A stretch of 64,000 nt of DNA from Sipunculus nudus (Eukaryota > Annelida > Sipuncula > Golfingiida > Sipunculidae): positions 19,341,508-19,405,507 of the forward strand of contig CM049313.1 of NCBI GenBank assembly GCA_026874595.1, read 5' to 3'. The notes under the pieces are model-generated. The model searched no databases. It saw nothing but the letters and a program-made list of their open reading frames with translations, and was not told the origin of the DNA. A program made the position numbers and the translations under genes. Of the stretch, positions 1 through 64,000 are shown one piece after another. Numbering within the stretch: position 1 is the first letter of the stretch; every line of letters starts with the position of its first letter.

Positions 1-349
1 CATCTGATCAGTGTTTCGACGTATATGCTTTACCCTCGGGTAAGCTTTTCATAAACAGTATTTATTCTGTGCCCTGTTTGGCCTCAAAATACAGACGGTA
101 TTTTAGGCCCCGCACGGCCGAAACATGCCCTCTCACTGGGGTGAAATATTAAGACCATTGGTCGAGTTATCCAGCGAGATTCACTCCCACACTTGATCAT
201 CATCTGATCAGTGTTTAGACGTATTTACATATCCCTCAGGTAAGCTTTTCATTAACAGTATTTATTCTGTGCCCTGTTTGGCCTCAAAATCTAGACTTTT
301 TTTTAAGCCCCGCTCGGCCGAAATATGCCCTCTCACTGGGCTTAAATAC
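1..349. repeat. Two units of a ~200-bp tandem repeat
   Basis: A unit beginning CATCTGATCAGTGTTT at base 1 recurs at base 201. It shares long blocks such as TTTATTCTGTGCCCTGTTTG and ATGCCCTCTCACTGGG, with scattered substitutions. The second unit fades out near 349 into unrelated AT-rich sequence. The window opens inside the array, so the copy number to the left is unknown. No coding capacity is seen; it is satellite-like, or the internal repeat of a mobile element. Confidence 0.85.
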
Positions 350-1669
350 GAATTACAACTGACCAAGTAATAATAATCAAGTAACAGCGAGATTTCTCGC
401 TAAATATAAAATCTCCTTACATATTTACATGTGAACTTAAGCATAGTAATACATCAAATAATATTACCAGATAAATCAACGATTGCACAGTAGTTTTAAT
501 CAGCTAAAGAAAGTCTACCTGTAATATACAACACCTATACATAACTTTAATTGAGGGAAAATTGTATGCAGTGCTGCCCAAGAATTTGTTAAAGCAGAGT
601 TATTTATTCATTTATTTATTTATTTTTTACAAGACTAGTATCTATGAATATAACATTCAAATTAGATATCAGGGTTAGTTACCAATTCATTAGTTTATTT
701 GAATAATTAGAATTTCTTTCTTTAATCTGTTTCTAGTATTTACAGTTTACAGTTTATATTTTTAATACATCATCATTTTACCATCAACAGTTTCATCATT
801 ATTATCATTATTTATTTCCTTTTTATTAAGCTCTGTAGATTCAGATTATGTGTAATAGCTAACTTGGTTTTTGGTTCTCGGATTTATACCACAACGTTAA
901 CATTTCTTCACTCGAATCCTCAGTGAAATATGTATTTTAGTGACAAAAAAAAGTTCTAGCAATGTATATGTGGTTTGTTATTTATATTAAATATCATTAC
1001 TCTCAAATGCAATATAGAGTGGACATGAACTTGAAGTCAGCTTGTTCATTCATTTTATTTGTGTATTTATTCAACTTATTTAGTATTCTGGTGTGTTGCT
1101 CACCGATTAATATTATTGATAGGATTTCACTGAAATTAACCTAATTAAACAAGTTATTATAGTTAACCTAATATAAGTTAGGTATGCACACTGATCTAAT
1201 TTGTTTTAATTACTCCGAATACTTAAGAGAAACAAATTTGTGCTGGTTGATGTTATAGCTGGGTTTAGATATGATGACAGGTACAATCGTATGCAAGTGG
1301 CGCCACCATACCAGATACAAAATACTCTAGGTGAAAGGTGGTACCCTGCCAAAATCGAGAACTCTCTAGGCGATACGCAGAACCCACAAGGCAGACATGC
1401 AGCCATGTCAGACACCAAAATCACTAGGCAAAAATTGTTTCCATGCCGGAGAACATCTCCTTAAAAAGCTACTGGGAACTTTGCCAGCAATAAAACACTG
1501 CATAAGAAGGGACAACCACTTCTGGTATCACCCAAGACAACTGGTATATATTTTATGCCCTTATATGCTATACTAAATAAAAACTCAACCAGGAAAAGCA
1601 CATACTATGCCGGGATATGAACCCTAAAAAGCGACTAGTAAAACTCTCAAGGTTGAGGCAGAATCAATG
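350..1669. other. AT-rich non-coding stretch
   Basis: No exon or RNA gene is recognised. Bases 350-1200 are AT-rich simple sequence. Bases 1240-1669 have a more balanced composition and are probably an old repeat into which the LTR element at 1670 inserted. The short open frames here have no recognisable motifs. Confidence 0.5.
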
Positions 1670-1673
1670 GTAC

Positions 1674-2003
1674 TGTAACGACTATACCAAAAACTCCAAT
1701 GAACGATGTAAGACACCTTTAATATCAGAAAGACGGTGTACAGCGGTAGACATGGTGGAGTCGACCAGCCAGCCCGAATACCTACACTTGACTGACTGAT
1801 GCAGCTAGCCCTTACTTGACCTATCTTCCCCCGGGGTCCCTGCATACCGGCGTATCGGTTACTGGCCGACCACTTCAGTGTGCACCTCAGTGTCCGGCCA
1901 CCGGTCGCCTGTTGTCACTAATAATTAACGATAATGTGAATTTCTATCCTCTACGCCGAGCTACTACCTAAGTATACCAAGTTTCCCAGGCATATATGTT
2001 ACA
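1674..2003 (-). repeat. LTR, 3' copy in element orientation
   Basis: 330 bp, bounded by TG and CA, with short inverted ends TGTAAC/GTTACA. It matches the LTR at 4355-4684 except for one base. A polypurine tract lies directly before it in element orientation, which makes it the 3' LTR. The open frames running through it (both strands) are identical in the two LTRs and are not genes. Confidence 0.92.
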
Positions 2004-2006
2004 TAG

Positions 2007-2019
2007 CCCCCCTCCCAAA
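2007..2019 (-). promoter_or_regulatory. Polypurine tract of the LTR element
   Basis: On the - strand the bases just inside the 3' LTR read TTTGGGAGGGGGG, a G-rich purine run three bases from the LTR edge. This is where plus-strand DNA synthesis is primed in LTR elements. Its position and composition fit; primer use is inferred. Confidence 0.7.
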
Positions 2020-2885
2020 GAAGACGCGTCCTCGCGGCTTACTAATTACCATTTAGTTCTAATATACCTAAAACAACAATTAAGCTAACGTGAGTAGTAA
2101 ATAATATACCTTAGTAACTTTCTGTGCTGACGAATAAATCGCTTATTCCGTTTCTCTACCTTAACACATCTAAGGGTACATATATAATATCATGATGACT
2201 ATACCTACAAGCATACAAGTGACGATCTAGACACAATACATTATATGGAGAATGGCTAGGCACATTTAGAAGAAATAGTAAAAATAAAACGTATTCTGCG
2301 ACACACTGTCAGTTCTTTGTAAACTCCATTCATGACAACAATCTTAACATTAGAGTCTTCATGTCGATTCACATATAACAAGAAAACTGTTTGCTACCAA
2401 CTTACAAATCTTACCCGAGGGTTACTTAAATATCATTTGTATTATGTAGTGATATATAAATCTCTAAAGACTGGTACCTAACCACCAGTTATCGTTACTG
2501 TATTCCAAGCACGAAAAACAATGGCTAACCCCTGCTCAAATATTACTACCTAAGAAGATACTTGCAAAACCAAAATTATTTAACTTAGTTCTATTCAAGA
2601 ACATTATAATAAGAACGAAACCTGAGCAATTCATAAAATGATAATTCTGCAAAACCTTATTATAAATTTTAGAAAAACAATAACAGAAATGCGATCAAAC
2701 GTATAAAAGTTCTAGCAGTGAAAACCTATGGCCGGTCGATCTCTCCGAATACAACAAAAAGGCGTACATTACATATAAATGAAAGGAAATATCAACATGC
2801 AAAGTCACATGATAATTTTAAATTTAACTTATGTTCCAGTGGATAAACAAAGTCCATTATGTATACAAATAAAGTCCAGATAAAT
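2020..2885 (-). other. AT-rich 3' untranslated part of the LTR element
   Basis: This lies between the stop codon of the pol tail (2886) and the polypurine tract. It is AT-rich, with no coding frame of interest and no recognised motif. Confidence 0.5.
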
Positions 2886-3351
2886 TTAAGAAAATCCATA
2901 ATAATCCGGAGGTCTCCGGTCACGGCCTGGATAATGGCGGCGCACTGAAATGTCATCAAGTTCATGTACTGGATCCTCCGTGTTTGACGTCGATAGAGCA
3001 CCAGGAGGTGACGCTGCGACCGAATTCGGTACTAAAGCAACGTCCTCGTCGTAAAACTCATGGTGACACTTTTCAGCGGCGTCTTCATGCTCCCGTTCTA
3101 TCGGGGTCGACGGTGCTCGTTCAGATACCTCGTTAGTACTCCGTGGGTTTGATGCTTAATTTCAGATACCTAGTTAGTACTCCATGGGTTTGATGATTAA
3201 TAAGATCGGTTCGACCAAGATCGCTATCGTCACGGGACATTATCATTTCGTATCTGAGGATCAACGACAGAAATCCTCACGCGCGCGCCTCCTGTGTTGA
3301 CGATTCTGAACGGTATGAGGTCATCTTGAGGTCTTGCGAGGACACGGGCGG
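2886..3351 (-). pseudogene. Pol remnant: protease-RT linker joined to pol C-terminal tail
   Basis: Read on the - strand, 3351-3240 encodes a stretch like the linker between protease and reverse transcriptase of Gypsy-type polyproteins, containing GVLAARVL and an RIVNTGG-type segment. The region from about 3170 to 2886 then encodes an acidic stretch ending in a basic RRHYPGRDRRPPDYYG tail and a TAA stop, the form seen at the C-terminus of Gypsy pol after integrase. Everything normally between them (RT, RNase H, integrase, several kilobases) is absent, so this is a large internal deletion. A 41-bp tandem duplication at 3120-3201 sits near the junction and puts the frame out of register. Confidence 0.6.
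3120..3201. repeat. 41-bp tandem duplication inside the LTR element
   Basis: TTCAGATACCTCGTTAGTAC... at 3120-3160 is repeated at 3161-3201 with three substitutions. It lies beside the pol deletion junction and introduces stops, so it arose by slippage or during the deletion event. Confidence 0.85.
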
Positions 3352-3797
3352 CTAGAACCCCGTGTTTCTCCTGAAACCCGATCCTAACACGCCCTCCGAG
3401 GCTGCAGTCGCTATGCTGCCCTGGCTGTCAACGACACATGGAATAATACTGTCGTGCCTGGCGGGGATTTCAACCGTTTCGTGCGCTCTAACCGTGCACA
3501 TCACCGGTTCACTAGCATAACGTTCCAACTGAACAGCCGTATCTCCGGTAGTCACCACTAATAGTTCGAATTCAATTCGGTAGCCATTTCTACAGAAAGA
3601 CGGGTGGACAAGAGTTCAAACACATGTTCATGGACTAGCGTAACGGCGGAACCGCTGTCTACAAAGATACTGACGGGAAGGCCATGTATTGCACCATTAA
3701 CATATATTGCGGAATTAACTGACTTACTATGTGGTGTCTCTTCCGGTTGTGGGGTAGGGTGTCTCCTGGTGTCACTGGCTGGCATGCGACCCCCCAT
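3352..3797 (-). pseudogene. Retroelement aspartic protease, frameshifted
   Basis: The 3797-3558 frame (79 codons) contains the protease active-site motif FVDSGSAVTLV near residues 45-55, where the D of DSG is the catalytic aspartate of retropepsin-type enzymes. In Ty3/Gypsy elements this enzyme cuts the Gag-Pol polyprotein inside the virus-like particle. The sequence continues in another frame from 3558 to 3352, so there is a frameshift near 3560-3575. The upstream part overlaps the end of gag in a different frame, as expected for gag-pol. The first M is arbitrary, because protease is normally made as part of Pol. Confidence 0.75.
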
Positions 3798-4272
3798 GCC
3801 AACATCTAATGGTTTCCCTGTTGTTGTTGGTAGGCCTTTTAACAGCCAACTCCTCTCGAGTCACGGCGTCCATATTCGGGTACGCGACGCGTAACAGTCT
3901 GGTAAGCGCAAACGCAAAATCCGCTTGCGTTTCTGTTTTACAGCGAACTCGCAACTCGAACTCCCGCTGCGCGACGTCTCGTCTTTTGGGCGATAGCCTG
4001 CTCTCGAGCGTAACTGTCAGGCCCTCAAAATCCAGCTCGTCCGCATTTTCGATGTCGTCCAGCGCTTGTTCTGTCCGGCCCTTCAGTCTGACCCCCAAGA
4101 ACTGGCATTTTGTTCTGTCGTCCCACTGGTTGATGACAGCACATTTGACGAAATGTTTGAGCCACCGATCGAGGTCGTCATCCTCTCTACCGTGGAACGG
4201 GTCCGGCATGACGATAGGCCGGGCTGGCTGGTTCTCTCCCATGTTACCGCTTTGCCGTCTTCTGAACCACAC
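3772..4272 (-). CDS. Gag-like protein of Gypsy type, C-terminally shortened
   Basis: 166 codons. Residues 20-140 look like a retrotransposon gag core: a DPFHGREDDDLDRWLKHF segment, then helical stretches (WDDRTKCQFLGVRLKGRTEQAL) and a conserved FELRVRCKTETQADFAFALTRL block. This is the capsid-like domain that assembles the particle. Near the C-terminus a single IRCWHGGSHASQ stretch looks like a damaged zinc knuckle, with one cysteine of the CCHC pattern missing. Full-length Gypsy Gags are longer, so a deletion before the knuckle is likely. It starts about 80 bp downstream of the 5' LTR. The + strand open frame of 223 codons here is its antisense shadow. Confidence 0.78.
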   Translation of the reverse strand: MWFRRRQSGNMGENQPARPIVMPDPFHGREDDDLDRWLKHFVKCAVINQWDDRTKCQFLGVRLKGRTEQALDDIENADELDFEGLTVTLESRLSPKRRDVAQREFELRVRCKTETQADFAFALTRLLRVAYPNMDAVTREELAVKRPTNNNRETIRCWHGGSHASQ

Positions 4273-4336
4273 TTGTTTTTGTTTTCTGTTTCTTTTTTTC
4301 TTCTTCCTTCTTGTGGCGGTGTTACCTCCTACATCG

Positions 4337-4354
4337 ATCCCAGCAGGGCCTCCA
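4337..4354 (-). promoter_or_regulatory. Primer-binding-site position of the LTR element
   Basis: The bases directly after the 5' LTR read TGGAGGCCCTGCTGGGAT on the - strand. The initial TGG pairs with a tRNA 3' CCA end, as in LTR-element primer-binding sites. I could not match the remainder to a particular tRNA. Confidence 0.5.
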
Positions 4355-4684
4355 TGTAACGACTATACCAAAAACTCCAATGAACGATGTAAGACACCTT
4401 TAATATCAGAAAGACGGTGTACAGCGGTAGACATGGTGGAGTCGACCAGCCAGCCCGAATACCTACACTTGACTGACTGATGCAGCCAGCCCTTACTTGA
4501 CCTATCTTCCCCCGGGGTCCCTGCATACCGGCGTATCGGTTACTGGCCGACCACTTCAGTGTGCACCTCAGTGTCCGGCCACCGGTCGCCTGTTGTCACT
4601 AATAATTAACGATAATGTGAATTTCTATCCTCTACGCCGAGCTACTACCTAAGTATACCAAGTTTCCCAGGCATATATGTTACA
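4355..4684 (-). repeat. LTR, 5' copy in element orientation
   Basis: 330 bp, TG...CA, one substitution relative to 1674-2003. In element orientation it precedes the TGG primer-binding position and gag, so it would hold the element's promoter. GTAC target duplication follows at 4685. Confidence 0.92.
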
Positions 4685-4688
4685 GTAC

Positions 4689-7437
4689 TATGCCAGATAC
4701 TGAGATCTAGGCAAATAGGATACCAATAAATAACCTTCCAGGTGTGTCAGACTTGTTACATCCAGCCTATAGGTAGTTAATTTCACCAGAGAAATTCAAA
4801 GTAATACTCATGCATATCTAGTCCAGCAGTATGTGAGGCAGAATAAAATGCCTTTTAATTAAATTTATAAGTACCATACTATTTACTTCTGAATTTGTCT
4901 AATTGGGTAGAGTTATAAATGTTAATCATAATTGGAAATAACAAAGTTTTTAAAAGTTTCATTTTAGAATAAGAAATTGTATTGTAATGTAAATAAATGT
5001 TTATGAACACTTTAACTGGCTTTGAGATAAAAGTCTACATTTGTATTAAAGTTAAATGCTAAAAATCAACAAATGAATTTAGAAAAAGCGTAAATAAAAT
5101 ATGAGCATGCCTGAGAGGTATTCCTCTAAGAATAACTAAATATTCATTTAAAGATTGATCTAGATTATTGAGTACTGATCTGTTTTTATTGTTATATTTT
5201 TAACATCATAATTCATTATTAATTGTAACAAGTTATTAGGATTATCTTAAGGCAAGGGCTAAACACCTTAAAAGTATCTGCTTGTATCAGTTGGACATAT
5301 AAGAGAGACCAACAGAAAGATAGGTCCAATTATTTAATAATATTTTATTTAAATGTTATTTTTATTGGTGAAATTAGTTTACTAGTTTTATTTATTTATT
5401 ATTATTATAATTTGAAGTGGGTTACCAGCACATGAAAACATGTTAAAGTTACAAATTTTCAGGTTGGGTATAAGGTACATTACACATGACATAGTGACTA
5501 GGTGTATAATCCGCTTAACACAAGTACCTGCAGGTGGTGTTAAGATAATTTGTGCTGGTCTGTTTGATATATCAGCCTCATGGGATGTTATATAACCTAT
5601 ATGGGGCAGAGGGATTAAGGGTCAGTGTCCGGTTTGTTTTTATTCCTAACAGGGAGATAAATAAGATGACAGGTAAGCCCTGTGACGATGGATAACTCTA
5701 ACACCTGCATGGGGGTGATGGGTGTTTTGGTTTTGCCATTAATATTAGACCCTAAATCTAAACCCCAGGTTTATCAGAGCTGGAAGAACCGATACACAGC
5801 TGTTATCATGCAATGACTTGTGACCCTTGTTACTTTTGGTCAAACGGTCGTTCCTTTGAGTTACATGTGCACAGGTTTTTAAACCACTATCTAAGGTAAA
5901 TGAAATACAGCCTTGTTTTAAAAATAGCATGTAGGCTAAATATCTTTACAGAAGAAACCCATTTTGTTTAAACATAAAGATCACTGAATATCGGGTTTTA
6001 AAATAACATTTGAATGTAGATCAGGCTTATAAAATATTTTTAACTGACAATCCAGATTGGAATAATAAGATATGTAACTGATATTTCTATCAAAATACAT
6101 TCACAATTACCATTTCAGTAGTATTCATTCAAATGTACAGGCAGAACATAACAGTTCAAATATGTACCATTCTACAGCATCTATACATATGTACAAAATA
6201 AAAGCTACGTAGTTTCATTCAAGAGACAGCTACGCATAATAAAAGGTTGAGCTGTTACTCTTATTTCAGTATAATCCAGCTAATTTAGATCAAGTCCTGA
6301 AAGTTGTTCTATACATAAATCTGATCAACTGATTAATTTTGCAAAGAAAAGGTCATTCATTATGAGTAAAATATGACATATATACAATTGCAGGCACAAG
6401 TTGCCTGGCTGTTTGCATGGGGGGCATGAAATATTTGCGGATTACACTTACGCCCAATGTAATAAGAAGATGTGTGTTACAATTTTTACACATCCCCTAA
6501 TGGTACATATAGCACGTTTTTTTTTTCTCTCTTGCTTTTACATTTTAGTTACACATATTTTATATACATAATTATAGGACACTTTTTTTTATTTTTCTGT
6601 ATAACCTGGTGGGAACACACTATTCAAGTTTAACACTGTTGGATTTAATTTCAATTAACGATAGAAGTTATTAGAAATACATTGATATTAAGGCTCTCAT
6701 TTTATAAGAATGTAAAATAATTGACTGGTTTATCCACAATGAAAATTCCCAATAACCGTAGTATTTACTGTTAATTGTACAAATAAAGGTTCAATATTGT
6801 GGGATTACTGTACACCTACAAATGATTTTGAATTTAATAGATGATTGTTTGAAGCATACACTTTTTTATAATGTATACGCCGTTTCATAGCCAAAAGAAG
6901 AGCAAATTACTGTAATAGTTTATGAAAATGAATCTAAAGTTGTACTAGCCATTTCAGATAATATAACCTGCATTGTTCTTTAAATAGAGACGGGCCTACA
7001 TTTATAAACAACCCCTTTTCTGGTTCACAATATAAATGCATTAAATAAAAGAAATTTCCTTAAGAAATGAAACTCGGGCATTTTTAAAGCTGTTACTATG
7101 TTTCTATTTGAATAGATCGCTTATTTAGCAGATTTTTACAACCTAAGCCCCTTCAGTATATATAATCTGATTCTAAAAAACCCAGAATTAACTCAAAATA
7201 AGCAATTTATTTAACAGAATTCGTCTCCTAGCTGTTAGTAACAACCGATGACATGCTCGCCAGATGTAGCTGCTTATTTGTTCTGGGAGGAAATTGGGCT
7301 TAGGCAACATGCACTCGCCCAATTTAAAGATATAAAATAACACTTTTTTACTGGAATAAAACTTAAGCCTAAACCTTCAAAATATCAGAACTGCATATTA
7401 TTATCTAGACTTATAAATGAAACAGAAAGATACTTAC
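4689..7437. other. AT-rich non-coding stretch
   Basis: No supported gene. Short open frames (for example 5745-5930 on the - strand) show no motif, splice context or repeat structure. Likely intergenic or intronic. Confidence 0.5.
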
Positions 7438-7688
7438 CAGACTAGATAAAAGGACTGCTCTTTGGTAGTGGGTGGCTCTTCACCTGGGTAGCCGACATTG
7501 TTGTAAAACCAACCCCAAGGTGAAAAAGAAGCCATATACCCTCTGCCTGCCACAGAGGGCAGGCACAGGGGTCCACTGCTCGATGATCCAAGAGAGAGAG
7601 AATCGCCAGGGCAAGTCCCAGAGAGACAGAGGGCGAAGTCCTTAGCTGCATGTGATTGGCTCTGGGGCATCTCTATATTGACTGTCAT
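7438..7688 (-). CDS. Possible first coding exon, unassigned
   Basis: On the - strand an open frame from ATG at 7688 runs up to a consensus splice donor CTG|GTAAGTA (exon end at 7438), where translation would otherwise stop two codons later. The region is clearly more GC-rich than its surroundings. A second ATG inside it would give a peptide starting MASFSPWGWFYNNVGYPGE. A GC-rich stretch continues upstream (about 7690-7760 and 8180-8250), compatible with a promoter for a leftward gene. Two frames are open here, no protein family is recognised, and no downstream acceptor or second exon was found, so the coding call is tentative. Confidence 0.3.
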
Positions 7689-7699
7689 TCAGTGTTGAT

Positions 7700-8867
7700 G
7701 CCCCTCCCCGGCATAGTCAAAGGGCAAGAATGTTACAAGCTAACAGCGTCGACATTCACTGAAATCGTTCACATTTTACGCAGTAAATACGAAACCTTGT
7801 GAAAAAGTCACCCTTGTTTTAATATTAATCTTCCGTGCTGCTGGATGGCTTATAGCGCTGTATAACATTAAATTCAGTTCGGATCTTGTTAATCAACATC
7901 GGGATTCGATGAATTTTTTTTTACATTTTTAAGTCTAGATAAAGTATTAAGATATGTCATTTAAAAAGTTTAACGACAAAGATATCTTATTTTATGCTAA
8001 ATATGCCTATTCAATATTTGGTATTCTATTCTGGGATGGTATCGGTTAACTGGCAGGTGTTGCTGCTACTTATTTCGTGTCTACAGTGTTCAAGTATGAT
8101 TGTGAGCCGGGGATATATTGGCAGTTCGAATGTTTACCCATAGTGATTAGAGTAATCGTTGCAAATTAAACACTTCACACCTGACGCGTGTCCCGGCGCG
8201 GTGGCCCAAGACCACTGCTAGCCACTCGGAGCAGTAAGCTCCGCCTACTTCTATTTGACAGTTCTTGAGATGTCAATTCAGGTTAAAATTTCATCTTTTT
8301 CACCATGACAAACTATTTGATTTTCAATTTTGTTCATCGAAACCTATTCCGATCAGAATATATAATGAAAATATAGGACTGTCACCTCCGCCGATATCCT
8401 AGTTTCCCATTGAAAACGAGATTTCCCTTCCAAAACATTTTTCGGCTCTTTTCTCAAAGCAACAATTCAACATACTGCACGGACTTCGGTGCTATATTTC
8501 CCAAAAACCACCACATGTTGAGATTTTAAATATTTCACATTTTGACATGTCATCTTAAAAGTGTTTTTTTAAATATCTGTCTTAGTTTAGCAGTTATACA
8601 CCGTTTAAAAATACGCATTGTATGTATCATATTTAAAAAAAATTGAAAATGCATTAGGAAGAAAAGACTATAAACACACAATAAAAAAGGCTGGGGATAT
8701 CTGTATGTACTTCCATATGATACTATTTTTACATACATACTGTTAGGAAAATTTGAGATATATCGCGTTAAAAGATATAAAATGAATTATTTAAATTTCA
8801 AAATCTTTAAAAAATCTCAGAAAATGTTTATAGTTATCTCATTTAACAGAGAATATTCTAAGGACTC

Positions 8868-8919
<52 letters not shown>

Positions 8920-9243
8920 TGTGGCTAAAATTCATTTTAATATGATTTCTAAAGCCTAATTAAACCAAGGTAGTTTGACGATCATAAAACCTTAAGCCCG
9001 CCGAAAATAAACCGGCTTGATTCAGAAATTGAATTATTGGGTTTAGTACCGATTTCAACAGTTGCCGTTTTTATAAATCAAAAAATTTCGCAATAGAAAC
9101 CGTAAAAAATGCCAACTTTAATTTTCGCTTTCCTCACATCTAAATGATTTAGTTTCATACATCCCCCAAAGTTATGAACGAAAATAAGAAACAGGACCAG
9201 GTGCCTTTTTCCATAAACTCTTAGACTTTGGTCTTCTTTCCAG
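7700..9243. other. Non-coding stretch with a short GC-rich island
   Basis: Mostly AT-rich. Bases about 8180-8250 are GC- and CpG-richer (ACGCGTGTCCCGGCGCGG) and could be part of a promoter, but no TATA box or transcript can be assigned. A (TA)n run lies at 8871-8916. The end (9225-9243) is a splice-acceptor polypyrimidine tract for the exon at 9244. Confidence 0.45.
8871..8916. repeat. (TA)n microsatellite
   Basis: An uninterrupted run of 23 AT dinucleotides. Confidence 0.97.
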
Positions 9244-9466
9244 GTATCCCTATGTGAAAGCGAACGAATCCAAACAGCATTTGGAGATGTCATCGGCTGG
9301 ACAAACGAAGGGAACTTTGGAACGATCAGTTTGACTTACGTTGTAGGTCACAAGAACTTTTTCAGGGAGGTAAAACAGGACGACTATCCGTTGCGAGGAA
9401 GGTTATACGTGTTCGACGTCTCTTACTTGCACTGTGTTTTCTCAGTTGGCGTCGAAATTAACACGA
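9244..9466 (+). CDS. Internal exon of a secreted-protein family (orphan exon, paralogue of the 43.9-59.2 kb gene)
   Basis: 223 nt: 74 codons plus one base, entering in phase 0 and leaving in phase 1. The acceptor is TCTTCTTTCCAG, ending at 9243, and the donor GTGAGT begins at 9467. The reading frame is open throughout the exon, while the other two frames are not. The peptide contains GDVIGWTNEGNFG around residues 14-26 and ends in an alternating hydrophobic stretch FSVGVEINT, like the edge strand of an extracellular beta-sandwich. The exon at 58921-59222 ends in phase 0 after an IWRP-containing segment, so this is the kind of exon expected to follow it. No matching preceding exon is present to its left in the window. 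I infer that it belongs to an upstream paralogue whose earlier exons lie outside or were lost. Function unknown. Confidence 0.7.
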
Positions 9467-10559
9467 GTGAGTTTTTTTCTCATCAATACAAACCAATCAT
9501 ATGACCCAAAAGTGGCCTATATTACCTCTTCTAATCTGACTTTATCGCCATGTGTTATGATTTTAGATTTTTACCCTCAATATCAACTTCAGCAGACCAC
9601 CCTAACCCATGGGTCCCTTGTTTTCATGGTATTCTTGTAAATAAACTTCCTTAATCATAATTTTTACCCTTCCATATATGATACTATTGAATTTAAATGG
9701 GTAAAAAAATTGAAATTAAACATGAAGTAAAACTAATAGGTAATAATTAAGAAACTGAAATAATCTTTATTTATATACTTCTATTGCATTAAAATTGAGT
9801 AGTTTCATAGACACGAGAGTGTTTGTGTGTGTTATCCGGATAGATTAGGTGGAATGAAAATCAATTGAATATATTATATTTTATGTAAAAAGTACATTTC
9901 TTGCTTACTCCAATTAAACTGTGCTTGTCATTTCAAACCATATACCATCTTGATTTTACTCTTTGGTTGTCGGCATCTTTGTGTTTGAAAGAAATTTAAT
10001 TGACAGTTACGAAAGCTTGCTAGTGTTAAATTTAAAGTTATATCAATACTGAAGAATCTTGAGAAAAGTTTTTCATTTTAATATTGAATCTTAGAATGAA
10101 CTGTTAAGCAGTCTGTTCTTACTTGATGATTCCATGTCTTTATCTTTATGGTTTAATATCCTAAATATGAAGCCTATGGAACATTTTTTATATATATGAG
10201 GGGAAATTATAAATATCCACATTTCTGTGCTTTTCCTTTCAGACATAAACACAAGTACATATTTTGAAGCAAAAATAATGACTCTTAAATATATTTAACC
10301 ATACATGTATTATTATACCTATATTCTTTATATGTAAATGAACACGGGTGATATACATCGCCTGTTTTAAATAACATTTGCAAGTCAAGGTGATGAGAAA
10401 ATGTCGTGCATTTTTTCTCGCAGGTCCCGTTAAAGTTATGAAAAAGTCGTGAAAAAGTCATGATTTGTTACGAACCCTTCTACAACTTTGCATGTGCACT
10501 GATTATAGGCATTGATTATAAAGGATTATCGATGGAATAGTCTGGTTATGTTATCTGTT
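9467..10559. other. Intron or intergenic AT-rich stretch
   Basis: Follows the donor at 9467. No further exon is recognised. A short + frame reaching 9640 is read-through into the intron. Confidence 0.5.
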
Positions 10560-11190
10560 TTTTTATGCATTTTAGCTCAGCTGTAAGTCAACTGAGCTAT
10601 AGTAATCGGTCAGCGTCCGTTTATCCGTCCGTCTGTCTGTCTGTCTGTTAGACTGGCACGTTTTGACAACTACAATACTTGACATACATTTAGATGTGCC
10701 TAAGTTCTCCTAACAAATTCAAAATTAGGTCACTGCGACTTAGATATTAGAAATTAGGGAAAAATCTACATTTTTAGCTGAGCTGACTATATGTCATTTT
10801 AGCTATAGCCATAGTCTTTTGTCCGTCGTCTGACCGTTTGTTAACAAGGCACGTTTTGAAACCATAAGATCTATGAATCCAAAATTCGACATAGTGTTAG
10901 GTGTCCCTATGTTTTCCTTCAAACCAGAAAATGGGTCACCGTGACTTCTTTCCTTCGAGAAATTAAGGAAAAACCTGCATCTTGCAGTAAAATCCTATTG
11001 TTACAATTCAAAATTGCCCACTATAAAAACCACTTGTGTTAATCATATATATTTGATATAACCACTCCTGAGTATGTTTCCTTATACATGCCAAAAATTA
11101 GGTCAAGCATTAAAGGTGTGGTTTCAAACATAATATACTTTGTCAAAAATTAGGAAATATATTTACTTTTTTACCATGATGATTGTAGTA
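10560..11190. repeat. Diverged interspersed repeat with GTCCGTC / GTCTGTCT simple motif
   Basis: Two related segments begin near 10572 (TAGCTCAG...CTGAGCTA, an 8-bp hairpin followed by CCGTCCGTCTGTCTGTCTGT) and near 10773 (AGCTGAGCTGAC...GTCCGTCGTCTGACC). Each is followed by a line such as GGTCACTGCGACTT or GGTCACCGTGACTT. Similar sequence opens the block at 22.06 kb. Non-coding, repeat family unnamed. Confidence 0.6.
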
Positions 11191-11504
11191 GCTAGAACCA
11201 TTCTCCAAAGGATATAACTATATTTAATCAAGATCAAATAGTATTCCAGAAATCAGATCAGATTTGTTTGGGTATTTTTCCAGTTATTAGCATAATTGTA
11301 AAATCAGTACCTTAAAATTTGCCAAAATTTGAGCAAGGCACATATTTTCTGCCTGAGCGGAATGAGTAACAAAGTGATTGGCTTTGTATGTCTATCTCTC
11401 AATGCATTTTTAGATATTTAATAAATTATGAATAAACTGTTTTTATTCCTGTAAGCAATGATGAATTACATTTTATATCCTGTATTTATATGCAGAGCTG
11501 TTGT

Positions 11505-11640
11505 AACTTCCACCATTATGATCATTGATATATTATTGATCTCATGTTCACAAACTGCCCCCATGCTTCAGTTTCAGCATTAGAAAACACATCGTCAGAT
11601 CTCAAAATATTATTTGCGTATTACCTCTTCCTCATAGACT
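11505..11640 (+). pseudogene. Fragment of a LINE-type endonuclease, copy 1
   Basis: The diverged duplicate of the fragment at 19234-19371. Here the frame is damaged (CATCGTCAGATC where the other copy reads CATGGTCAGATC, with loss of the conserved tryptophan codon). Recognised only by alignment to the second copy. Confidence 0.45.
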
Positions 11641-11815
11641 TTATATCCATTCATGACTATTTTAGACTTCAACTTTAAGGTCAACTTCAGCTTTGCATCC
11701 TGATCCGTGGGTTCCTTTTTCATAAAAGAACTATTGTAAGGCTGCCTACTTCCAAAGTCAAGAAATATATTTCCCCACTTTACATGGTAAGGGTTGAAGC
11801 TAGAGAGTTTTTAAA

Positions 11816-11817
<2 letters not shown>

Positions 11818-11892
<75 letters not shown>
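11818..11892. repeat. (TA)n microsatellite
   Basis: A 75-bp uninterrupted TA run, while the paralogous position near 19620-19635 has only a few TA units. Confidence 0.97.
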
Positions 11893-11894
<2 letters not shown>

Positions 11895-12890
11895 AGGTAT
11901 TACATTAGAATTTTGTCACTTTTATCTAAGTTATTGGTGTTAATGTGGATCAGTACCTCAAATGTTGCCCGACTTTGACCATGGCACATTTGTTTTCTTT
12001 TAAATACTGTAATAAAAGTTTCACAACTTGAACACATAAGGATTCAATCCTTTATAATCTGAAATTTGGAAGCAATTGGTCATAAACTGTATTTTTTAAA
12101 CAGGTTTTCAATCACTCTGCAAGTATTATTTACATCAAGCCAGCCCAGTACAGTGGTGTGCACAGTTAAAGCTACAGCCCTCGTCTCCCCAAGCTGTTAT
12201 GTAACTCAGGTAACACCTGGCCCCCTTTGCCTAGGTTTCCCAACTGCCATACCCCTCCCCCCCCCCCCGCCCCCAAGCCCACCTCCATTGACAGGATGCC
12301 TAAACAAGACGAATGTTATAATCTTCTATGTTTAATGCATTTTTTCAAGACTTTGCTACATGTTGTATTAGTTTTGTATTAAAAGTGGTTACAATATTTG
12401 AAGTGTACATTTAATTTGGTGAATACGTGGTAGACACGTGGTTGTAAAAACAGATAGAAGTTTTCAATACTTCAGGCTATAAGTAGATTAAAAATTAACA
12501 AGAGAAATTATGCCAATAGGAAATCATGATTATGATAAAGATGAAATAATAACTTTAGGCCTAATATGGACAAATGGTCCAATTACTTTTTAAGGTAAAA
12601 TGATTCACAAACTTCTATATCTCTGTGAACAGATTGTCTTTACATAACCAGAAAAAAATGAAAAAAAAATAATATTTGGCCTAAAAGAGATTTGACACCA
12701 CTTTGCAAAATCATCAAAAAAAAAGACTTAACACTCGTAAAAACTGAATTGATTTGACAGCTAAAATAAAAACTAGACGACCATAGGTCGAACGCTTGCC
12801 GGAATTCGGAAGTGAAACACAGACGGACAGACAGAACATGTTGTCGGTTTTCTATTAATGGAATGACTCTCAGGGACATTGCTGAGAATA

Positions 12891-14210
12891 TGTGGCCCGT
12901 AGAATGACATATGAGACAAAAGAACAGGCAAGCAGACAAAGCTGACAACAAAAGACGAACAGAGGGACATAGTGACTTTGTGAGACAAGATTGACACCAG
13001 ATGACATAAGCTAGTTATTGAGAAGATTCAAAGGAAGAAAATGAGTTATAATTTATGTAATTTAGATTTATAGTTTTGGAGGTATGGCGAATTAATGATA
13101 TACTTGGGAGGCTCGACTGTAGCGCCCTCTAGCAGACATATTCCGAAGACGACAAATGCGTTTTGTATTATTAGTGTATGACATGAGATGTCCCAGTTTT
13201 AAAAGGATTCCGTCAAAGCCGTGGCCTGTAGAATGCTATATGTAAGGCGTAAGAACCAGCAAGCAGGCGACTTTGAGGATAACGGTCAAACAGATGGACA
13301 CACTGACAAAGTGACAGAAGATTGAAACCAGATGCCTTAATCAGGTTATGGAGAAGATTCAAAGGAAGAAAATAAGCTATAGTTTATATAACAGAGGCTT
13401 TTGGTGTAGAGATATGGCCAATATAATGGTATGTGTGAGGGTCGTGTGCAGCGCCCACTAGTGGCCATATCCGGAAAATGAAAAATTCATTTCTAGATAT
13501 TAGTGTAAGACATAAGATGTAATAGTTTCAAAAAGATTCCGTCAAAACTATGGCCTATAGAATGCTACATGTGAGACGCAAGAGCCAACAATTAAGCAGG
13601 CGAATTTGAGGACAACTGACAAACAGACGAAAACACTGACAAAGTGACTCAAGATTGAGTCCAGATGACTAATCCAGGTTATGGAGAAGACTCAAAGGAA
13701 GAAAAAAGCTACAGTTTATGTAACTGAGGTTTATAGTTTTGGAGATATTGCCAAAGCATGATATGTTGGGAGAGGTTCGAGTTCAGCGCCCCCTAGCGGC
13801 CATATCCGGAAAATGAAAAATTGGTTTCGAGATATTAGTGTAAGACTTAAGATGTAATAGTTTCAAAAGGATTCTTTCAAAACTGTGGCCTGTAGAATGC
13901 TATATGTGAGACGCAAGAGCAAGAAGGCGAATTTGAGGACAACTGACAAACAGACAGACACACTGACAAAGTGTCACAAAATTGTGACCAGATGACTACA
14001 CTAGGTTATGGAGAAGACTCAGAGGAGGAAAATAAGCTATAGTTTATGTAATTGAGGCTTATAATTTTAGAGATATGGCCAAAATATGATCTGTTCGGGA
14101 GGTTCGCATCCAGCGCCCCCTAGCGGCCCTATTCAAAAAATGAAAAAACAATTTTGAGATACTAGTGTAGGACTTATAATATGTCAGTTTCAAAAAGATT
14201 CCTGCAATAA
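12891..14210. repeat. Four ~330-bp tandem units
   Basis: Units begin with GTGGCC(C/T)GTAGAATG-like sequence at 12891, 13220, 13549 and 13884 and stop at 14211 (spacings 329, 329, 335, 327). Each includes AGGAAGAAAA, an ATGGCC(A) segment, GCGCCC-TAG-GGCCATAT and CCGTCAAA. Unit 1 is the most diverged. No coding frame is shared among units. Confidence 0.88.
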
Positions 14211-14685
14211 TGTGGCCTTTGGTGCAAGATGAATTAAATCTCGAAATATCTCTATTCACGAGATATTTTACGAGATACTGCAAGACTTGTAATAAAATCT
14301 TGTAGTACTAGTTGATTGCTTCCTGATGCAAAAAACTAGATCACTCTAGCTTTAAAACTGACAAAGTTACAAAAATAAGACCCCTTATTTTCGAATATCA
14401 TGACTTTTCCCCAAAAATTTGTTACCATGGTTACTTCAAATTTGAGTCAGCTACACATCAGATGACAGGCCAGGTGATGACGAAAAAAATGAGCTATTGC
14501 AGAAGTGGATAAGCCTATTTATGGCGAAGTTATAGTGCAAAAACCGTTAACCATACCTGTCGTGACCTTGACCTTTGACCTTTGACCTATTTTAACCAAA
14601 AACAATAGGGCACCTAGACATTATGTTTTTCATCATCCCTGCAAGTTTCAAGGTGATTGTGGCAAAATTGTGGCCAGGAGAGTGC

Positions 14686-14730
14686 AGACAAACAAACAAA
14701 CAAACAAACAAACAAACAGACAAACAGACA
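14686..14730. repeat. (CAAA)n / (CAGA)n microsatellite
   Basis: ACAAACAAAC repeats with a few CAGA units, near the right end of the element at 12773-14784. Confidence 0.93.
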
Positions 14731-14796
14731 TACGCAACTGAGTAATATGCTTGCCGAAATCTTTGATTCCGGCAAGCAAAAAACGCTAAGTGCTCC

Positions 14797-15060
14797 CTGA
14801 GCCACCTGTAAAATTTTTAAAGGAAATAGAAAGCAGTTTTACAGATTCATATGGAACAACAATATGGACAAAATAAAGAAAAAGATCACTCTTGTAGCAT
14901 CCAAAAGTGATGGTGGTCTATACATGGTTGATGTCTGTTCAAAATTGAAAGCAAATAAGATTACTACGATTAATTGATTTCTTAAATCGAATTTGGGAAT
15001 AGGATGGAGACAGTTGGTCAATTACAATTTTAATAGTTTAACAGAATAAATTATTTATAC
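14797..15060 (+). pseudogene. L1/Tx1-type LINE ORF2 fragment (part a)
   Basis: Translation shows a post-RT segment of L1/Tx1 ORF2: FYRFIWNNNMDKIKKK, then a GGLYMVD stretch and GIGWRQLVNYNFN. This parallels KFIWSYKPDKIKR...KGGLKMI in the LINE at 34906-40384. Stops interrupt it. It ends abruptly near 15060, where a copy of block X begins. The intact order is seen at 55270-55750. Confidence 0.7.
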
Positions 15061-15089
15061 CATTATATATATATAAATGTTAACGTAAT

Positions 15090-15785
15090 ATTTTTTTTTC
15101 ATGTCAATGTTCTATTGATTTTCATGTGTATGCTTGTTATATCCATGATAGAGGTATACGTGTATACTCTACAATGAAAATATAGATGAATTGTAACCCA
15201 TTAAAACTACGGGCTGTGTATGTCCTCTATTTAATGCAGCAAAAATGGCTCTTAAATTATACCTTTCCGTATAATATACGTCAAGGCAAGAGAACTCGGA
15301 TAGAACCCTGTTCACCCCGCTGTTCTAAACATATGACCATCCAACAGTATGCATAGAAACATAACAAAGTTAGATCCTCCGTATCTGGTGAGGGTAAAAT
15401 ATCTTTATCTCCTTGTTTTTTTCCAAATAAATATCAAATTTTACTCTTGTAGGCTTTTTGAGTATTCTGCTACGTTAAATGGATCTATCTCTTACTTACT
15501 TTAATGAATAATACGGAGTAACATGTGAATAATATATATAAGCAAATCAGATACGTTCCATGTTTCCATGTTTTATGTAGTTTAACTACCCCTTTCTTAA
15601 TGTCATGAGGAAACTTCAATGGTACAAAACATCCCTCATAATACATGCTACCGTTCATGCTTCATTAAAACATTTACATAACAGGGAGAAAAGTCGTACC
15701 CATGGAAGGGTGTATAAGATTGGCTTATTTTGTTCACCGCAAACTCATAAAAGATTTTTTTTATCATTTAATATCAATTTTTTTT
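15090..15785. repeat. Duplicated block X, copy 1a, with most of block Y missing
   Basis: Matches 16950-17365 plus 17880-18033, and 56810-57465 (shared ATTTTCATGTGTATGCT, GGCTCTTAAATTATACC, TACTCTTG(T/C)AGGC, GAATAATACGGAGTAA). At about 15718 it jumps from GGAAGGGTGTATAA to the far end of block Y (TTTTGTTCACCGCAA), skipping the part that holds the microexon in the other two copies. Confidence 0.75.
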
Positions 15786-15789
15786 AGGT

Positions 15790-16720
15790 TTTCGGTAAAA
15801 CTATTGAGTCAGGAATATTTTATTATGACTATTTCTCACAATCTCTGTGGATAAAAACCCATCTGAAAATAAATGATGAATTAATATTCAATAAAAAATT
15901 GTATGAAGCTGATATTAAAAACCTCCATAATTTGATACAGAAATTAAAATTGATATACATTCTACACTATAGTAAATTTAAACAGATTTATGGCATTGAG
16001 GTAAAGGTAATCACATAATAGTATTATACATGTGATTCCCCACATTATGAAACAAGAAAAAAGAATCTGCCCAAATGACTTTGCCACAGCATATAAAATC
16101 GATAACATTATTCACATGTCAAAGCCTGTAAAAGGTGCATATACTGAAATTGTTGAAAAAATATGTACAGCCAGAAAAAAAGTATTTCAAGGTGGCATCA
16201 AGATATTGCAACCTGTAATACAGATAGAATAACGGTAGAGGGATTTGAAAATATATTCAATAATTATATAAAAAACTGAGATTTTCTCAATTAAAGATTT
16301 TGCACAGAATTATTACAGTAAATCCATTACATGCAAAGCCTAGAAAATGAGAATTGTACCTTTTGCAAAAGAGATAAAGAAACCATATTACATATTTTCT
16401 ATGGTTACAGCTTCGTAAAACAGTTAAGGTATGAAGTGTCTAGATGGTTGGCGAATTTTGATATACCAAGAATCTCCTCACATACAGTAATACTTCTATA
16501 ATGCAGCACAGATGAGTTACTAGACAAAATAATACTACTAGAAAAGTATTATATATAAATGTTAAAGTGTAAACAACATGTATTATATTTAAGAAGTGTC
16601 ACCAAGATTGTTAAAATATGCATTATGTTGAAAAACAGGTGGCTTTATAGGAAAATTAACAAAACGTGAAACAGTCTGGTTAAGATTAATTAATATAATG
16701 TCTGCAGGTAGCTAATATTC
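15790..16720 (+). pseudogene. L1/Tx1-type LINE ORF2 C-terminal fragment (part b)
   Basis: Translation gives SQSLWIKTHLKINDELIFNK near 15835-15895 and, around 16340-16500, a cysteine/histidine box ENCTFCKRDKETILHIFY followed by VSRWLANFDIPRISSH, the conserved C-terminal part of L1/Tx1 ORF2. Many stops and frameshifts. The same segment in the other copy (55640-56520) follows directly on part a, so here the LINE has been split by rearrangement. Confidence 0.75.
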
Positions 16721-17399
16721 ATTTTATATTCCTGGATGTTTCCATATAACTCACCAACTTGGTCATCCTCTGTTTATATGGATACTTCCTCTACATGTTA
16801 TACATCATATACATAACTTAATGAATCGAAATCTACTTATATTTGGACTTAATTCCAATCATTGTTGTCTATATTAGAAGACAAATATCTTTTAAAACGG
16901 AATTAATGGTAATGAATCAAAATGTATATATATGCTTACGTTGTAATATATTTTTATCATGTGAATGTTCTATTGATATTCATGTGTATGTTTGTTGTAT
17001 CCATGATATAGCTATACGTGTATACTCTGCATTAAAAAAGAATAGATTAATTGCAGCCCACGTCACTGCGGGCTGTGCTGTCTTCTATCCAGCAAAAATG
17101 GCTCTTAAATTATACCTTTCCGTATAATATACGTCCATGTACAAGAACTTGGATGGAACCCTGTTCACCCCGCTCTGCTTATCATTTGACAATCCAAAGC
17201 ATTGAAACATAACAAACTTAGATCCCCCGGTCCTGTTGACGGTAAAATATTCTTATCTCCTTGTTTTCAAATATATGTCAAATTGTACTCTTGCAGGCTT
17301 GTTGAATGTCTGTTAAGTTAAATGGAGCAATCGCTTACTTACACTCATGAATAATACGGAGTAACTAAATATATATATATATTTATATACACAATGGTT

Positions 17400-17816
17400 T
17401 TTTTCTAGGCTGTTTGCACCGCACTGATGGCAAAGTGCTCGATATTATAACCAGAGCGTATAAATATGTAATTTGTGTAAGGAATCAAACGATTAGTTTC
17501 GTACCATTGTACGGCACTCATCAGAACGATATTACTGGAGGGATTGTACTTTGAACATCTTGTTGTTCACTGAAGCGTGTTTGTGCTTTATACCTGTACA
17601 CCGGGCCAAATCTAGATTACTCTATGTGTTGAGTTTACGTAAGAGGAATTTGTTAGCGTGTCTACAACTTGTTACAAGTTCATTGCATTGGTTTAGCGTG
17701 GCCAGGTTTTGTTTACATAACATGAAATATTTCTCCCAAAGACAGAGGTTACATCTGTAAGTTCCCCAGAAACTAATTAGTCAACACGATGCTTACAATC
17801 TTTTGATTCCTTACAC

Positions 17817-17820
<4 letters not shown>
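17400..17820. repeat. Insert with inverted edges, related to the 59585-59775 Penelope-type region
   Basis: Bases 17404-17575 match 59585-59775 (CTAGGCTGTTTGCA, TGGCAAAGTGCTCG, TGTACGGCACTC, TTGTTGTTCAC). The segment GTGTAAGGAATCAAACGATT near 17480 recurs inverted at about 17782-17815. A copied piece of a repeated element folded back on itself, ending next to (TA)n. Confidence 0.55.

Positions 17821-17878
<58 letters not shown>
17819..17878. repeat. (TA)n microsatellite
   Basis: A TA run broken by one TG, at the junction of the 17.4-17.8 kb insert with block X. Confidence 0.95.
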
Positions 17879-18108
17879 AGATACGTTCCATGTTTGATGT
17901 AGTTTAACTACCCCTTTCTGAATGTCAAGTGAAAACTTTATTTGTACATAAAAAACCCTCACAATACATGTTACCGTTCATGCCTCATTGCAACACTTAT
18001 ATAACCAGGAAGAAAAGTCGTACCCATAGGAGGGTGTATAATGCAGTCACTTTAATGTAGTTTTCTAAGTGGATATTTGATGTAGCTTTCTTTTCGTTTG
18101 TTTTTTAG

Positions 18109-18123
18109 TGGAAGCAGTTCAAG
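18109..18123 (+). CDS. 15-nt microexon, duplicate copy
   Basis: TTTGTTTTTTAG | TGGAAGCAGTTCAAG | GTGAGT: acceptor, 15-nt exon and donor all match the microexon at 57542-57556, with two substitutions (coding VEAVQ instead of VEAIP when joined in phase 1). Both splice signals are intact. The following exon (equivalent of 58921-59222) is not found downstream, where block A copy 2 begins at 18655. It is either a relic or an exon of a partly lost paralogue. Confidence 0.6.
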
Positions 18124-18654
18124 GTGAGTTTATTTTTCCCCATTCATCATTTCTATAATGGAGGTGATTACAGTTTATGATAATATACATCTAGTCTCTG
18201 ATATTATATACCTAGTTTATTAAAATATACACGTGGTATATTATAATATATACCTAGTTCATGGTAATATACACCTATTTTACCATTGTTTACCGTATAG
18301 CCGCCTCTATTCTGACATCAGGCATGGGGTTTTTTGTACCCATAGTCATGATTACAAACCGAGGAACACCTGTGTAATGTTAAAGTTATCTTCATGAATC
18401 TGTGAGTCTTCGAAAAAACTGGTGTTCTCTAGGTCTCAAGATGCAGGCTATTACCATTCTTTGTTTACAATGGCATTATTATTTGTAAACGTCCAGGCAA
18501 ATATCTGTACACGGGTTAATCCCGTAAAGGACACGCTTTCGGTGCTTTCACATATACATTTGGCTAATTTTGTTCACCGCAAGCTCTTAAAGGGTGTTTT
18601 CATTCAATATTAATTTTACTTTAATGCATGTGTTTATTTCTTGGTTAATTGTTG

Positions 18655-20170
18655 AAGCTAGAAACCCTTTTCCCAAGGATATAACTATATTTAATCAAGA
18701 TCCAATTGTAAACCAGATATCAGATCAGATTTAATGTATTTTTTTCAGTTATTAGTATATTTGTAAAATCAGTACCTTAAAATTTGCCCAAATTTGAGCA
18801 TGGCACATTTACAGCATGTTTAAATAAGGATCTATTCTTCTTAAATCTAAAATTTGAAAATAAAAGCTAAAAAAAAATTGGCTAAAAACTGATTTTTTAT
18901 TCGGAGGCTCTATTATATTCACGTTCATTGTCAATCTCCAGGCAGCTAACTTATGTTCACTACAGCCCTGCCTGGGTAATCTTATTAGCAATTCATCACT
19001 GGTTGAGTACCCCTCATGTCACAGGTGTACAGTAATTCTCATACCACCTATCCCCCATTTTTAGAATCTCACGCAAAGATTTGTTAATTATATTTCTTCC
19101 TGAACGGAATGGGAAATAAAGTGATCGGCATTGTTTGTCCTCTCTGTCCATTTTTGAATATTAAATAAATATGAATAAACTGTTTTTTCCTGTAAGCACT
19201 GTTGAATTAAATTTTATAACCTATATGTATATGCAGAGGTGTTGTAACTCCCACCATTATGATCATCGAAGTAGTATTGATCTTATGTTCACAAACTGCT
19301 CACAGGCTTCAGTGTCAGCATTAGAAAACACATGGTCAGATCACAAAATAATACTTGCAACAATTTCTCACTCATCAATACAAACCAATCACATCAACCA
19401 AACATGGCCCATATTACCTCTTGCTCTCAGACTTAATCTCCATTTATTATCATTTTAGAATGATAACTTCAAGGTCAACTTCAGCTGGGCACCGTGACCC
19501 GTGGGTCCCTTATTCATAAAAGAACTATTGTTAGACTTCAGGACTGCCTACTTCCGAAGTCAGGAAATATATTTACCCACTTTACATAATAAGGGTTGAA
19601 GGTAGAGAGTTTTTAAGCGTATAACTATATATATTTTAGATTTAAATTTTACCAGATATTACATCAGAATTGTTTCAGTTTTTTAAGTTATTAGTATAAA
19701 TTTGAATCAGTACCTTAAATTTTACCCAACTTTTACCATGGCACAATTGTTTTCTTGTGATTACTGTTTTTAAATTTTCACAGCTTGAACACATAAGGAT
19801 TAAATCTTTTATTATCTGAAAAATGAAAAGCAATTGGTCAAAAACTGTAGCTTTTATACAGGTTTTCAATCACTTTGTCAAGTATTGCTTACATCAAGCC
19901 AGCTTAGTACAGTGGTGTAGTTAATATACAGCCCTAGTCTCCCGAAGCTATAATGTAACTTAGTTCACACCTGGGCAGCTGGCTCCCTATAGGTTTCCCC
20001 ACTGCCATATCCTCCCCCCCCCCCCCAGCCCATCTCCTTGGACAGGATACTTAAACAAGATGAATGTTATTATTTTTAAATGTTTAATTAATTTTTCTAG
20101 ACTTTGCTACATGTTGGACTGGTTCTGTATTAGAAGTGGTTACATTTATTGAAGTACACAATTAATTTGG
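18655..20170. repeat. Segmental duplication block A, copy 2
   Basis: Co-linear with 11191-12420 (see that entry). Includes the better-preserved endonuclease fragment and a C-run near 20014. Confidence 0.8.
19234..19371 (+). pseudogene. Fragment of a LINE-type (APE) endonuclease
   Basis: An open segment reads HHYDHRSSIDLMFTNCS and, after about 12 residues, ENTWSDHKIILATI. S-x-IDL-x-FTN followed by SDHK matches the C-terminal end of apurinic-type endonuclease domains of non-LTR retrotransposons, where the SDH histidine is catalytic. No reverse transcriptase is attached, and stops occur on both sides. Clade not assignable. Confidence 0.55.
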
Positions 20171-21229
20171 TGTATGGTTAAGTGTAGACCAGCTTTAATT
20201 CTCTGTTTTAAATTGTGCCCCACTTGCACAGTTGCACATTTGTGCTGCCTATAAGCACTGTTCATTTAATATCATAGGATGCTCATACATGGATGTAAGT
20301 CTTTATGGTCTTAAAATTGAAAGCAACTGATCAAAAATGTAGCTTCTATCGAAGTTTTTAGAAGACCATGTCATACAAAAGTGCTCTTTACATCAGGCAT
20401 AGCCTATGCCATAGGTGATGTGGCCACCTTTGGCATAGGTGGCCACACCTTTGCAACTTATGTAACAAATGACAGGTCAAATAAACAAGATGATAATTTC
20501 AAGTTTATAATTACTTTTTGGGCTATGGATGAATCCAATATGGCTGCCAATATGGCCCTCATGTCGTTGATTCGTTTATAAATAACCAAGGAAATAGATC
20601 TGGGGAATTGCTTTTGGGGTCTTTCTTATATTTTCAGGGTCAATGAATCTCTTGAAATCATTTGCAGTTCGATACCGTATATGATGATATTCATGTAAGA
20701 TCCCTAGATCTCAAGCTACATTGACAAATATGTCGTTTATAGATTCAAGTATTTATTTTAACCAACATTTATAGACAGATAATACATATATCTTTGCATG
20801 CTAGTTTCATTTCCAATAGATACCATATCCATCCGACTTTCTCAGGTTTATTGTGTGTAAATTACATTGTTTGGTTTTTAATGGCTGCGTTTCACTTGCT
20901 TGACATTTGTAGAATATGCCTGCTAAAGGAGCATACGCATGTTGCGCACTTTATTCAGTTTTATTTCGTTGCCATGCTATCTGGCGGAGGCTGGTAATGT
21001 TTTATTGGCACAATACTTCCCTTTATTTGAAATCGATATTCTAGGGGATATAGAGTTAGAGTCCCCAAACAAAGAACCTGTGTGTGTCATATAGGATGCT
21101 CTAAAATATGACCCTTGGTAGCATTGGTTGTTGGTGGCAGAAAATGAATAGTACTTCCTGTTCGTTGGTTGAACATTGATCCATAGTTTCTATGCCATGG
21201 TTTTCACTGTTTAGTACCTGGACTAGGTA
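20171..21229. other. Non-coding stretch
   Basis: No gene supported. It contains a small palindrome, GGCATAGCCTATGCC, near 20396, and further AT-rich sequence. The open frames have no motifs. Confidence 0.45.
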
Positions 21230-21785
21230 TTCTTCCGTATTACATATATAAGGATATTTGAGTTGCTTTGGTGGCTGTTGGATTGGTGCCAACTTTCCTA
21301 GTAATGTCAAATCCAGTCAGCACATGAACGGCTTGACGAACATAACACATTGGCTGGCCGATTTTTTTCTGCTAAAACATGGATTCTAATGTTGTCTCCA
21401 ATTCCCCTTCTGAGCCACAGTTCATTAAGTCTAATTGATACTAACAGATGCGAAATGCATAATACAAGTACAAACACATCTGTGTCACCAGAGATAAAAA
21501 CGATCCGCATCAGGCCATTTCGTACCCGAAGGAGGGAAAAAGGAATGATTCGGATACACGCTTTCTCATTATCAGATACTAATCCAAGATGATGTGCGAG
21601 TTCGCCTTTTACAGACTGTGTCTCGGGGAAAATATGATCTCTAACCTGCACTATTCCACTTAAGACAATGTGTACACTCAGTCCTTTCTGAGTACAGTTT
21701 TCCACTAGAATCCTTCTGAGGAACGCTTCAAGATAAATTTTATTATTAGATGATGAGAGAAACTGCCCAGATGAATCAGTAGTTT
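21230..21785 (-). pseudogene. Degraded member of a multicopy invertebrate protein family (DTDVFVL / VHVLTGFD type)
   Basis: The - strand shows QFLSSSNNKIYLEAFL, then a longest open frame of 132 codons (21705-21307) with a segment like the family's 'NEEADTRII', then ISGDTDVFVLVL, NELWLRRGIGDN and HVLAEKN. After a frameshift near 21330 it reads AVHVLTGFDITRKVGT. This arrangement resembles uncharacterised proteins present in many copies in cnidarian and mollusc genomes, often next to transposons; the DTDV-L pattern recalls PIN/XPG-like nuclease folds. The family match is from memory of motifs. Frameshifts and missing ends mark it as a pseudogene. Confidence 0.45.
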
Positions 21786-22059
21786 AGTGTCCCAAGACAT
21801 GTTGCTACAAGAATAGGAATTATCAATGTGCGCCTTTGTTTTTTTTTCACATATATCTTAATATAAGAGCCAAAAATTAAATCTACAGGTTGTGCAGTTG
21901 TACAGACAAACCAGCACCATGCCTAGGAACCGTTCAAATAGTTCTCAAAAGGTAGTGATAGAACAACATAGCCTCTTGGCATATGCGTCCGTTCCACTGG
22001 CAGAGCAAGATAATTATGCTTGAGATTCGTCTTCGGCTCTTTCATCATATCTTATTTTT

Positions 22060-23200
22060 TCTAGCTGAACTATAGCGATCACCCCTTAGTCCATCGTCCG
22101 TCCGGCCATTAACCGTGAATAAATTGTAACCGTTAGACCCAGAAACGTCACCCAGGGAGGTCCTAGATAAATATATTCTTAGAAACAAGAAATTAGGTCG
22201 ATGTAATCTATTTTCTGCGAGCTACAGGGAAAACATGATTTGTGCACACTGAATGTCAGATAGGCACGGATTGTATGTGCAAGGCCTAGAACCTTCTAAC
22301 GCATAGTTCTGGGCAAATCTCCATGGAAATGTAGAATAAGGTCATGGTGACTATATTCTGCGAGCTACTGGAGAAAAGTACGATTCTAATCAATCGAAAG
22401 ACAAGATATTTTATTCAATAGCTCTAGAATCTTCTGACATAACATCGTCAGTTTCTAGGCAAATCTCCCTGTAAATCTACATTTAGGTCATAATGATCTA
22501 TATTCCACAAGCTACGAGGCAAAAACATGATTTTGAACACCTAGACATTCAGACATTTAGACAATAGTATCCATTGACCGTAGAATATTTTAACCTTACA
22601 GGGAAGTCCTTGGAAAATCTCCTTGGAAACGTGAAATTATGTTCTTAGTACCTTCTATTGTTACATTGAGAGTGTTCCTTCGCAAGTCTACTTTAAATCC
22701 TGAAATAAGGTAGCGGTGCCCTCATATACATTCTTTGAGATATAGGGAAAAACATTAATTTAGCACTGTGAAAGTCAGATGGCACGAATTATAACGGTTG
22801 GACTTAGAACTGCCCAAATCTCCTTCAACACCTGAGATTGGGTCATTCTATGAGTTACCAGCCGAAACCTAATTTTGAACATTCAGAAAGTCAGACAGGG
22901 TACAAATCCTAACTGTTGGATATAGAAACGTCTCAATTAATATAAAGGGAGGTCTTTATAATTTATCCCTGGACATATGGGATAAAGTCACTAGGACCTA
23001 GATTCTGCAAGATTTATAAAAGAACATTATTTGAATCAAATTTACACAAATTGTATCAGTGTGACGTTGAAACTTCTAACTTAGCAATTAGGGAGTTTCT
23101 GGTAAAATATTCAAGGAAACCCCTAATAAGGTCACTGTAATAGGTTTCTAAGGACTATGCGCAAAAAGCTTCAATGGTACAGCGATATTCGCAGCCATAT
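22060..23200. repeat. Diverged tandem repeat, ~150-190 bp units
   Basis: Recurring lines such as TAGGTCATGGTGACTATATTC, GAGCTAC-GG--AAAAC-TGATTT, AGTCAGAT-GGCAC and TTGGACCTAGAACTTCT appear about six times with heavy divergence. The same phrases occur at 30.54-31.47 kb and 52.64-54.84 kb. Non-coding. Confidence 0.7.
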
Positions 23201-23879
23201 TATATAGCACCATAACAAAAAACAGTATAGCCTTGAAAATATTTCAGTAGACTGCTTGACCCTGAAACATAGGCGATAACACCATTATCAATTCCCTACT
23301 TTAATTCGTTGGCTTGTCATACATAATTCAATGGTACAGCGGTTATGTTGGTAGCCATATAGAATATCACTATAACCAAATACTGTTTTGTATTGAAAAT
23401 GGGTTCAGTAGATGCCTTGACCCTGAAAAACATAGAGAAAGACATCAAAATTAATCCCCTACGCCAATTTCTTGGTGGGTTATAGATGAACCAATGTTAC
23501 GGCGACCATTTGCCCGCGATCCAGGATGTCTAACCAAGTTTTTTTACTCCCCTAAGGGTATCCTACCTGGATCAGGAGTCAAAATTATGGGATATATAAT
23601 TGCACACAGGAACCCCCCCCCCCCCCCAGCCCCAGGAGTACGGCGTTGGTTTGTTTGTCTGGTAGTAACATTATTTCTTTTATTGTCCGTTCAAGATTGA
23701 CAGGTATCAGTCAGGCTAAAGCTGTAGCTCCTGTTAGTTCAATAGTAAAAAATTTGTGTGCATCAAGTAACTGTTCTAATCAGGCATATATATTTCGGTC
23801 ATTTACAACACAAGTCCTTCAAAATGTTTACTGGAAGTTGTGGATGTCAGCCTATATTATCATTGGTCGTGCGTTGTAG
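23201..23879. other. Non-coding stretch, two related ~140-bp segments
   Basis: CAATGGTACAGCG-TAT at 23173 and 23330 begins two similar segments (each with CATAAC--AA-ACTGT and CTTGACCCTGAAA). A C-run lies near 23612. The open frame to 23879 ends at GTAG|GTGAGTG, but there is no acceptor or family support. Confidence 0.45.
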
Positions 23880-25440
23880 GTGAGTGTCATGACCTACGTA
23901 TCATTTTTTATGAATATGATTGATTCTTAATCATCAGGTAGTTTAGATATGTGTACTGATTGCATGAAAAACAAAAATCTCAACATGGTAGTGTTACTTT
24001 ACAGGTTAAGAAGACGACATTTTTTATTCTCGGAGAGGACAAAATAAAAGACCGAGAAGAAAGGAAGAAGAGCTTTTCTCTGTTTGTCAAAAAAATTCTA
24101 ACACAAACTTCACAAAATGTCCTTCTTTTCTGGAACAGTAAAATATCACAAAGGACTTAAGGAATCACGAATGATCTACGGATTATAGAAGTGGTATTTC
24201 CACGAAAGAATCTTTTTTTATAGTAAATGGTAGGCCATGTTTATAGTATGCCAAATACCTAGCAATATAAACAATTTTATACAACAACATGACATTGCTA
24301 TTGTTGAAGTAAAAGTTGTAGTAACATGTGAAAAATATAAAATTGTGATAAAAAAAATAGAAAATAGAAAAAATACAGGGAAATAAAAACAATGATTGTA
24401 CTGAGGTGGAGGGGCAGAATATAAGCAGAGGCGGCTAAGGATGTAGTTATCATGACCTATGGATCAACCACTGTACCTTTTAATACTTAGGTAATATTTG
24501 ACTGCTATATTTACATGCTTATTGGTCAGTTGTTTCACATGTTCAAAATCTTCGACCTAAATGTAAAGTAGCACCTAACACTACAGACTATTTCATGCAA
24601 CAACATGACCTTTTTATTGTTGAACTTTAAGTTGTAGTTACATGTGAAATATATAAAATGGTGATTGAAGAAAATTAAAAAAAAATATAAAAAAAATAAA
24701 TAATAAAAACAAATATTAAAAATAATGATAAACAGAAAAAAAAATAATTGTACTGAGGTGGAGGGGCTTAAATTTAGGGAAGAGGCGACTAAGGATGTGA
24801 TAATCATGATCTATGGATCGATCACTGTACCTTTTGACACTTACGTTATATTTGATTGCTCCATACATGCTTATTGATCAGCTCTTTCACATGTTTGATA
24901 ACTCCGACCTTAATGTATAGTAGCACTGGTCACATACAGACTGTATTTCCTCTGTTTGTCTTGAACATTTAATCAATAATTCTAATACAAACATAACAAA
25001 ATGTCCTAGTTTTCTGGAAAAGGAATACCTCACAAAGGACTTACGGAACCACGAATGATCTACGGATTATAGAAGTGGTGTTTCCAAGAAAGGATCGTAT
25101 TTTTATATAATAAATGGTAGGCCATGTTTATAGTATGCCAAACACCTAGCACTACAAACAATTTTATACAACATCATGATATTGTTAAAGTTCAACTTAA
25201 AGTTGTAGTCACATGTGAATTATGTAAAATAGTGATTGTAAAAAAAGAAAATAAATAAAAATTAAAAAAAAAATAAAATAATAAAAAAAAATTGATTGTA
25301 CTGAGGTGGAGGGGCTTATATTTAAGAAGAGGCGGCTAAGGATGTGATCATCATGACTTATGGATCGATCACTGTAACTTTTGACAATTACGTTATATTT
25401 GATTGCTAGATATATAATATATATACATGCTTATTAGTAA
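23880..25440. repeat. Three diverged tandem copies (unit up to ~885 bp)
   Basis: GATTATAGAAGTGGT(A/G)TTTCC occurs at 24181 and 25066. TTGTACTGAGGTGGAGGGGC, followed by GGCGGCTAAGGATGTG, occurs near 24395, 24748 and 25297. The middle copy lacks about half the unit. The A-rich stretches and - strand Phe-rich open frames inside are by-products. Confidence 0.8.
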
Positions 25441-26899
25441 GTTGTTTCACCGTCACATACAGACAAGTGATACAGACCAAGTCGCTAGCGTTTAACTGGT
25501 AAGGTCATACAGGCCAGCCAAATCACTCTTTTTTTTAATGAGTCACAGTTTTTCCTCTTTTTTCTGGTTTTTAAAAAGCTCGAAATATCCGAATCCCTTT
25601 AGTTCTAATTTATGTATAAATAAATATAGATCATTATTGTCAAAGACCACATTACAGTACGTTATGTACTTATTCATTACAAACTTGTAGAAAGTTAATA
25701 ATTTTAATTTGCAACGTTAATTTTTGAATATTTCTATATTTGTAATAATTCTCTAAATGTACAGTAAAGATCGGAGAAGAATTTGTAAATACTTGAAGTT
25801 AATGTAATATGTTATCATTAGTTAGAGCCAAGTGTCAAGATGGTCCATCTCTCGTTTAAGCTCTTTTGTAATAGCCTTTCATGGAGAGTTTTGCCGGTTT
25901 TATAAGACATATGTTATCACCTGTAGGAGTAAACTTTTTAATTTTATGATGATATTGTTGATTTTTTTAAAATTTAATTCATTCTATATTAAACGTTTTG
26001 ACCTGTTCCTGGTATTTATTACCACTCCGCATACAAACTGTATGGTAGCAATATTGCAATGTTATTTGACAACGATAGAACAATGTTCGCATGCAAAACT
26101 GTGATAGAAATTTTCCAGTGTAAAGGGATAACAGTTAAACAATGTACTATGCAATAAAAAAAACCTCTTTAGTCTACTTTAATGGCGTTGTGAGAACATT
26201 TTCAAGATGGTGCTAGAAACGCATGCTTGTGGAAAACGTTTGTGTATGCATTGATTGAATGTTACCGTAGGTTTTCCTGTTAATGGCATTTTGAGAACGT
26301 TGTCCAGATGACCTTTTTTGTTAACTGTTGTATAGAATTGTTAAAGCTGTCTTTCATGGACAATATGGTAATACAGACGAAAAACATATGCGTAAGGTCA
26401 TCACAGTCCACGTATGTAAATTTACCATAAACAAGACTGCGTGACCAGAAGTCCAATTCTGCGGATGCGCGACATCTCCCAAAGAAGAAAAAGCAGCATG
26501 AAAGAGAAATGCCGGTCGTAAGCTTGAAAAATCTTTAAAATCTCGATTTGTTAAGTCGCGCGGTACGCCTAACAGGTGGCGTGCGTGTTATGTTTATGTT
26601 TGACTCTATTCGTTCCCGTTGGAAGTTAACTTACTAATAAAAATACCAAATTGGTTTGAATTGATTAAAAAGCCAAATTTATTAGAACAGGAGTTTATCT
26701 CATGTGCATATCTCTATCAGCCGCAATACCATGTAACTGGCTAAAACTACTGCAAAGTGAGCATTCGTAATATATTGAAGGTTTATCAGAGGAGCATATT
26801 ATAATTACGACCAAGGGTTATTCAAATATACAATCTTTGTCTTCTAAATACCTGTATGTTTATAATATATTGATGGAAGAGGAATGAACTGCACTCTCA
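25441..26899. other. AT-rich non-coding stretch
   Basis: No supported gene. A 90-codon + frame at 25832-26104 has no motif or splice context. Confidence 0.45.
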
Positions 26900-27720
26900 T
26901 CCTTGGTCCAATTAAGAGGTACAATACAAGATATAATATTAAATGGGAAAGTTACTTTGGAGCTTTCCAAAAAAGATCTCAGTTGATATACGTTTGAGAA
27001 AATTCTGATTTAAAATACCCCATTATTATTTACCAACCAGTGGTTGATTATTTAAATGGAAGTTAGTTGAAAGCTACCGATGTTCGTTATGCTTTGTAGA
27101 ATCAGAGACAAAGAAACATTTGTTTTAACGAAGGTTTGTAACAGCAAATTTATAGTTTAGAAATTGCGATTGGATAAAATTGAGTGATCATGCCACATTA
27201 AACCTTGAATACATTATTGTATGGATGGTTTGAAATTAAGAGTAACCTCCTAATAAAAGGTGCTCCTAACATTTTACAAAGTGTGTGTGTTATAGAAGAA
27301 AGGAATATAATCGAGAAATTTAATTGAATGTCAGATTTTGTAAGGAGATTGAAATATATATTAGAAAAGATTAGCATATACTAGTTAAACAGAATTGTCA
27401 TTTGTGATTTTTGCTACACATTTCGAAAAATGGGACAAAATAAGAAAACTATCATAATATAGTTGCTTCTGTAGTTTTTGTACTGAAAGAAGAAGCAGTG
27501 AAAATATCTGTAAATTGTAGGGACCATTTAAGTATATGTGTATATAGTATGTGCAATGTAAAAGCCTTGAAATTTTGAAGTAGTCATGGTTGAAATGGTA
27601 TGAACGAAAGAAGCGTTGTATGAATTGTATACATAATTTGTATTTGTGATCGTGTACAAAAAGGTATGAAATGTGTTTTTTGTGAGCTTTGCAATAAAAT
27701 ATTTTTAAAAAGTTTATTCA
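26900..27720 (+). pseudogene. Remnant of L1/Tx1-type LINE ORF2 C-terminus
   Basis: A broken translation includes KWESYFGAFQK near 26940 and a cysteine/histidine box RCSLCFVESETKKHLF near 27077-27125, like the C-terminal box of L1/Tx1 ORF2 (compare CTFSKAEEESYTHFF in the 34.9-40.4 kb LINE). Stops are frequent. An AATAAA near 27690 may be the old polyadenylation signal. 5' truncated and strongly decayed. Confidence 0.5.
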
Positions 27721-30419
27721 CACTTGTATTCATGAGAAGCAAACGGAATTAGAACGGAATATTGCCAGATACCAAATTAATTTACGGAGAAATCACTATA
27801 GTTCATGTATTTTTATCCCAAGTGAAATGTGAAAAGATCCAATTAACGGGACATCAGGGATATTCAAACATTCATGACAGTCGCAACTCTGACATTGAAA
27901 AAAAAAATTTGGGAGACTTAAAAATTTTGCAGATATCATGGTTCTTCTTCGTTATTGACGTGAACAGGTGACTTTGAAGCTAACTGAATCGGGTTGGAAT
28001 CCTAGCCCATCTTATCAGTCCGTCTGGCACCTGAAATCAGACCCAGCCAATCTGTTCTGATTTTAATCATAAGTGATAAACGTGGCGTCCTTTCTTTGTG
28101 ATTGCTGAAGTTAATTAAAGAACACGAAGAAACAACCTACGACAAACCTTGATTTGTGCAATTTTGACTGAGTTGGGAATAATATTAATTTTCAGTTTAT
28201 ATAGTAATATGATGGACCGGCGAAAGTACTTGGTGACAGAACATATGACCTACCGAGTACCGACTTGTACACCATAAGGTGAACCCGTGTATACAGCTGT
28301 TTTATTATGCTTTTATCTTTTTATGTTTTTTCACATGCTTATCTGCAAAAATACTTAAATAGAAACGAATAAATAGAAATCTGCATTCTTCGGAATGCAA
28401 TCTTCCGCAAGTGTGTGTGTGTTGGGTCATCTTTGTGGTTTGCATTCACTTTTTCAGCCCATATTCCAAGGTAATTCTTGCATTAGTTACTGCACATTTG
28501 TGAATATTCCTTGATTATGTTCCTGAATCCGGATCATATTCTGGATCCACACTAAAATCTTATCGATTCTTCATTGGCCCATCCCGGAAATGACTTATAT
28601 AGATGTAGATAACGTAATCCATGTCTTCAGGTGTCCGTTACATTCAAGGACCATTTGAAATGGGAGGATAAAATTTAAATAGAAAGAGAATATATGTATA
28701 TCTATATGGTACGAATAATTTAGGCTTACATATATTTATCAGATGCATTAAATGGTTTATTGGTAACTTTTAGTGGTTTGTCAGTTATTGATGACTAGTT
28801 ATTTTATTTCATCGATTAATTGATTGCATGTTTGTATGATCGATTATAAATGATGTATGCACATCCAAAGAATTCATGTTTTCGTGTTGAAATATTCTTA
28901 TTCTATCAGAGATATGAGAAAGATGGGGCACTAAACAGAGAACATCATTAAAGTTCATCCTTGTACAACGAGTGAGTGTCAAATAACCTGACCGTTACCT
29001 TTACCTTCCATCGGGATGTACGTGTTAGACTGAATTAACACGGTAAATATTTTAGATTAAACTATTTACAAGGAAAGGTAATATGTATGGTACAAAAATA
29101 ATCGATAAATAATCGATCAAGAGTCGTTTTTATTTTTCGAATATGATTTTACAACCGATTCCTCCAATTACAAATTATGTCAGAGAATATACAAACTACA
29201 AACAATTATATAAACCCGGACAACTGTCAACCGACAGAAACCGTGATTGGACCCAACGAAACCGGTAACGAGGTTGCCTGGCATGTGAAGCAGAGACCTG
29301 GAAAGTCAAGACATTTCATTTGATTCATTGGTTGAATCTATAATTCACGGTGATACGACCTTACTTTTGTCGAGCAACTCTGTTGTTGACACGCCTCTAG
29401 TATGCCCGTTTTTCCGGTCTTTAATTTTCGGGAACGATTTCAAGTGTGTCCTAAGGGGTTTATTTCCCATATTTACCCAACAATCTTGAGAAAACCGTCT
29501 TTTTTTCCCCGCAAAGGGTTATTGCAGCACCACCTGTCAAGAACTATGTGAACTGCGCAAGAACAATTATCATTTAGAAATGATTAAGTTTCTTTTTGAG
29601 ATGACAAAAGTTTCACATCATGGGGTCACCATAGAAAACGTAACAATAGTGTTCATTGTCATAGTGTGTAATTAAACTAATTATTAACCAGAATTTTGCT
29701 TCGAGGACTTTAAGATACTTCCCCTAAATATATGTTAGCCTTTTTTCGTGGGTTCGCACAGAAAAAAAGCTGATGAATAGGGGATAGTTTTATATACTCT
29801 ATTATCTTCGTTGATTCAAATAATTGCCACAGGAATGAGTCGTGTGCACCTAATTGTTCATGTGTTACTAAAATATTTCGTGAACTTCCAAATATAGGGA
29901 AGAACTTACCATTTTCTTATATAGATAGACAATACAGGCGCATAAGATGTCCTCTTTTAACCTTTTTTATGAAGACAACATTTCTTATCAAAGTGGTCAT
30001 TACAATCTTCAGATAACTTTACCATGAAGCACACCAGCCATGTATGAGTATGTGTAGTCGCTACTGCTGCCACCTGCCAACTGGGAGAAGAATCAATAAC
30101 ATTTGGCTCCGAAGCTTCGTTGTCTCTGATCAATTTTTGTCAGTAAAGGCTCGATATATTATCAGGAAATTTTGTGTATATACGTATATCACAGGCCTAG
30201 ATCAGGCGAGAGCAGGGGGACATATCCCCTTAATTTATTAGAGATGGGACAATTTACCATTTGCTCCGTTACCTTTTAGGGAAGTAAAACGCATTGTTTT
30301 AATTTCGAGACAATTCAATCAATCAGTTTATTGTTGCGTCATATTTACCTCGATCATCTTTTATATTCCATTCTATGTTAGCTCCATTCTATGAGGCTCG
30401 AAAGAAGCCCAATGAACAG
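27721..30419. other. Non-coding stretch
   Basis: No exon, RNA gene or transposon recognised. Open frames are short and lack motifs. Confidence 0.45.
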
Positions 30420-31475
30420 TTTAAAGTTTTAAACAAAACTCCAGTATCTGAATAATTAATGCATTGATAACCGTGATACTTTCCATACATATTATACATG
30501 GAGTGTTTCAGCATTTTCGGCTGACTGGTGGCGTCACCTGTATTCTTTTTGCAATTTGTTCTTGATTTTTGAGACCTTAAAATGAAGCCGTCTGGCTGTT
30601 AATAGGGCACAAATCGAAAAGTTAAATCTAAATACTTGTAACTCTGCATCTTGGAAGTCCCGAGGCAAATCGCCTTGGAAACCTGAAATTAGGTCATGGT
30701 GACCTATATTTTGCGAATTACGGGCAAAATCATGATTTTTAAACACCCAGTGAGTCAGATGTGGCTCAAATTGTATCCTTTTGGCCTAGAATCTTTTAAC
30801 ATGACGATCAGGGAGATCCTTAAAAAATCTTCTTCGAAGTCTTAAATTAGGTCACATATTCTCCGACCTATAGAGCTCGTAAGCACCACCCAGAGTAAAT
30901 AAAAATTTGATACAAAAACTGCAGTATCTGAATAACTAATACAGTGATTGCCATTATTTTAGTTCATTGTATATTGATCATGGAGTGTTTCATCAGTCCC
31001 TGCAGACTGGTGGCGCTACTTGTATTTTTTAAATATTTGCGCTTTTTTTTTATTCTAGAGACTTTCAAATGAAGTGATCTGGCTGTTATTAGGGCACAAA
31101 TTATACACGTTGGACATAAAATTCTAACTGTACATCCAGCGAGGGTCTGAGGCATAACTCGAAATGAAATTAGGTCATGGTGACCTGTATTTTGCAAACT
31201 ACGTGCCGAAAACACGATTTTAGCACCTAGTGAATCAGACGGGGCAAAAATTGTATCGGTTAGCCATAGCATTTGTATACATTATATCCAGGGAAGTCTT
31301 GGGCAAATCTCTATGGAAACCTGAAATTCATTGTGACCTGTTCACCGTAACCTATTTCAGAGGACTATTGCCAAAATGCATGATTTTGAGCACTCTGGGA
31401 GTTATTTTACCCATTATTCAAGGTTCCTTGAATTCAGCTGAGCGTCATGGCCTATGGGCCACTTGTTAACACATG
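30420..31475. repeat. Diverged ~330-bp tandem repeat (three partial units)
   Basis: The same family as 52640-54840: ACTGGTGGCG with a run-on of T and 'TTTGAGACCTT-AAATGAAG', then GTTA(A)TAGGGCACAAAT, then CCTAGAATCTT, then CTGAAATTAGGTCATGGTGACC, recurring near 30520, 31010 and 31230. Open frames here come from the repeat. Confidence 0.75.
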
Positions 31476-32799
31476 TCAGGTAAAGTTATGAATTGCCCTG
31501 TTAGTATGTTGCAAAAAAAAATAATGTAAATGGTTGGGACCTTTATACAATAATTTACCAGGGCCTAGATGGGTTTCACGAAATTCAACGAATTCTCTTT
31601 AGATTTTGCATTAAATAAAATCCAAATTTTCTAAGAAAGTCTTGTACCAAATAGAATGTTTCGATCACTTTTCGATCACTGTCATGCGCAAATTGTCAAT
31701 TATCATTAGATGCTTTAGCCACTGTTGAGATTGAAAGAGGTCAAAATTTAGTCAATTTTATAAACCTTGTTGGAACAACCGAAATTGTCTTGTAATAAGA
31801 TTTTTTGTGTTATCAAAATCAATAAATCAGCCAAAGATGAACATGAAACAGTGATTATTAATTTGATTTTTAATTTAACCGTAGGTTCCATTCATTAAAT
31901 GAGCAAATAATTCAGAAGAGGAGACGTAAGCCAATGTGAGCATAAGTAACTGGTACGTCCAAAGCTTTTAAATTTAGCTTCTTATTAAAGTCTTATTAGT
32001 ATTCAACATTATTTTTAATTGTTTCCAGCGACGCAACTGAAATGTCACTGTACGGGACGTGTCAATACCAGCTTTATTTTCAAGGCTGTTTCTGGTCAGA
32101 TTTCTATACAGTAAAATAAACATCGTAAAAACTTCACATAGGTTGACGTGAACAATAAAAAACAGATATACCAGTATACAATCAGGTGGAAATTCTTGAA
32201 ATTATATTTCCAAGCTGTATTATTCGAACCCACTGCAGTATGATTAAATTCCTAAAACGGCGAGTTCAAAATAATCCTTGGCAAGATGCATCCAGACTGC
32301 GACATTATTTTTACTGTTGTCACTTGGTGATGTGAAGCCTATAATTTTTTTTTCACAAACGTTTGCACATTCATTGAGCAAATCAGGACGGCCTAGCATT
32401 ACGTGCCAATCACTGTTCTGCCAGTCAGAGTGTAAAACAGGCAGTAAGGCCAAGCAATCACTGTGGTAACTGCAGCAGAGCCAGAATAAAGCTGCTGTAA
32501 ACTCTGGTTAGTAGTTTGTTCGAGGGACAAATTAAATAGCTCCTGATCCGGAAACAGATCTTGGTTAAACGAAAGAAGTTCAACCACGAAATTTTTTACA
32601 TTGATATATTTCTAACCTTTGGTAACTATACATGACACTAACTGGCAAGTTTCAATATTGCACAGTATCAAAGTCAGAATAGTTCTTTCGAGCTTTCCAC
32701 TATAAACTGCAGAGTACTAAGCAATGTTAAGCAATGATTCTTGGAAGAATCTAAAATTTCTAGGATTTCAATCCCACACAGACATAGATTTTTTTATAC
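31476..32799. other. Non-coding stretch
   Basis: No supported gene. Two - strand frames at 32244-32587 overlap in different frames and have no recognised motif. Confidence 0.4.
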
Positions 32800-32874
32800 A
32801 TACATACGCACACACACAATGTCAGACCCACACCGACACTCGCACATCACACCCACTCTCTCTCTCTCTCCCTT

Positions 32875-32909
<35 letters not shown>

Positions 32910-32945
32910 TATATAAATATCTGTGTGTATGTGTGTACACGTGTG
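32800..32945. repeat. Compound (CA)n-(TC)n-(TG)n simple repeat
   Basis: CACACACACA at 32807, CTCTCTCTCT runs at 32858-32900, CACACACATATA, then GTGTATGTGTGTACACGTGTG. Both + strand open frames over it are low-complexity artefacts. Confidence 0.95.
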
Positions 32946-33978
32946 CACCATTTGACTAGTATTAATATGACTGCAGCCTTCGGTAAATCCTGGCCACGCT
33001 CCTATTAGCCCTATCTATATTGGTGTGTATGTTATAAATGTTTAATTTTGGTTCTTTCACATTTTGTTGAATCTGACACGATTTAATATCATGCAATTAA
33101 TTATAAAAAATGCACTGGTTTACTTATATAGACAAAGAAAATGGGGGCATACACAGTTTACACAGTATATTCTTCTCAATTTCAGATTTGGCATTTCACT
33201 GAATGGACACTAGACGTCGCAGATATGCAGGGATGATAAAAGTCCCCTTTATACCATCAGAGAGGATCACAGATCTGTATTCTCATATATGAAAATTAAA
33301 GCATATTTAATGCAACGGAAGAATCTCGGAAGTCATCAAGATTTGACCGACGATGCTCAAAATGAATAAAACCCTGAAGACAAGCACAATGCACCAACCA
33401 GCATTGGCACAGAAAGTGTCTTGCATCGACCCTAATTTTAATTTAATTTTTGAATAATATCGTCTCGGTTTTAGTCGGTGCCCAACTTGGTCACGACAGG
33501 CACATCAAATTAACACAATTATTGTATGTTAAATAGTAATATGTGTAAAAACATAGTATCAATTTTTTTTCTCTCCTAGATAAAAAAAATATAATATAGT
33601 TTCCAAAGTTTCCAACTGTCACCTTTCCGCCACAGATCCTTTCTATACTCTAAACGAATTTTTTCTGTTTGGGCACTGTGGGACAACTTGTCTTAACTGT
33701 CAAACTTAAAAATCAAAATTTATTCTCAAGGAAAAAAACACCTGTTTACATTCCACGTGCGAGTGATTACAAAATATTGCTTATTCCGTAAAAGTTTTTA
33801 CCACAGAAATACTCATGATTATGCAACTGCCTTGAAATAATTCTTATCCAACAAACTTGAACTAACAACATTGTCCTCTTAGCTACATTTATACCTAAGC
33901 CGCTGGTGTGTTTAGAAGCCCCGGTGCATTGTGTGGGTCAGATTTTGACTCCAACAATGCCTAAATAGCAGAGACGTA
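32946..33978. other. Non-coding stretch
   Basis: No supported gene. A possible acceptor CTCAATTTCAG at 33185 is followed by a short open stretch, but nothing confirms it. Confidence 0.4.
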
Positions 33979-34050
33979 CCCATGCGAGTTCATTAAAAAA
34001 CGAAGAAAACTCAACCCATGCGAGTTCATTAAAAAACGAAGAAAACTCAA
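33979..34050. repeat. Perfect 36-bp tandem duplication
   Basis: CCCATGCGAGTTCATTAAAA... (36 bp) at 33979-34014 is repeated without mismatch at 34015-34050. Recent slippage or duplication. Confidence 0.95.
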
Positions 34051-34084
34051 CGGTTGGTTCGCCATTTAGTTCGGTACTATTTTG

Positions 34085-34262
34085 TAGGTACGCTTTGGGA
34101 GGGTATATTTCGCTGATCAGCAGTCTGCAGTATAAAACGCTGATCAGTGCGCTGATCAGCGCATCGGTATATGTGATAAACCTGTGCGCCGGTCAGCGCG
34201 CTGATCAGCGTTTTAGACTGTAGTCCGCTCATCAGCGCGCTGATCAGTGAAATATAGCCGGG
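34085..34262. repeat. Imperfect long palindrome built of CGCTGATCAGCG motifs
   Basis: Arms of about 65-70 bp: the left arm (TATATTTCGCTGATCAGC...AAAACGCTGATCAGTGCGC) is complementary to the right arm (GCGCTGATCAGCGTTTTAGA...GCGCTGATCAGTGAAATATA) in inverted orientation. They are separated by about 40 bp. The palindromic 12-mer CGCTGATCAGCG and variants occur seven or more times. It could be the ends of a short inverted-repeat transposon or a cruciform-forming element. Confidence 0.75.
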
Positions 34263-34479
34263 AGTTGGCACATCTAGGCAGTCCCCGATTTAACAGAGGC
34301 TGACGGATTTCGTCAACTAACCAGACGAGGAAACGTATTGACAACGCTTGTGTGAACCAAGTAATTGTTTCAGTAGGTGCAAAAACAAAAATCTTTTATA
34401 TTTCATCATAGGATTTTAATTGTGAGATCTACTGCTACTGTTTGGGGTCCAGAAATCCATTGGAACCAGTGAAACATCT

Positions 34480-34700
34480 TTTAGAAGTCATATAACTGGC
34501 AAATCCAAGATAGCGTCCAAAATGGCCGCCGTTTCCTTAAAATGGCCATAATGTATTTATCTTTTACCATGGAGGTGTAATTTTGGTATCTGCTAATATA
34601 ATTTTGGTTTGAGTATCAACCGAAGCCTAATAAAGCACCGTTGTGTAGTTATGTGACTGGCAAATCCCAGATGGCGTCAAAATGGTTGCTGATCACGTCA
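34480..34700. repeat. Repeat with AAGATGGCGTC-AAAATGG motif
   Basis: TGGCAAATCCAAGATAGCGTCC, AAAATGGCCGCC and TGGCAAATCCCAGATGGCGTC occur twice about 170 bp apart. Reverse-complement relatives occur at 43040-43700. Non-coding repeat family. Confidence 0.55.
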
Positions 34701-35055
34701 TTTACATTTAATGTTCACAAGTCGCTCCTTTTATTTAGCAGTAGTTTTGGTTCCTAGACCTATTATGAGGGTTTAAAATAAATATGTTTACAAATAAAGC
34801 TTGAACGTGCTGGTAACCTATGCATCCAAGCTAGTATCTACGATTGCCTCTGAGCAGTTTTACTCTAACATTGATTAGAAGTAGTTCTATCGTTGATGGG
34901 ACTTTTTTTTTTTTGTAATATTTATTTCAACAAAAGCATACATAAAACAACATATAAATAGACAATTAGTGCCATTTACATACAAATACTCCAACTTTGT
35001 TCACAATGTGCACATCTATACCCCTATAATTTTTCTATAATTTTCTAGATTTTTA

Positions 35056-37862
35056 CTAAAAAAAAAAATTGTTTCTTAAAAAGAGTAACTTTTGCCATTT
35101 GTTATTATGCAAGTAGGTCTTTTTGTTCTTTAGAGCAATATAATATTCCATGTCCATAAAATATTTAACATATTCAATAGCACCTTTACATGATGGTTTA
35201 TTTTTCTTACTTCGACAAGTATATATGTAATATTTAGCATATAAAACAATGCTTCCAAGTATATCTGAATAATCACCAAATATTATTTTATAGCAGTCCA
35301 ATTGTACAGGTTGTTCAATGACTTTGTGTGATTTTAGCCAACTGTGCAATTCTAACCACAGTAACTTTACAAAATTGCAAGACCAGAAAAAATGTGTATA
35401 GGATTCTTCTTCTGCTTTAGAAAAAGTACATTTTTCACAATCAGCAAGTTTAAATTTATAAAGGTGACTGTTTAAATATAAAATCAGTGAGAGAAGTTTA
35501 TACTGGAACATTCTTAATTGAATTGAATTAGTGACTAGTTTAATTTTGGCATATGACTGGAGAGTCTGATCTCGAAAATGTACTTTAAGCTCTACACACC
35601 ATTTGTGCAGGGGGTTGATCAGTTCTTCATATTTATATTTAATCATTTGGTCATATATTTGTTTTGTTACACTTCTAAAATTTAATAAAGCATCAACTTT
35701 GTGTTGAAAGACATGTGTTGTTTTTCCATTTTTTATCATCTTTTTCCAGCTGTGAGGAATTGTATCTAATAAACCTCTATAAAATAAGTAATTGATTTTC
35801 ACATTTGTTTTCTGTTGGAGTTCTTCTATAGTTTTTAATCTGTAAGCCTCCCCTTCTTCAACAATTATATCTTTTATATATTTTATATCTGAAGAATATA
35901 ATTTTTTATTGAACAGAACTTTGTTATCTATTTTAATATGGGAGTTATACCATAATGTCTGTCCAAGTATTTCTTCAATATTTTTGGCTTCGTTAAAGTT
36001 ATATTTGCACCAAATCTGAATTACTTCCCTCCAAAAGGGATCCTTCAGACATAAAATCTCATGCAAATCTTCTACTTTTAAATTACATTTAAACATAAAT
36101 TCTCCCACAGGTAACTTATCAAGTATATGATTTTTATAAGAGTTATTTTTATTCTTCTTCAATAATCTATTTATCCAGCTTAATTTTAAAGCATCAATTT
36201 TGGAGGGGAGATGTATCATCTTAAGGCCCCCTTTTTCGTATGGTGCAATAAGGGAGGTACGTTTTATTTTATCTGGTTTATAAGACCATATAAATTTATA
36301 TAATTTTTTTTCTAAATCTCTTATATACTGTGGTGTAGGGGATGGTAAGACTGATAATAATAACGTGATCTGGGAGAGTGCATAACATTTAAGAATAATT
36401 ATTTTACCAACCAATGTCATATTTCGAGATGACCAGGTATGTATGACTTTTTTTATCATTTCCAATTTTGGAATGTAATTGTCAGGTATTAGTTTATATA
36501 GTGAAGGTCTAAATAAAATGCCTAGGATATTTATTGGACCTTCAGACCATTGAAGGCCTTGTCTAGTTATATATGTTTTTACCATTACTGTATTGGTTTG
36601 TGTTTTAGTTAAAGGCATGACTGCAGTTTTATTAAGGTTCATTTTAAGGCCAGATATACTTTCAAACTGTTTCATGATTTTTACACATTCTAAGATACTC
36701 TCCTTATCTGAAAACAAAAGTACAGTATCATCTGCATACTGCAATATTTTATAATGGTGTTTATCTATATTAATCCCTTTTAATATATTTTCTTCTCTTA
36801 TTCTCCTTGCCAATATTTCTGCACAGATAACAAAAAGATAAGGGGACAGGGGACAACCCTGTCTCACACCCCTTGAGACCCTGAAAAACTGTGAATACCA
36901 TCCATTATTAATAATACAAGTTTTCGCTCCCTGATACATGATTTTTATCCAGTTTATAATATTTTCTCCAAAACCATAATACTCTAAACATTTTCATATA
37001 AAGGGCCATCCTAAGCAGTCAAATGCTTTTTCATAATCTACTGTAGTTAAATATCCTTCTATGTTATGTTCAACTGCACTATTAATTACTGATATGATTT
37101 TATTTATATTCTCCCCTATATATCTGCCTTTTACAAAACCTGTTTGATCATCATGTATTAACTTGGGCAAAATGGCTTTTGTTCGATTTGCTAAACATTT
37201 GGAGATCAGTTTGTAATCTGTGTTCAATAAAGTTATGGGTCTCCAATTTTTTATTTCAAGAGGCGATTTATTTATTTTTTTTGGTAATAAACTAATAACA
37301 CCTTGTCCTTGTGATATACTCAAATTCCCTGAATTTAAACTATATGTTATACAGGATGTAAGTGGTTGTTTTATTTCATGCCAAAACTGTATATAAAATT
37401 CTGCTGGAATACCATCTAAGCCTGGTGTCTTGTTATTAGAAAATGATTTTAAGTTTTCAAAAATTTCTTTTTCATTTATATTTATATCACAGAAGATTCT
37501 CTCCTGATCCGTTAGTTTTTCAATTCTTTTGAGTTCGGGAAAAAAGAGCTTTTAGGAAGTTCCTGATGTACTAATTTTGAGGTATACAATTTTTCATAAT
37601 AATTCTTTTCTGCAGCTAAAATCTGCTCTGCATCACTGATAATTTTTCCATCATTTAAAATTAATTTATTCATCACTTTTCTATTATAATTTCGCTTTTC
37701 AAGGTTGAGAAAATACTTAGATGTTTTTTCTCCTTCTTCATACCATCTACATCTACTTCTGAAAATGGCTCCTTTTGTTTCTGATTCTATAAGATCTTCT
37801 AGTTCTGTTTTAATTTCAGCTAAGTTAGTTTGTTTATTTTCATTTTGTAGAGATTCAATTTT
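35056..37862 (-). pseudogene. LINE ORF2: reverse transcriptase and C-terminal region
   Basis: The enzyme nicks genomic DNA and copies the element RNA onto it. From 37862 down the frame shows a WYEEGEKTSKYFLNLEKRN segment, then NWRPITLLNTDYKLISK (RT block 2), DQTGFVKGRYIGENI, VDYEKAFD (catalytic block A), GVRQGCPLSPYLF (block B) and QYADDTVLLF (catalytic YADD at 36727-36738). About 500 residues of connection region follow and a Cys/His box C-EKC-...-H-...-C near 35377-35450. Lesions: a frameshift near 37545 in a T/A run and TGA at 36994-36996, in frame between block A and block B. The last 627 codons (35056-36939) are uninterrupted. Confidence 0.92.
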
Positions 37863-38903
37863 TTTTCTAATGTTGCAATTTTACATTTTTTATTTCTTTT
37901 AAGTTTTTTACTAAATCTAATGGTTTCTCGCCTAATGTACATTTTAATTACATCCCACATTAAAGCAGGGTTACTCTCTTTATTTTCTTCTTGCGCAGAT
38001 TTAATGGTTTTAATGAGATAATTATATTCTTGGTTAATTAATAAAGAGCAATTAAGTTTCCAGTATCCTGGACCTCTATTATGAATAAACATATCAAGTC
38101 CAAGAGATATACTTAGATGGTCAGTTTTATGAGAAGGGACAATATCTATGTTTGTAACATTCCCCAATAAACCAAATGACACCAAAAAATAATCTAACCG
38201 ACTACCTACTGGTACAGGGTTATTACGAACCCATGTAAACTTCACTAAGTAAGGATTATGATGTCTCCAGATATCAACCATTTCTGTTTCTTCCATATAT
38301 TCAAGAATTGTCTTTCTTGCTCTACTGTTGTTATTCTGATTTATGTTTAACTGGTCTAAACTTAAGTCTAATATGACATTCCAGTCACCTCCAATAACCC
38401 TGTGATCATTAGGAATATTTTCAATCTCTAAAAATAATTTTTTATAAAATTCTGGTGAATCATTATTGGGTCCATACACATTTACTAATGTAATCTTGTA
38501 ATCATTTAGTAAGCAGTCTAAAATCACAAATCTTCCATCTTTATCTATAACTTGCTTTTCAATTTCACAAGAAATATTGTTCTTAATTAATATGGCTGAA
38601 CCCCTTGCATTTGTTGTACCATGGCTATATATGATTCTATGTCCCCATTCTGCTCTCCATTTATCTTCTGTTTCCTTACTACTATGAGTTTCTTGCATGA
38701 AAACTATTCCTACATTTCTCTTTCTTTGTAGCCAATAAAAAAATCTCTCTTCTCTTTGTAAAGATGCCTAAACCTCTTACATTAACTGACATTATGTTCA
38801 ACGAGTCTTTATCATGTATAAAAGACGTTCCATGTGGACCACCTAACCGTGTATCTGGGTGGGCGATATTATGAGAAATCAGATTTCCCTTAAAGTTTAG
38901 CAT
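37862..38903 (-). pseudogene. LINE ORF2: APE-type endonuclease domain
   Basis: Starts with NIMSVNVRGLG (38790 region), then after a frameshift in the A7/T7 run at 38737-38743 continues as MQETHSS (38698; the glutamate is catalytic). NVYGPN, GGDWNVI, SRLDYFLVS and KTDHLSI follow, the ordered active-site motifs of the exonuclease-endonuclease-phosphatase fold in L1-type elements. The longest open part is 292 codons (38698-37820). A second frameshift at an A8/T8 run near 37859-37867 separates it from the RT part. Both slips are in homopolymers, so sequencing or assembly error is a minor possibility. Confidence 0.92.
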
Positions 38904-39375
38904 TATTTACTCAAAAATAAGAAAGTCTAAAGTTACAGTTTTTACACTTCCTACAAAAAAAATGTTAAATACACAGTAAAAAAAATAGTACGCAAATATA
39001 GAAAATAAGTCACTGCCTGTCACCTCGGCTTGGGCTTCTCAGCTTCCCTCGACAGCATTTCATCAACTTAATATTTTGCCGTTACTTTTTTCTCGATCGT
39101 CTGATCAAATCTCCACCAGAGGTCGCCATCGCCGCGCCAACACGCGAAGCGACAGCGCCACATGGCGGTGCTGCCACCTGTCATGCATAAAATAAAATAA
39201 AGCTGTCACAAGAATACAGTTCACGCATGCGCACTTCTGAAGCCACGTGCTTGGTTCCAAATCCCTTTACAGTGCTTAAAGTTGCTAACGGAGCTTTGCA
39301 TATCATGAGGCCCACTTGTATGAATAGTTCCTTGGTTAGTTACCCATTACGTCATTCGTTTGCGGTTATCGCGTA
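38904..39375 (-). other. Spacer between ORF1 and ORF2 of the LINE
   Basis: About 470 bp, GC-richer than the flanks around 39060-39180. No frame is conserved. The length is long for an inter-ORF spacer, so part of it may be ORF2 leader with an upstream start. Confidence 0.5.
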
Positions 39376-40285
39376 TTAGTCCCGTATGGGAACCAGTTCA
39401 CCGTTTATGTAAAGTTGGCCCCTCCAGAACTTGACCTTGTCACCATCATTGTACGCTGCCGTCATCTGCGGTTTTGCTTTTTGTTTGGTTTGAAAGTCCC
39501 TCATTGTCAGGTCTTCAGCAACTCTAACGGTAGAATTCCTAAGCTGCTTCTTACCGCTTGCAAGTACTGCGTTTCTAAACGGTCTATTGTGGAATCGTAC
39601 CAGAATGTGCCGTGGTTTCGTTCCTCTCTTGCCTGTTCTATGCTTCTATGCGCCATTTCTATTGTGTTCTTTACTTGTTCTTCGCTCATATCTCGAATTA
39701 GTTTGTTCTGTAAAATAATTTTTGCAGCAGTATTTTTACAATTTCAGCCTGTCCAATTTCACCGACACCAATAATGCGCACATTCCACTCTCTGAGATAT
39801 CTTTCTTGTTTGTTACAGACTTCCAACATACCCTGCTGCATCTTTTGTATCTCTATATCTTTTTGCTTATTTTTCTCTTTCACTTCATGCAATTCTGCTT
39901 TAAGCTCTTCAACCGTTTTTTCAAGTCCCTGTTTACTAGTTTTCAGTTCTTCAACTGTTGTGTCTAGTGCATTTAATCCGTTTTCTATCGATTTAACATC
40001 TTCTTTCAGTGTATTCTGCTCTGTGGTTAGTCCATCAAGTTGCTTTTTTAGACTATCATGCATGCCTTTAATTTCTTCTTTAATTTCTTTGTTAGAGGCA
40101 CTGACCTTATTCATTTCTGACAGTACCTGTTTCAGTTGGGCATGAATGTCCATGGCCGCCATACTGCATGGCCCCTCCTCTGATTCACTATCAGTTCCTC
40201 CTGTATTTTTACTCTCTTTGTTTACAAATTTATCCATATCCCCGGCCTGTGGGGTACTTTTCTTGCCTCCTTTGTTTTTTGGCAT
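39376..40285 (-). pseudogene. LINE ORF1: coiled-coil RNA-binding protein
   Basis: The likely start is M at 40285 (MPKNKGGKKS, a basic N-terminus); an upstream in-frame M at 40351 is less likely. Residues about 45-165 form a heptad-rich coiled coil (LKKQLDGL, VEELKTSKQGLEKTVEEL), as in L1/Tx1 ORF1 trimers. An RRM-like part begins at REWNVRIIGVGE. After a frameshift near 39700-39725 the sequence continues as IEMAHRS. After another near 39620-39632 it continues as PRHILVRFHNRPFRNAVL and a VRVAEDLTMRDF segment to the stop at 39376. ORF1 protein binds element RNA as a chaperone in the ribonucleoprotein particle. Extensive + strand open frames at 39415-40391 are its antisense. Confidence 0.87.
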
Positions 40286-40401
40286 TTTACCACTTTTTTC
40301 CAGTGTAGCACGGCCTTTCTTTGTGTTTAATATGCAGCCGAGGAGAAACACGTCCTCACCGGTGGACCATGTGACCGGAAGTCCTCGTTGATGGGACTTT
40401 G

Positions 40402-42827
40402 CTCTCTACAGCTAATGAGAAATCAAGAACAATAGTAAAAACGTTGAGCATTCAACTATTCCTAAATCTCAAGCATGGCATCCAAAGTGACCTCCAATGC
40501 TGGGATACAATAAAATGGCCAAATATAACTTATTTCAATTAGATCTGTAAGAAGTGTTTTTACTTCAAAAATGTAATGGGAAGGATAGCTGTGGCCACTT
40601 AAATTGTTATTGTACGATGAGCGTCAGCTTTGAAACATAATTGTCGGTATGACGTAACTATTTATCTTATTACAGTCGAGTGGAAAATTACCAATCTCAA
40701 TCTTTCTAAAATTATCTTGAATGTCCTTAATTTACAAGGTCCAAACATGCTGCCCATGCTGTGACATGATAAAACTCCTACATCTACATCGTCTTATAAA
40801 ACAGCTGCTATGGACCATCCATCTCCAGCAGAATATCAAGAGCAACATCAATGGCTGCCAGTGCCAAAACTAACTGTTTATCCTACTGTTTCCAGCCCAG
40901 TTTGTGACATCTGTGTCATTTTTGTTAAAAGTCTATACCATAATACATCAGTTAGTTCAAAGACAGTGAAACTGAGTAAAGAATACAATCTTTCCTTTGG
41001 AAAGGCAACGCTTCGACTGAATACATGTTTAGGAAGAGTCATGGGGAATAATTTGTCATTAAACCAACACTTCTAACAGCTATAAGTTCACATACTCTCA
41101 TCAGTAAGCAGCACATGAAACACCGCTACCTCCCAATCTCTTTCGTCACCCAAGACTTATCCGTACCTTTTCTCCAAATCTCGCCAGTAACTTTCTATTT
41201 AGATCTTGAACATTCAGCGAAAACAATCCACTTTGGAGACAAGAGCATTATGCTTGTAAACCTAAAATGCCACTGTCGGGACCGACTGCAGAAATTTGAG
41301 AATCATGCTTCGACCACATGGCAATAGTAATGGTCTTTTTTAATCATCCTGTAGAGAACAACCTGACCATCACGAACACTCCTTTCAGATAATCAGACAA
41401 ATACAAAAGACCCCTGGTGCGATGCCTTAGACCTCCGAATCACCAAGACGGTGAAAAGATCCCAGTGCTGGATACACTATCGGTATTGTCAGATGATCCT
41501 TACACTGCATATAACACTTTCCTTTCCAGCAGGAAAACAAACAGGTTCTATAGGACAACATTCAATAAATTTACTTGATAAATTGAAACAAACTTATCTT
41601 CTTACTATTTTCCCCACTAGCCGGGACAAGAAGCTTACCTCCGACGGAACGCTGTCAGAAGCTGATAAACAAAACGGGAACCATTTAAGACCTCTGGTCA
41701 AGGAGAAGGAGTCAACATTCGTCCAAAGAAAAATCAACCAGGAGTGGCTGATGAGAATGACAAAGCTACCACATACCTTCTTGAGCAAAAACAAGAAGCG
41801 TTAAATGCCTGTGCAAAATGTCTTCCACTACTAAAAAGAAATGTTTTAAGGAGCTGAAGAGTCAGAACCGAGGAGCATGGTGAGGGACAAAGCATGCATC
41901 GTGAGAGAAGAAGACTGACAAAGTCCAGCACTGTGCTGAAACTAAGACCTCTAGCTTTTCATCAGCTCCATCAAGGCAATATATGGAAGCTGCAAACAAA
42001 GTGCAAACTCGTCCTCTCCACAGATAGCATGCACTATTAAAAGTGAAGTATCAATAAGAGGTGGAGGGAAATTTTAGCACTTTCATAAACTCATAAATAG
42101 ACCTTCCACATTCAGCGCAGACTTACTGGATAAGATCCATCAGTGACCTACCATCGATAGCACTGACCCCTGTTCCATACTACAGTAGATTATGGAAGTG
42201 CATTATGACCTTTAGCCTTCCATTTTATGCAGGCAGTGTCTATGAGGAAGAGGTCAAGCCACAATATTTCAAAGAAACCACGGCTATTCCCCTGCATTCA
42301 TGACAGGGGCAGCTAATCAGAGACCAAATCCGAAAGAGGCATATCCCATTTGTTATTTCCTTGAAATTCTTGTCGTGTATAAACGAGGCAAGAACTGAAA
42401 AAGCTCAGTTTTGCTGGATAGGACGGATAATTCCCAAGCAAACGCTATATCATGAACTCAGGTCAGGCAAATGAAGGCAAATGGGGCCCAAGGAAAGCTT
42501 ACATGTTAATGCCAATATTGTCAACACTGGAATTCTCCTAAATCTGTTAGATTAGGACTCGGCATGTTGGCAAAAGAGCCAATAGAAAAAAAAAAGAGAT
42601 GCCGATAAGGCATGTAAGAAGCCCAAGAAAGGAAGAGTTAGAAGCAGCAATACCCATGGAATCGGGAGGATTCTGCTGCCCCGATACAGTCGTCAGATAA
42701 AAAAAAAGGCTACTGAGCTATATGCGAACCAACAGCACACCTAGCGTATAAATATACTATATACAAGGAATATAAGGGCAAAGCAAAGGATAGACCCAAA
42801 AGCATCAGTTATATATATACATGCTAC
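40402..42827. other. Unrecognised stretch, possibly an old decayed element
   Basis: Composition is more balanced than typical intergenic sequence here, and moderately long + strand frames (40810-41076, 41115-41327, 41451-41804) follow one another with similar spacing. That pattern suits a decayed transposon gene, but no motif is recognisable. A palindrome or splice structure was not found. Confidence 0.35.
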
Positions 42828-43039
42828 ATGTATATACAAATATTAGTAGCGGTTTCAAGAACGTGCGACAGAAATTTCTTATATTGGACTCCAGCTGGAC
42901 TTGGCATAAATTTCGAGACCTGGCCTCAGGGTAAATGTCCGAGTTCATCACCCTCGAGTTCCACTGTCAACATCATTTGGCAAAAGTATGTTTTATCCAT
43001 GAGTGCCTTTGTTCTTTTCTGTCCCCCACTAAATTATAC

Positions 43040-43700
43040 TGTCTGAGAACAATCTTACAGTGAACAGGTGGCCATCTTGGATGTCATTTGATATTTAAGG
43101 TTACCGGATTATCCAATGATGCATTTATTTGTCTTGGTATCTTGATTTGTATACCATAAACCCAAGGCGGCATCAGACTCGAATCTATGATCAAAAGGTA
43201 ACGGCTTCTAACCAAATTAGTGTAAAATTATTCGGCGGCCATTTTGAAGCTATCTTTGATGTTACCAGCTTGTTCAAGCTTTATTCATGAACATTTTCTA
43301 CTGGGCAAATTTTTTACCCTTAAAAGAATAAGCATTTGCACCATAACTGTGACAATAATACAAAGAGTGTCTTATTAATATTTAATGTAAATTACGTAGC
43401 AGCCGTTTTGACACCATCTTGAATTATCGAGTCACATGATTACACAGCGATGCTTTATTTGGTTAAAATGGATTCAATAACCAAAAAATGTAATAGTAGA
43501 AAACACATCTATGTGATGAAAAATAATGATTTGTGGTTATTATTTTTATGCAACTAGCGGCCATTTTGGACGCCATCTTGAATTTCCCATGAACATTGAT
43601 TCTATGGTCAGAAAAGAAATGATTTTTGGCCATTTAAGGGTCTTGGTGGCCAACATGGACGCCATCTTGAAAATAACTTTTCCGGAGTCCAATTTGGTAA
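43040..43700. repeat. Repeated GCCATCTTG / GCGGCCATTTTG segments upstream of the promoter
   Basis: GCCATCTTGG at 43071, GGCGGCCATTTTG at 43234, CAGCCGTTTTGACACCATCTTG at 43400, GCGGCCATTTTGGACGCCATCTTGAA at 43557 and GGACGCCATCTTGAA at 43657. The spacing is irregular (about 100-165 bp) and the intervening sequence diverged. The motif, read on the other strand, is AAGATGGCGTCCAAAATGGC, like the core of YY1 sites (AAGATGGCGGC). It also occurs at 34480-34700, so it is a repeat family. Regulatory use is speculation. Confidence 0.55.
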
Positions 43701-43844
43701 ACTTTTGATATATTGATGAGCTGGTCCTGTAATAAAGAAAATCACCTTAAAACAATTTCTTGCAATTTGTTTTTTTTTTCACATTTTGACCCGTCTATTC
43801 AGATAATCGCGGCATCTCTACTCCCATGGAAACTCCGTTGATAC

Positions 43845-43969
43845 GACTGGTGTCTGTGCCCACCATCACCGCCGGAAACCGGCTAACCCGTTTAAAGTCG
43901 TGGGCAGGACTGGTGTCTGCACCTTTCCCTTTTATGTCACAACACCAGGGTGTCAATATCTGTATAAAA
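43845..43969 (+). promoter_or_regulatory. TATA-type promoter of the secreted-protein gene
   Basis: TATAAAA at 43963-43969 lies about 235 bp upstream of the signal-peptide exon. A GC-rich segment precedes it and contains the direct repeat GACTGGTGTCTG at 43845-43856 and 43908-43919. Transcription would begin about 25-35 bp downstream, near TTAGTTCATTAGTTCATT. A non-coding first exon is expected, because the coding exon at 44203 has its own acceptor; the donor of that exon was not resolved. Confidence 0.5.
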
Positions 43970-44202
43970 ATTCACTCTATTTAGTTCATTAGTTCATTCA
44001 CAGGTAGACTCGTCAGTCGGTTTGCTTGCATTAATCCTCACCTGTACATACACGCAAGGGGGATACCTCCCACATACGAATTGTTAAGGTGGTTACGTCT
44101 AAATGAGAAAAGCTGTGTATTATACCAAAGAAAGGAAAGAAGTTTTCATGTGTGGATTATACCAGAAGGTTGTATTGACTGAAAACAGTATTCTTTTCGC
44201 AG

Positions 44203-44275
44203 GCTATGCACTTAATAGTCGGACTCGTGATATTGCTTTTGTGCGCGCACCAGGGCCTTGCCTGCACATCATATG
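44203..44275 (+). CDS. Signal-peptide exon of a secreted protein
   Basis: The acceptor TTCTTTTCGCAG ends at 44202. ATG is at 44206 and the donor GTGAGT begins at 44276, leaving in phase 1. The 23 encoded residues begin MHLIVGLVILLLCAHQGLAC, a clear signal peptide: a short n-region, a hydrophobic core LIVGLVILLL and a small-residue cleavage region ending LA-C. The product is therefore expected to enter the secretory pathway. In phase it joins the microexon at 57542 (giving TSY-V-EAIPG) and then the exon at 58921. Between them lies a 13-kb intron with a LINE and a tandem array. Confidence 0.72.
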
Positions 44276-46070
44276 GTGAGTAGCTCTAAATTACTGTTCT
44301 ATGCACCTTACCTTGCACTCTACATACAAACACACTGGCGTTAAATCACAAACAGGTTGTAATCCTAAACCTTACTCTATGAAACAGTTATAATAATTAA
44401 GAATTTACTAATTTAGACACCCCCTTTGTGTTTGGACAGCTGTTACATGAATACTTTGTTTGTTCTTATTTAACATATTTTATCACATTTTCAAAATGTT
44501 TAGGACTCTTCAAAACCTTTTTTTCCTGCAATATTGTGTGGCATCACGAAGCTATTTAGGTGTTTATATCTTCAAAAATCTGCCATAAGGAAAGCTTTCA
44601 TAAAGACAAAACAACTGTTACAAAACTGAAAAAGGGTAAATATTACATAATCAGCTTCCACATTGATGAAATTCAGATTTTTTCTGAATATTCATGAAAG
44701 TTAGGAACACATTAATAACTTTATTAAATATCTTGTTGTCGTTGACAACATGTTAGTTGGGGCACGTATTACTATCGGATTAGACATTGACATCGATTAG
44801 TGCCAACTCTGAATGTTCATGTACACATTCCTTTCGACAATCATAGACACTTTTGGTACAGTTTTAACCAGATTCGAGCACATAGGGACCATAAGTGGAT
44901 GGATATCATATATTCATTCCTTTAGAAAGCATTCACACTTTTAGTACATATTTAACTTTATCATATGTATGGATTACCACTTGAACTGTTTAGATCATTA
45001 AGCTCATGTTCCTTAAATAACATTCGAACAAAGTACTTCTTGCACGGAGCATTGTTTTCTGTATGATGTCTGGTACCTTGTGTCACGAGAAATAGAACTC
45101 TTCGATATATTGCATTAAGCCAATGAAGACAACGGTATAATTAGATACTGTTCACGGTACGCTGCCTTGCTTTCCCCCAAAGATACCCTGAGAGTACGGA
45201 CTGTATCATTAACTAAATTGTACACCATTAAATGTTCCGGAGAAAACCTGGCATTTCCAAACCACTGTAGTTGGAAGTCCATCCTAAAGAGCATCCAGGT
45301 ATTGCGTCTTCCCTGGTTGCGTAGCTATCGTGTATTTTTTTGCTGGGGATACTATAAAACTTGCTTTGTGGACCAGAAATGACCAAAAAGGTAGGTAGGA
45401 ACACCGGAAATCACGTACAGACGTCAAGGCAGATCTGTTGTGGGGAGGTGTACGTCTGGTATTTCCCTTCACATATTATAACGACATACTTTCATTCAGA
45501 CAATTTCGATCAAAGAACCCCACAGGACGAGATTCATATGTGAATCACCGTTTATTGAACGGTTAATGTTTGGCAGAAAACAAATAAGAAAATTGTTATC
45601 TTAGTTTAAATACTATTGTCATTTTATGACTTTTATGTTTTTTACTTTTAACATAAAATATGCCAAAGAAATCCATCCATTTTTTACAAACATTTCCGCA
45701 CACCTGTAAGATTATTTATTCTCAAGATATTATTGAGATTACACCCATCAAACCCCTCGGAAACTGCATGACAATTTATATGAAGTTGGTACCGAAGTGT
45801 ACAATTTATTATCAAACATTGCGGGTCTTCAGAAACCAGTACCTTCACTGGAACATGGTTAAATAACTGACATAACTGAGAAATGCCAAAAATTGGTTGT
45901 AGTCTGTGCTTGTTTACTATTATTGGCGCAAAACAAACTATCTGGGCCGTTCGTGAACGTTTGATGTAAAACGATAAGAAAAATATAGCAAAACTGAGCG
46001 CAAATGTCAAAACACAATCGCACACGAATACTATAAGCCTGGACTTGCCATATTAAGTTAAAGACTACAA
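44276..46070 (+). other. Start of the long intron
   Basis: Begins with GTGAGTAG. No alternative exon is recognised with confidence. Open frames at 45167-45543 have a possible acceptor near 45180 but no family match. Confidence 0.45.
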
Positions 46071-46365
46071 TTCGACATTTTTTTTTCTTATTTATTCAAA
46101 CAAAGACAATACAAAGATTTGATCATTGTTAACAATACATAAGTGACGTTGACAGAACATTTCTTCAAATTAGTACATCAAACTGTAACAGTTTTGTTAA
46201 ATTTATCAGGAAGTCATCATTAGTATTTGTATATACATAAACACACATATACCCCACAAATACATTACAAATATAAACACAAACATATTTAATACACACG
46301 TCATACACAATCCAATAAGCATTGCACACTGATGCATATAAACATGATATCTAAACACATACACA

Positions 46366-47247
46366 TTAACTCAAATTCTTAGTCCCATTCTTATTAACAG
46401 TGTCATTAATGTAATTAATTCTGAAAGCTGATAAATTTTTGTAAAAAAAGGGTGCATTGTTAATTTGTAATAATGAATTATTCCATAATGTTTGAGATAA
46501 TACTTCATACCTAGATTCTGGATATTTTTTTGAAATTTCGGTCCATGAAAACAAGCATTTTTTTGGTAGAATTTTGGCAGACCCTGCGGAATGCTTGCTT
46601 TATCAAAATTTGATCTTATGAAAGATGTTCCTCCTATTCTACTTAAATAACATGAGACTAACTTCGCCCAAGGTTTATTTTCGTCAGTTATTAGTCGTTT
46701 TATCCACATGACTTCTTGACCTTTCAGCATTGATTCAATGTCTGGCAGTTTCAGGCCACCCATGTTATATGGTCCTACTGCAGTGTTATATTTAACCTTT
46801 GGTTTTTTTCCCTTCCATATAAATTTGTTAATCATACCTTGTGCCTCAGTAACAAAACTACTTTTTTGTTCACACATGTTTGTAGCATACAACATAGTGG
46901 ATAAAACAAGTGACCGAGCTATCTCAATTCAACCATAAATTGTTATTGTACGGGTTCTCCAAACACTCAAGGTGTTATTCATCTTTTCTTTTATTCTTGT
47001 GAAATTCTTTTCCATTATAATATCTGATCATATGATAAGTAAATGCCCAAGATTCGAATAGCATCTACAGTTAGATTAATCCATCTACATTCAAAGGTCT
47101 GTCTCGTCTGGCTTTACAGCTTCCTAGCCATGCTGCTTCTGACTTATCATAGTTGACTTTTAAGGAGGAATAATATATAAAAACATTTATAACATTTATC
47201 AGTTCTTTGAAAGACTCCCGAAGGAAAAATGTTGAGTCATCTGCAAA
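46366..47247 (-). pseudogene. LINE ORF2 3' part: RT box C and connection region
   Basis: Begins with FADD at 47236-47247 (the catalytic YADD box variant), followed by a KVNYDKSEAAWLG thumb-side segment. After several stops it reads NKFIWKGKKPKVKYNTA, GGLKLPDIESMLK and WIKRLITDENKPWAKLV (open 46895-46371). A frameshift near 46555 leads into YPESRYEVLSQTLWNNSLL. The Cys/His box expected further on is absent before the 3' UTR, so the C-terminus is deleted. Confidence 0.85.
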
Positions 47248-48040
47248 CATTCACAATTTATATTCTAAATCAAAAACTTTTATTCCTTGTATTTCGTTTC
47301 TCGTACGAATCTGATGTGCTAATACTTCAACAACAATTTCCTGAGAAATTAAATGTGGAAGTATTTTCTTCAATCTGTTGACTAAAATTCGACTAAGTAT
47401 TTTGCAATCAACATTAATTAGGCTGATTGGTCGCCATGATTTAATGTATCTAGTGTCTTTGTCAGGTTTTTCTATTAAAGTTATTACAGCTTGTTTTTGA
47501 TTGTTCGTGAGGTGACCTTGCCTGAAGTTATAGTTTAGACACGATATCAATTAATATTAAATATCTTGGTAAAAATTTTGTAAAATTCATTAATTAGTCC
47601 ATCATTCCCAGGTACTTTATTTGAAGGCATGGATTTTCTTGCATTTAATACTTCTGTCTGAGTTACTGGACCATCACATACAGATGCTTGTTCATCAGAT
47701 AGAACTGGTACATTAATATTTTTCAAATAATTATCACAATCTTCTTCTGTTACAACAGATATTCTCTTGAACTTTTTTTATAAAATGCACTAATCTCCTC
47801 CATAATTTCTTTTTGAGAGGTTATCCCCTTCTCATTTTGTAGTAATTTACGATATGTTCTTTTATGATAATTACTTTTTTCTAAATTGAGGAAATATGAA
47901 TAGTTTCGCTCGCCATTTTCTTTCCATAGTGCTCGGGAGCGGATTATGATTCCTTGTGTAATGTGGTCATAGTATGTTTCCACCTGATGTTTAATTTCTT
48001 GGTGTTCCTTGATTACTGCCTCACTAGAGTCATTACACAA
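47248..48040 (-). pseudogene. LINE ORF2 middle part with RT core deletion
   Basis: ALWKENGERNYSYFLNLEKSNYHKR (48040-47750 frame) precedes the RT, and QKQAVITLIEKPDKDTRYIK-WRPISLINVDCKILSR (47550-47251) is RT blocks 1-2. Right after HLISQE the sequence jumps to EVLAHQIRTRNEIQG, which normally follows RT block B. The catalytic block A (DFEKAFD type) and the GVRQGCPLSPYLF block are missing, an in-frame internal deletion near 47335-47345. Confidence 0.85.
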
Positions 48041-48181
48041 TTTTCTTTCCAGCTCATTTAATTTACTTCCAAGTTTACTTAATTCATTCCTTCTCTGTCC
48101 AGCTTTTGCCTTTGAATAATCAAGAGTGACCTGCCTTATTCTGTATTTGATGTATTCCCAACGTGTAGCAGAATTATTAAA

Positions 48182-48710
48182 TTAAGTATTTTCTTTCCAT
48201 TCAGAAATCTTGTTTTTTAATTCTTTGACATAATTCTCATCAGTTAACAATGAATTATTTAACTTCCAATATGCTGGTCCTCTATTCTGGTCCTTAAGTA
48301 GCTGTAATTTTAGTTCTATTTCGGAATGTTCGGTGTTAATTGAAGAAATGATATCAGCTGTTACAACATTTGCCTGAATTTCATCAGAAACAAAGAAATA
48401 ATCTAACCGCCGTTGGGTCAGTGGGAAAAACGTCTTCATGTATATCTTTTAATGTCAGGGTTTCTTATTCTCCAAATATCTACAAGGTCAATTTCCGCCT
48501 TAACTGATTGTACATGCTTAATAACTTGAACTTTAAGTTTTCCCTCACCTGAATCAATTTTTCCATACACATGTTAAAATCTCCACCTATTATAATATTT
48601 ATGTCAGCATCTAGAGCAAACTTTTTTATTTCATTCTGTAAACTCTGAAAATACTTAGTTTGTTCAGACTCGGTATTTGGCGCATATATATTGCAGAGTA
48701 AAGTAAGGCT
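48182..48710 (-). pseudogene. LINE ORF2 endonuclease part, 5' truncated
   Basis: From the 5' end: CNIYAPNTESEQ (NVYAPN-type motif), GGDFN at 48573-48587 and TQRRLDYFFVSDEI near 48410, followed by an EHSEIEL segment where SDH would be. The catalytic QE motif upstream lies beyond the truncation. Frame changes occur near 48440. Confidence 0.85.
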
Positions 48711-48721
48711 TTCGACATTTT

Positions 48722-51700
48722 AGGAGACTCAAACAGGTTTTGTGTACATTCGTTACTGTTTGTAGATATCATCGTTGTACTTGGCATATTTTTAATCATT
48801 TAGCCTCAACCCTAAAATCTTGTAAAAACTTTTTCTATTACAGATGTAATCGTATGCAACAATACATGTGATAAATTAAGAAACCGTTATGTTTGACCTT
48901 CTTCTTCTGAAAGTACTTCCTCATACAATCAAAGCCTTTTGTGACAAGACTTCACTACTTTGTCAAAATGAATTGAATATCAATATATTGAATAACACGA
49001 AAAATAAGGACATCTAATACACATGTTCCTTTGTTTTCCTAATCGCTTGATATATCACTTTATTTTTACAAATCCCATGTCTTTTCTTTTTTCCAATCGC
49101 CAGAGATACATATTTTATTAAATTATATTTAGCATCTCACATTTTTATAGCCACATACTTCATATATTACTTTCGTTAAAGTATGGGAGAGAGGATTTGT
49201 ACGTAGGAAATACTTAAAAATTATAATATATATGTTTCTTTTATTTAACAATGAGTAGCTGGTCTCTAGCACCTGGTTGTAGGACGATGTTGTACTCTCT
49301 TAAGATAATGGTTGATCACGTCAGCTAGGCTTCATCCTTGGTTATTTATACATCCTTAACCTTTACTTAAAGAAAGAAAGACGGCCAATAAATGGCTTTT
49401 TCGTCAAGCGAGTATTAACTTTTTAATTGATGCCCGATTGCTGGTTCATCAATGTGAAATGTTTGATGTTACAGATTTTGCCTGAATTTATTTTCGGTTA
49501 TATATTTGGGATTTCGACCTTATTTTTCAAATTTATTTAATGAGAAGACCATCATATAAAAACAGTCAAAATTGAAAGATTGAAAGATTTTTATGACATC
49601 CTGCTTGAATCTTTTAGTGGAACAAATCTTTGAAAATTGTTATAAACATTGTAAATCCATGAACTAATTATCTGAATGAAGCAGACTTGATTGGGTTTGG
49701 ATAATTGTACCATTCACATGCAAGACTTCTCATATGTACATTCGGGTTTTGAGTTTCCTGCTGGCTAACTTTTCTGTGTTTAACGAACAGTTATGGTTCG
49801 CCGACTCCTGACATACGAGTGCTAGCCGGCCAGAATGTATGCCTTTAGGTATATTTCTCGTATGCTCCAATGGTACCGAAAAGCGAAAAACTGCTCACGG
49901 GTCTGTGCGCCTTAGCAACTTTTAATTTTGCATTTCGTGCACATTCCAACTACTACACTGACCATATTGGTTTCCGACCATTGTGGTATTATACATTAGT
50001 ATTATGAATGCTTTCTTGTAAAAACGAAAATGATGTTGGTACAGCTGAGAACCATATCAAACTCTTTTCTCTAGGAGGTATATTACTTAAAAACGGATCC
50101 GTAAAGCAATCTGACACCTAACATATAAAAAAGCTCATATAAAATACCCCACACAGCAACACACTCACATGTAACATAAAAACCTGTGCTTTGTCACCGA
50201 CTGTAGGAATTAATTTCTATATTCATATATTTCTATATGTAAGACTCATAGTTTAATTGTGGGAATAATTGTTAAAAGTATATTTCATAGTAGGCGAATA
50301 ACTAAGTATTCGAAGATCATACGCATTGCCGACTCCTGTTTATACTACGGTTTCAATTTTTTTGTGAAGAATACTGAAGCCTTTACAAAATATACCACTT
50401 ATGTGGGTGAGTTGGTACGGGCAGAATACGGTAAATTTATACTGCAACCATGACTAAGATATACTACGAGTCCCAAGGCACGGTAGGTCACAGTGAGCGA
50501 GTCTGCAAGGGGCTTAATCGGCTTAGTGACAATCGGTCCACTGACCTCCGCATGGTTACCATGTGAAAAGTAGATAAATACATTATATACTATAAATACT
50601 GTATGTAGATTTGCAGAGGGTTCTCCAAAGCTTTAATCATCAGGATCAAGCTGGATGCATTGAAAAAAGATACATAGGTGAAAGTGTCGAGCTTAATAAA
50701 AAGTTTAATCTATTTGCCATGCCAAATTCATTTATATAGTCTGCTCCACTTGATTTGTTTTTAACTTATTTGCTTAAATGTTTAGCTTCTTCATAAAACG
50801 TTGCGAGAGACTAAAAATGCAATTTCATGAACATTTTTGCAGGCGTTATTCCTCGTGTCAGTCAACTGGTACGTTGAATCTACATTAAAGTTGTCTGCAT
50901 GGTGAGGGGTATTTCTGATTGTTTTGGTAGAAGTGACGCACTTTTGACAGTGTCATAAATGAATTAGGCGTAACTTTTTTGATAGTTCTGAGAATAGATT
51001 AAACATAAACTTGGGTTTCAGTTGAACGTGTTAGTTCCATATAATGATCGTGAATGGCTGTACTCTAAAACCTGTTCATGGTCCTGTGTTTTGTATATTG
51101 AAAATATCGTACTTTTCTTTATAAAACTGGCAAGAACTTTCATACAGCTGGTTATAAATTATTTTTCAGAGAAGGCAAATGCTGCTTTAAATCATAACGA
51201 GGTTATATTTATTTGTTAACATTGCCAGGGAATGATTAAGAACTTGCTTCTAAACTTGAATTATCCCAGGAAGGTTGTTTCTTTAAAAAAAAAACTGGAC
51301 GTTCAGTTAACGTTTTGATAAACTCGTGGAAAATAAAACTAATGACTTCAACAATACATATAAATATTCTAAAAAAAAACTTTAATAGTTTTGCTCTATG
51401 TTAAGCTTTTTCCCATTTTTACTTAAACTATAATAGCTCACGGTGCTTGGAGCACCCATTTCTAAGCCTGATGAACCTAACCTCTAAACCATAAAACTAT
51501 CGATTTCATCGTTAAAAAAATAACAAATGAATTATATCCATGCATGATCACAGAAATTCTTGGTGTACGGGGAAAAGGTTAAAGGGGGCTTATATTTTGC
51601 GTTGATCTTCTTTATTTTCTGTTATTTTTTTATAGGTGAAAAGGGGACAGTTTTTCTACAATAAGTTTGCTTTTAACAAAATAAAATAAAAAAACATGAA

Positions 51701-52464
51701 TTTGACACAATGACTTATTATCAAATTCTGTTAAATTACCAACTGATGATGCATACTTTTTTTATTCTACTATATGTGTTTGGTTCACCTTACATTATTT
51801 CAGTAACTCCCTTGTGCATAACAAGATATTCCAATAGGAAATAGTGTGGGTAATTTATGGTAATAATTGAATCTGTATGTTGCTGTCTATGGACGCATTT
51901 TTGGATCACATAAACTGACAGTTCCCAGAAGTTTGCATGGACTGAAATAAAGCAAAATTGTCAATGTAAAAAGGCTCTAAATCACATATATTGCGCAACA
52001 CATCCAAAGGATGTTTTGACTCCGTGCTATAGATAGTGATTTCATGTTCAGAATAGAAGAGTTTATCTATATAATGCATAGAAAGGAGTGTACTGTTTTG
52101 TATACGTATATTTTACTGACTGCGTTTTGCTTATTTGTATTATATATGTAATAAAGAACAAAGTTCAAAACTGACCAATTAAGTATATATGTGATGAGCA
52201 TTTTCTTTAACAAACATCGATGAATGACATTTACTGACGTGAAGGATATTTACGCACACTTATCTTTTCCTTTTACAAATGTTATACAAATATGATAAGG
52301 TAAAAGAAATTATTATCAAAGCAATATGATGTTAGTGGACCTGGCGTGGTTGTTAAATTTATTTTAGTGCACATACATGGACTTTGTTTGTTGTAATCAC
52401 ACGTTGTCTTAATTAAACAGAAGATACAGCAGTATGATCACGGTAAATTCATGATAATGCATTC

Positions 52465-52510
<46 letters not shown>

Positions 52511-52639
52511 TATATTATATCACTGCACAAACCCTGTTTTTGTATAAAATTTATAAATGATTGAAATACAATATGCGAATATGACAAGTAAACTGGCATG
52601 TTGCCGTATTTGAATTATGCCATCAGTTGGTATAGAGTA
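48722..52639 (+). other. Intron sequence of the secreted-protein gene
   Basis: AT-rich, no exon or element recognised. A (TA)n microsatellite lies at 52466-52509. Confidence 0.45.
52466..52509. repeat. (TA)n microsatellite
   Basis: Uninterrupted TA run followed by GATATATTATAT. Confidence 0.96.
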
Positions 52640-54840
52640 GGTTTCCAAAGTTTATCTCCAAGAAATATTTATAAATATTACGGAGCTAGAATCTTGTAGC
52701 ATGACATGCAGGGAGGCCCATGAAAAGTCTCTTCGGATACCTAAAATTAGGTCTCTATTACCCAAAAGCTATTGGCTTTGAAGTACCCCCAGAATAACTA
52801 AAAATTTGTTTCAAAAGCTTAAGTATCTGAACAACTAATGCATTAATCACCATGAGTCTTTGCAGGGAAATTGATCAAGGAATGTTCCATCAGTTTCTGC
52901 AGAGCAGTGGCGCCACTTGTTATATTTTTTTTCAATTTTTACGATTTTTGTTTTATTTTTGAGACCTCTAAAGATGCGATAATTTGTTAAAAGTGCACAA
53001 ATCATTACCTTTGGACCTAGAATCTTGTATTTCGACATTCAGGGTGGCCAATGAAAAGTCTCCTTTGAAACATGAAAATAGTTCTCTGATAACCATAACC
53101 TTTGACCTATGGAGCTTCGAAGTACCCCCCCCCCCCCCAGAATAATAGAAAATTTGATACAAAAGCTGAAGTATCTGAACAACTAATGCATTGGCTCTTT
53201 GCATGGATATTGTTCATGGAATGTTTCATCAGTTTCTGCAGACTGATGATGCCACATGTATTTTTTTTCACGATTTCTTTTCTCTGTTTTTGATGTGGTC
53301 ATCTGTAAACAGGGTACAAATTGTAATGACAGGACGTAGAATCTTGTATCTTCACATGCAGGAGGCCCATGTCAAGTCTCTTTGGTAACCTGAAATTAGG
53401 TCTCTGTCACTCATATTGTTCGAGGTAAATGGCTCAGATTTACCCCCGAAATAACTAAAAATTTGATTCAAAAGCCCTTGTATTTGAACAACTATTGCAT
53501 TGATCGCCATGATCCTCTGCATGCACATTCATCATGGAGTGTTTCAGCAGTTCCTGCACACAAGTGGCGCCACCTTGACTTTTTTTCAAATTTTTACCCA
53601 TTTTCCTTTTATTTTTGAGACCTTGAAAGGTGCGGTCTGTTTACAGAGCACAAATTGTATCAGTTGTCCTGGAATCTTCTAAGTTGAGATCCAGGGAGGC
53701 CCATGAAAATTCTCCCTGGAAACTTTCAATTAGGTCTCTGTTACCCATATTCTCCGAGGTATGTGGCTCAGAATTACCCCCTAGAATAATTTTAAAAAAT
53801 TTCATAGAAAAGCTTCAATATCTGAACAACTAATGCATTGATCACCATGATCTTTGTATGCATATTCAGCATTAACCGTTTCATCAGTTTCTGCAGACTG
53901 GTGGCGCCACCTTGATTTTTAAAAATAATTTAAGCAATTTTTTTTCTCTGTTTTTGAGACCTTAAAAGATGCAGTCATCCATTATCAGGGTACAAATCTT
54001 AACCACTGGACCCAGAATCTTCTTACTTGACATCCAGGGAGGTCCCTGAAAAATATCCTTTGAAACCTGAAATTAGGTCACTTTTTCCCATTTTCTTTGA
54101 GCTATAGGGGTTAAAAATACCCCTAGAAATATTGAAAATTTGATACCAAACAGAGCACAATTCATAATGATTGGACCTAGAATTTTCCAACTTGACATCC
54201 TGAGAGTTCCTCAAACGTTCTCTACAGACACCTGGAATAAGGTCTATGTTTCCCTTTTTCCATACATCCCCAGAACAATTAAAAGTTTGATAGAAAAGGT
54301 CCAGTATTTGAACAACCAATGCATTGATCACCATGATTCTTCGCATGCATATTGATCAAGGAATCATACATCAGTTCCTGCAGACTGGTGGCGCCACATT
54401 TTTTTTCTCTATTTTTTGAGACCATTACAGATGTGGTCGTCCGTTAACAGGGCACAAATCGTAACCGATGGTCCTAGAATCTTCTGACTTGATATTCAGG
54501 GAGGTCCCTAAAATATCCTTGGAAACCTGAAATTAGGTCTCTTTTACCCATATTCTCTAAGGAATGGGGCTTATAAGTACCCCAGTATAATTGAATCTTT
54601 TATACCAAAGCAGTAAAGTCTCCTTGGAAACATGAAATTAGGTCTCTGTTAGCCATATTCTCTGAGCTGTCGGGCTTATAAGCATCTCCAGAATAATTGA
54701 AAATTTTATATCAAAGTAGGGCACAAATCATAACCATTCGACGCAGAATCTTCTTACTTGACATTCTGAGAGTTTCTCAAAAGTTCTCCCTATAAACCTA
54801 AAATTGGGTCATTGTGACTTATGTTCTCAGAATTTTAGCT
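52640..54840. repeat. Tandem array of diverged ~320-340-bp units
   Basis: AGAATCTT-(T/C)-A----GACAT(G/C)CAGGGAGGCCC starts at 52686, 53018, 53336, 53671, 54013, 54176, 54474 and 54748 (full spacings 318-342, shorter ones where units are truncated). Each full unit also has CTGAAATTAGGTCTCTGTTACCC, AATTTGATACAAAAGC, AACTAATGCATTGATCACCATG and CAGACTGGTGGCGCCAC. Same family as 30.4-31.5 kb and related to 22.06-23.2 kb. Open frames across it are not conserved between units. Confidence 0.9.
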
Positions 54841-55159
54841 AATGTTTGAGCACCCTAGAAAAAATGCAAAATACACACAAATTGCCAGATTCATCAGGAA
54901 AGGCTTGTTGGATTGTTATCAATTTCGGTGTGCTTATCTGTCTTGATGAACTTAAGCCAATATGCACGAATGGTGATGCAACCTACATTGTCTTAATTAG
55001 TTGCCTGTGCAAGGACATATTGTCAACTCGGCTGAGTGACATGACCAATGGGTCATTTGTAAAATATTTACAGACGCCATTTTGGATTTTGGCGTATTTT
55101 TTAGGTATTAGGATTGACAGCAAACTTCAGAATCTCTATGAACTGATTGTTTAAGCCAT

Positions 55160-56600
55160 AAATAGAAAATAAAAATAAAAAAAATTAATATTCGTTCCAA
55201 AAGAGACTTAACACTTGTAAAAACTGAATTGATCCCACAACTACAATTCCAACACTCAATGCTCCCGGAGCAACCTGTATGATTTTTAAAGGAAACAGAA
55301 AGCAGTTTTACAAATTCATAGCAAACAACAATATGGACAAAATAAAATATACTCATTTGGAAGCATCGAAAAATGATGGTTGTCTAGACATTGTTGATAT
55401 ATTGTGAAAATTACAAGCAAATACGATTACTTGGATTAATAGATTACTTAAATCAAATTTGAAACTAGGATGGAGACAGTTGGTCAATTAGAATTTCAAT
55501 AATATAACAGAATACATATTCAGATACTGTGTAAAAGCTGAGGATCTATATCGCCTGGGCTTCTTTTACAATATTCCTTTACTTTGGAAGGAAGTTTTAT
55601 ATGAATGGTGCAAGTACCATGTACCTTTGTATCCCAGAAACAACAAATGACTATTTCTCTCAATCTCTGTGGATAAATTCTCACCTGAAAATAAATGATG
55701 CAATATTATTCAATAAAAAATTGTATGAAGCTGGTATAAAATTACCCCAACAATTAAAATTCATATACATTCTACAATATTGATGAATTAAAACAGAATG
55801 ATGGCATTGATGTAAAGGTAATGACATAATAGTATTTTACATGTTATTCGCACATTTTGAAAACAAGAAATACGAAACTGTCAAGAAGATTATGCCACAG
55901 CATATAAATTCGATACATTATTCAAATGGCAAAGCCTGTAAAAGGTGTATATACTGAAATTGTTAAAAAGAAATATGTACACCCCGAAAAAAAGTATTTC
56001 AAGGTGACATCAAGATATTGCAAACTGTATAAAGATAAAGTACTAGAGGCTTTCAAATATATTTATGTTCAATAACTATATCAACAAAACTGAGATACTT
56101 TAAATTTAAGATTTTGCACAAAATATTTAAACTAAATCCATTTCTTGCAAAAGAAAGCTTAACATAACGTAAGTATTGTACCTTTTGAAAAAGAGTTAAA
56201 GGAACAATATTACTTATTTTCTATGATTAAAGCTTCGTAAAACAGTAATGGTATGAAGTGTCTAGATGGTTGGAGAATTTCGATATACCACGAATCTTCT
56301 CACATACAGTCATACTTCTGTAACTCAGCACGGAGCAGTTAATAGTCAAAATAATACTGCTAGTAAAGTATTGTATATAATGTTAAAATGTAAATTACAA
56401 CCACTATATTTAAGAAGTGTCATCAAGTTCTTAAATACAGTGGTTGTGATTTACAAAGTGTCATCAAGTTTGTTAAGACAAACCATCCTATTGAAAACAG
56501 GTAATTTTATAGGAAAATTAACAAAACATGAAACTGACTTATTTAGATATAATGTTTGCAGAAAGCTAAGGTTCATATTTATATCCCTGGATGTTTCCAT
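55160..56600 (+). pseudogene. L1/Tx1-type LINE ORF2 C-terminal remnant, unsplit copy
   Basis: The translation shows FNNITEYI... after WRQLVN, then a GFFYNIPLLWKEVLYEWCKYH segment (55558-55610) and, in the next frame, DYFSQSLWINSHLKINDAIL (55650-55720). Further pieces run to about 56520. It duplicates the split remnant at 14797-16720, but with parts a and b contiguous, and lacks the 2-kb insertion found at 12773-14784. Several frameshifts. Confidence 0.75.
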
Positions 56601-57258
56601 ATAACTGACCAACATGGTTATCCTCTGTGCATATATGGATGCTCGCCATACATGTTATACATTATAAACATAGCATACTGAATAAAAAAATATTATATTT
56701 GGACTTAATTCCAATCATTGTTGTCTAAATTAAAATACAAATGTCTATTAAAAAATGGAATTAATGGTACTGAAACAAGTTGTATATATATGTTAATGTT
56801 ATAATATTTTTTTTCTCATATCAATGTTTTATTCATTTTCATGTGTATGCTGGTTGTATCCATGATATAGGTATACGTGTATACAGTGCAATAAAAAAAT
56901 ATATAAATTGCAGCCCACTACACTGCGGGCTGTGCTATGTCGTCTATTCAATCCAGCAAGAATGTCTCTTAAATTACACCTTTCTGTATAATATACGTCC
57001 TGGTACTAGAACTAAGATGGAACCATGTTATCCCCGCTGTGCTTATCATTTGGCCATCCAACATTATGCATAGAAACATAACACACTTAGTTTCTGTTGA
57101 CGGTAAAATATCCTTATCTCATTGATTTTTAAATATATCAAATTGTACTCTTGCAAGCTTTTTGAGTGTTCTGTTAAGTTAAAGGGAGCATTCTCTTACC
57201 TACAGTGATGAATAATACGGAGTAAAATTTAAATAACATATATATAGTGTTTATATAT

Positions 57259-57261
<3 letters not shown>

Positions 57262-57312
<51 letters not shown>
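57262..57312. repeat. (TA)n microsatellite
   Basis: 51-bp TA run inside block X, at the position where copy 1b carries the 17.4-17.88 kb insert and its own TA run. Confidence 0.96.
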
Positions 57313-57313
<1 letters not shown>

Positions 57314-57541
57314 CTGACGTTCCATGTTTAATGTAATTTAATACCCTTTTCTGAATGTCATGAGGAAACTTCAGTGGTACATAATATCCCTAAAAATAAA
57401 TGCTACCGTTCATGCTTCATTAAAACACTTACTTAACCAGGGAGAAACGTCGTATCCATAGGAGGGTGTATATATGCACTCACTTTAATGTAGTTGTTTT
57501 AGTGGATATTTTATGTAACTTTCTTTTCGTTTGTTTTTTAG

Positions 57542-57556
57542 TGGAAGCAATTCCAG
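57542..57556 (+). CDS. 15-nt microexon of the secreted-protein gene
   Basis: TTTGTTTTTTAG | TGGAAGCAATTCCAG | GTGAGT. In phase 1 on both sides, it adds V-EAIP and the first base of a glycine codon between the signal-peptide exon (phase 1 end) and the exon at 58921 (phase 1 start). The conserved donor and long pyrimidine tract, the perfect phase match on both sides, and its presence in the duplicated block at 18109 support it. It is too short for ordinary gene finders. Confidence 0.65.
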
Positions 57557-57718
57557 GTGAGTTTATTTTCCACCATTTGTCATTTCCATTCTAGAGGTAA
57601 ATACAGTTTATGATAATATACATCTAGTGTCTGATAATATATACCTATAATACCTATAATATAATACATACGTAGTTTATAATAATGTATACCTAGTTTA
57701 TGATTATAAACACCGAGT

Positions 57719-58310
57719 TAAGCCTCCCCTGCTGGGGGAGGCTTATTGATTCCCTACTGGTTTATTTTCCTTTTTTTTTCTTCTTCTTCCGGACATTCCC
57801 ACAATTTTCAATATTTGCTGGACCAATTAGGCTGTAACATCATACGTTTACTTATCAAGTACGAGGCAACACCTGAATAGATTTTGAGAGTAGTGTCAAC
57901 AGACCAATTATGCTAATTAGCTTAACGGGCAGTTTTCTTTGCGCTTGTACTCACAACATAACTATGATGTGATATGTACAAAACTTTGTCGATACCTTAA
58001 GAGTGCCCCTCTCAGAAGTTAATTAACTTTTGGGGTCCATCTGTGCATATTAAGTAGGTCATTTGCATAATTCTGTAAATCAGCCATGTGCGAATTGTCA
58101 GTTTTATCAAATTCTCAAGTCTATTCATTACATGTTTGAACATGTAACACTTTTTAACTGAGGACATGATTCTAATGCTTAGTAACGTACCAATTTGCAT
58201 ATTCATGGTTAGCATGGTCTATCATGTCGTTTTCCTAGAACCAGAAGCCTTTACTTTTTAGCTGGTGGCACGGGAGGCTGGAATTTGCTCGCAAATTCAG
58301 CTATATATAG
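57719..58310. mobile_element. ~590-bp insertion absent from the paralogous block
   Basis: Alignment of blocks Y shows 57718 joined to 58311 in the copy at 18273-18285. The left edge has a 10-bp-stem hairpin, AAGCCTCCCC (57720-57729) and GGGGAGGCTT (57735-57744). Near the right edge is the inverted repeat GAATTTGC-TC-GCAAATTC (58281-58298), preceded by GGGAGGCT. It encodes nothing recognisable. It behaves as a short non-autonomous transposon; class unknown. Confidence 0.6.
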
Positions 58311-58920
58311 GTTGCCATTATTAACGGTATAGCCGCCTCTATTCTGACATCAGATAGGTTTTTTGTACACAGTCATGATTACAAACTGAGGGACACCTGT
58401 GTAACGTTTATGATATCTTCAAGAATTCATGAGTCTTCGAAATGCTGCCAATTTGTGTCCCCAGGTCTCAAGACGCAGGCTACTACCATTCTTTGTTTAC
58501 AATGGCATTATTATTTGTAAACGTCCAGACAAATATCTGTACACTGGCAAATCCCGTAAAGGTCACACTTTGGGTACGTTCATATATACATTTGGGTTAC
58601 TAAGTGGTCGTCCCACGTGTGCAGGCATTGTGTATTTTGTAGGAAGACCAACTTTAGGCCTATCTTTAAACGCTCTTTTCCTGTAACAGTGCATATGTTA
58701 CCTTTTATGTTCACTGCAAACGCTTAAAGAGTGTTTCCTTTTAATATTATTTGTTTTAATTTAATTTGAGATGCAGGTTGTCTTTACTCAGTAAATGTAT
58801 TGCGTCAAAAATATTTTAATGTTTTTTAAATAGTAATTGTCATTTGGTCTCGGTTTTTCCTCTAATGTACAAAGGTATTCAGTTAATACTATGTTAATTC
58901 AATGTAAATATTTATTTCAG

Positions 58921-59222
58921 GAGCGTCCCATTTTACCCAAACCGGATCAAAGTTCTATGGAAACAATGTAACGTTACGGAGAGAGTACCTCCCGTTTGGT
59001 GCAAAAAAGTCATGGATAGACATTGAAAGGAAATTGCCTAGCGGTATACTGATAAAGTATTACTTCTATGTACACAATGTTTCACTCCCGGTCTCAACTA
59101 ATGTTACAGACATCAGACTACAAATTTGGAGACCGATCAATGTCAGCAATTACACATACCAACGAGTCTGGCAAAAGAGATTGCAGATAGCTGGTGGGGG
59201 AGCCTCAGGTACACTCTACACG
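58921..59222 (+). CDS. Main exon of the secreted-protein gene (glycosylated module with QIWRP motif)
   Basis: 302 nt: 2 + 100 codons, entering in phase 1, leaving in phase 0. Acceptor ATATTTATTTCAG ends at 58920; donor GTAAGC begins at 59223. The peptide is rich in beta-strand-like alternation. It contains five N-glycosylation sequons (NVT, NVS, NVT, NVS, NYT), a PFGAKKSWIDIE segment, KYYFYVHN and DIRLQIWRPINVSNYTYQ. No cysteines. I have seen an '-F-QIWRP- ... GDVIGW-' pattern in uncharacterised extracellular proteins of marine invertebrates, and the exon at 9244 supplies just such a GDVIGWTN segment in the matching phase. The next exon of this gene must lie beyond 64000. No function can be assigned beyond a secreted, probably glycosylated module. 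Confidence 0.78.
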
Positions 59223-59506
59223 GTAAGCTTGATCTTTTTTATATTTCTTAATATTGATTTTTGTCAGAAATTTATGGTCAATTGTTTTATTTTAAAGAGC
59301 TGATTGACACAATTTACCATGGCAAAGCACATATAAACAGGAAGTATCTCATGCGTTTCTATGTGCCCATGCATGTAGCGTATACAAGAATGTTAGTAAA
59401 ATATTAGGTGTAAAAGTATAATATGTATATACATATTGTGGTCACACTCGTGTATATTAACACGGGGAAGATAGTAACTTTGGAGCCTGTGCATTGTGCA
59501 ATACCT

Positions 59507-59509
<3 letters not shown>
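59223..59509 (+). other. Start of the next intron
   Basis: Opens with GTAAGC; AT-rich, no feature recognised. Confidence 0.5.

Positions 59510-59572
<63 letters not shown>
59510..59572. repeat. (TA)n microsatellite
   Basis: 63-bp TA run. Four overlapping open frames of I-Y repeats on both strands arise from it and are not genes. Confidence 0.97.
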
Positions 59573-59576
<4 letters not shown>

Positions 59577-59584
59577 TGTACTTT

Positions 59585-60150
59585 CTAGGCTGTTTGCAAT
59601 GCGTAGATGGCAAAGTGCTCGGTGGTATAACCAGAGCATATAATTAATATCATGTGTAAGGAATCAAACGATTGAAAGCTTCGGGTTGACTAATTAGTTT
59701 CGAAACATTGTACGGCACTCTGCAGAACGGTCTGACTGGAGGGGTTGTACATTGAACATCTGGTTGTTCACGGAAAAGCGGATGAAACGTACATGGGTCT
59801 CACGGAAAACTCTTTCAAAACAAGATATAACAACCATAACACATCGTTCAGATGTCCTGAAAGTATAGGCAGACGAATAGCAAAGACGTTCCAGAGAACC
59901 TGGACCGCGGTGTATGGGGGCATGTCGGGTAAATTCACGTGAACCGACCCGTGCGTGGGACCCATTTGAATCCTAAGAAGTGACATGGTCACTCTTTTAC
60001 ACCCGTAGAATGGCTCTTGTTCTGTCGAAGTGGCCGTGAGTATAGGACCTTTGTCTGGCACTTGTGCTGGCAAGGTGGCACGGAACCGTGACCTTGTTTC
60101 AAAGAGAACAGGCTTCAACTCCCTCTATCCTGCGCGATACAACCATGAAC
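59585..60150 (+). pseudogene. GIY-YIG endonuclease fragment of Penelope type
   Basis: The frame at 59745-59880 encodes HLVVHGKADETYMGLTENSF followed by KTRYNNHNTSFR, very close to the Y-x-GLT---FK-RY--H core of GIY-YIG endonuclease domains attached to Penelope-like reverse transcriptases (the arginine and histidine of RYNNH are active-site positions). No RT is present upstream, only a repeat shared with 17404-17575. The frame degenerates after about 59900. Only the end of an element appears to have been inserted or retained. The - strand frame of 116 codons here is the antisense shadow. Confidence 0.55.
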
Positions 60151-61564
60151 TGTAATACCTGTATTGACGAAACAAGACAAGTGACCCATGGGTCATGACC
60201 ATCAGCTGACTGACATGTTTTTATGTGTTCTGATACTAGACACATTGTATATAATCAAGTAATTTTAGCAAGAGAGGTCATAGTATCCTAATCATCAATG
60301 TGGAGATCGATCCAATGATTTTAATTTGTGACCTGTAAAAAATTCAATTTTCAGAATTTGAGAAACTGGCACCATTTCAGTAATTTGACAAACTCTGAAT
60401 ATAAGTAAAATGTGTGGGATACATAAAATGAATACACGAGTGCAACCAATCATGATAAAAAATGTAAAGCTGAGAAACTGACTTTGTTAATATGATGGTT
60501 TCAATACTCCCTATTCACGGCGCGGACATGTTGGACTCAGAACGAGGCTTGGTATGCAAAGACCAACTTGCTATCCTTGGACATTTTCCACCAATTAGCC
60601 AAAAATAGCGACATGAAATGGGCGAAAATGTTAGAATTCCTAGAGCTAAACAGGAGAAGGGATACAGTAACTGTATAGAAGAATACACTCACGAAGTTGA
60701 ATATATCGTACAAGGAACAATCTAATACCCTATAATCGCCCAAAGCAAGGCCGGGGATGCCCGGAGAATTTCCAGTAATCCCTCGACTCTGTTGCATTTT
60801 TTTAAATTAAAAAAATGCCATTTGTAAAATGATGGATTAAATTGCTTTGTCTGCTGCTGTGATATGTTACATTAAATAGGTTTAACATTTTCTATCAAAT
60901 AGGGACCAAGCCTGTAACCTGGAAACGTAATAAGTAGAATTATTTTTATTATGTAGGCCCTACACAGTGCACACGCAGCATTAACTGTAATCTGTTTAAT
61001 GTAAAACACTTAATATTGTTTCGTTTAGGTTCTCACGGTTTGTTAAGGACGCTACAAATTTTATAAAGCAAATTCATCTTGCCTGAGGTGCCAAGCAGAC
61101 GAAGTGTCATTTCAGGGTTGGTATAAACCTAGGTTTTAAGGATAAAGCCATGGCAGTCCAGAGGAGTTTTCTTGAAAAACCCTGGTTTAATGGGCATTAT
61201 TATGTCAATTTTAAATTAAATATAATTTATATATGAAGTGGTAAGATTGTATTTATATTTATCTTATTTATATTTTATGCCCATATATTTTGTCTGGAAT
61301 ATAATACTTAACACATAAAGAAATGTACAATGATACACTTTAAAAAAAATCACTGCATCTGAAGACCTATACAGTACTCATCCCTCAGTCCACCATTTTG
61401 AAAATTTTTCAAAAGTTTACTTAATTAACAGAGGATAACATAATGGGTGTATTACTGTATACACATATTAATTAATGTAAAACTGGATACTGGCAAGGTG
61501 GGGATGGTCAATGTAATCACCCCCTCCCGAAGTATTCAGAGAATAATATTTATATATTACAAAT

Positions 61565-61566
<2 letters not shown>
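60151..61566. other. Non-coding intron-like stretch
   Basis: No supported exon or element. The equivalent of the 9244 exon was looked for (GATGTCATCGGCTGG-like sequence) and not found. Confidence 0.5.

Positions 61567-61623
<57 letters not shown>
61567..61623. repeat. (TA)n microsatellite
   Basis: TA run directly abutting the 3' end of the LINE at 61621. Confidence 0.97.
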
Positions 61624-61625
<2 letters not shown>

Positions 61626-63445
61626 ATGAATAGTACTTATATAGCGCTGAACTCCAAGATCAGACTCACAGCGCTTGCATTTTTACACATCAGTTACACA
61701 ATATATAAATATATAAGCACACTCACACACACACACACACACACACACCTACTCACCCACACACACCCGAGATTACATGTATGGTAAATGTTGCTAATTT
61801 CAAAATGCCTGCAGAAATAGGTATGTTTTAAGATTTGTCTTAAAAGTATTGATAGTGGGGGATTTTCTAAGTTCAGCTGGAAGGGAATTCCAGATCTTAG
61901 GGGCAATATACCTGAGAGAACGTTCACCGACTTTCGTACGGCACTTAGGCAATATTAGAAGACTTTCGTTAGAAGAGCGTAGGGTGCGCACCGGCCGATA
62001 AATACATAGTTTTGACGAAAGATATGGTGGCAGTGATCCATCAAAATATCTATAAACAAGGACTGCGAGTTTGTATTGTATCCGATGCTGAACTGGCAGC
62101 CAGTGGAGTTCCTTAAGTAACGGCGTAACGTGGTCCCTTTTTCGTTTTTAAAGAATAACACGGGCTGCATTATTTTGAAGCATTTGCAACCGTGAAATTT
62201 ATTCTAACGGTAAACCTACCAAAATTGAATTACAATATTCAAGGCGTGATGTAATAGTAGCACAGACTAACCTAGCACAAACGCTGAAGGTTAGGAAACG
62301 CCGGATGGAAGCAATACGTCGGAGTTCGAGAAAAACTGCACGACACACGCTATTAATATGATCATGCTTATAAAGTGTTCGATCAATTTTCACACCAAGG
62401 TATTTCACAGAAGTCTGGAAAGTGACATTACTAACACAAACGCTAAGGGGGGCGTTGTTAATCATCTGAAGACAGGAGTGAGAGCCAACTGGCATAACTT
62501 CGGTCTTATCAGTATTCAGTTTAAGTTTGTTGCTGGTCATCCAAGAGAGGACATCTTCAATACAATTCTGTATACTCAACTGTACAGAACTAAATTGGTC
62601 CGGTTCGTTACTTTTAGATAGCTCGGTGTCATCCGCATACTTATGAAAAGCACAATTATGAACAGTTATAATATCAGACAAAGGTTGTGAATATAAAGTG
62701 AAAAGTACAGGCCCCAACACGGAACCCTGGGGGACACCGTACAATAGAGAGCATGGGTCAGACAATCTACCGTCAACAATAACAGCTTGGGAGCGGTTTC
62801 TCAGATATGAGGAAAACCATGAAAGTACTGTGTCATGTATACCAAATGTCAGTTGAAGTCTTTTAAGCAATATTGAATGATCTAGCGTGTCAAACGCCGC
62901 GCTTAGGTCTAACAAGGCTATCAGAGAAACGTGTTTCTTGTCTGTCGCCGTAAGAAGACCATCCAAAACACTTAACACAGCGGTCTCTGTGCTGTGATGC
63001 CTTCTGTAAGCCGATTGATGGATTTCAATTAAATTATTGTTATGAAGATGACATTGTAACTGCTTTAGAACAATCTTTTCAAGGTTTTTTGAAACAAATG
63101 GAAGTTTAGAGACTGGCCTATAATTTTTTAAATCATTCGGATCTAACCCTTGCTTTTTCAACAGTGGAGTCACTACAGCGTGTTTAAATTGAGACGGAAC
63201 TGAACCTGTAGAGAGAGACATGTTAACAATTGAAGTAATCAGTGGAACAATATCATTAATGCACTGCTTCAAAAGAGCCGTGGGCATTGGGTCGAGTGTA
63301 GAGCTTTTGGTTGGCGACGCCATTATGATGCTAATGATATCCTGATCAGTTGCTGGGGCAAAACAGGACAATGAGGGGCCATCGTAAACATTAAATTTAG
63401 GGGGCGAACATGCAACAGAGTCAAGTTCAAGACGAATATATATAT
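61621..63445 (-). mobile_element. 5'-truncated CR1/L2-type LINE
   Basis: On the - strand: an RT-bearing ORF, a short 3' UTR with a (TG)n tract (+ strand CACACA at 61723-61748), and a terminus reading GCGCTATATAAGTACTATTC followed by ATTATTA, the form of L2/CR1 3' ends, which lack a poly(A) tail. The 5' end is truncated within the region between endonuclease and RT, near a short TA run at 63438. TA sequence lies on both sides, so the target was probably TA-rich; a target duplication cannot be told from the microsatellite. Confidence 0.85.
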
Positions 63446-63470
63446 ATAGAATCATAACCTTTTGTTCCAT
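61800..63470 (-). pseudogene. CR1/L2-type LINE reverse transcriptase, two in-frame stops
   Basis: A single frame from 63470 to 61800 (557 codon positions) interrupted only by TAA at 62199-62201 and TAA at 62148-62150. In order: MASPTKSSTLDPMPTALLK, a NYRPVSKLPFVSK block, HQSAYRRHHSTETAVL, LLDLSAAFDTLDH (catalytic block A), YGVPQGSVLGPVLF (block B), HKYADDTELS (catalytic box at 62628-62639), TEVMPVG, SVKYLGVKID. The C-terminal part has HWLPVQHRIQYKLAVLVYR, TLRSSN and PKIWNSLPAELR. These are hallmarks of the CR1/L2 group rather than of L1. No endonuclease is left. The M at 63470 lies in flanking sequence and is not the native start. Confidence 0.9.
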
Positions 63471-64000
63471 TTATGAGTTTACTATGATATATTTTATATC
63501 TAAAATGGTTTAGAATTAACATATACCTTATTTTTTTAACCCTATGATTGGGTCAATGAAGACTTCCAAGCTGATGTTTTTAATGGCCTCTGATAAGGAA
63601 CTCTGACATTGGGCATTGATGACACTCTAAATTTACATATAAGCACAGTTACTTACTTTATTTTTTACAATTCAGTCACATATAAACAGTGATATTAATC
63701 TATGACTGGATTTGCTATATTACACCACTTATTACTTGAGAATATATATATATATATATAAACACCAACAGTTTTTAAACGGTCCATCATTTCACAAACT
63801 AACTGCTAAAATAAGTATATCACTTAAAAATTTAAATGTGGAAGTTTATTACTAACAAATACCATCGGATAGCATTTCATTTCAGGAATACATCACTGTT
63901 TAAATAAATGAAATATGTACATTTACTGCAAAGTTATTGCAAAGATGCATACATGACCCATGTAGCAGCATTGGCAGCTTGGCATGCTGCCAGCTATGTT
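63471..64000. other. AT-rich non-coding end of window
   Basis: Short TA run at 63740-63760. No exon recognised. Confidence 0.5.

What the first reader, a model, noticed from the sequence alone, without database searches (positions are those of the whole stretch)
43845..59222. A hidden multi-exon gene for a secreted, heavily glycosylated module with a 15-nt microexon
Seen: signal-peptide exon 44203-44275 (phase 1 out), microexon 57542-57556 (phase 1-1) and exon 58921-59222 (phase 1 in, phase 0 out). All have consensus splice sites and mutually compatible phases, and a TATAAAA lies 235 bp upstream. The 100-residue main exon has five N-glycosylation sequons, no cysteine and a QIWRP motif. Known: signal peptides direct secretion. 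Inferred: one gene, whose product is an extracellular module of no family I can name.
Basis: partly seen in the sequence, partly recalled or inferred. Interest (0 to 1): 0.7.

Follow-up and report, generated by a model that had tools for sequence, protein, structure and literature searches.

The report
Tandem secreted-protein gene, unnamed module
The sequence holds the front half of one gene and a rear part of its neighbour, both members of a family of animal genes for secreted or cell-surface proteins built from a two-exon module that the searched family libraries do not name.

Summary
The signal-peptide exon (44203-44275), the 15-nt microexon (57542-57556) and the 100-residue exon (58921-59222) are there, in compatible phases. 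The same exon order occurs in two further copies: one about 67 kb upstream, one 1.7 Mb away on the other strand. Reading frames survive where intron-like drift would have broken them. I take the gene as real; no transcript was available.

Two corrections. The 100-residue exon ("WRP") is only the first half of a roughly 175-residue module. The second half ("GD") is a separate exon; for the window's gene it lies outside the window, at C8:19419600. The 9244-9466 exon is the GD exon of the upstream tandem gene. All 11 GD matches found lie 3' of a WRP exon on the same strand.

"Heavily glycosylated" fits this copy only: two of its five sequons are shared by all three close copies.

No Pfam, NCBIfam, PDB, prokaryote or viral relative was found by the searches run. 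A relative on C15 appears to join five modules to EGF repeats, a transmembrane segment and a short tail, so I read the family as extracellular recognition or adhesion proteins. The 3' ends and the ligand are unknown.

The parts
43963..43969 (+). TATAAAA, possible core promoter
   Evidence: Seen. The upstream paralog reads TATTAAAA at the aligned place, so support is weak.
44203..44275 (+). Signal-peptide exon of the window's gene (ATG at 44206; phase 1 out)
   Evidence: Its DNA (44100-44300) has 3 matches in the genome (3 of 3 candidates scored), each upstream of a WRP exon on the same strand.
57542..57556 (+). 15-nt microexon, phase 1-1, adds the linker residues VEAIP
   Evidence: Donor ranks 1 of 3516. 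Aligned 15-nt exon in the upstream gene and 18- or 24-nt phase 1-1 exon in C8b.
58921..59222 (+). WRP exon: first half of the two-exon module (phase 1 in, 0 out)
   Evidence: 14 protein matches in the genome at E<=1 (12 at E<=1.3e-5), itself included, none with inner stops.
9244..9466 (+). GD exon: second half of the module, of the upstream tandem gene (phase 0 in, 1 out)
   Evidence: Acceptor ranks 2 of 3313, donor 65 of 3516. Its WRP exon is at C8:19330643-19330944, 19.8 kb upstream. 11 GD matches in the genome at E<=1, itself included.
18109..18123 (+). Orphan copy of the microexon inside a partial segmental duplication; lies in the intron 3' of the 9244 exon
   Evidence: Use in splicing unknown.

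Best explanation
The window's gene is one of a tandem pair of protein-coding animal genes on contig C8. Shown from DNA: signal-peptide exon, microexon linker, WRP exon and, 18.9 kb beyond it, a GD exon, all in phase; WRP plus GD form one module of about 175 residues that is symmetric (phase 1-1) and so can be repeated or shuffled. Inferred: the two halves fold into one mainly beta-strand extracellular domain that leaves the cell through the secretory pathway, is N-glycosylated, and binds a partner outside the cell (a glycan, another cell's surface or a microbe). The upstream C8 gene is likely soluble. The related C15 locus looks like a membrane form with five such modules, EGF repeats, a transmembrane segment and a short tail, which points to recognition or adhesion at the cell surface rather than an enzyme.
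For: Same exon order in three copies. 11 of 11 GD matches lie 3' of a WRP exon on the same strand with no other GD between. A scan for splice-bounded open exons conserved between copies gave internal exons at three places only (with alternative frames and nested borders): the signal exon, the GD exon, and the microexon (there matched to its orphan copy); it also gave five terminal-type rows. At lower thresholds the WRP exon appeared as well, among more terminal-type rows. Drift test: P(no stop)=0.011, and about 11.5 frameshifts expected over 594 nt (0.0193 per site, my product), none seen. WRP exon dN/dS is 0.49 and 0.45 against C8b, bootstrap intervals below 1. The WRP exon model has six strands (mean pLDDT 61.8, pTM 0.45, single sequence). 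C15 locus: five WRP-GD pairs, two EGF exons (one over Pfam's cut-off for EGF_laminin, one below every cut-off), a hydrophobic exon and a tail exon, phases fitting as I read them.
Against: No transcript data. The 3' end of either C8 gene was not found: one candidate terminal exon (42233-42303) lies in a dispersed repeat; another (41155-41327) was not settled, its repeat test going unanswered. The fold is a low-confidence model of half the module. No ligand or homolog of known function. The C15 exons were not shown to be one transcript, its signal-peptide candidate is weak (donor score 2.4), and a 2,500-N gap lies before the first module. Between the two tandem genes dN/dS over WRP+GD is near 1 (1.03), so that pair alone gives little sign of constraint beyond an open frame.
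Confidence: 0.62

Rival explanations
1. The C8 genes also continue into membrane-anchoring exons, so the product is a receptor and not a secreted protein.
For: The C15 relative appears to be a transmembrane protein with EGF repeats, and the 3' ends of the C8 genes are unknown.
Against: No relative of the C15 EGF, transmembrane or tail exons in C8:19301800-19454299 beyond weak matches (best E 0.07; the one that looked EGF-like was a 21-codon frame). The upstream gene is bounded by the next gene's signal exon at 44203; of 129 plus-strand ORFs of 45 residues or more between 9467 and 44202, 111 were scanned and no EGF family was listed at E<=0.01. The other 18, and shorter ORFs, were not scanned.
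Confidence: 0.22
2. Decaying tandem copies: once coding, now drifting, with frames still open by luck.
For: dN/dS of the tandem pair is 1.03 over WRP+GD and 2.86 for GD alone; an orphan microexon copy exists at 18109.
Against: P(no stop)=0.011 and about 11.5 expected frameshifts but none; splice sites kept in the copies read; WRP dN/dS below 1 against C8b.
Confidence: 0.08
3. One long gene runs through the window, with the 9244 exon and the 58921 exon in one transcript, and the signal exon is spurious.
For: Both exons are on the + strand, and repeated modules in one gene do seem to occur on C15.
Against: The signal exon recurs in both tandem copies and in C8b, always 5' of a WRP exon. The 9244 exon has its own WRP exon 19.8 kb upstream and the 58921 exon its own GD exon downstream.
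Confidence: 0.04
4. Diversifying selection acts on the GD half, as expected of a recognition surface.
For: GD between the tandem copies: 29 nonsynonymous against 3 synonymous changes, dN/dS 2.86, bootstrap 1.2-9.9.
Against: GD against C8b gives 0.71 and 0.85 with intervals that include 1. The high ratio rests on a low dS (0.066, below the 0.139 of the 3' intron flank), which chance or gene conversion could give. It is one of six WRP and GD exon-by-pair tests.
Confidence: 0.3

Closest known systems
MEGF10/Draper/SREC-type EGF receptors (recalled names; only the EGF domains were tested)
   Same: The C15 relative appears to be a signal peptide, ectodomain, EGF repeats, one transmembrane segment and a short tail.
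   Different: The window's genes show no EGF or transmembrane exon in the DNA examined, and the WRP-GD module matches no Pfam family over its cut-off. EMI domain and cytoplasmic signalling motifs were not tested.
Jelly-roll or lectin-like extracellular beta domains in general (recalled)
   Same: All-beta prediction for the WRP half, one or two cysteines per module in the three C8 copies, a signal-like N-terminus and sequons.
   Different: No sequence match in PDB by single sequence or by profile beyond one chance-level hit, E 1.5; the fold of the whole module was not predicted.

Membership tests
Secreted multi-exon animal protein gene | Signal peptide at the N-terminus in its own 5' exon | tested here: met
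   Hydropathy criterion met in the window's copy; aligned, similar N-termini read in the other two. No signal-peptide predictor was available.
Secreted multi-exon animal protein gene | Exons joined in phase in a transcript | not testable with these tools
   Phases fit; no RNA data.
Secreted multi-exon animal protein gene | C-terminus without membrane anchor | tested here: inconclusive
   No EGF or TM relative in the searched 152.5 kb; terminal exon not found.
Pfam / NCBIfam families | Match over the curated cut-off | tested here: not met
   Pfam: none for the exons; for 6 joined modules one match below cut-off (15.2 bits, cut-off 25). NCBIfam: none for the two window exons.
MEGF10/Draper-like receptors | EGF repeats in the window's gene | tested here: not met
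   None found in the DNA examined, which may not reach the 3' end. The C15 relative does carry them.
MEGF10/Draper-like receptors | EMI domain and cytoplasmic ITAM/NPxY-type motifs | not tested
   Recalled features; not examined.

The most novel reading that the evidence does not exclude
WRP-GD is an undescribed animal recognition domain that is spreading by tandem duplication and exon repetition. It is used both as soluble single-module proteins and as a multi-module EGF receptor, with copy-specific glycan sites and a fast-changing GD face for discriminating partners (microbes, symbionts, gametes or self).
Probability: 0.15. Interest if true: 0.7.

Novelty: new variant of a known kind. Interest (0 to 1): 0.45.

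Why it matters
It adds a module that the searched family libraries lack. It shows a real microexon that keeps phase while changing length between paralogs. It also links soluble single-module genes to a likely EGF-bearing membrane relative in the same genome, which gives a concrete starting point for finding what these proteins bind.

Tried and rejected
Candidate terminal exon 42233-42303 (SSVYEEEVKPQYFKETTAIPLHS, conserved in two copies): rejected. Its DNA has 11 matches, itself and the upstream copy included, on several contigs. Of the 6 dispersed copies I looked at, 5 begin at the same base and 1 two bases later, and none has its stop at the same codon (5 have no stop in the 24 codons read, 1 has one elsewhere). 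A second candidate, 41155-41327, shows no excess of third-position changes (8, 5, 8) and remains open: its genome search did not complete. The other terminal-type rows were not followed up.

Relatives in viral contigs and genome contigs: none confirmed, by the WRP exon, the GD exon (viral only) and alignment A4. A degenerate DNA pattern for WRP...GDxIGW in viral contigs gave 14 stretches; none of the 14 looked related when read in the frame of GDxIGW. I judged this by eye.

Paper searches: QIWRP, GDVIGW and IGWTNE as letter strings found 0 papers. Three topic searches gave listings in which I saw nothing on this module. I read listings only and opened no paper. I recall seeing similar motifs in predicted proteins of marine invertebrates; this comes from no call.

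Species: a COX1 search found 11 matches; 10 are strong and without inner stops in the standard code. I translated part of one; another sits on a 112-kb contig. I take them for bacterial cobionts. The host was not identified.

Structure: one single-sequence model only.

Full report
What is there. The three exons of the finding are present with the stated borders and phases. The donor of the microexon scores highest of all 3516 GTs in the window; the donors of the signal exon and of the long exon rank 13 and 15. The acceptor of the long exon is ordinary (rank 340 of 3313). The splice score tables are recalled consensus frequencies. Dinucleotide shuffles rarely gave features as good, but the thresholds were set from the observed features. 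One further signal-like exon on the + strand (3809-3901) passed the same test; it lies inside the retroelement-like stretch noted below.

Copies. The host genome (G000, 1.43 Gb, 153 contigs; window = C8:19341508-19405507) holds two other DNA-level copies of the long exon. One lies upstream of the window in a tandem unit; homologous stretches of the two units lie mostly 61-82 kb apart, the signal exons 67 kb. The other (C8b) lies at C8:21.07-21.08 Mb on the other strand. The signal-exon DNA has three matches, one per copy. Exon positions are: upstream gene, signal exon C8:19318430-19318502, microexon 19329915-19329929, WRP 19330643-19330944 and GD = window 9244-9466; window's gene, 44203, 57542, 58921 and GD at C8:19419600-19419822; C8b, signal match 21083569-21083776(-), WRP 21075088-21075384(-) and GD 21067338-21067556(-). 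The microexon is 15 nt in the two tandem genes. In C8b it is 18 or 24 nt, depending on which AG is used, and phase 1-1 either way.

The module. The WRP exon enters in phase 1 and leaves in phase 0; the GD exon enters in phase 0 and leaves in phase 1. Together they are a symmetric module. The WRP protein search gave 14 matches at E<=1, none with inner stops. The GD search gave 11, and for 11 of 11 the nearest upstream WRP exon is on the same strand with no other GD between. The tool scores only its best candidates, so both counts are lower bounds. Three WRP matches (two on C14, one on C4) have no GD in that search; one C14 locus shows a weak GD-like stretch (E 0.002). Six joined modules align at 42-71% identity to the first, with QIWRP, LPxG, GDxIGWTN and other columns invariant.

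Is it coding? Between the tandem genes, intron flanks differ at 373 of 2643 sites with 61 gap events. Under that drift the 594 coding bases would stay free of stops with probability 0.011, and about 11.5 frameshifts would be expected; none is seen. dN/dS: WRP 0.63 (tandem pair; interval includes 1), 0.49 and 0.45 (against C8b); GD 2.86, 0.71 and 0.85; WRP+GD of the tandem pair 1.03. Against C8b the joined value is 0.56-0.57 with intervals below 1. The high GD value in the tandem pair rests on three synonymous changes and is only a hint of diversifying selection. Of the five sequons of the window's copy, two (residues 16 and 53) are shared by all three copies; the other three are private to it.

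What the family looks like elsewhere. On C15 five WRP-GD pairs follow one another within about 20 kb. In the 19.9 kb first scanned, which holds four complete pairs, no signal-like exon passed the thresholds, so one gene with repeated modules is likelier than five genes. Downstream lie two exons with EGF repeats (one reaches Pfam's EGF_laminin cut-off, E 8.7e-8; the other stays below every cut-off), a strongly hydrophobic exon and a short tail exon. I read their phases from the DNA and they fit. This looks like one type I membrane protein, but no transcript joins the exons, the signal-peptide candidate is weak, and 2,500 N lie between it and the first module. No clear relative of those EGF or membrane exons lies in 152.5 kb around the C8 tandem pair, nor, by the same test, in 9.9 kb downstream of the C8 21.26-Mb copies.

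How it most likely works. A signal peptide sends the product into the secretory pathway; the microexon adds a short linker; the WRP-GD module folds outside the cell as a beta-rich domain and binds a partner. The step from sequence to secretion rests on established knowledge of signal peptides. The binding role is inferred from the extracellular setting, the modular repetition and the apparent EGF-receptor relative. The one structure model, of the WRP half from a single sequence, has six strands at mean pLDDT 61.8.

Comparison with what is known. Among 313 scanned window ORFs the Pfam families listed with clear meaning were those of retroelements; the rest were weak or coiled-coil matches, and two of the 27 families for the minus strand were not shown. 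These tools hold no eukaryote proteomes apart from PDB chains and what Pfam was built on, so the module may well be known or annotated elsewhere. I call it a new variant of a known kind: a tandem family of secreted or membrane ectodomain genes with a module these libraries do not name.

Changes made on checking: the distance range of the tandem units, the number of ORFs scanned, the wording on the dispersed repeat and on the retroelement, and the second, unsettled terminal candidate.

Noticed in passing
window 1674-4685: Two direct repeats of about 330 bp at 1675 and 4356, identity printed as 100% (first 132 bases identical, then a mismatch), both starting TGTAAC, flank a stretch whose minus-strand ORFs include one with a DSGS motif like an aspartic protease (recalled). 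I saw no reverse-transcriptase-like ORF there by eye; one search does not say which ORFs matched. Looks like a recent non-autonomous LTR element.
   Followed up: partly
window 18109-18123, within about 14783-18600: A partial segmental duplication carries an orphan, phase-compatible copy of the microexon into the intron after the 9244 exon.
   Followed up: partly
window 42233-42330: A dispersed repeat whose inner border imitates a conserved splice acceptor and short terminal exon; at least 11 genome matches.
   Followed up: yes
window 41155-41327: An open frame with conserved acceptor and stop, shared with the upstream unit (56 residues), either a terminal exon of the upstream gene or a repeat; not settled.
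   Followed up: partly
window 35056-38767 and 46371-48448, minus strand: LINE-like ORFs (reverse transcriptase and endonuclease families were matched among the minus-strand ORFs); the first lies in a stretch of about 5.8 kb missing from the aligned upstream unit.
   Followed up: no
window about 12893-14220: Tandem repeats of about 330-bp period, also present in the upstream unit.
   Followed up: no
G000 contigs C60, C61, C62, C66, C72, C74, C75, C89, C123: Long open COX1 genes in the standard code on contigs other than those that bear this family: probable bacterial cobionts assembled with the host.
   Followed up: partly
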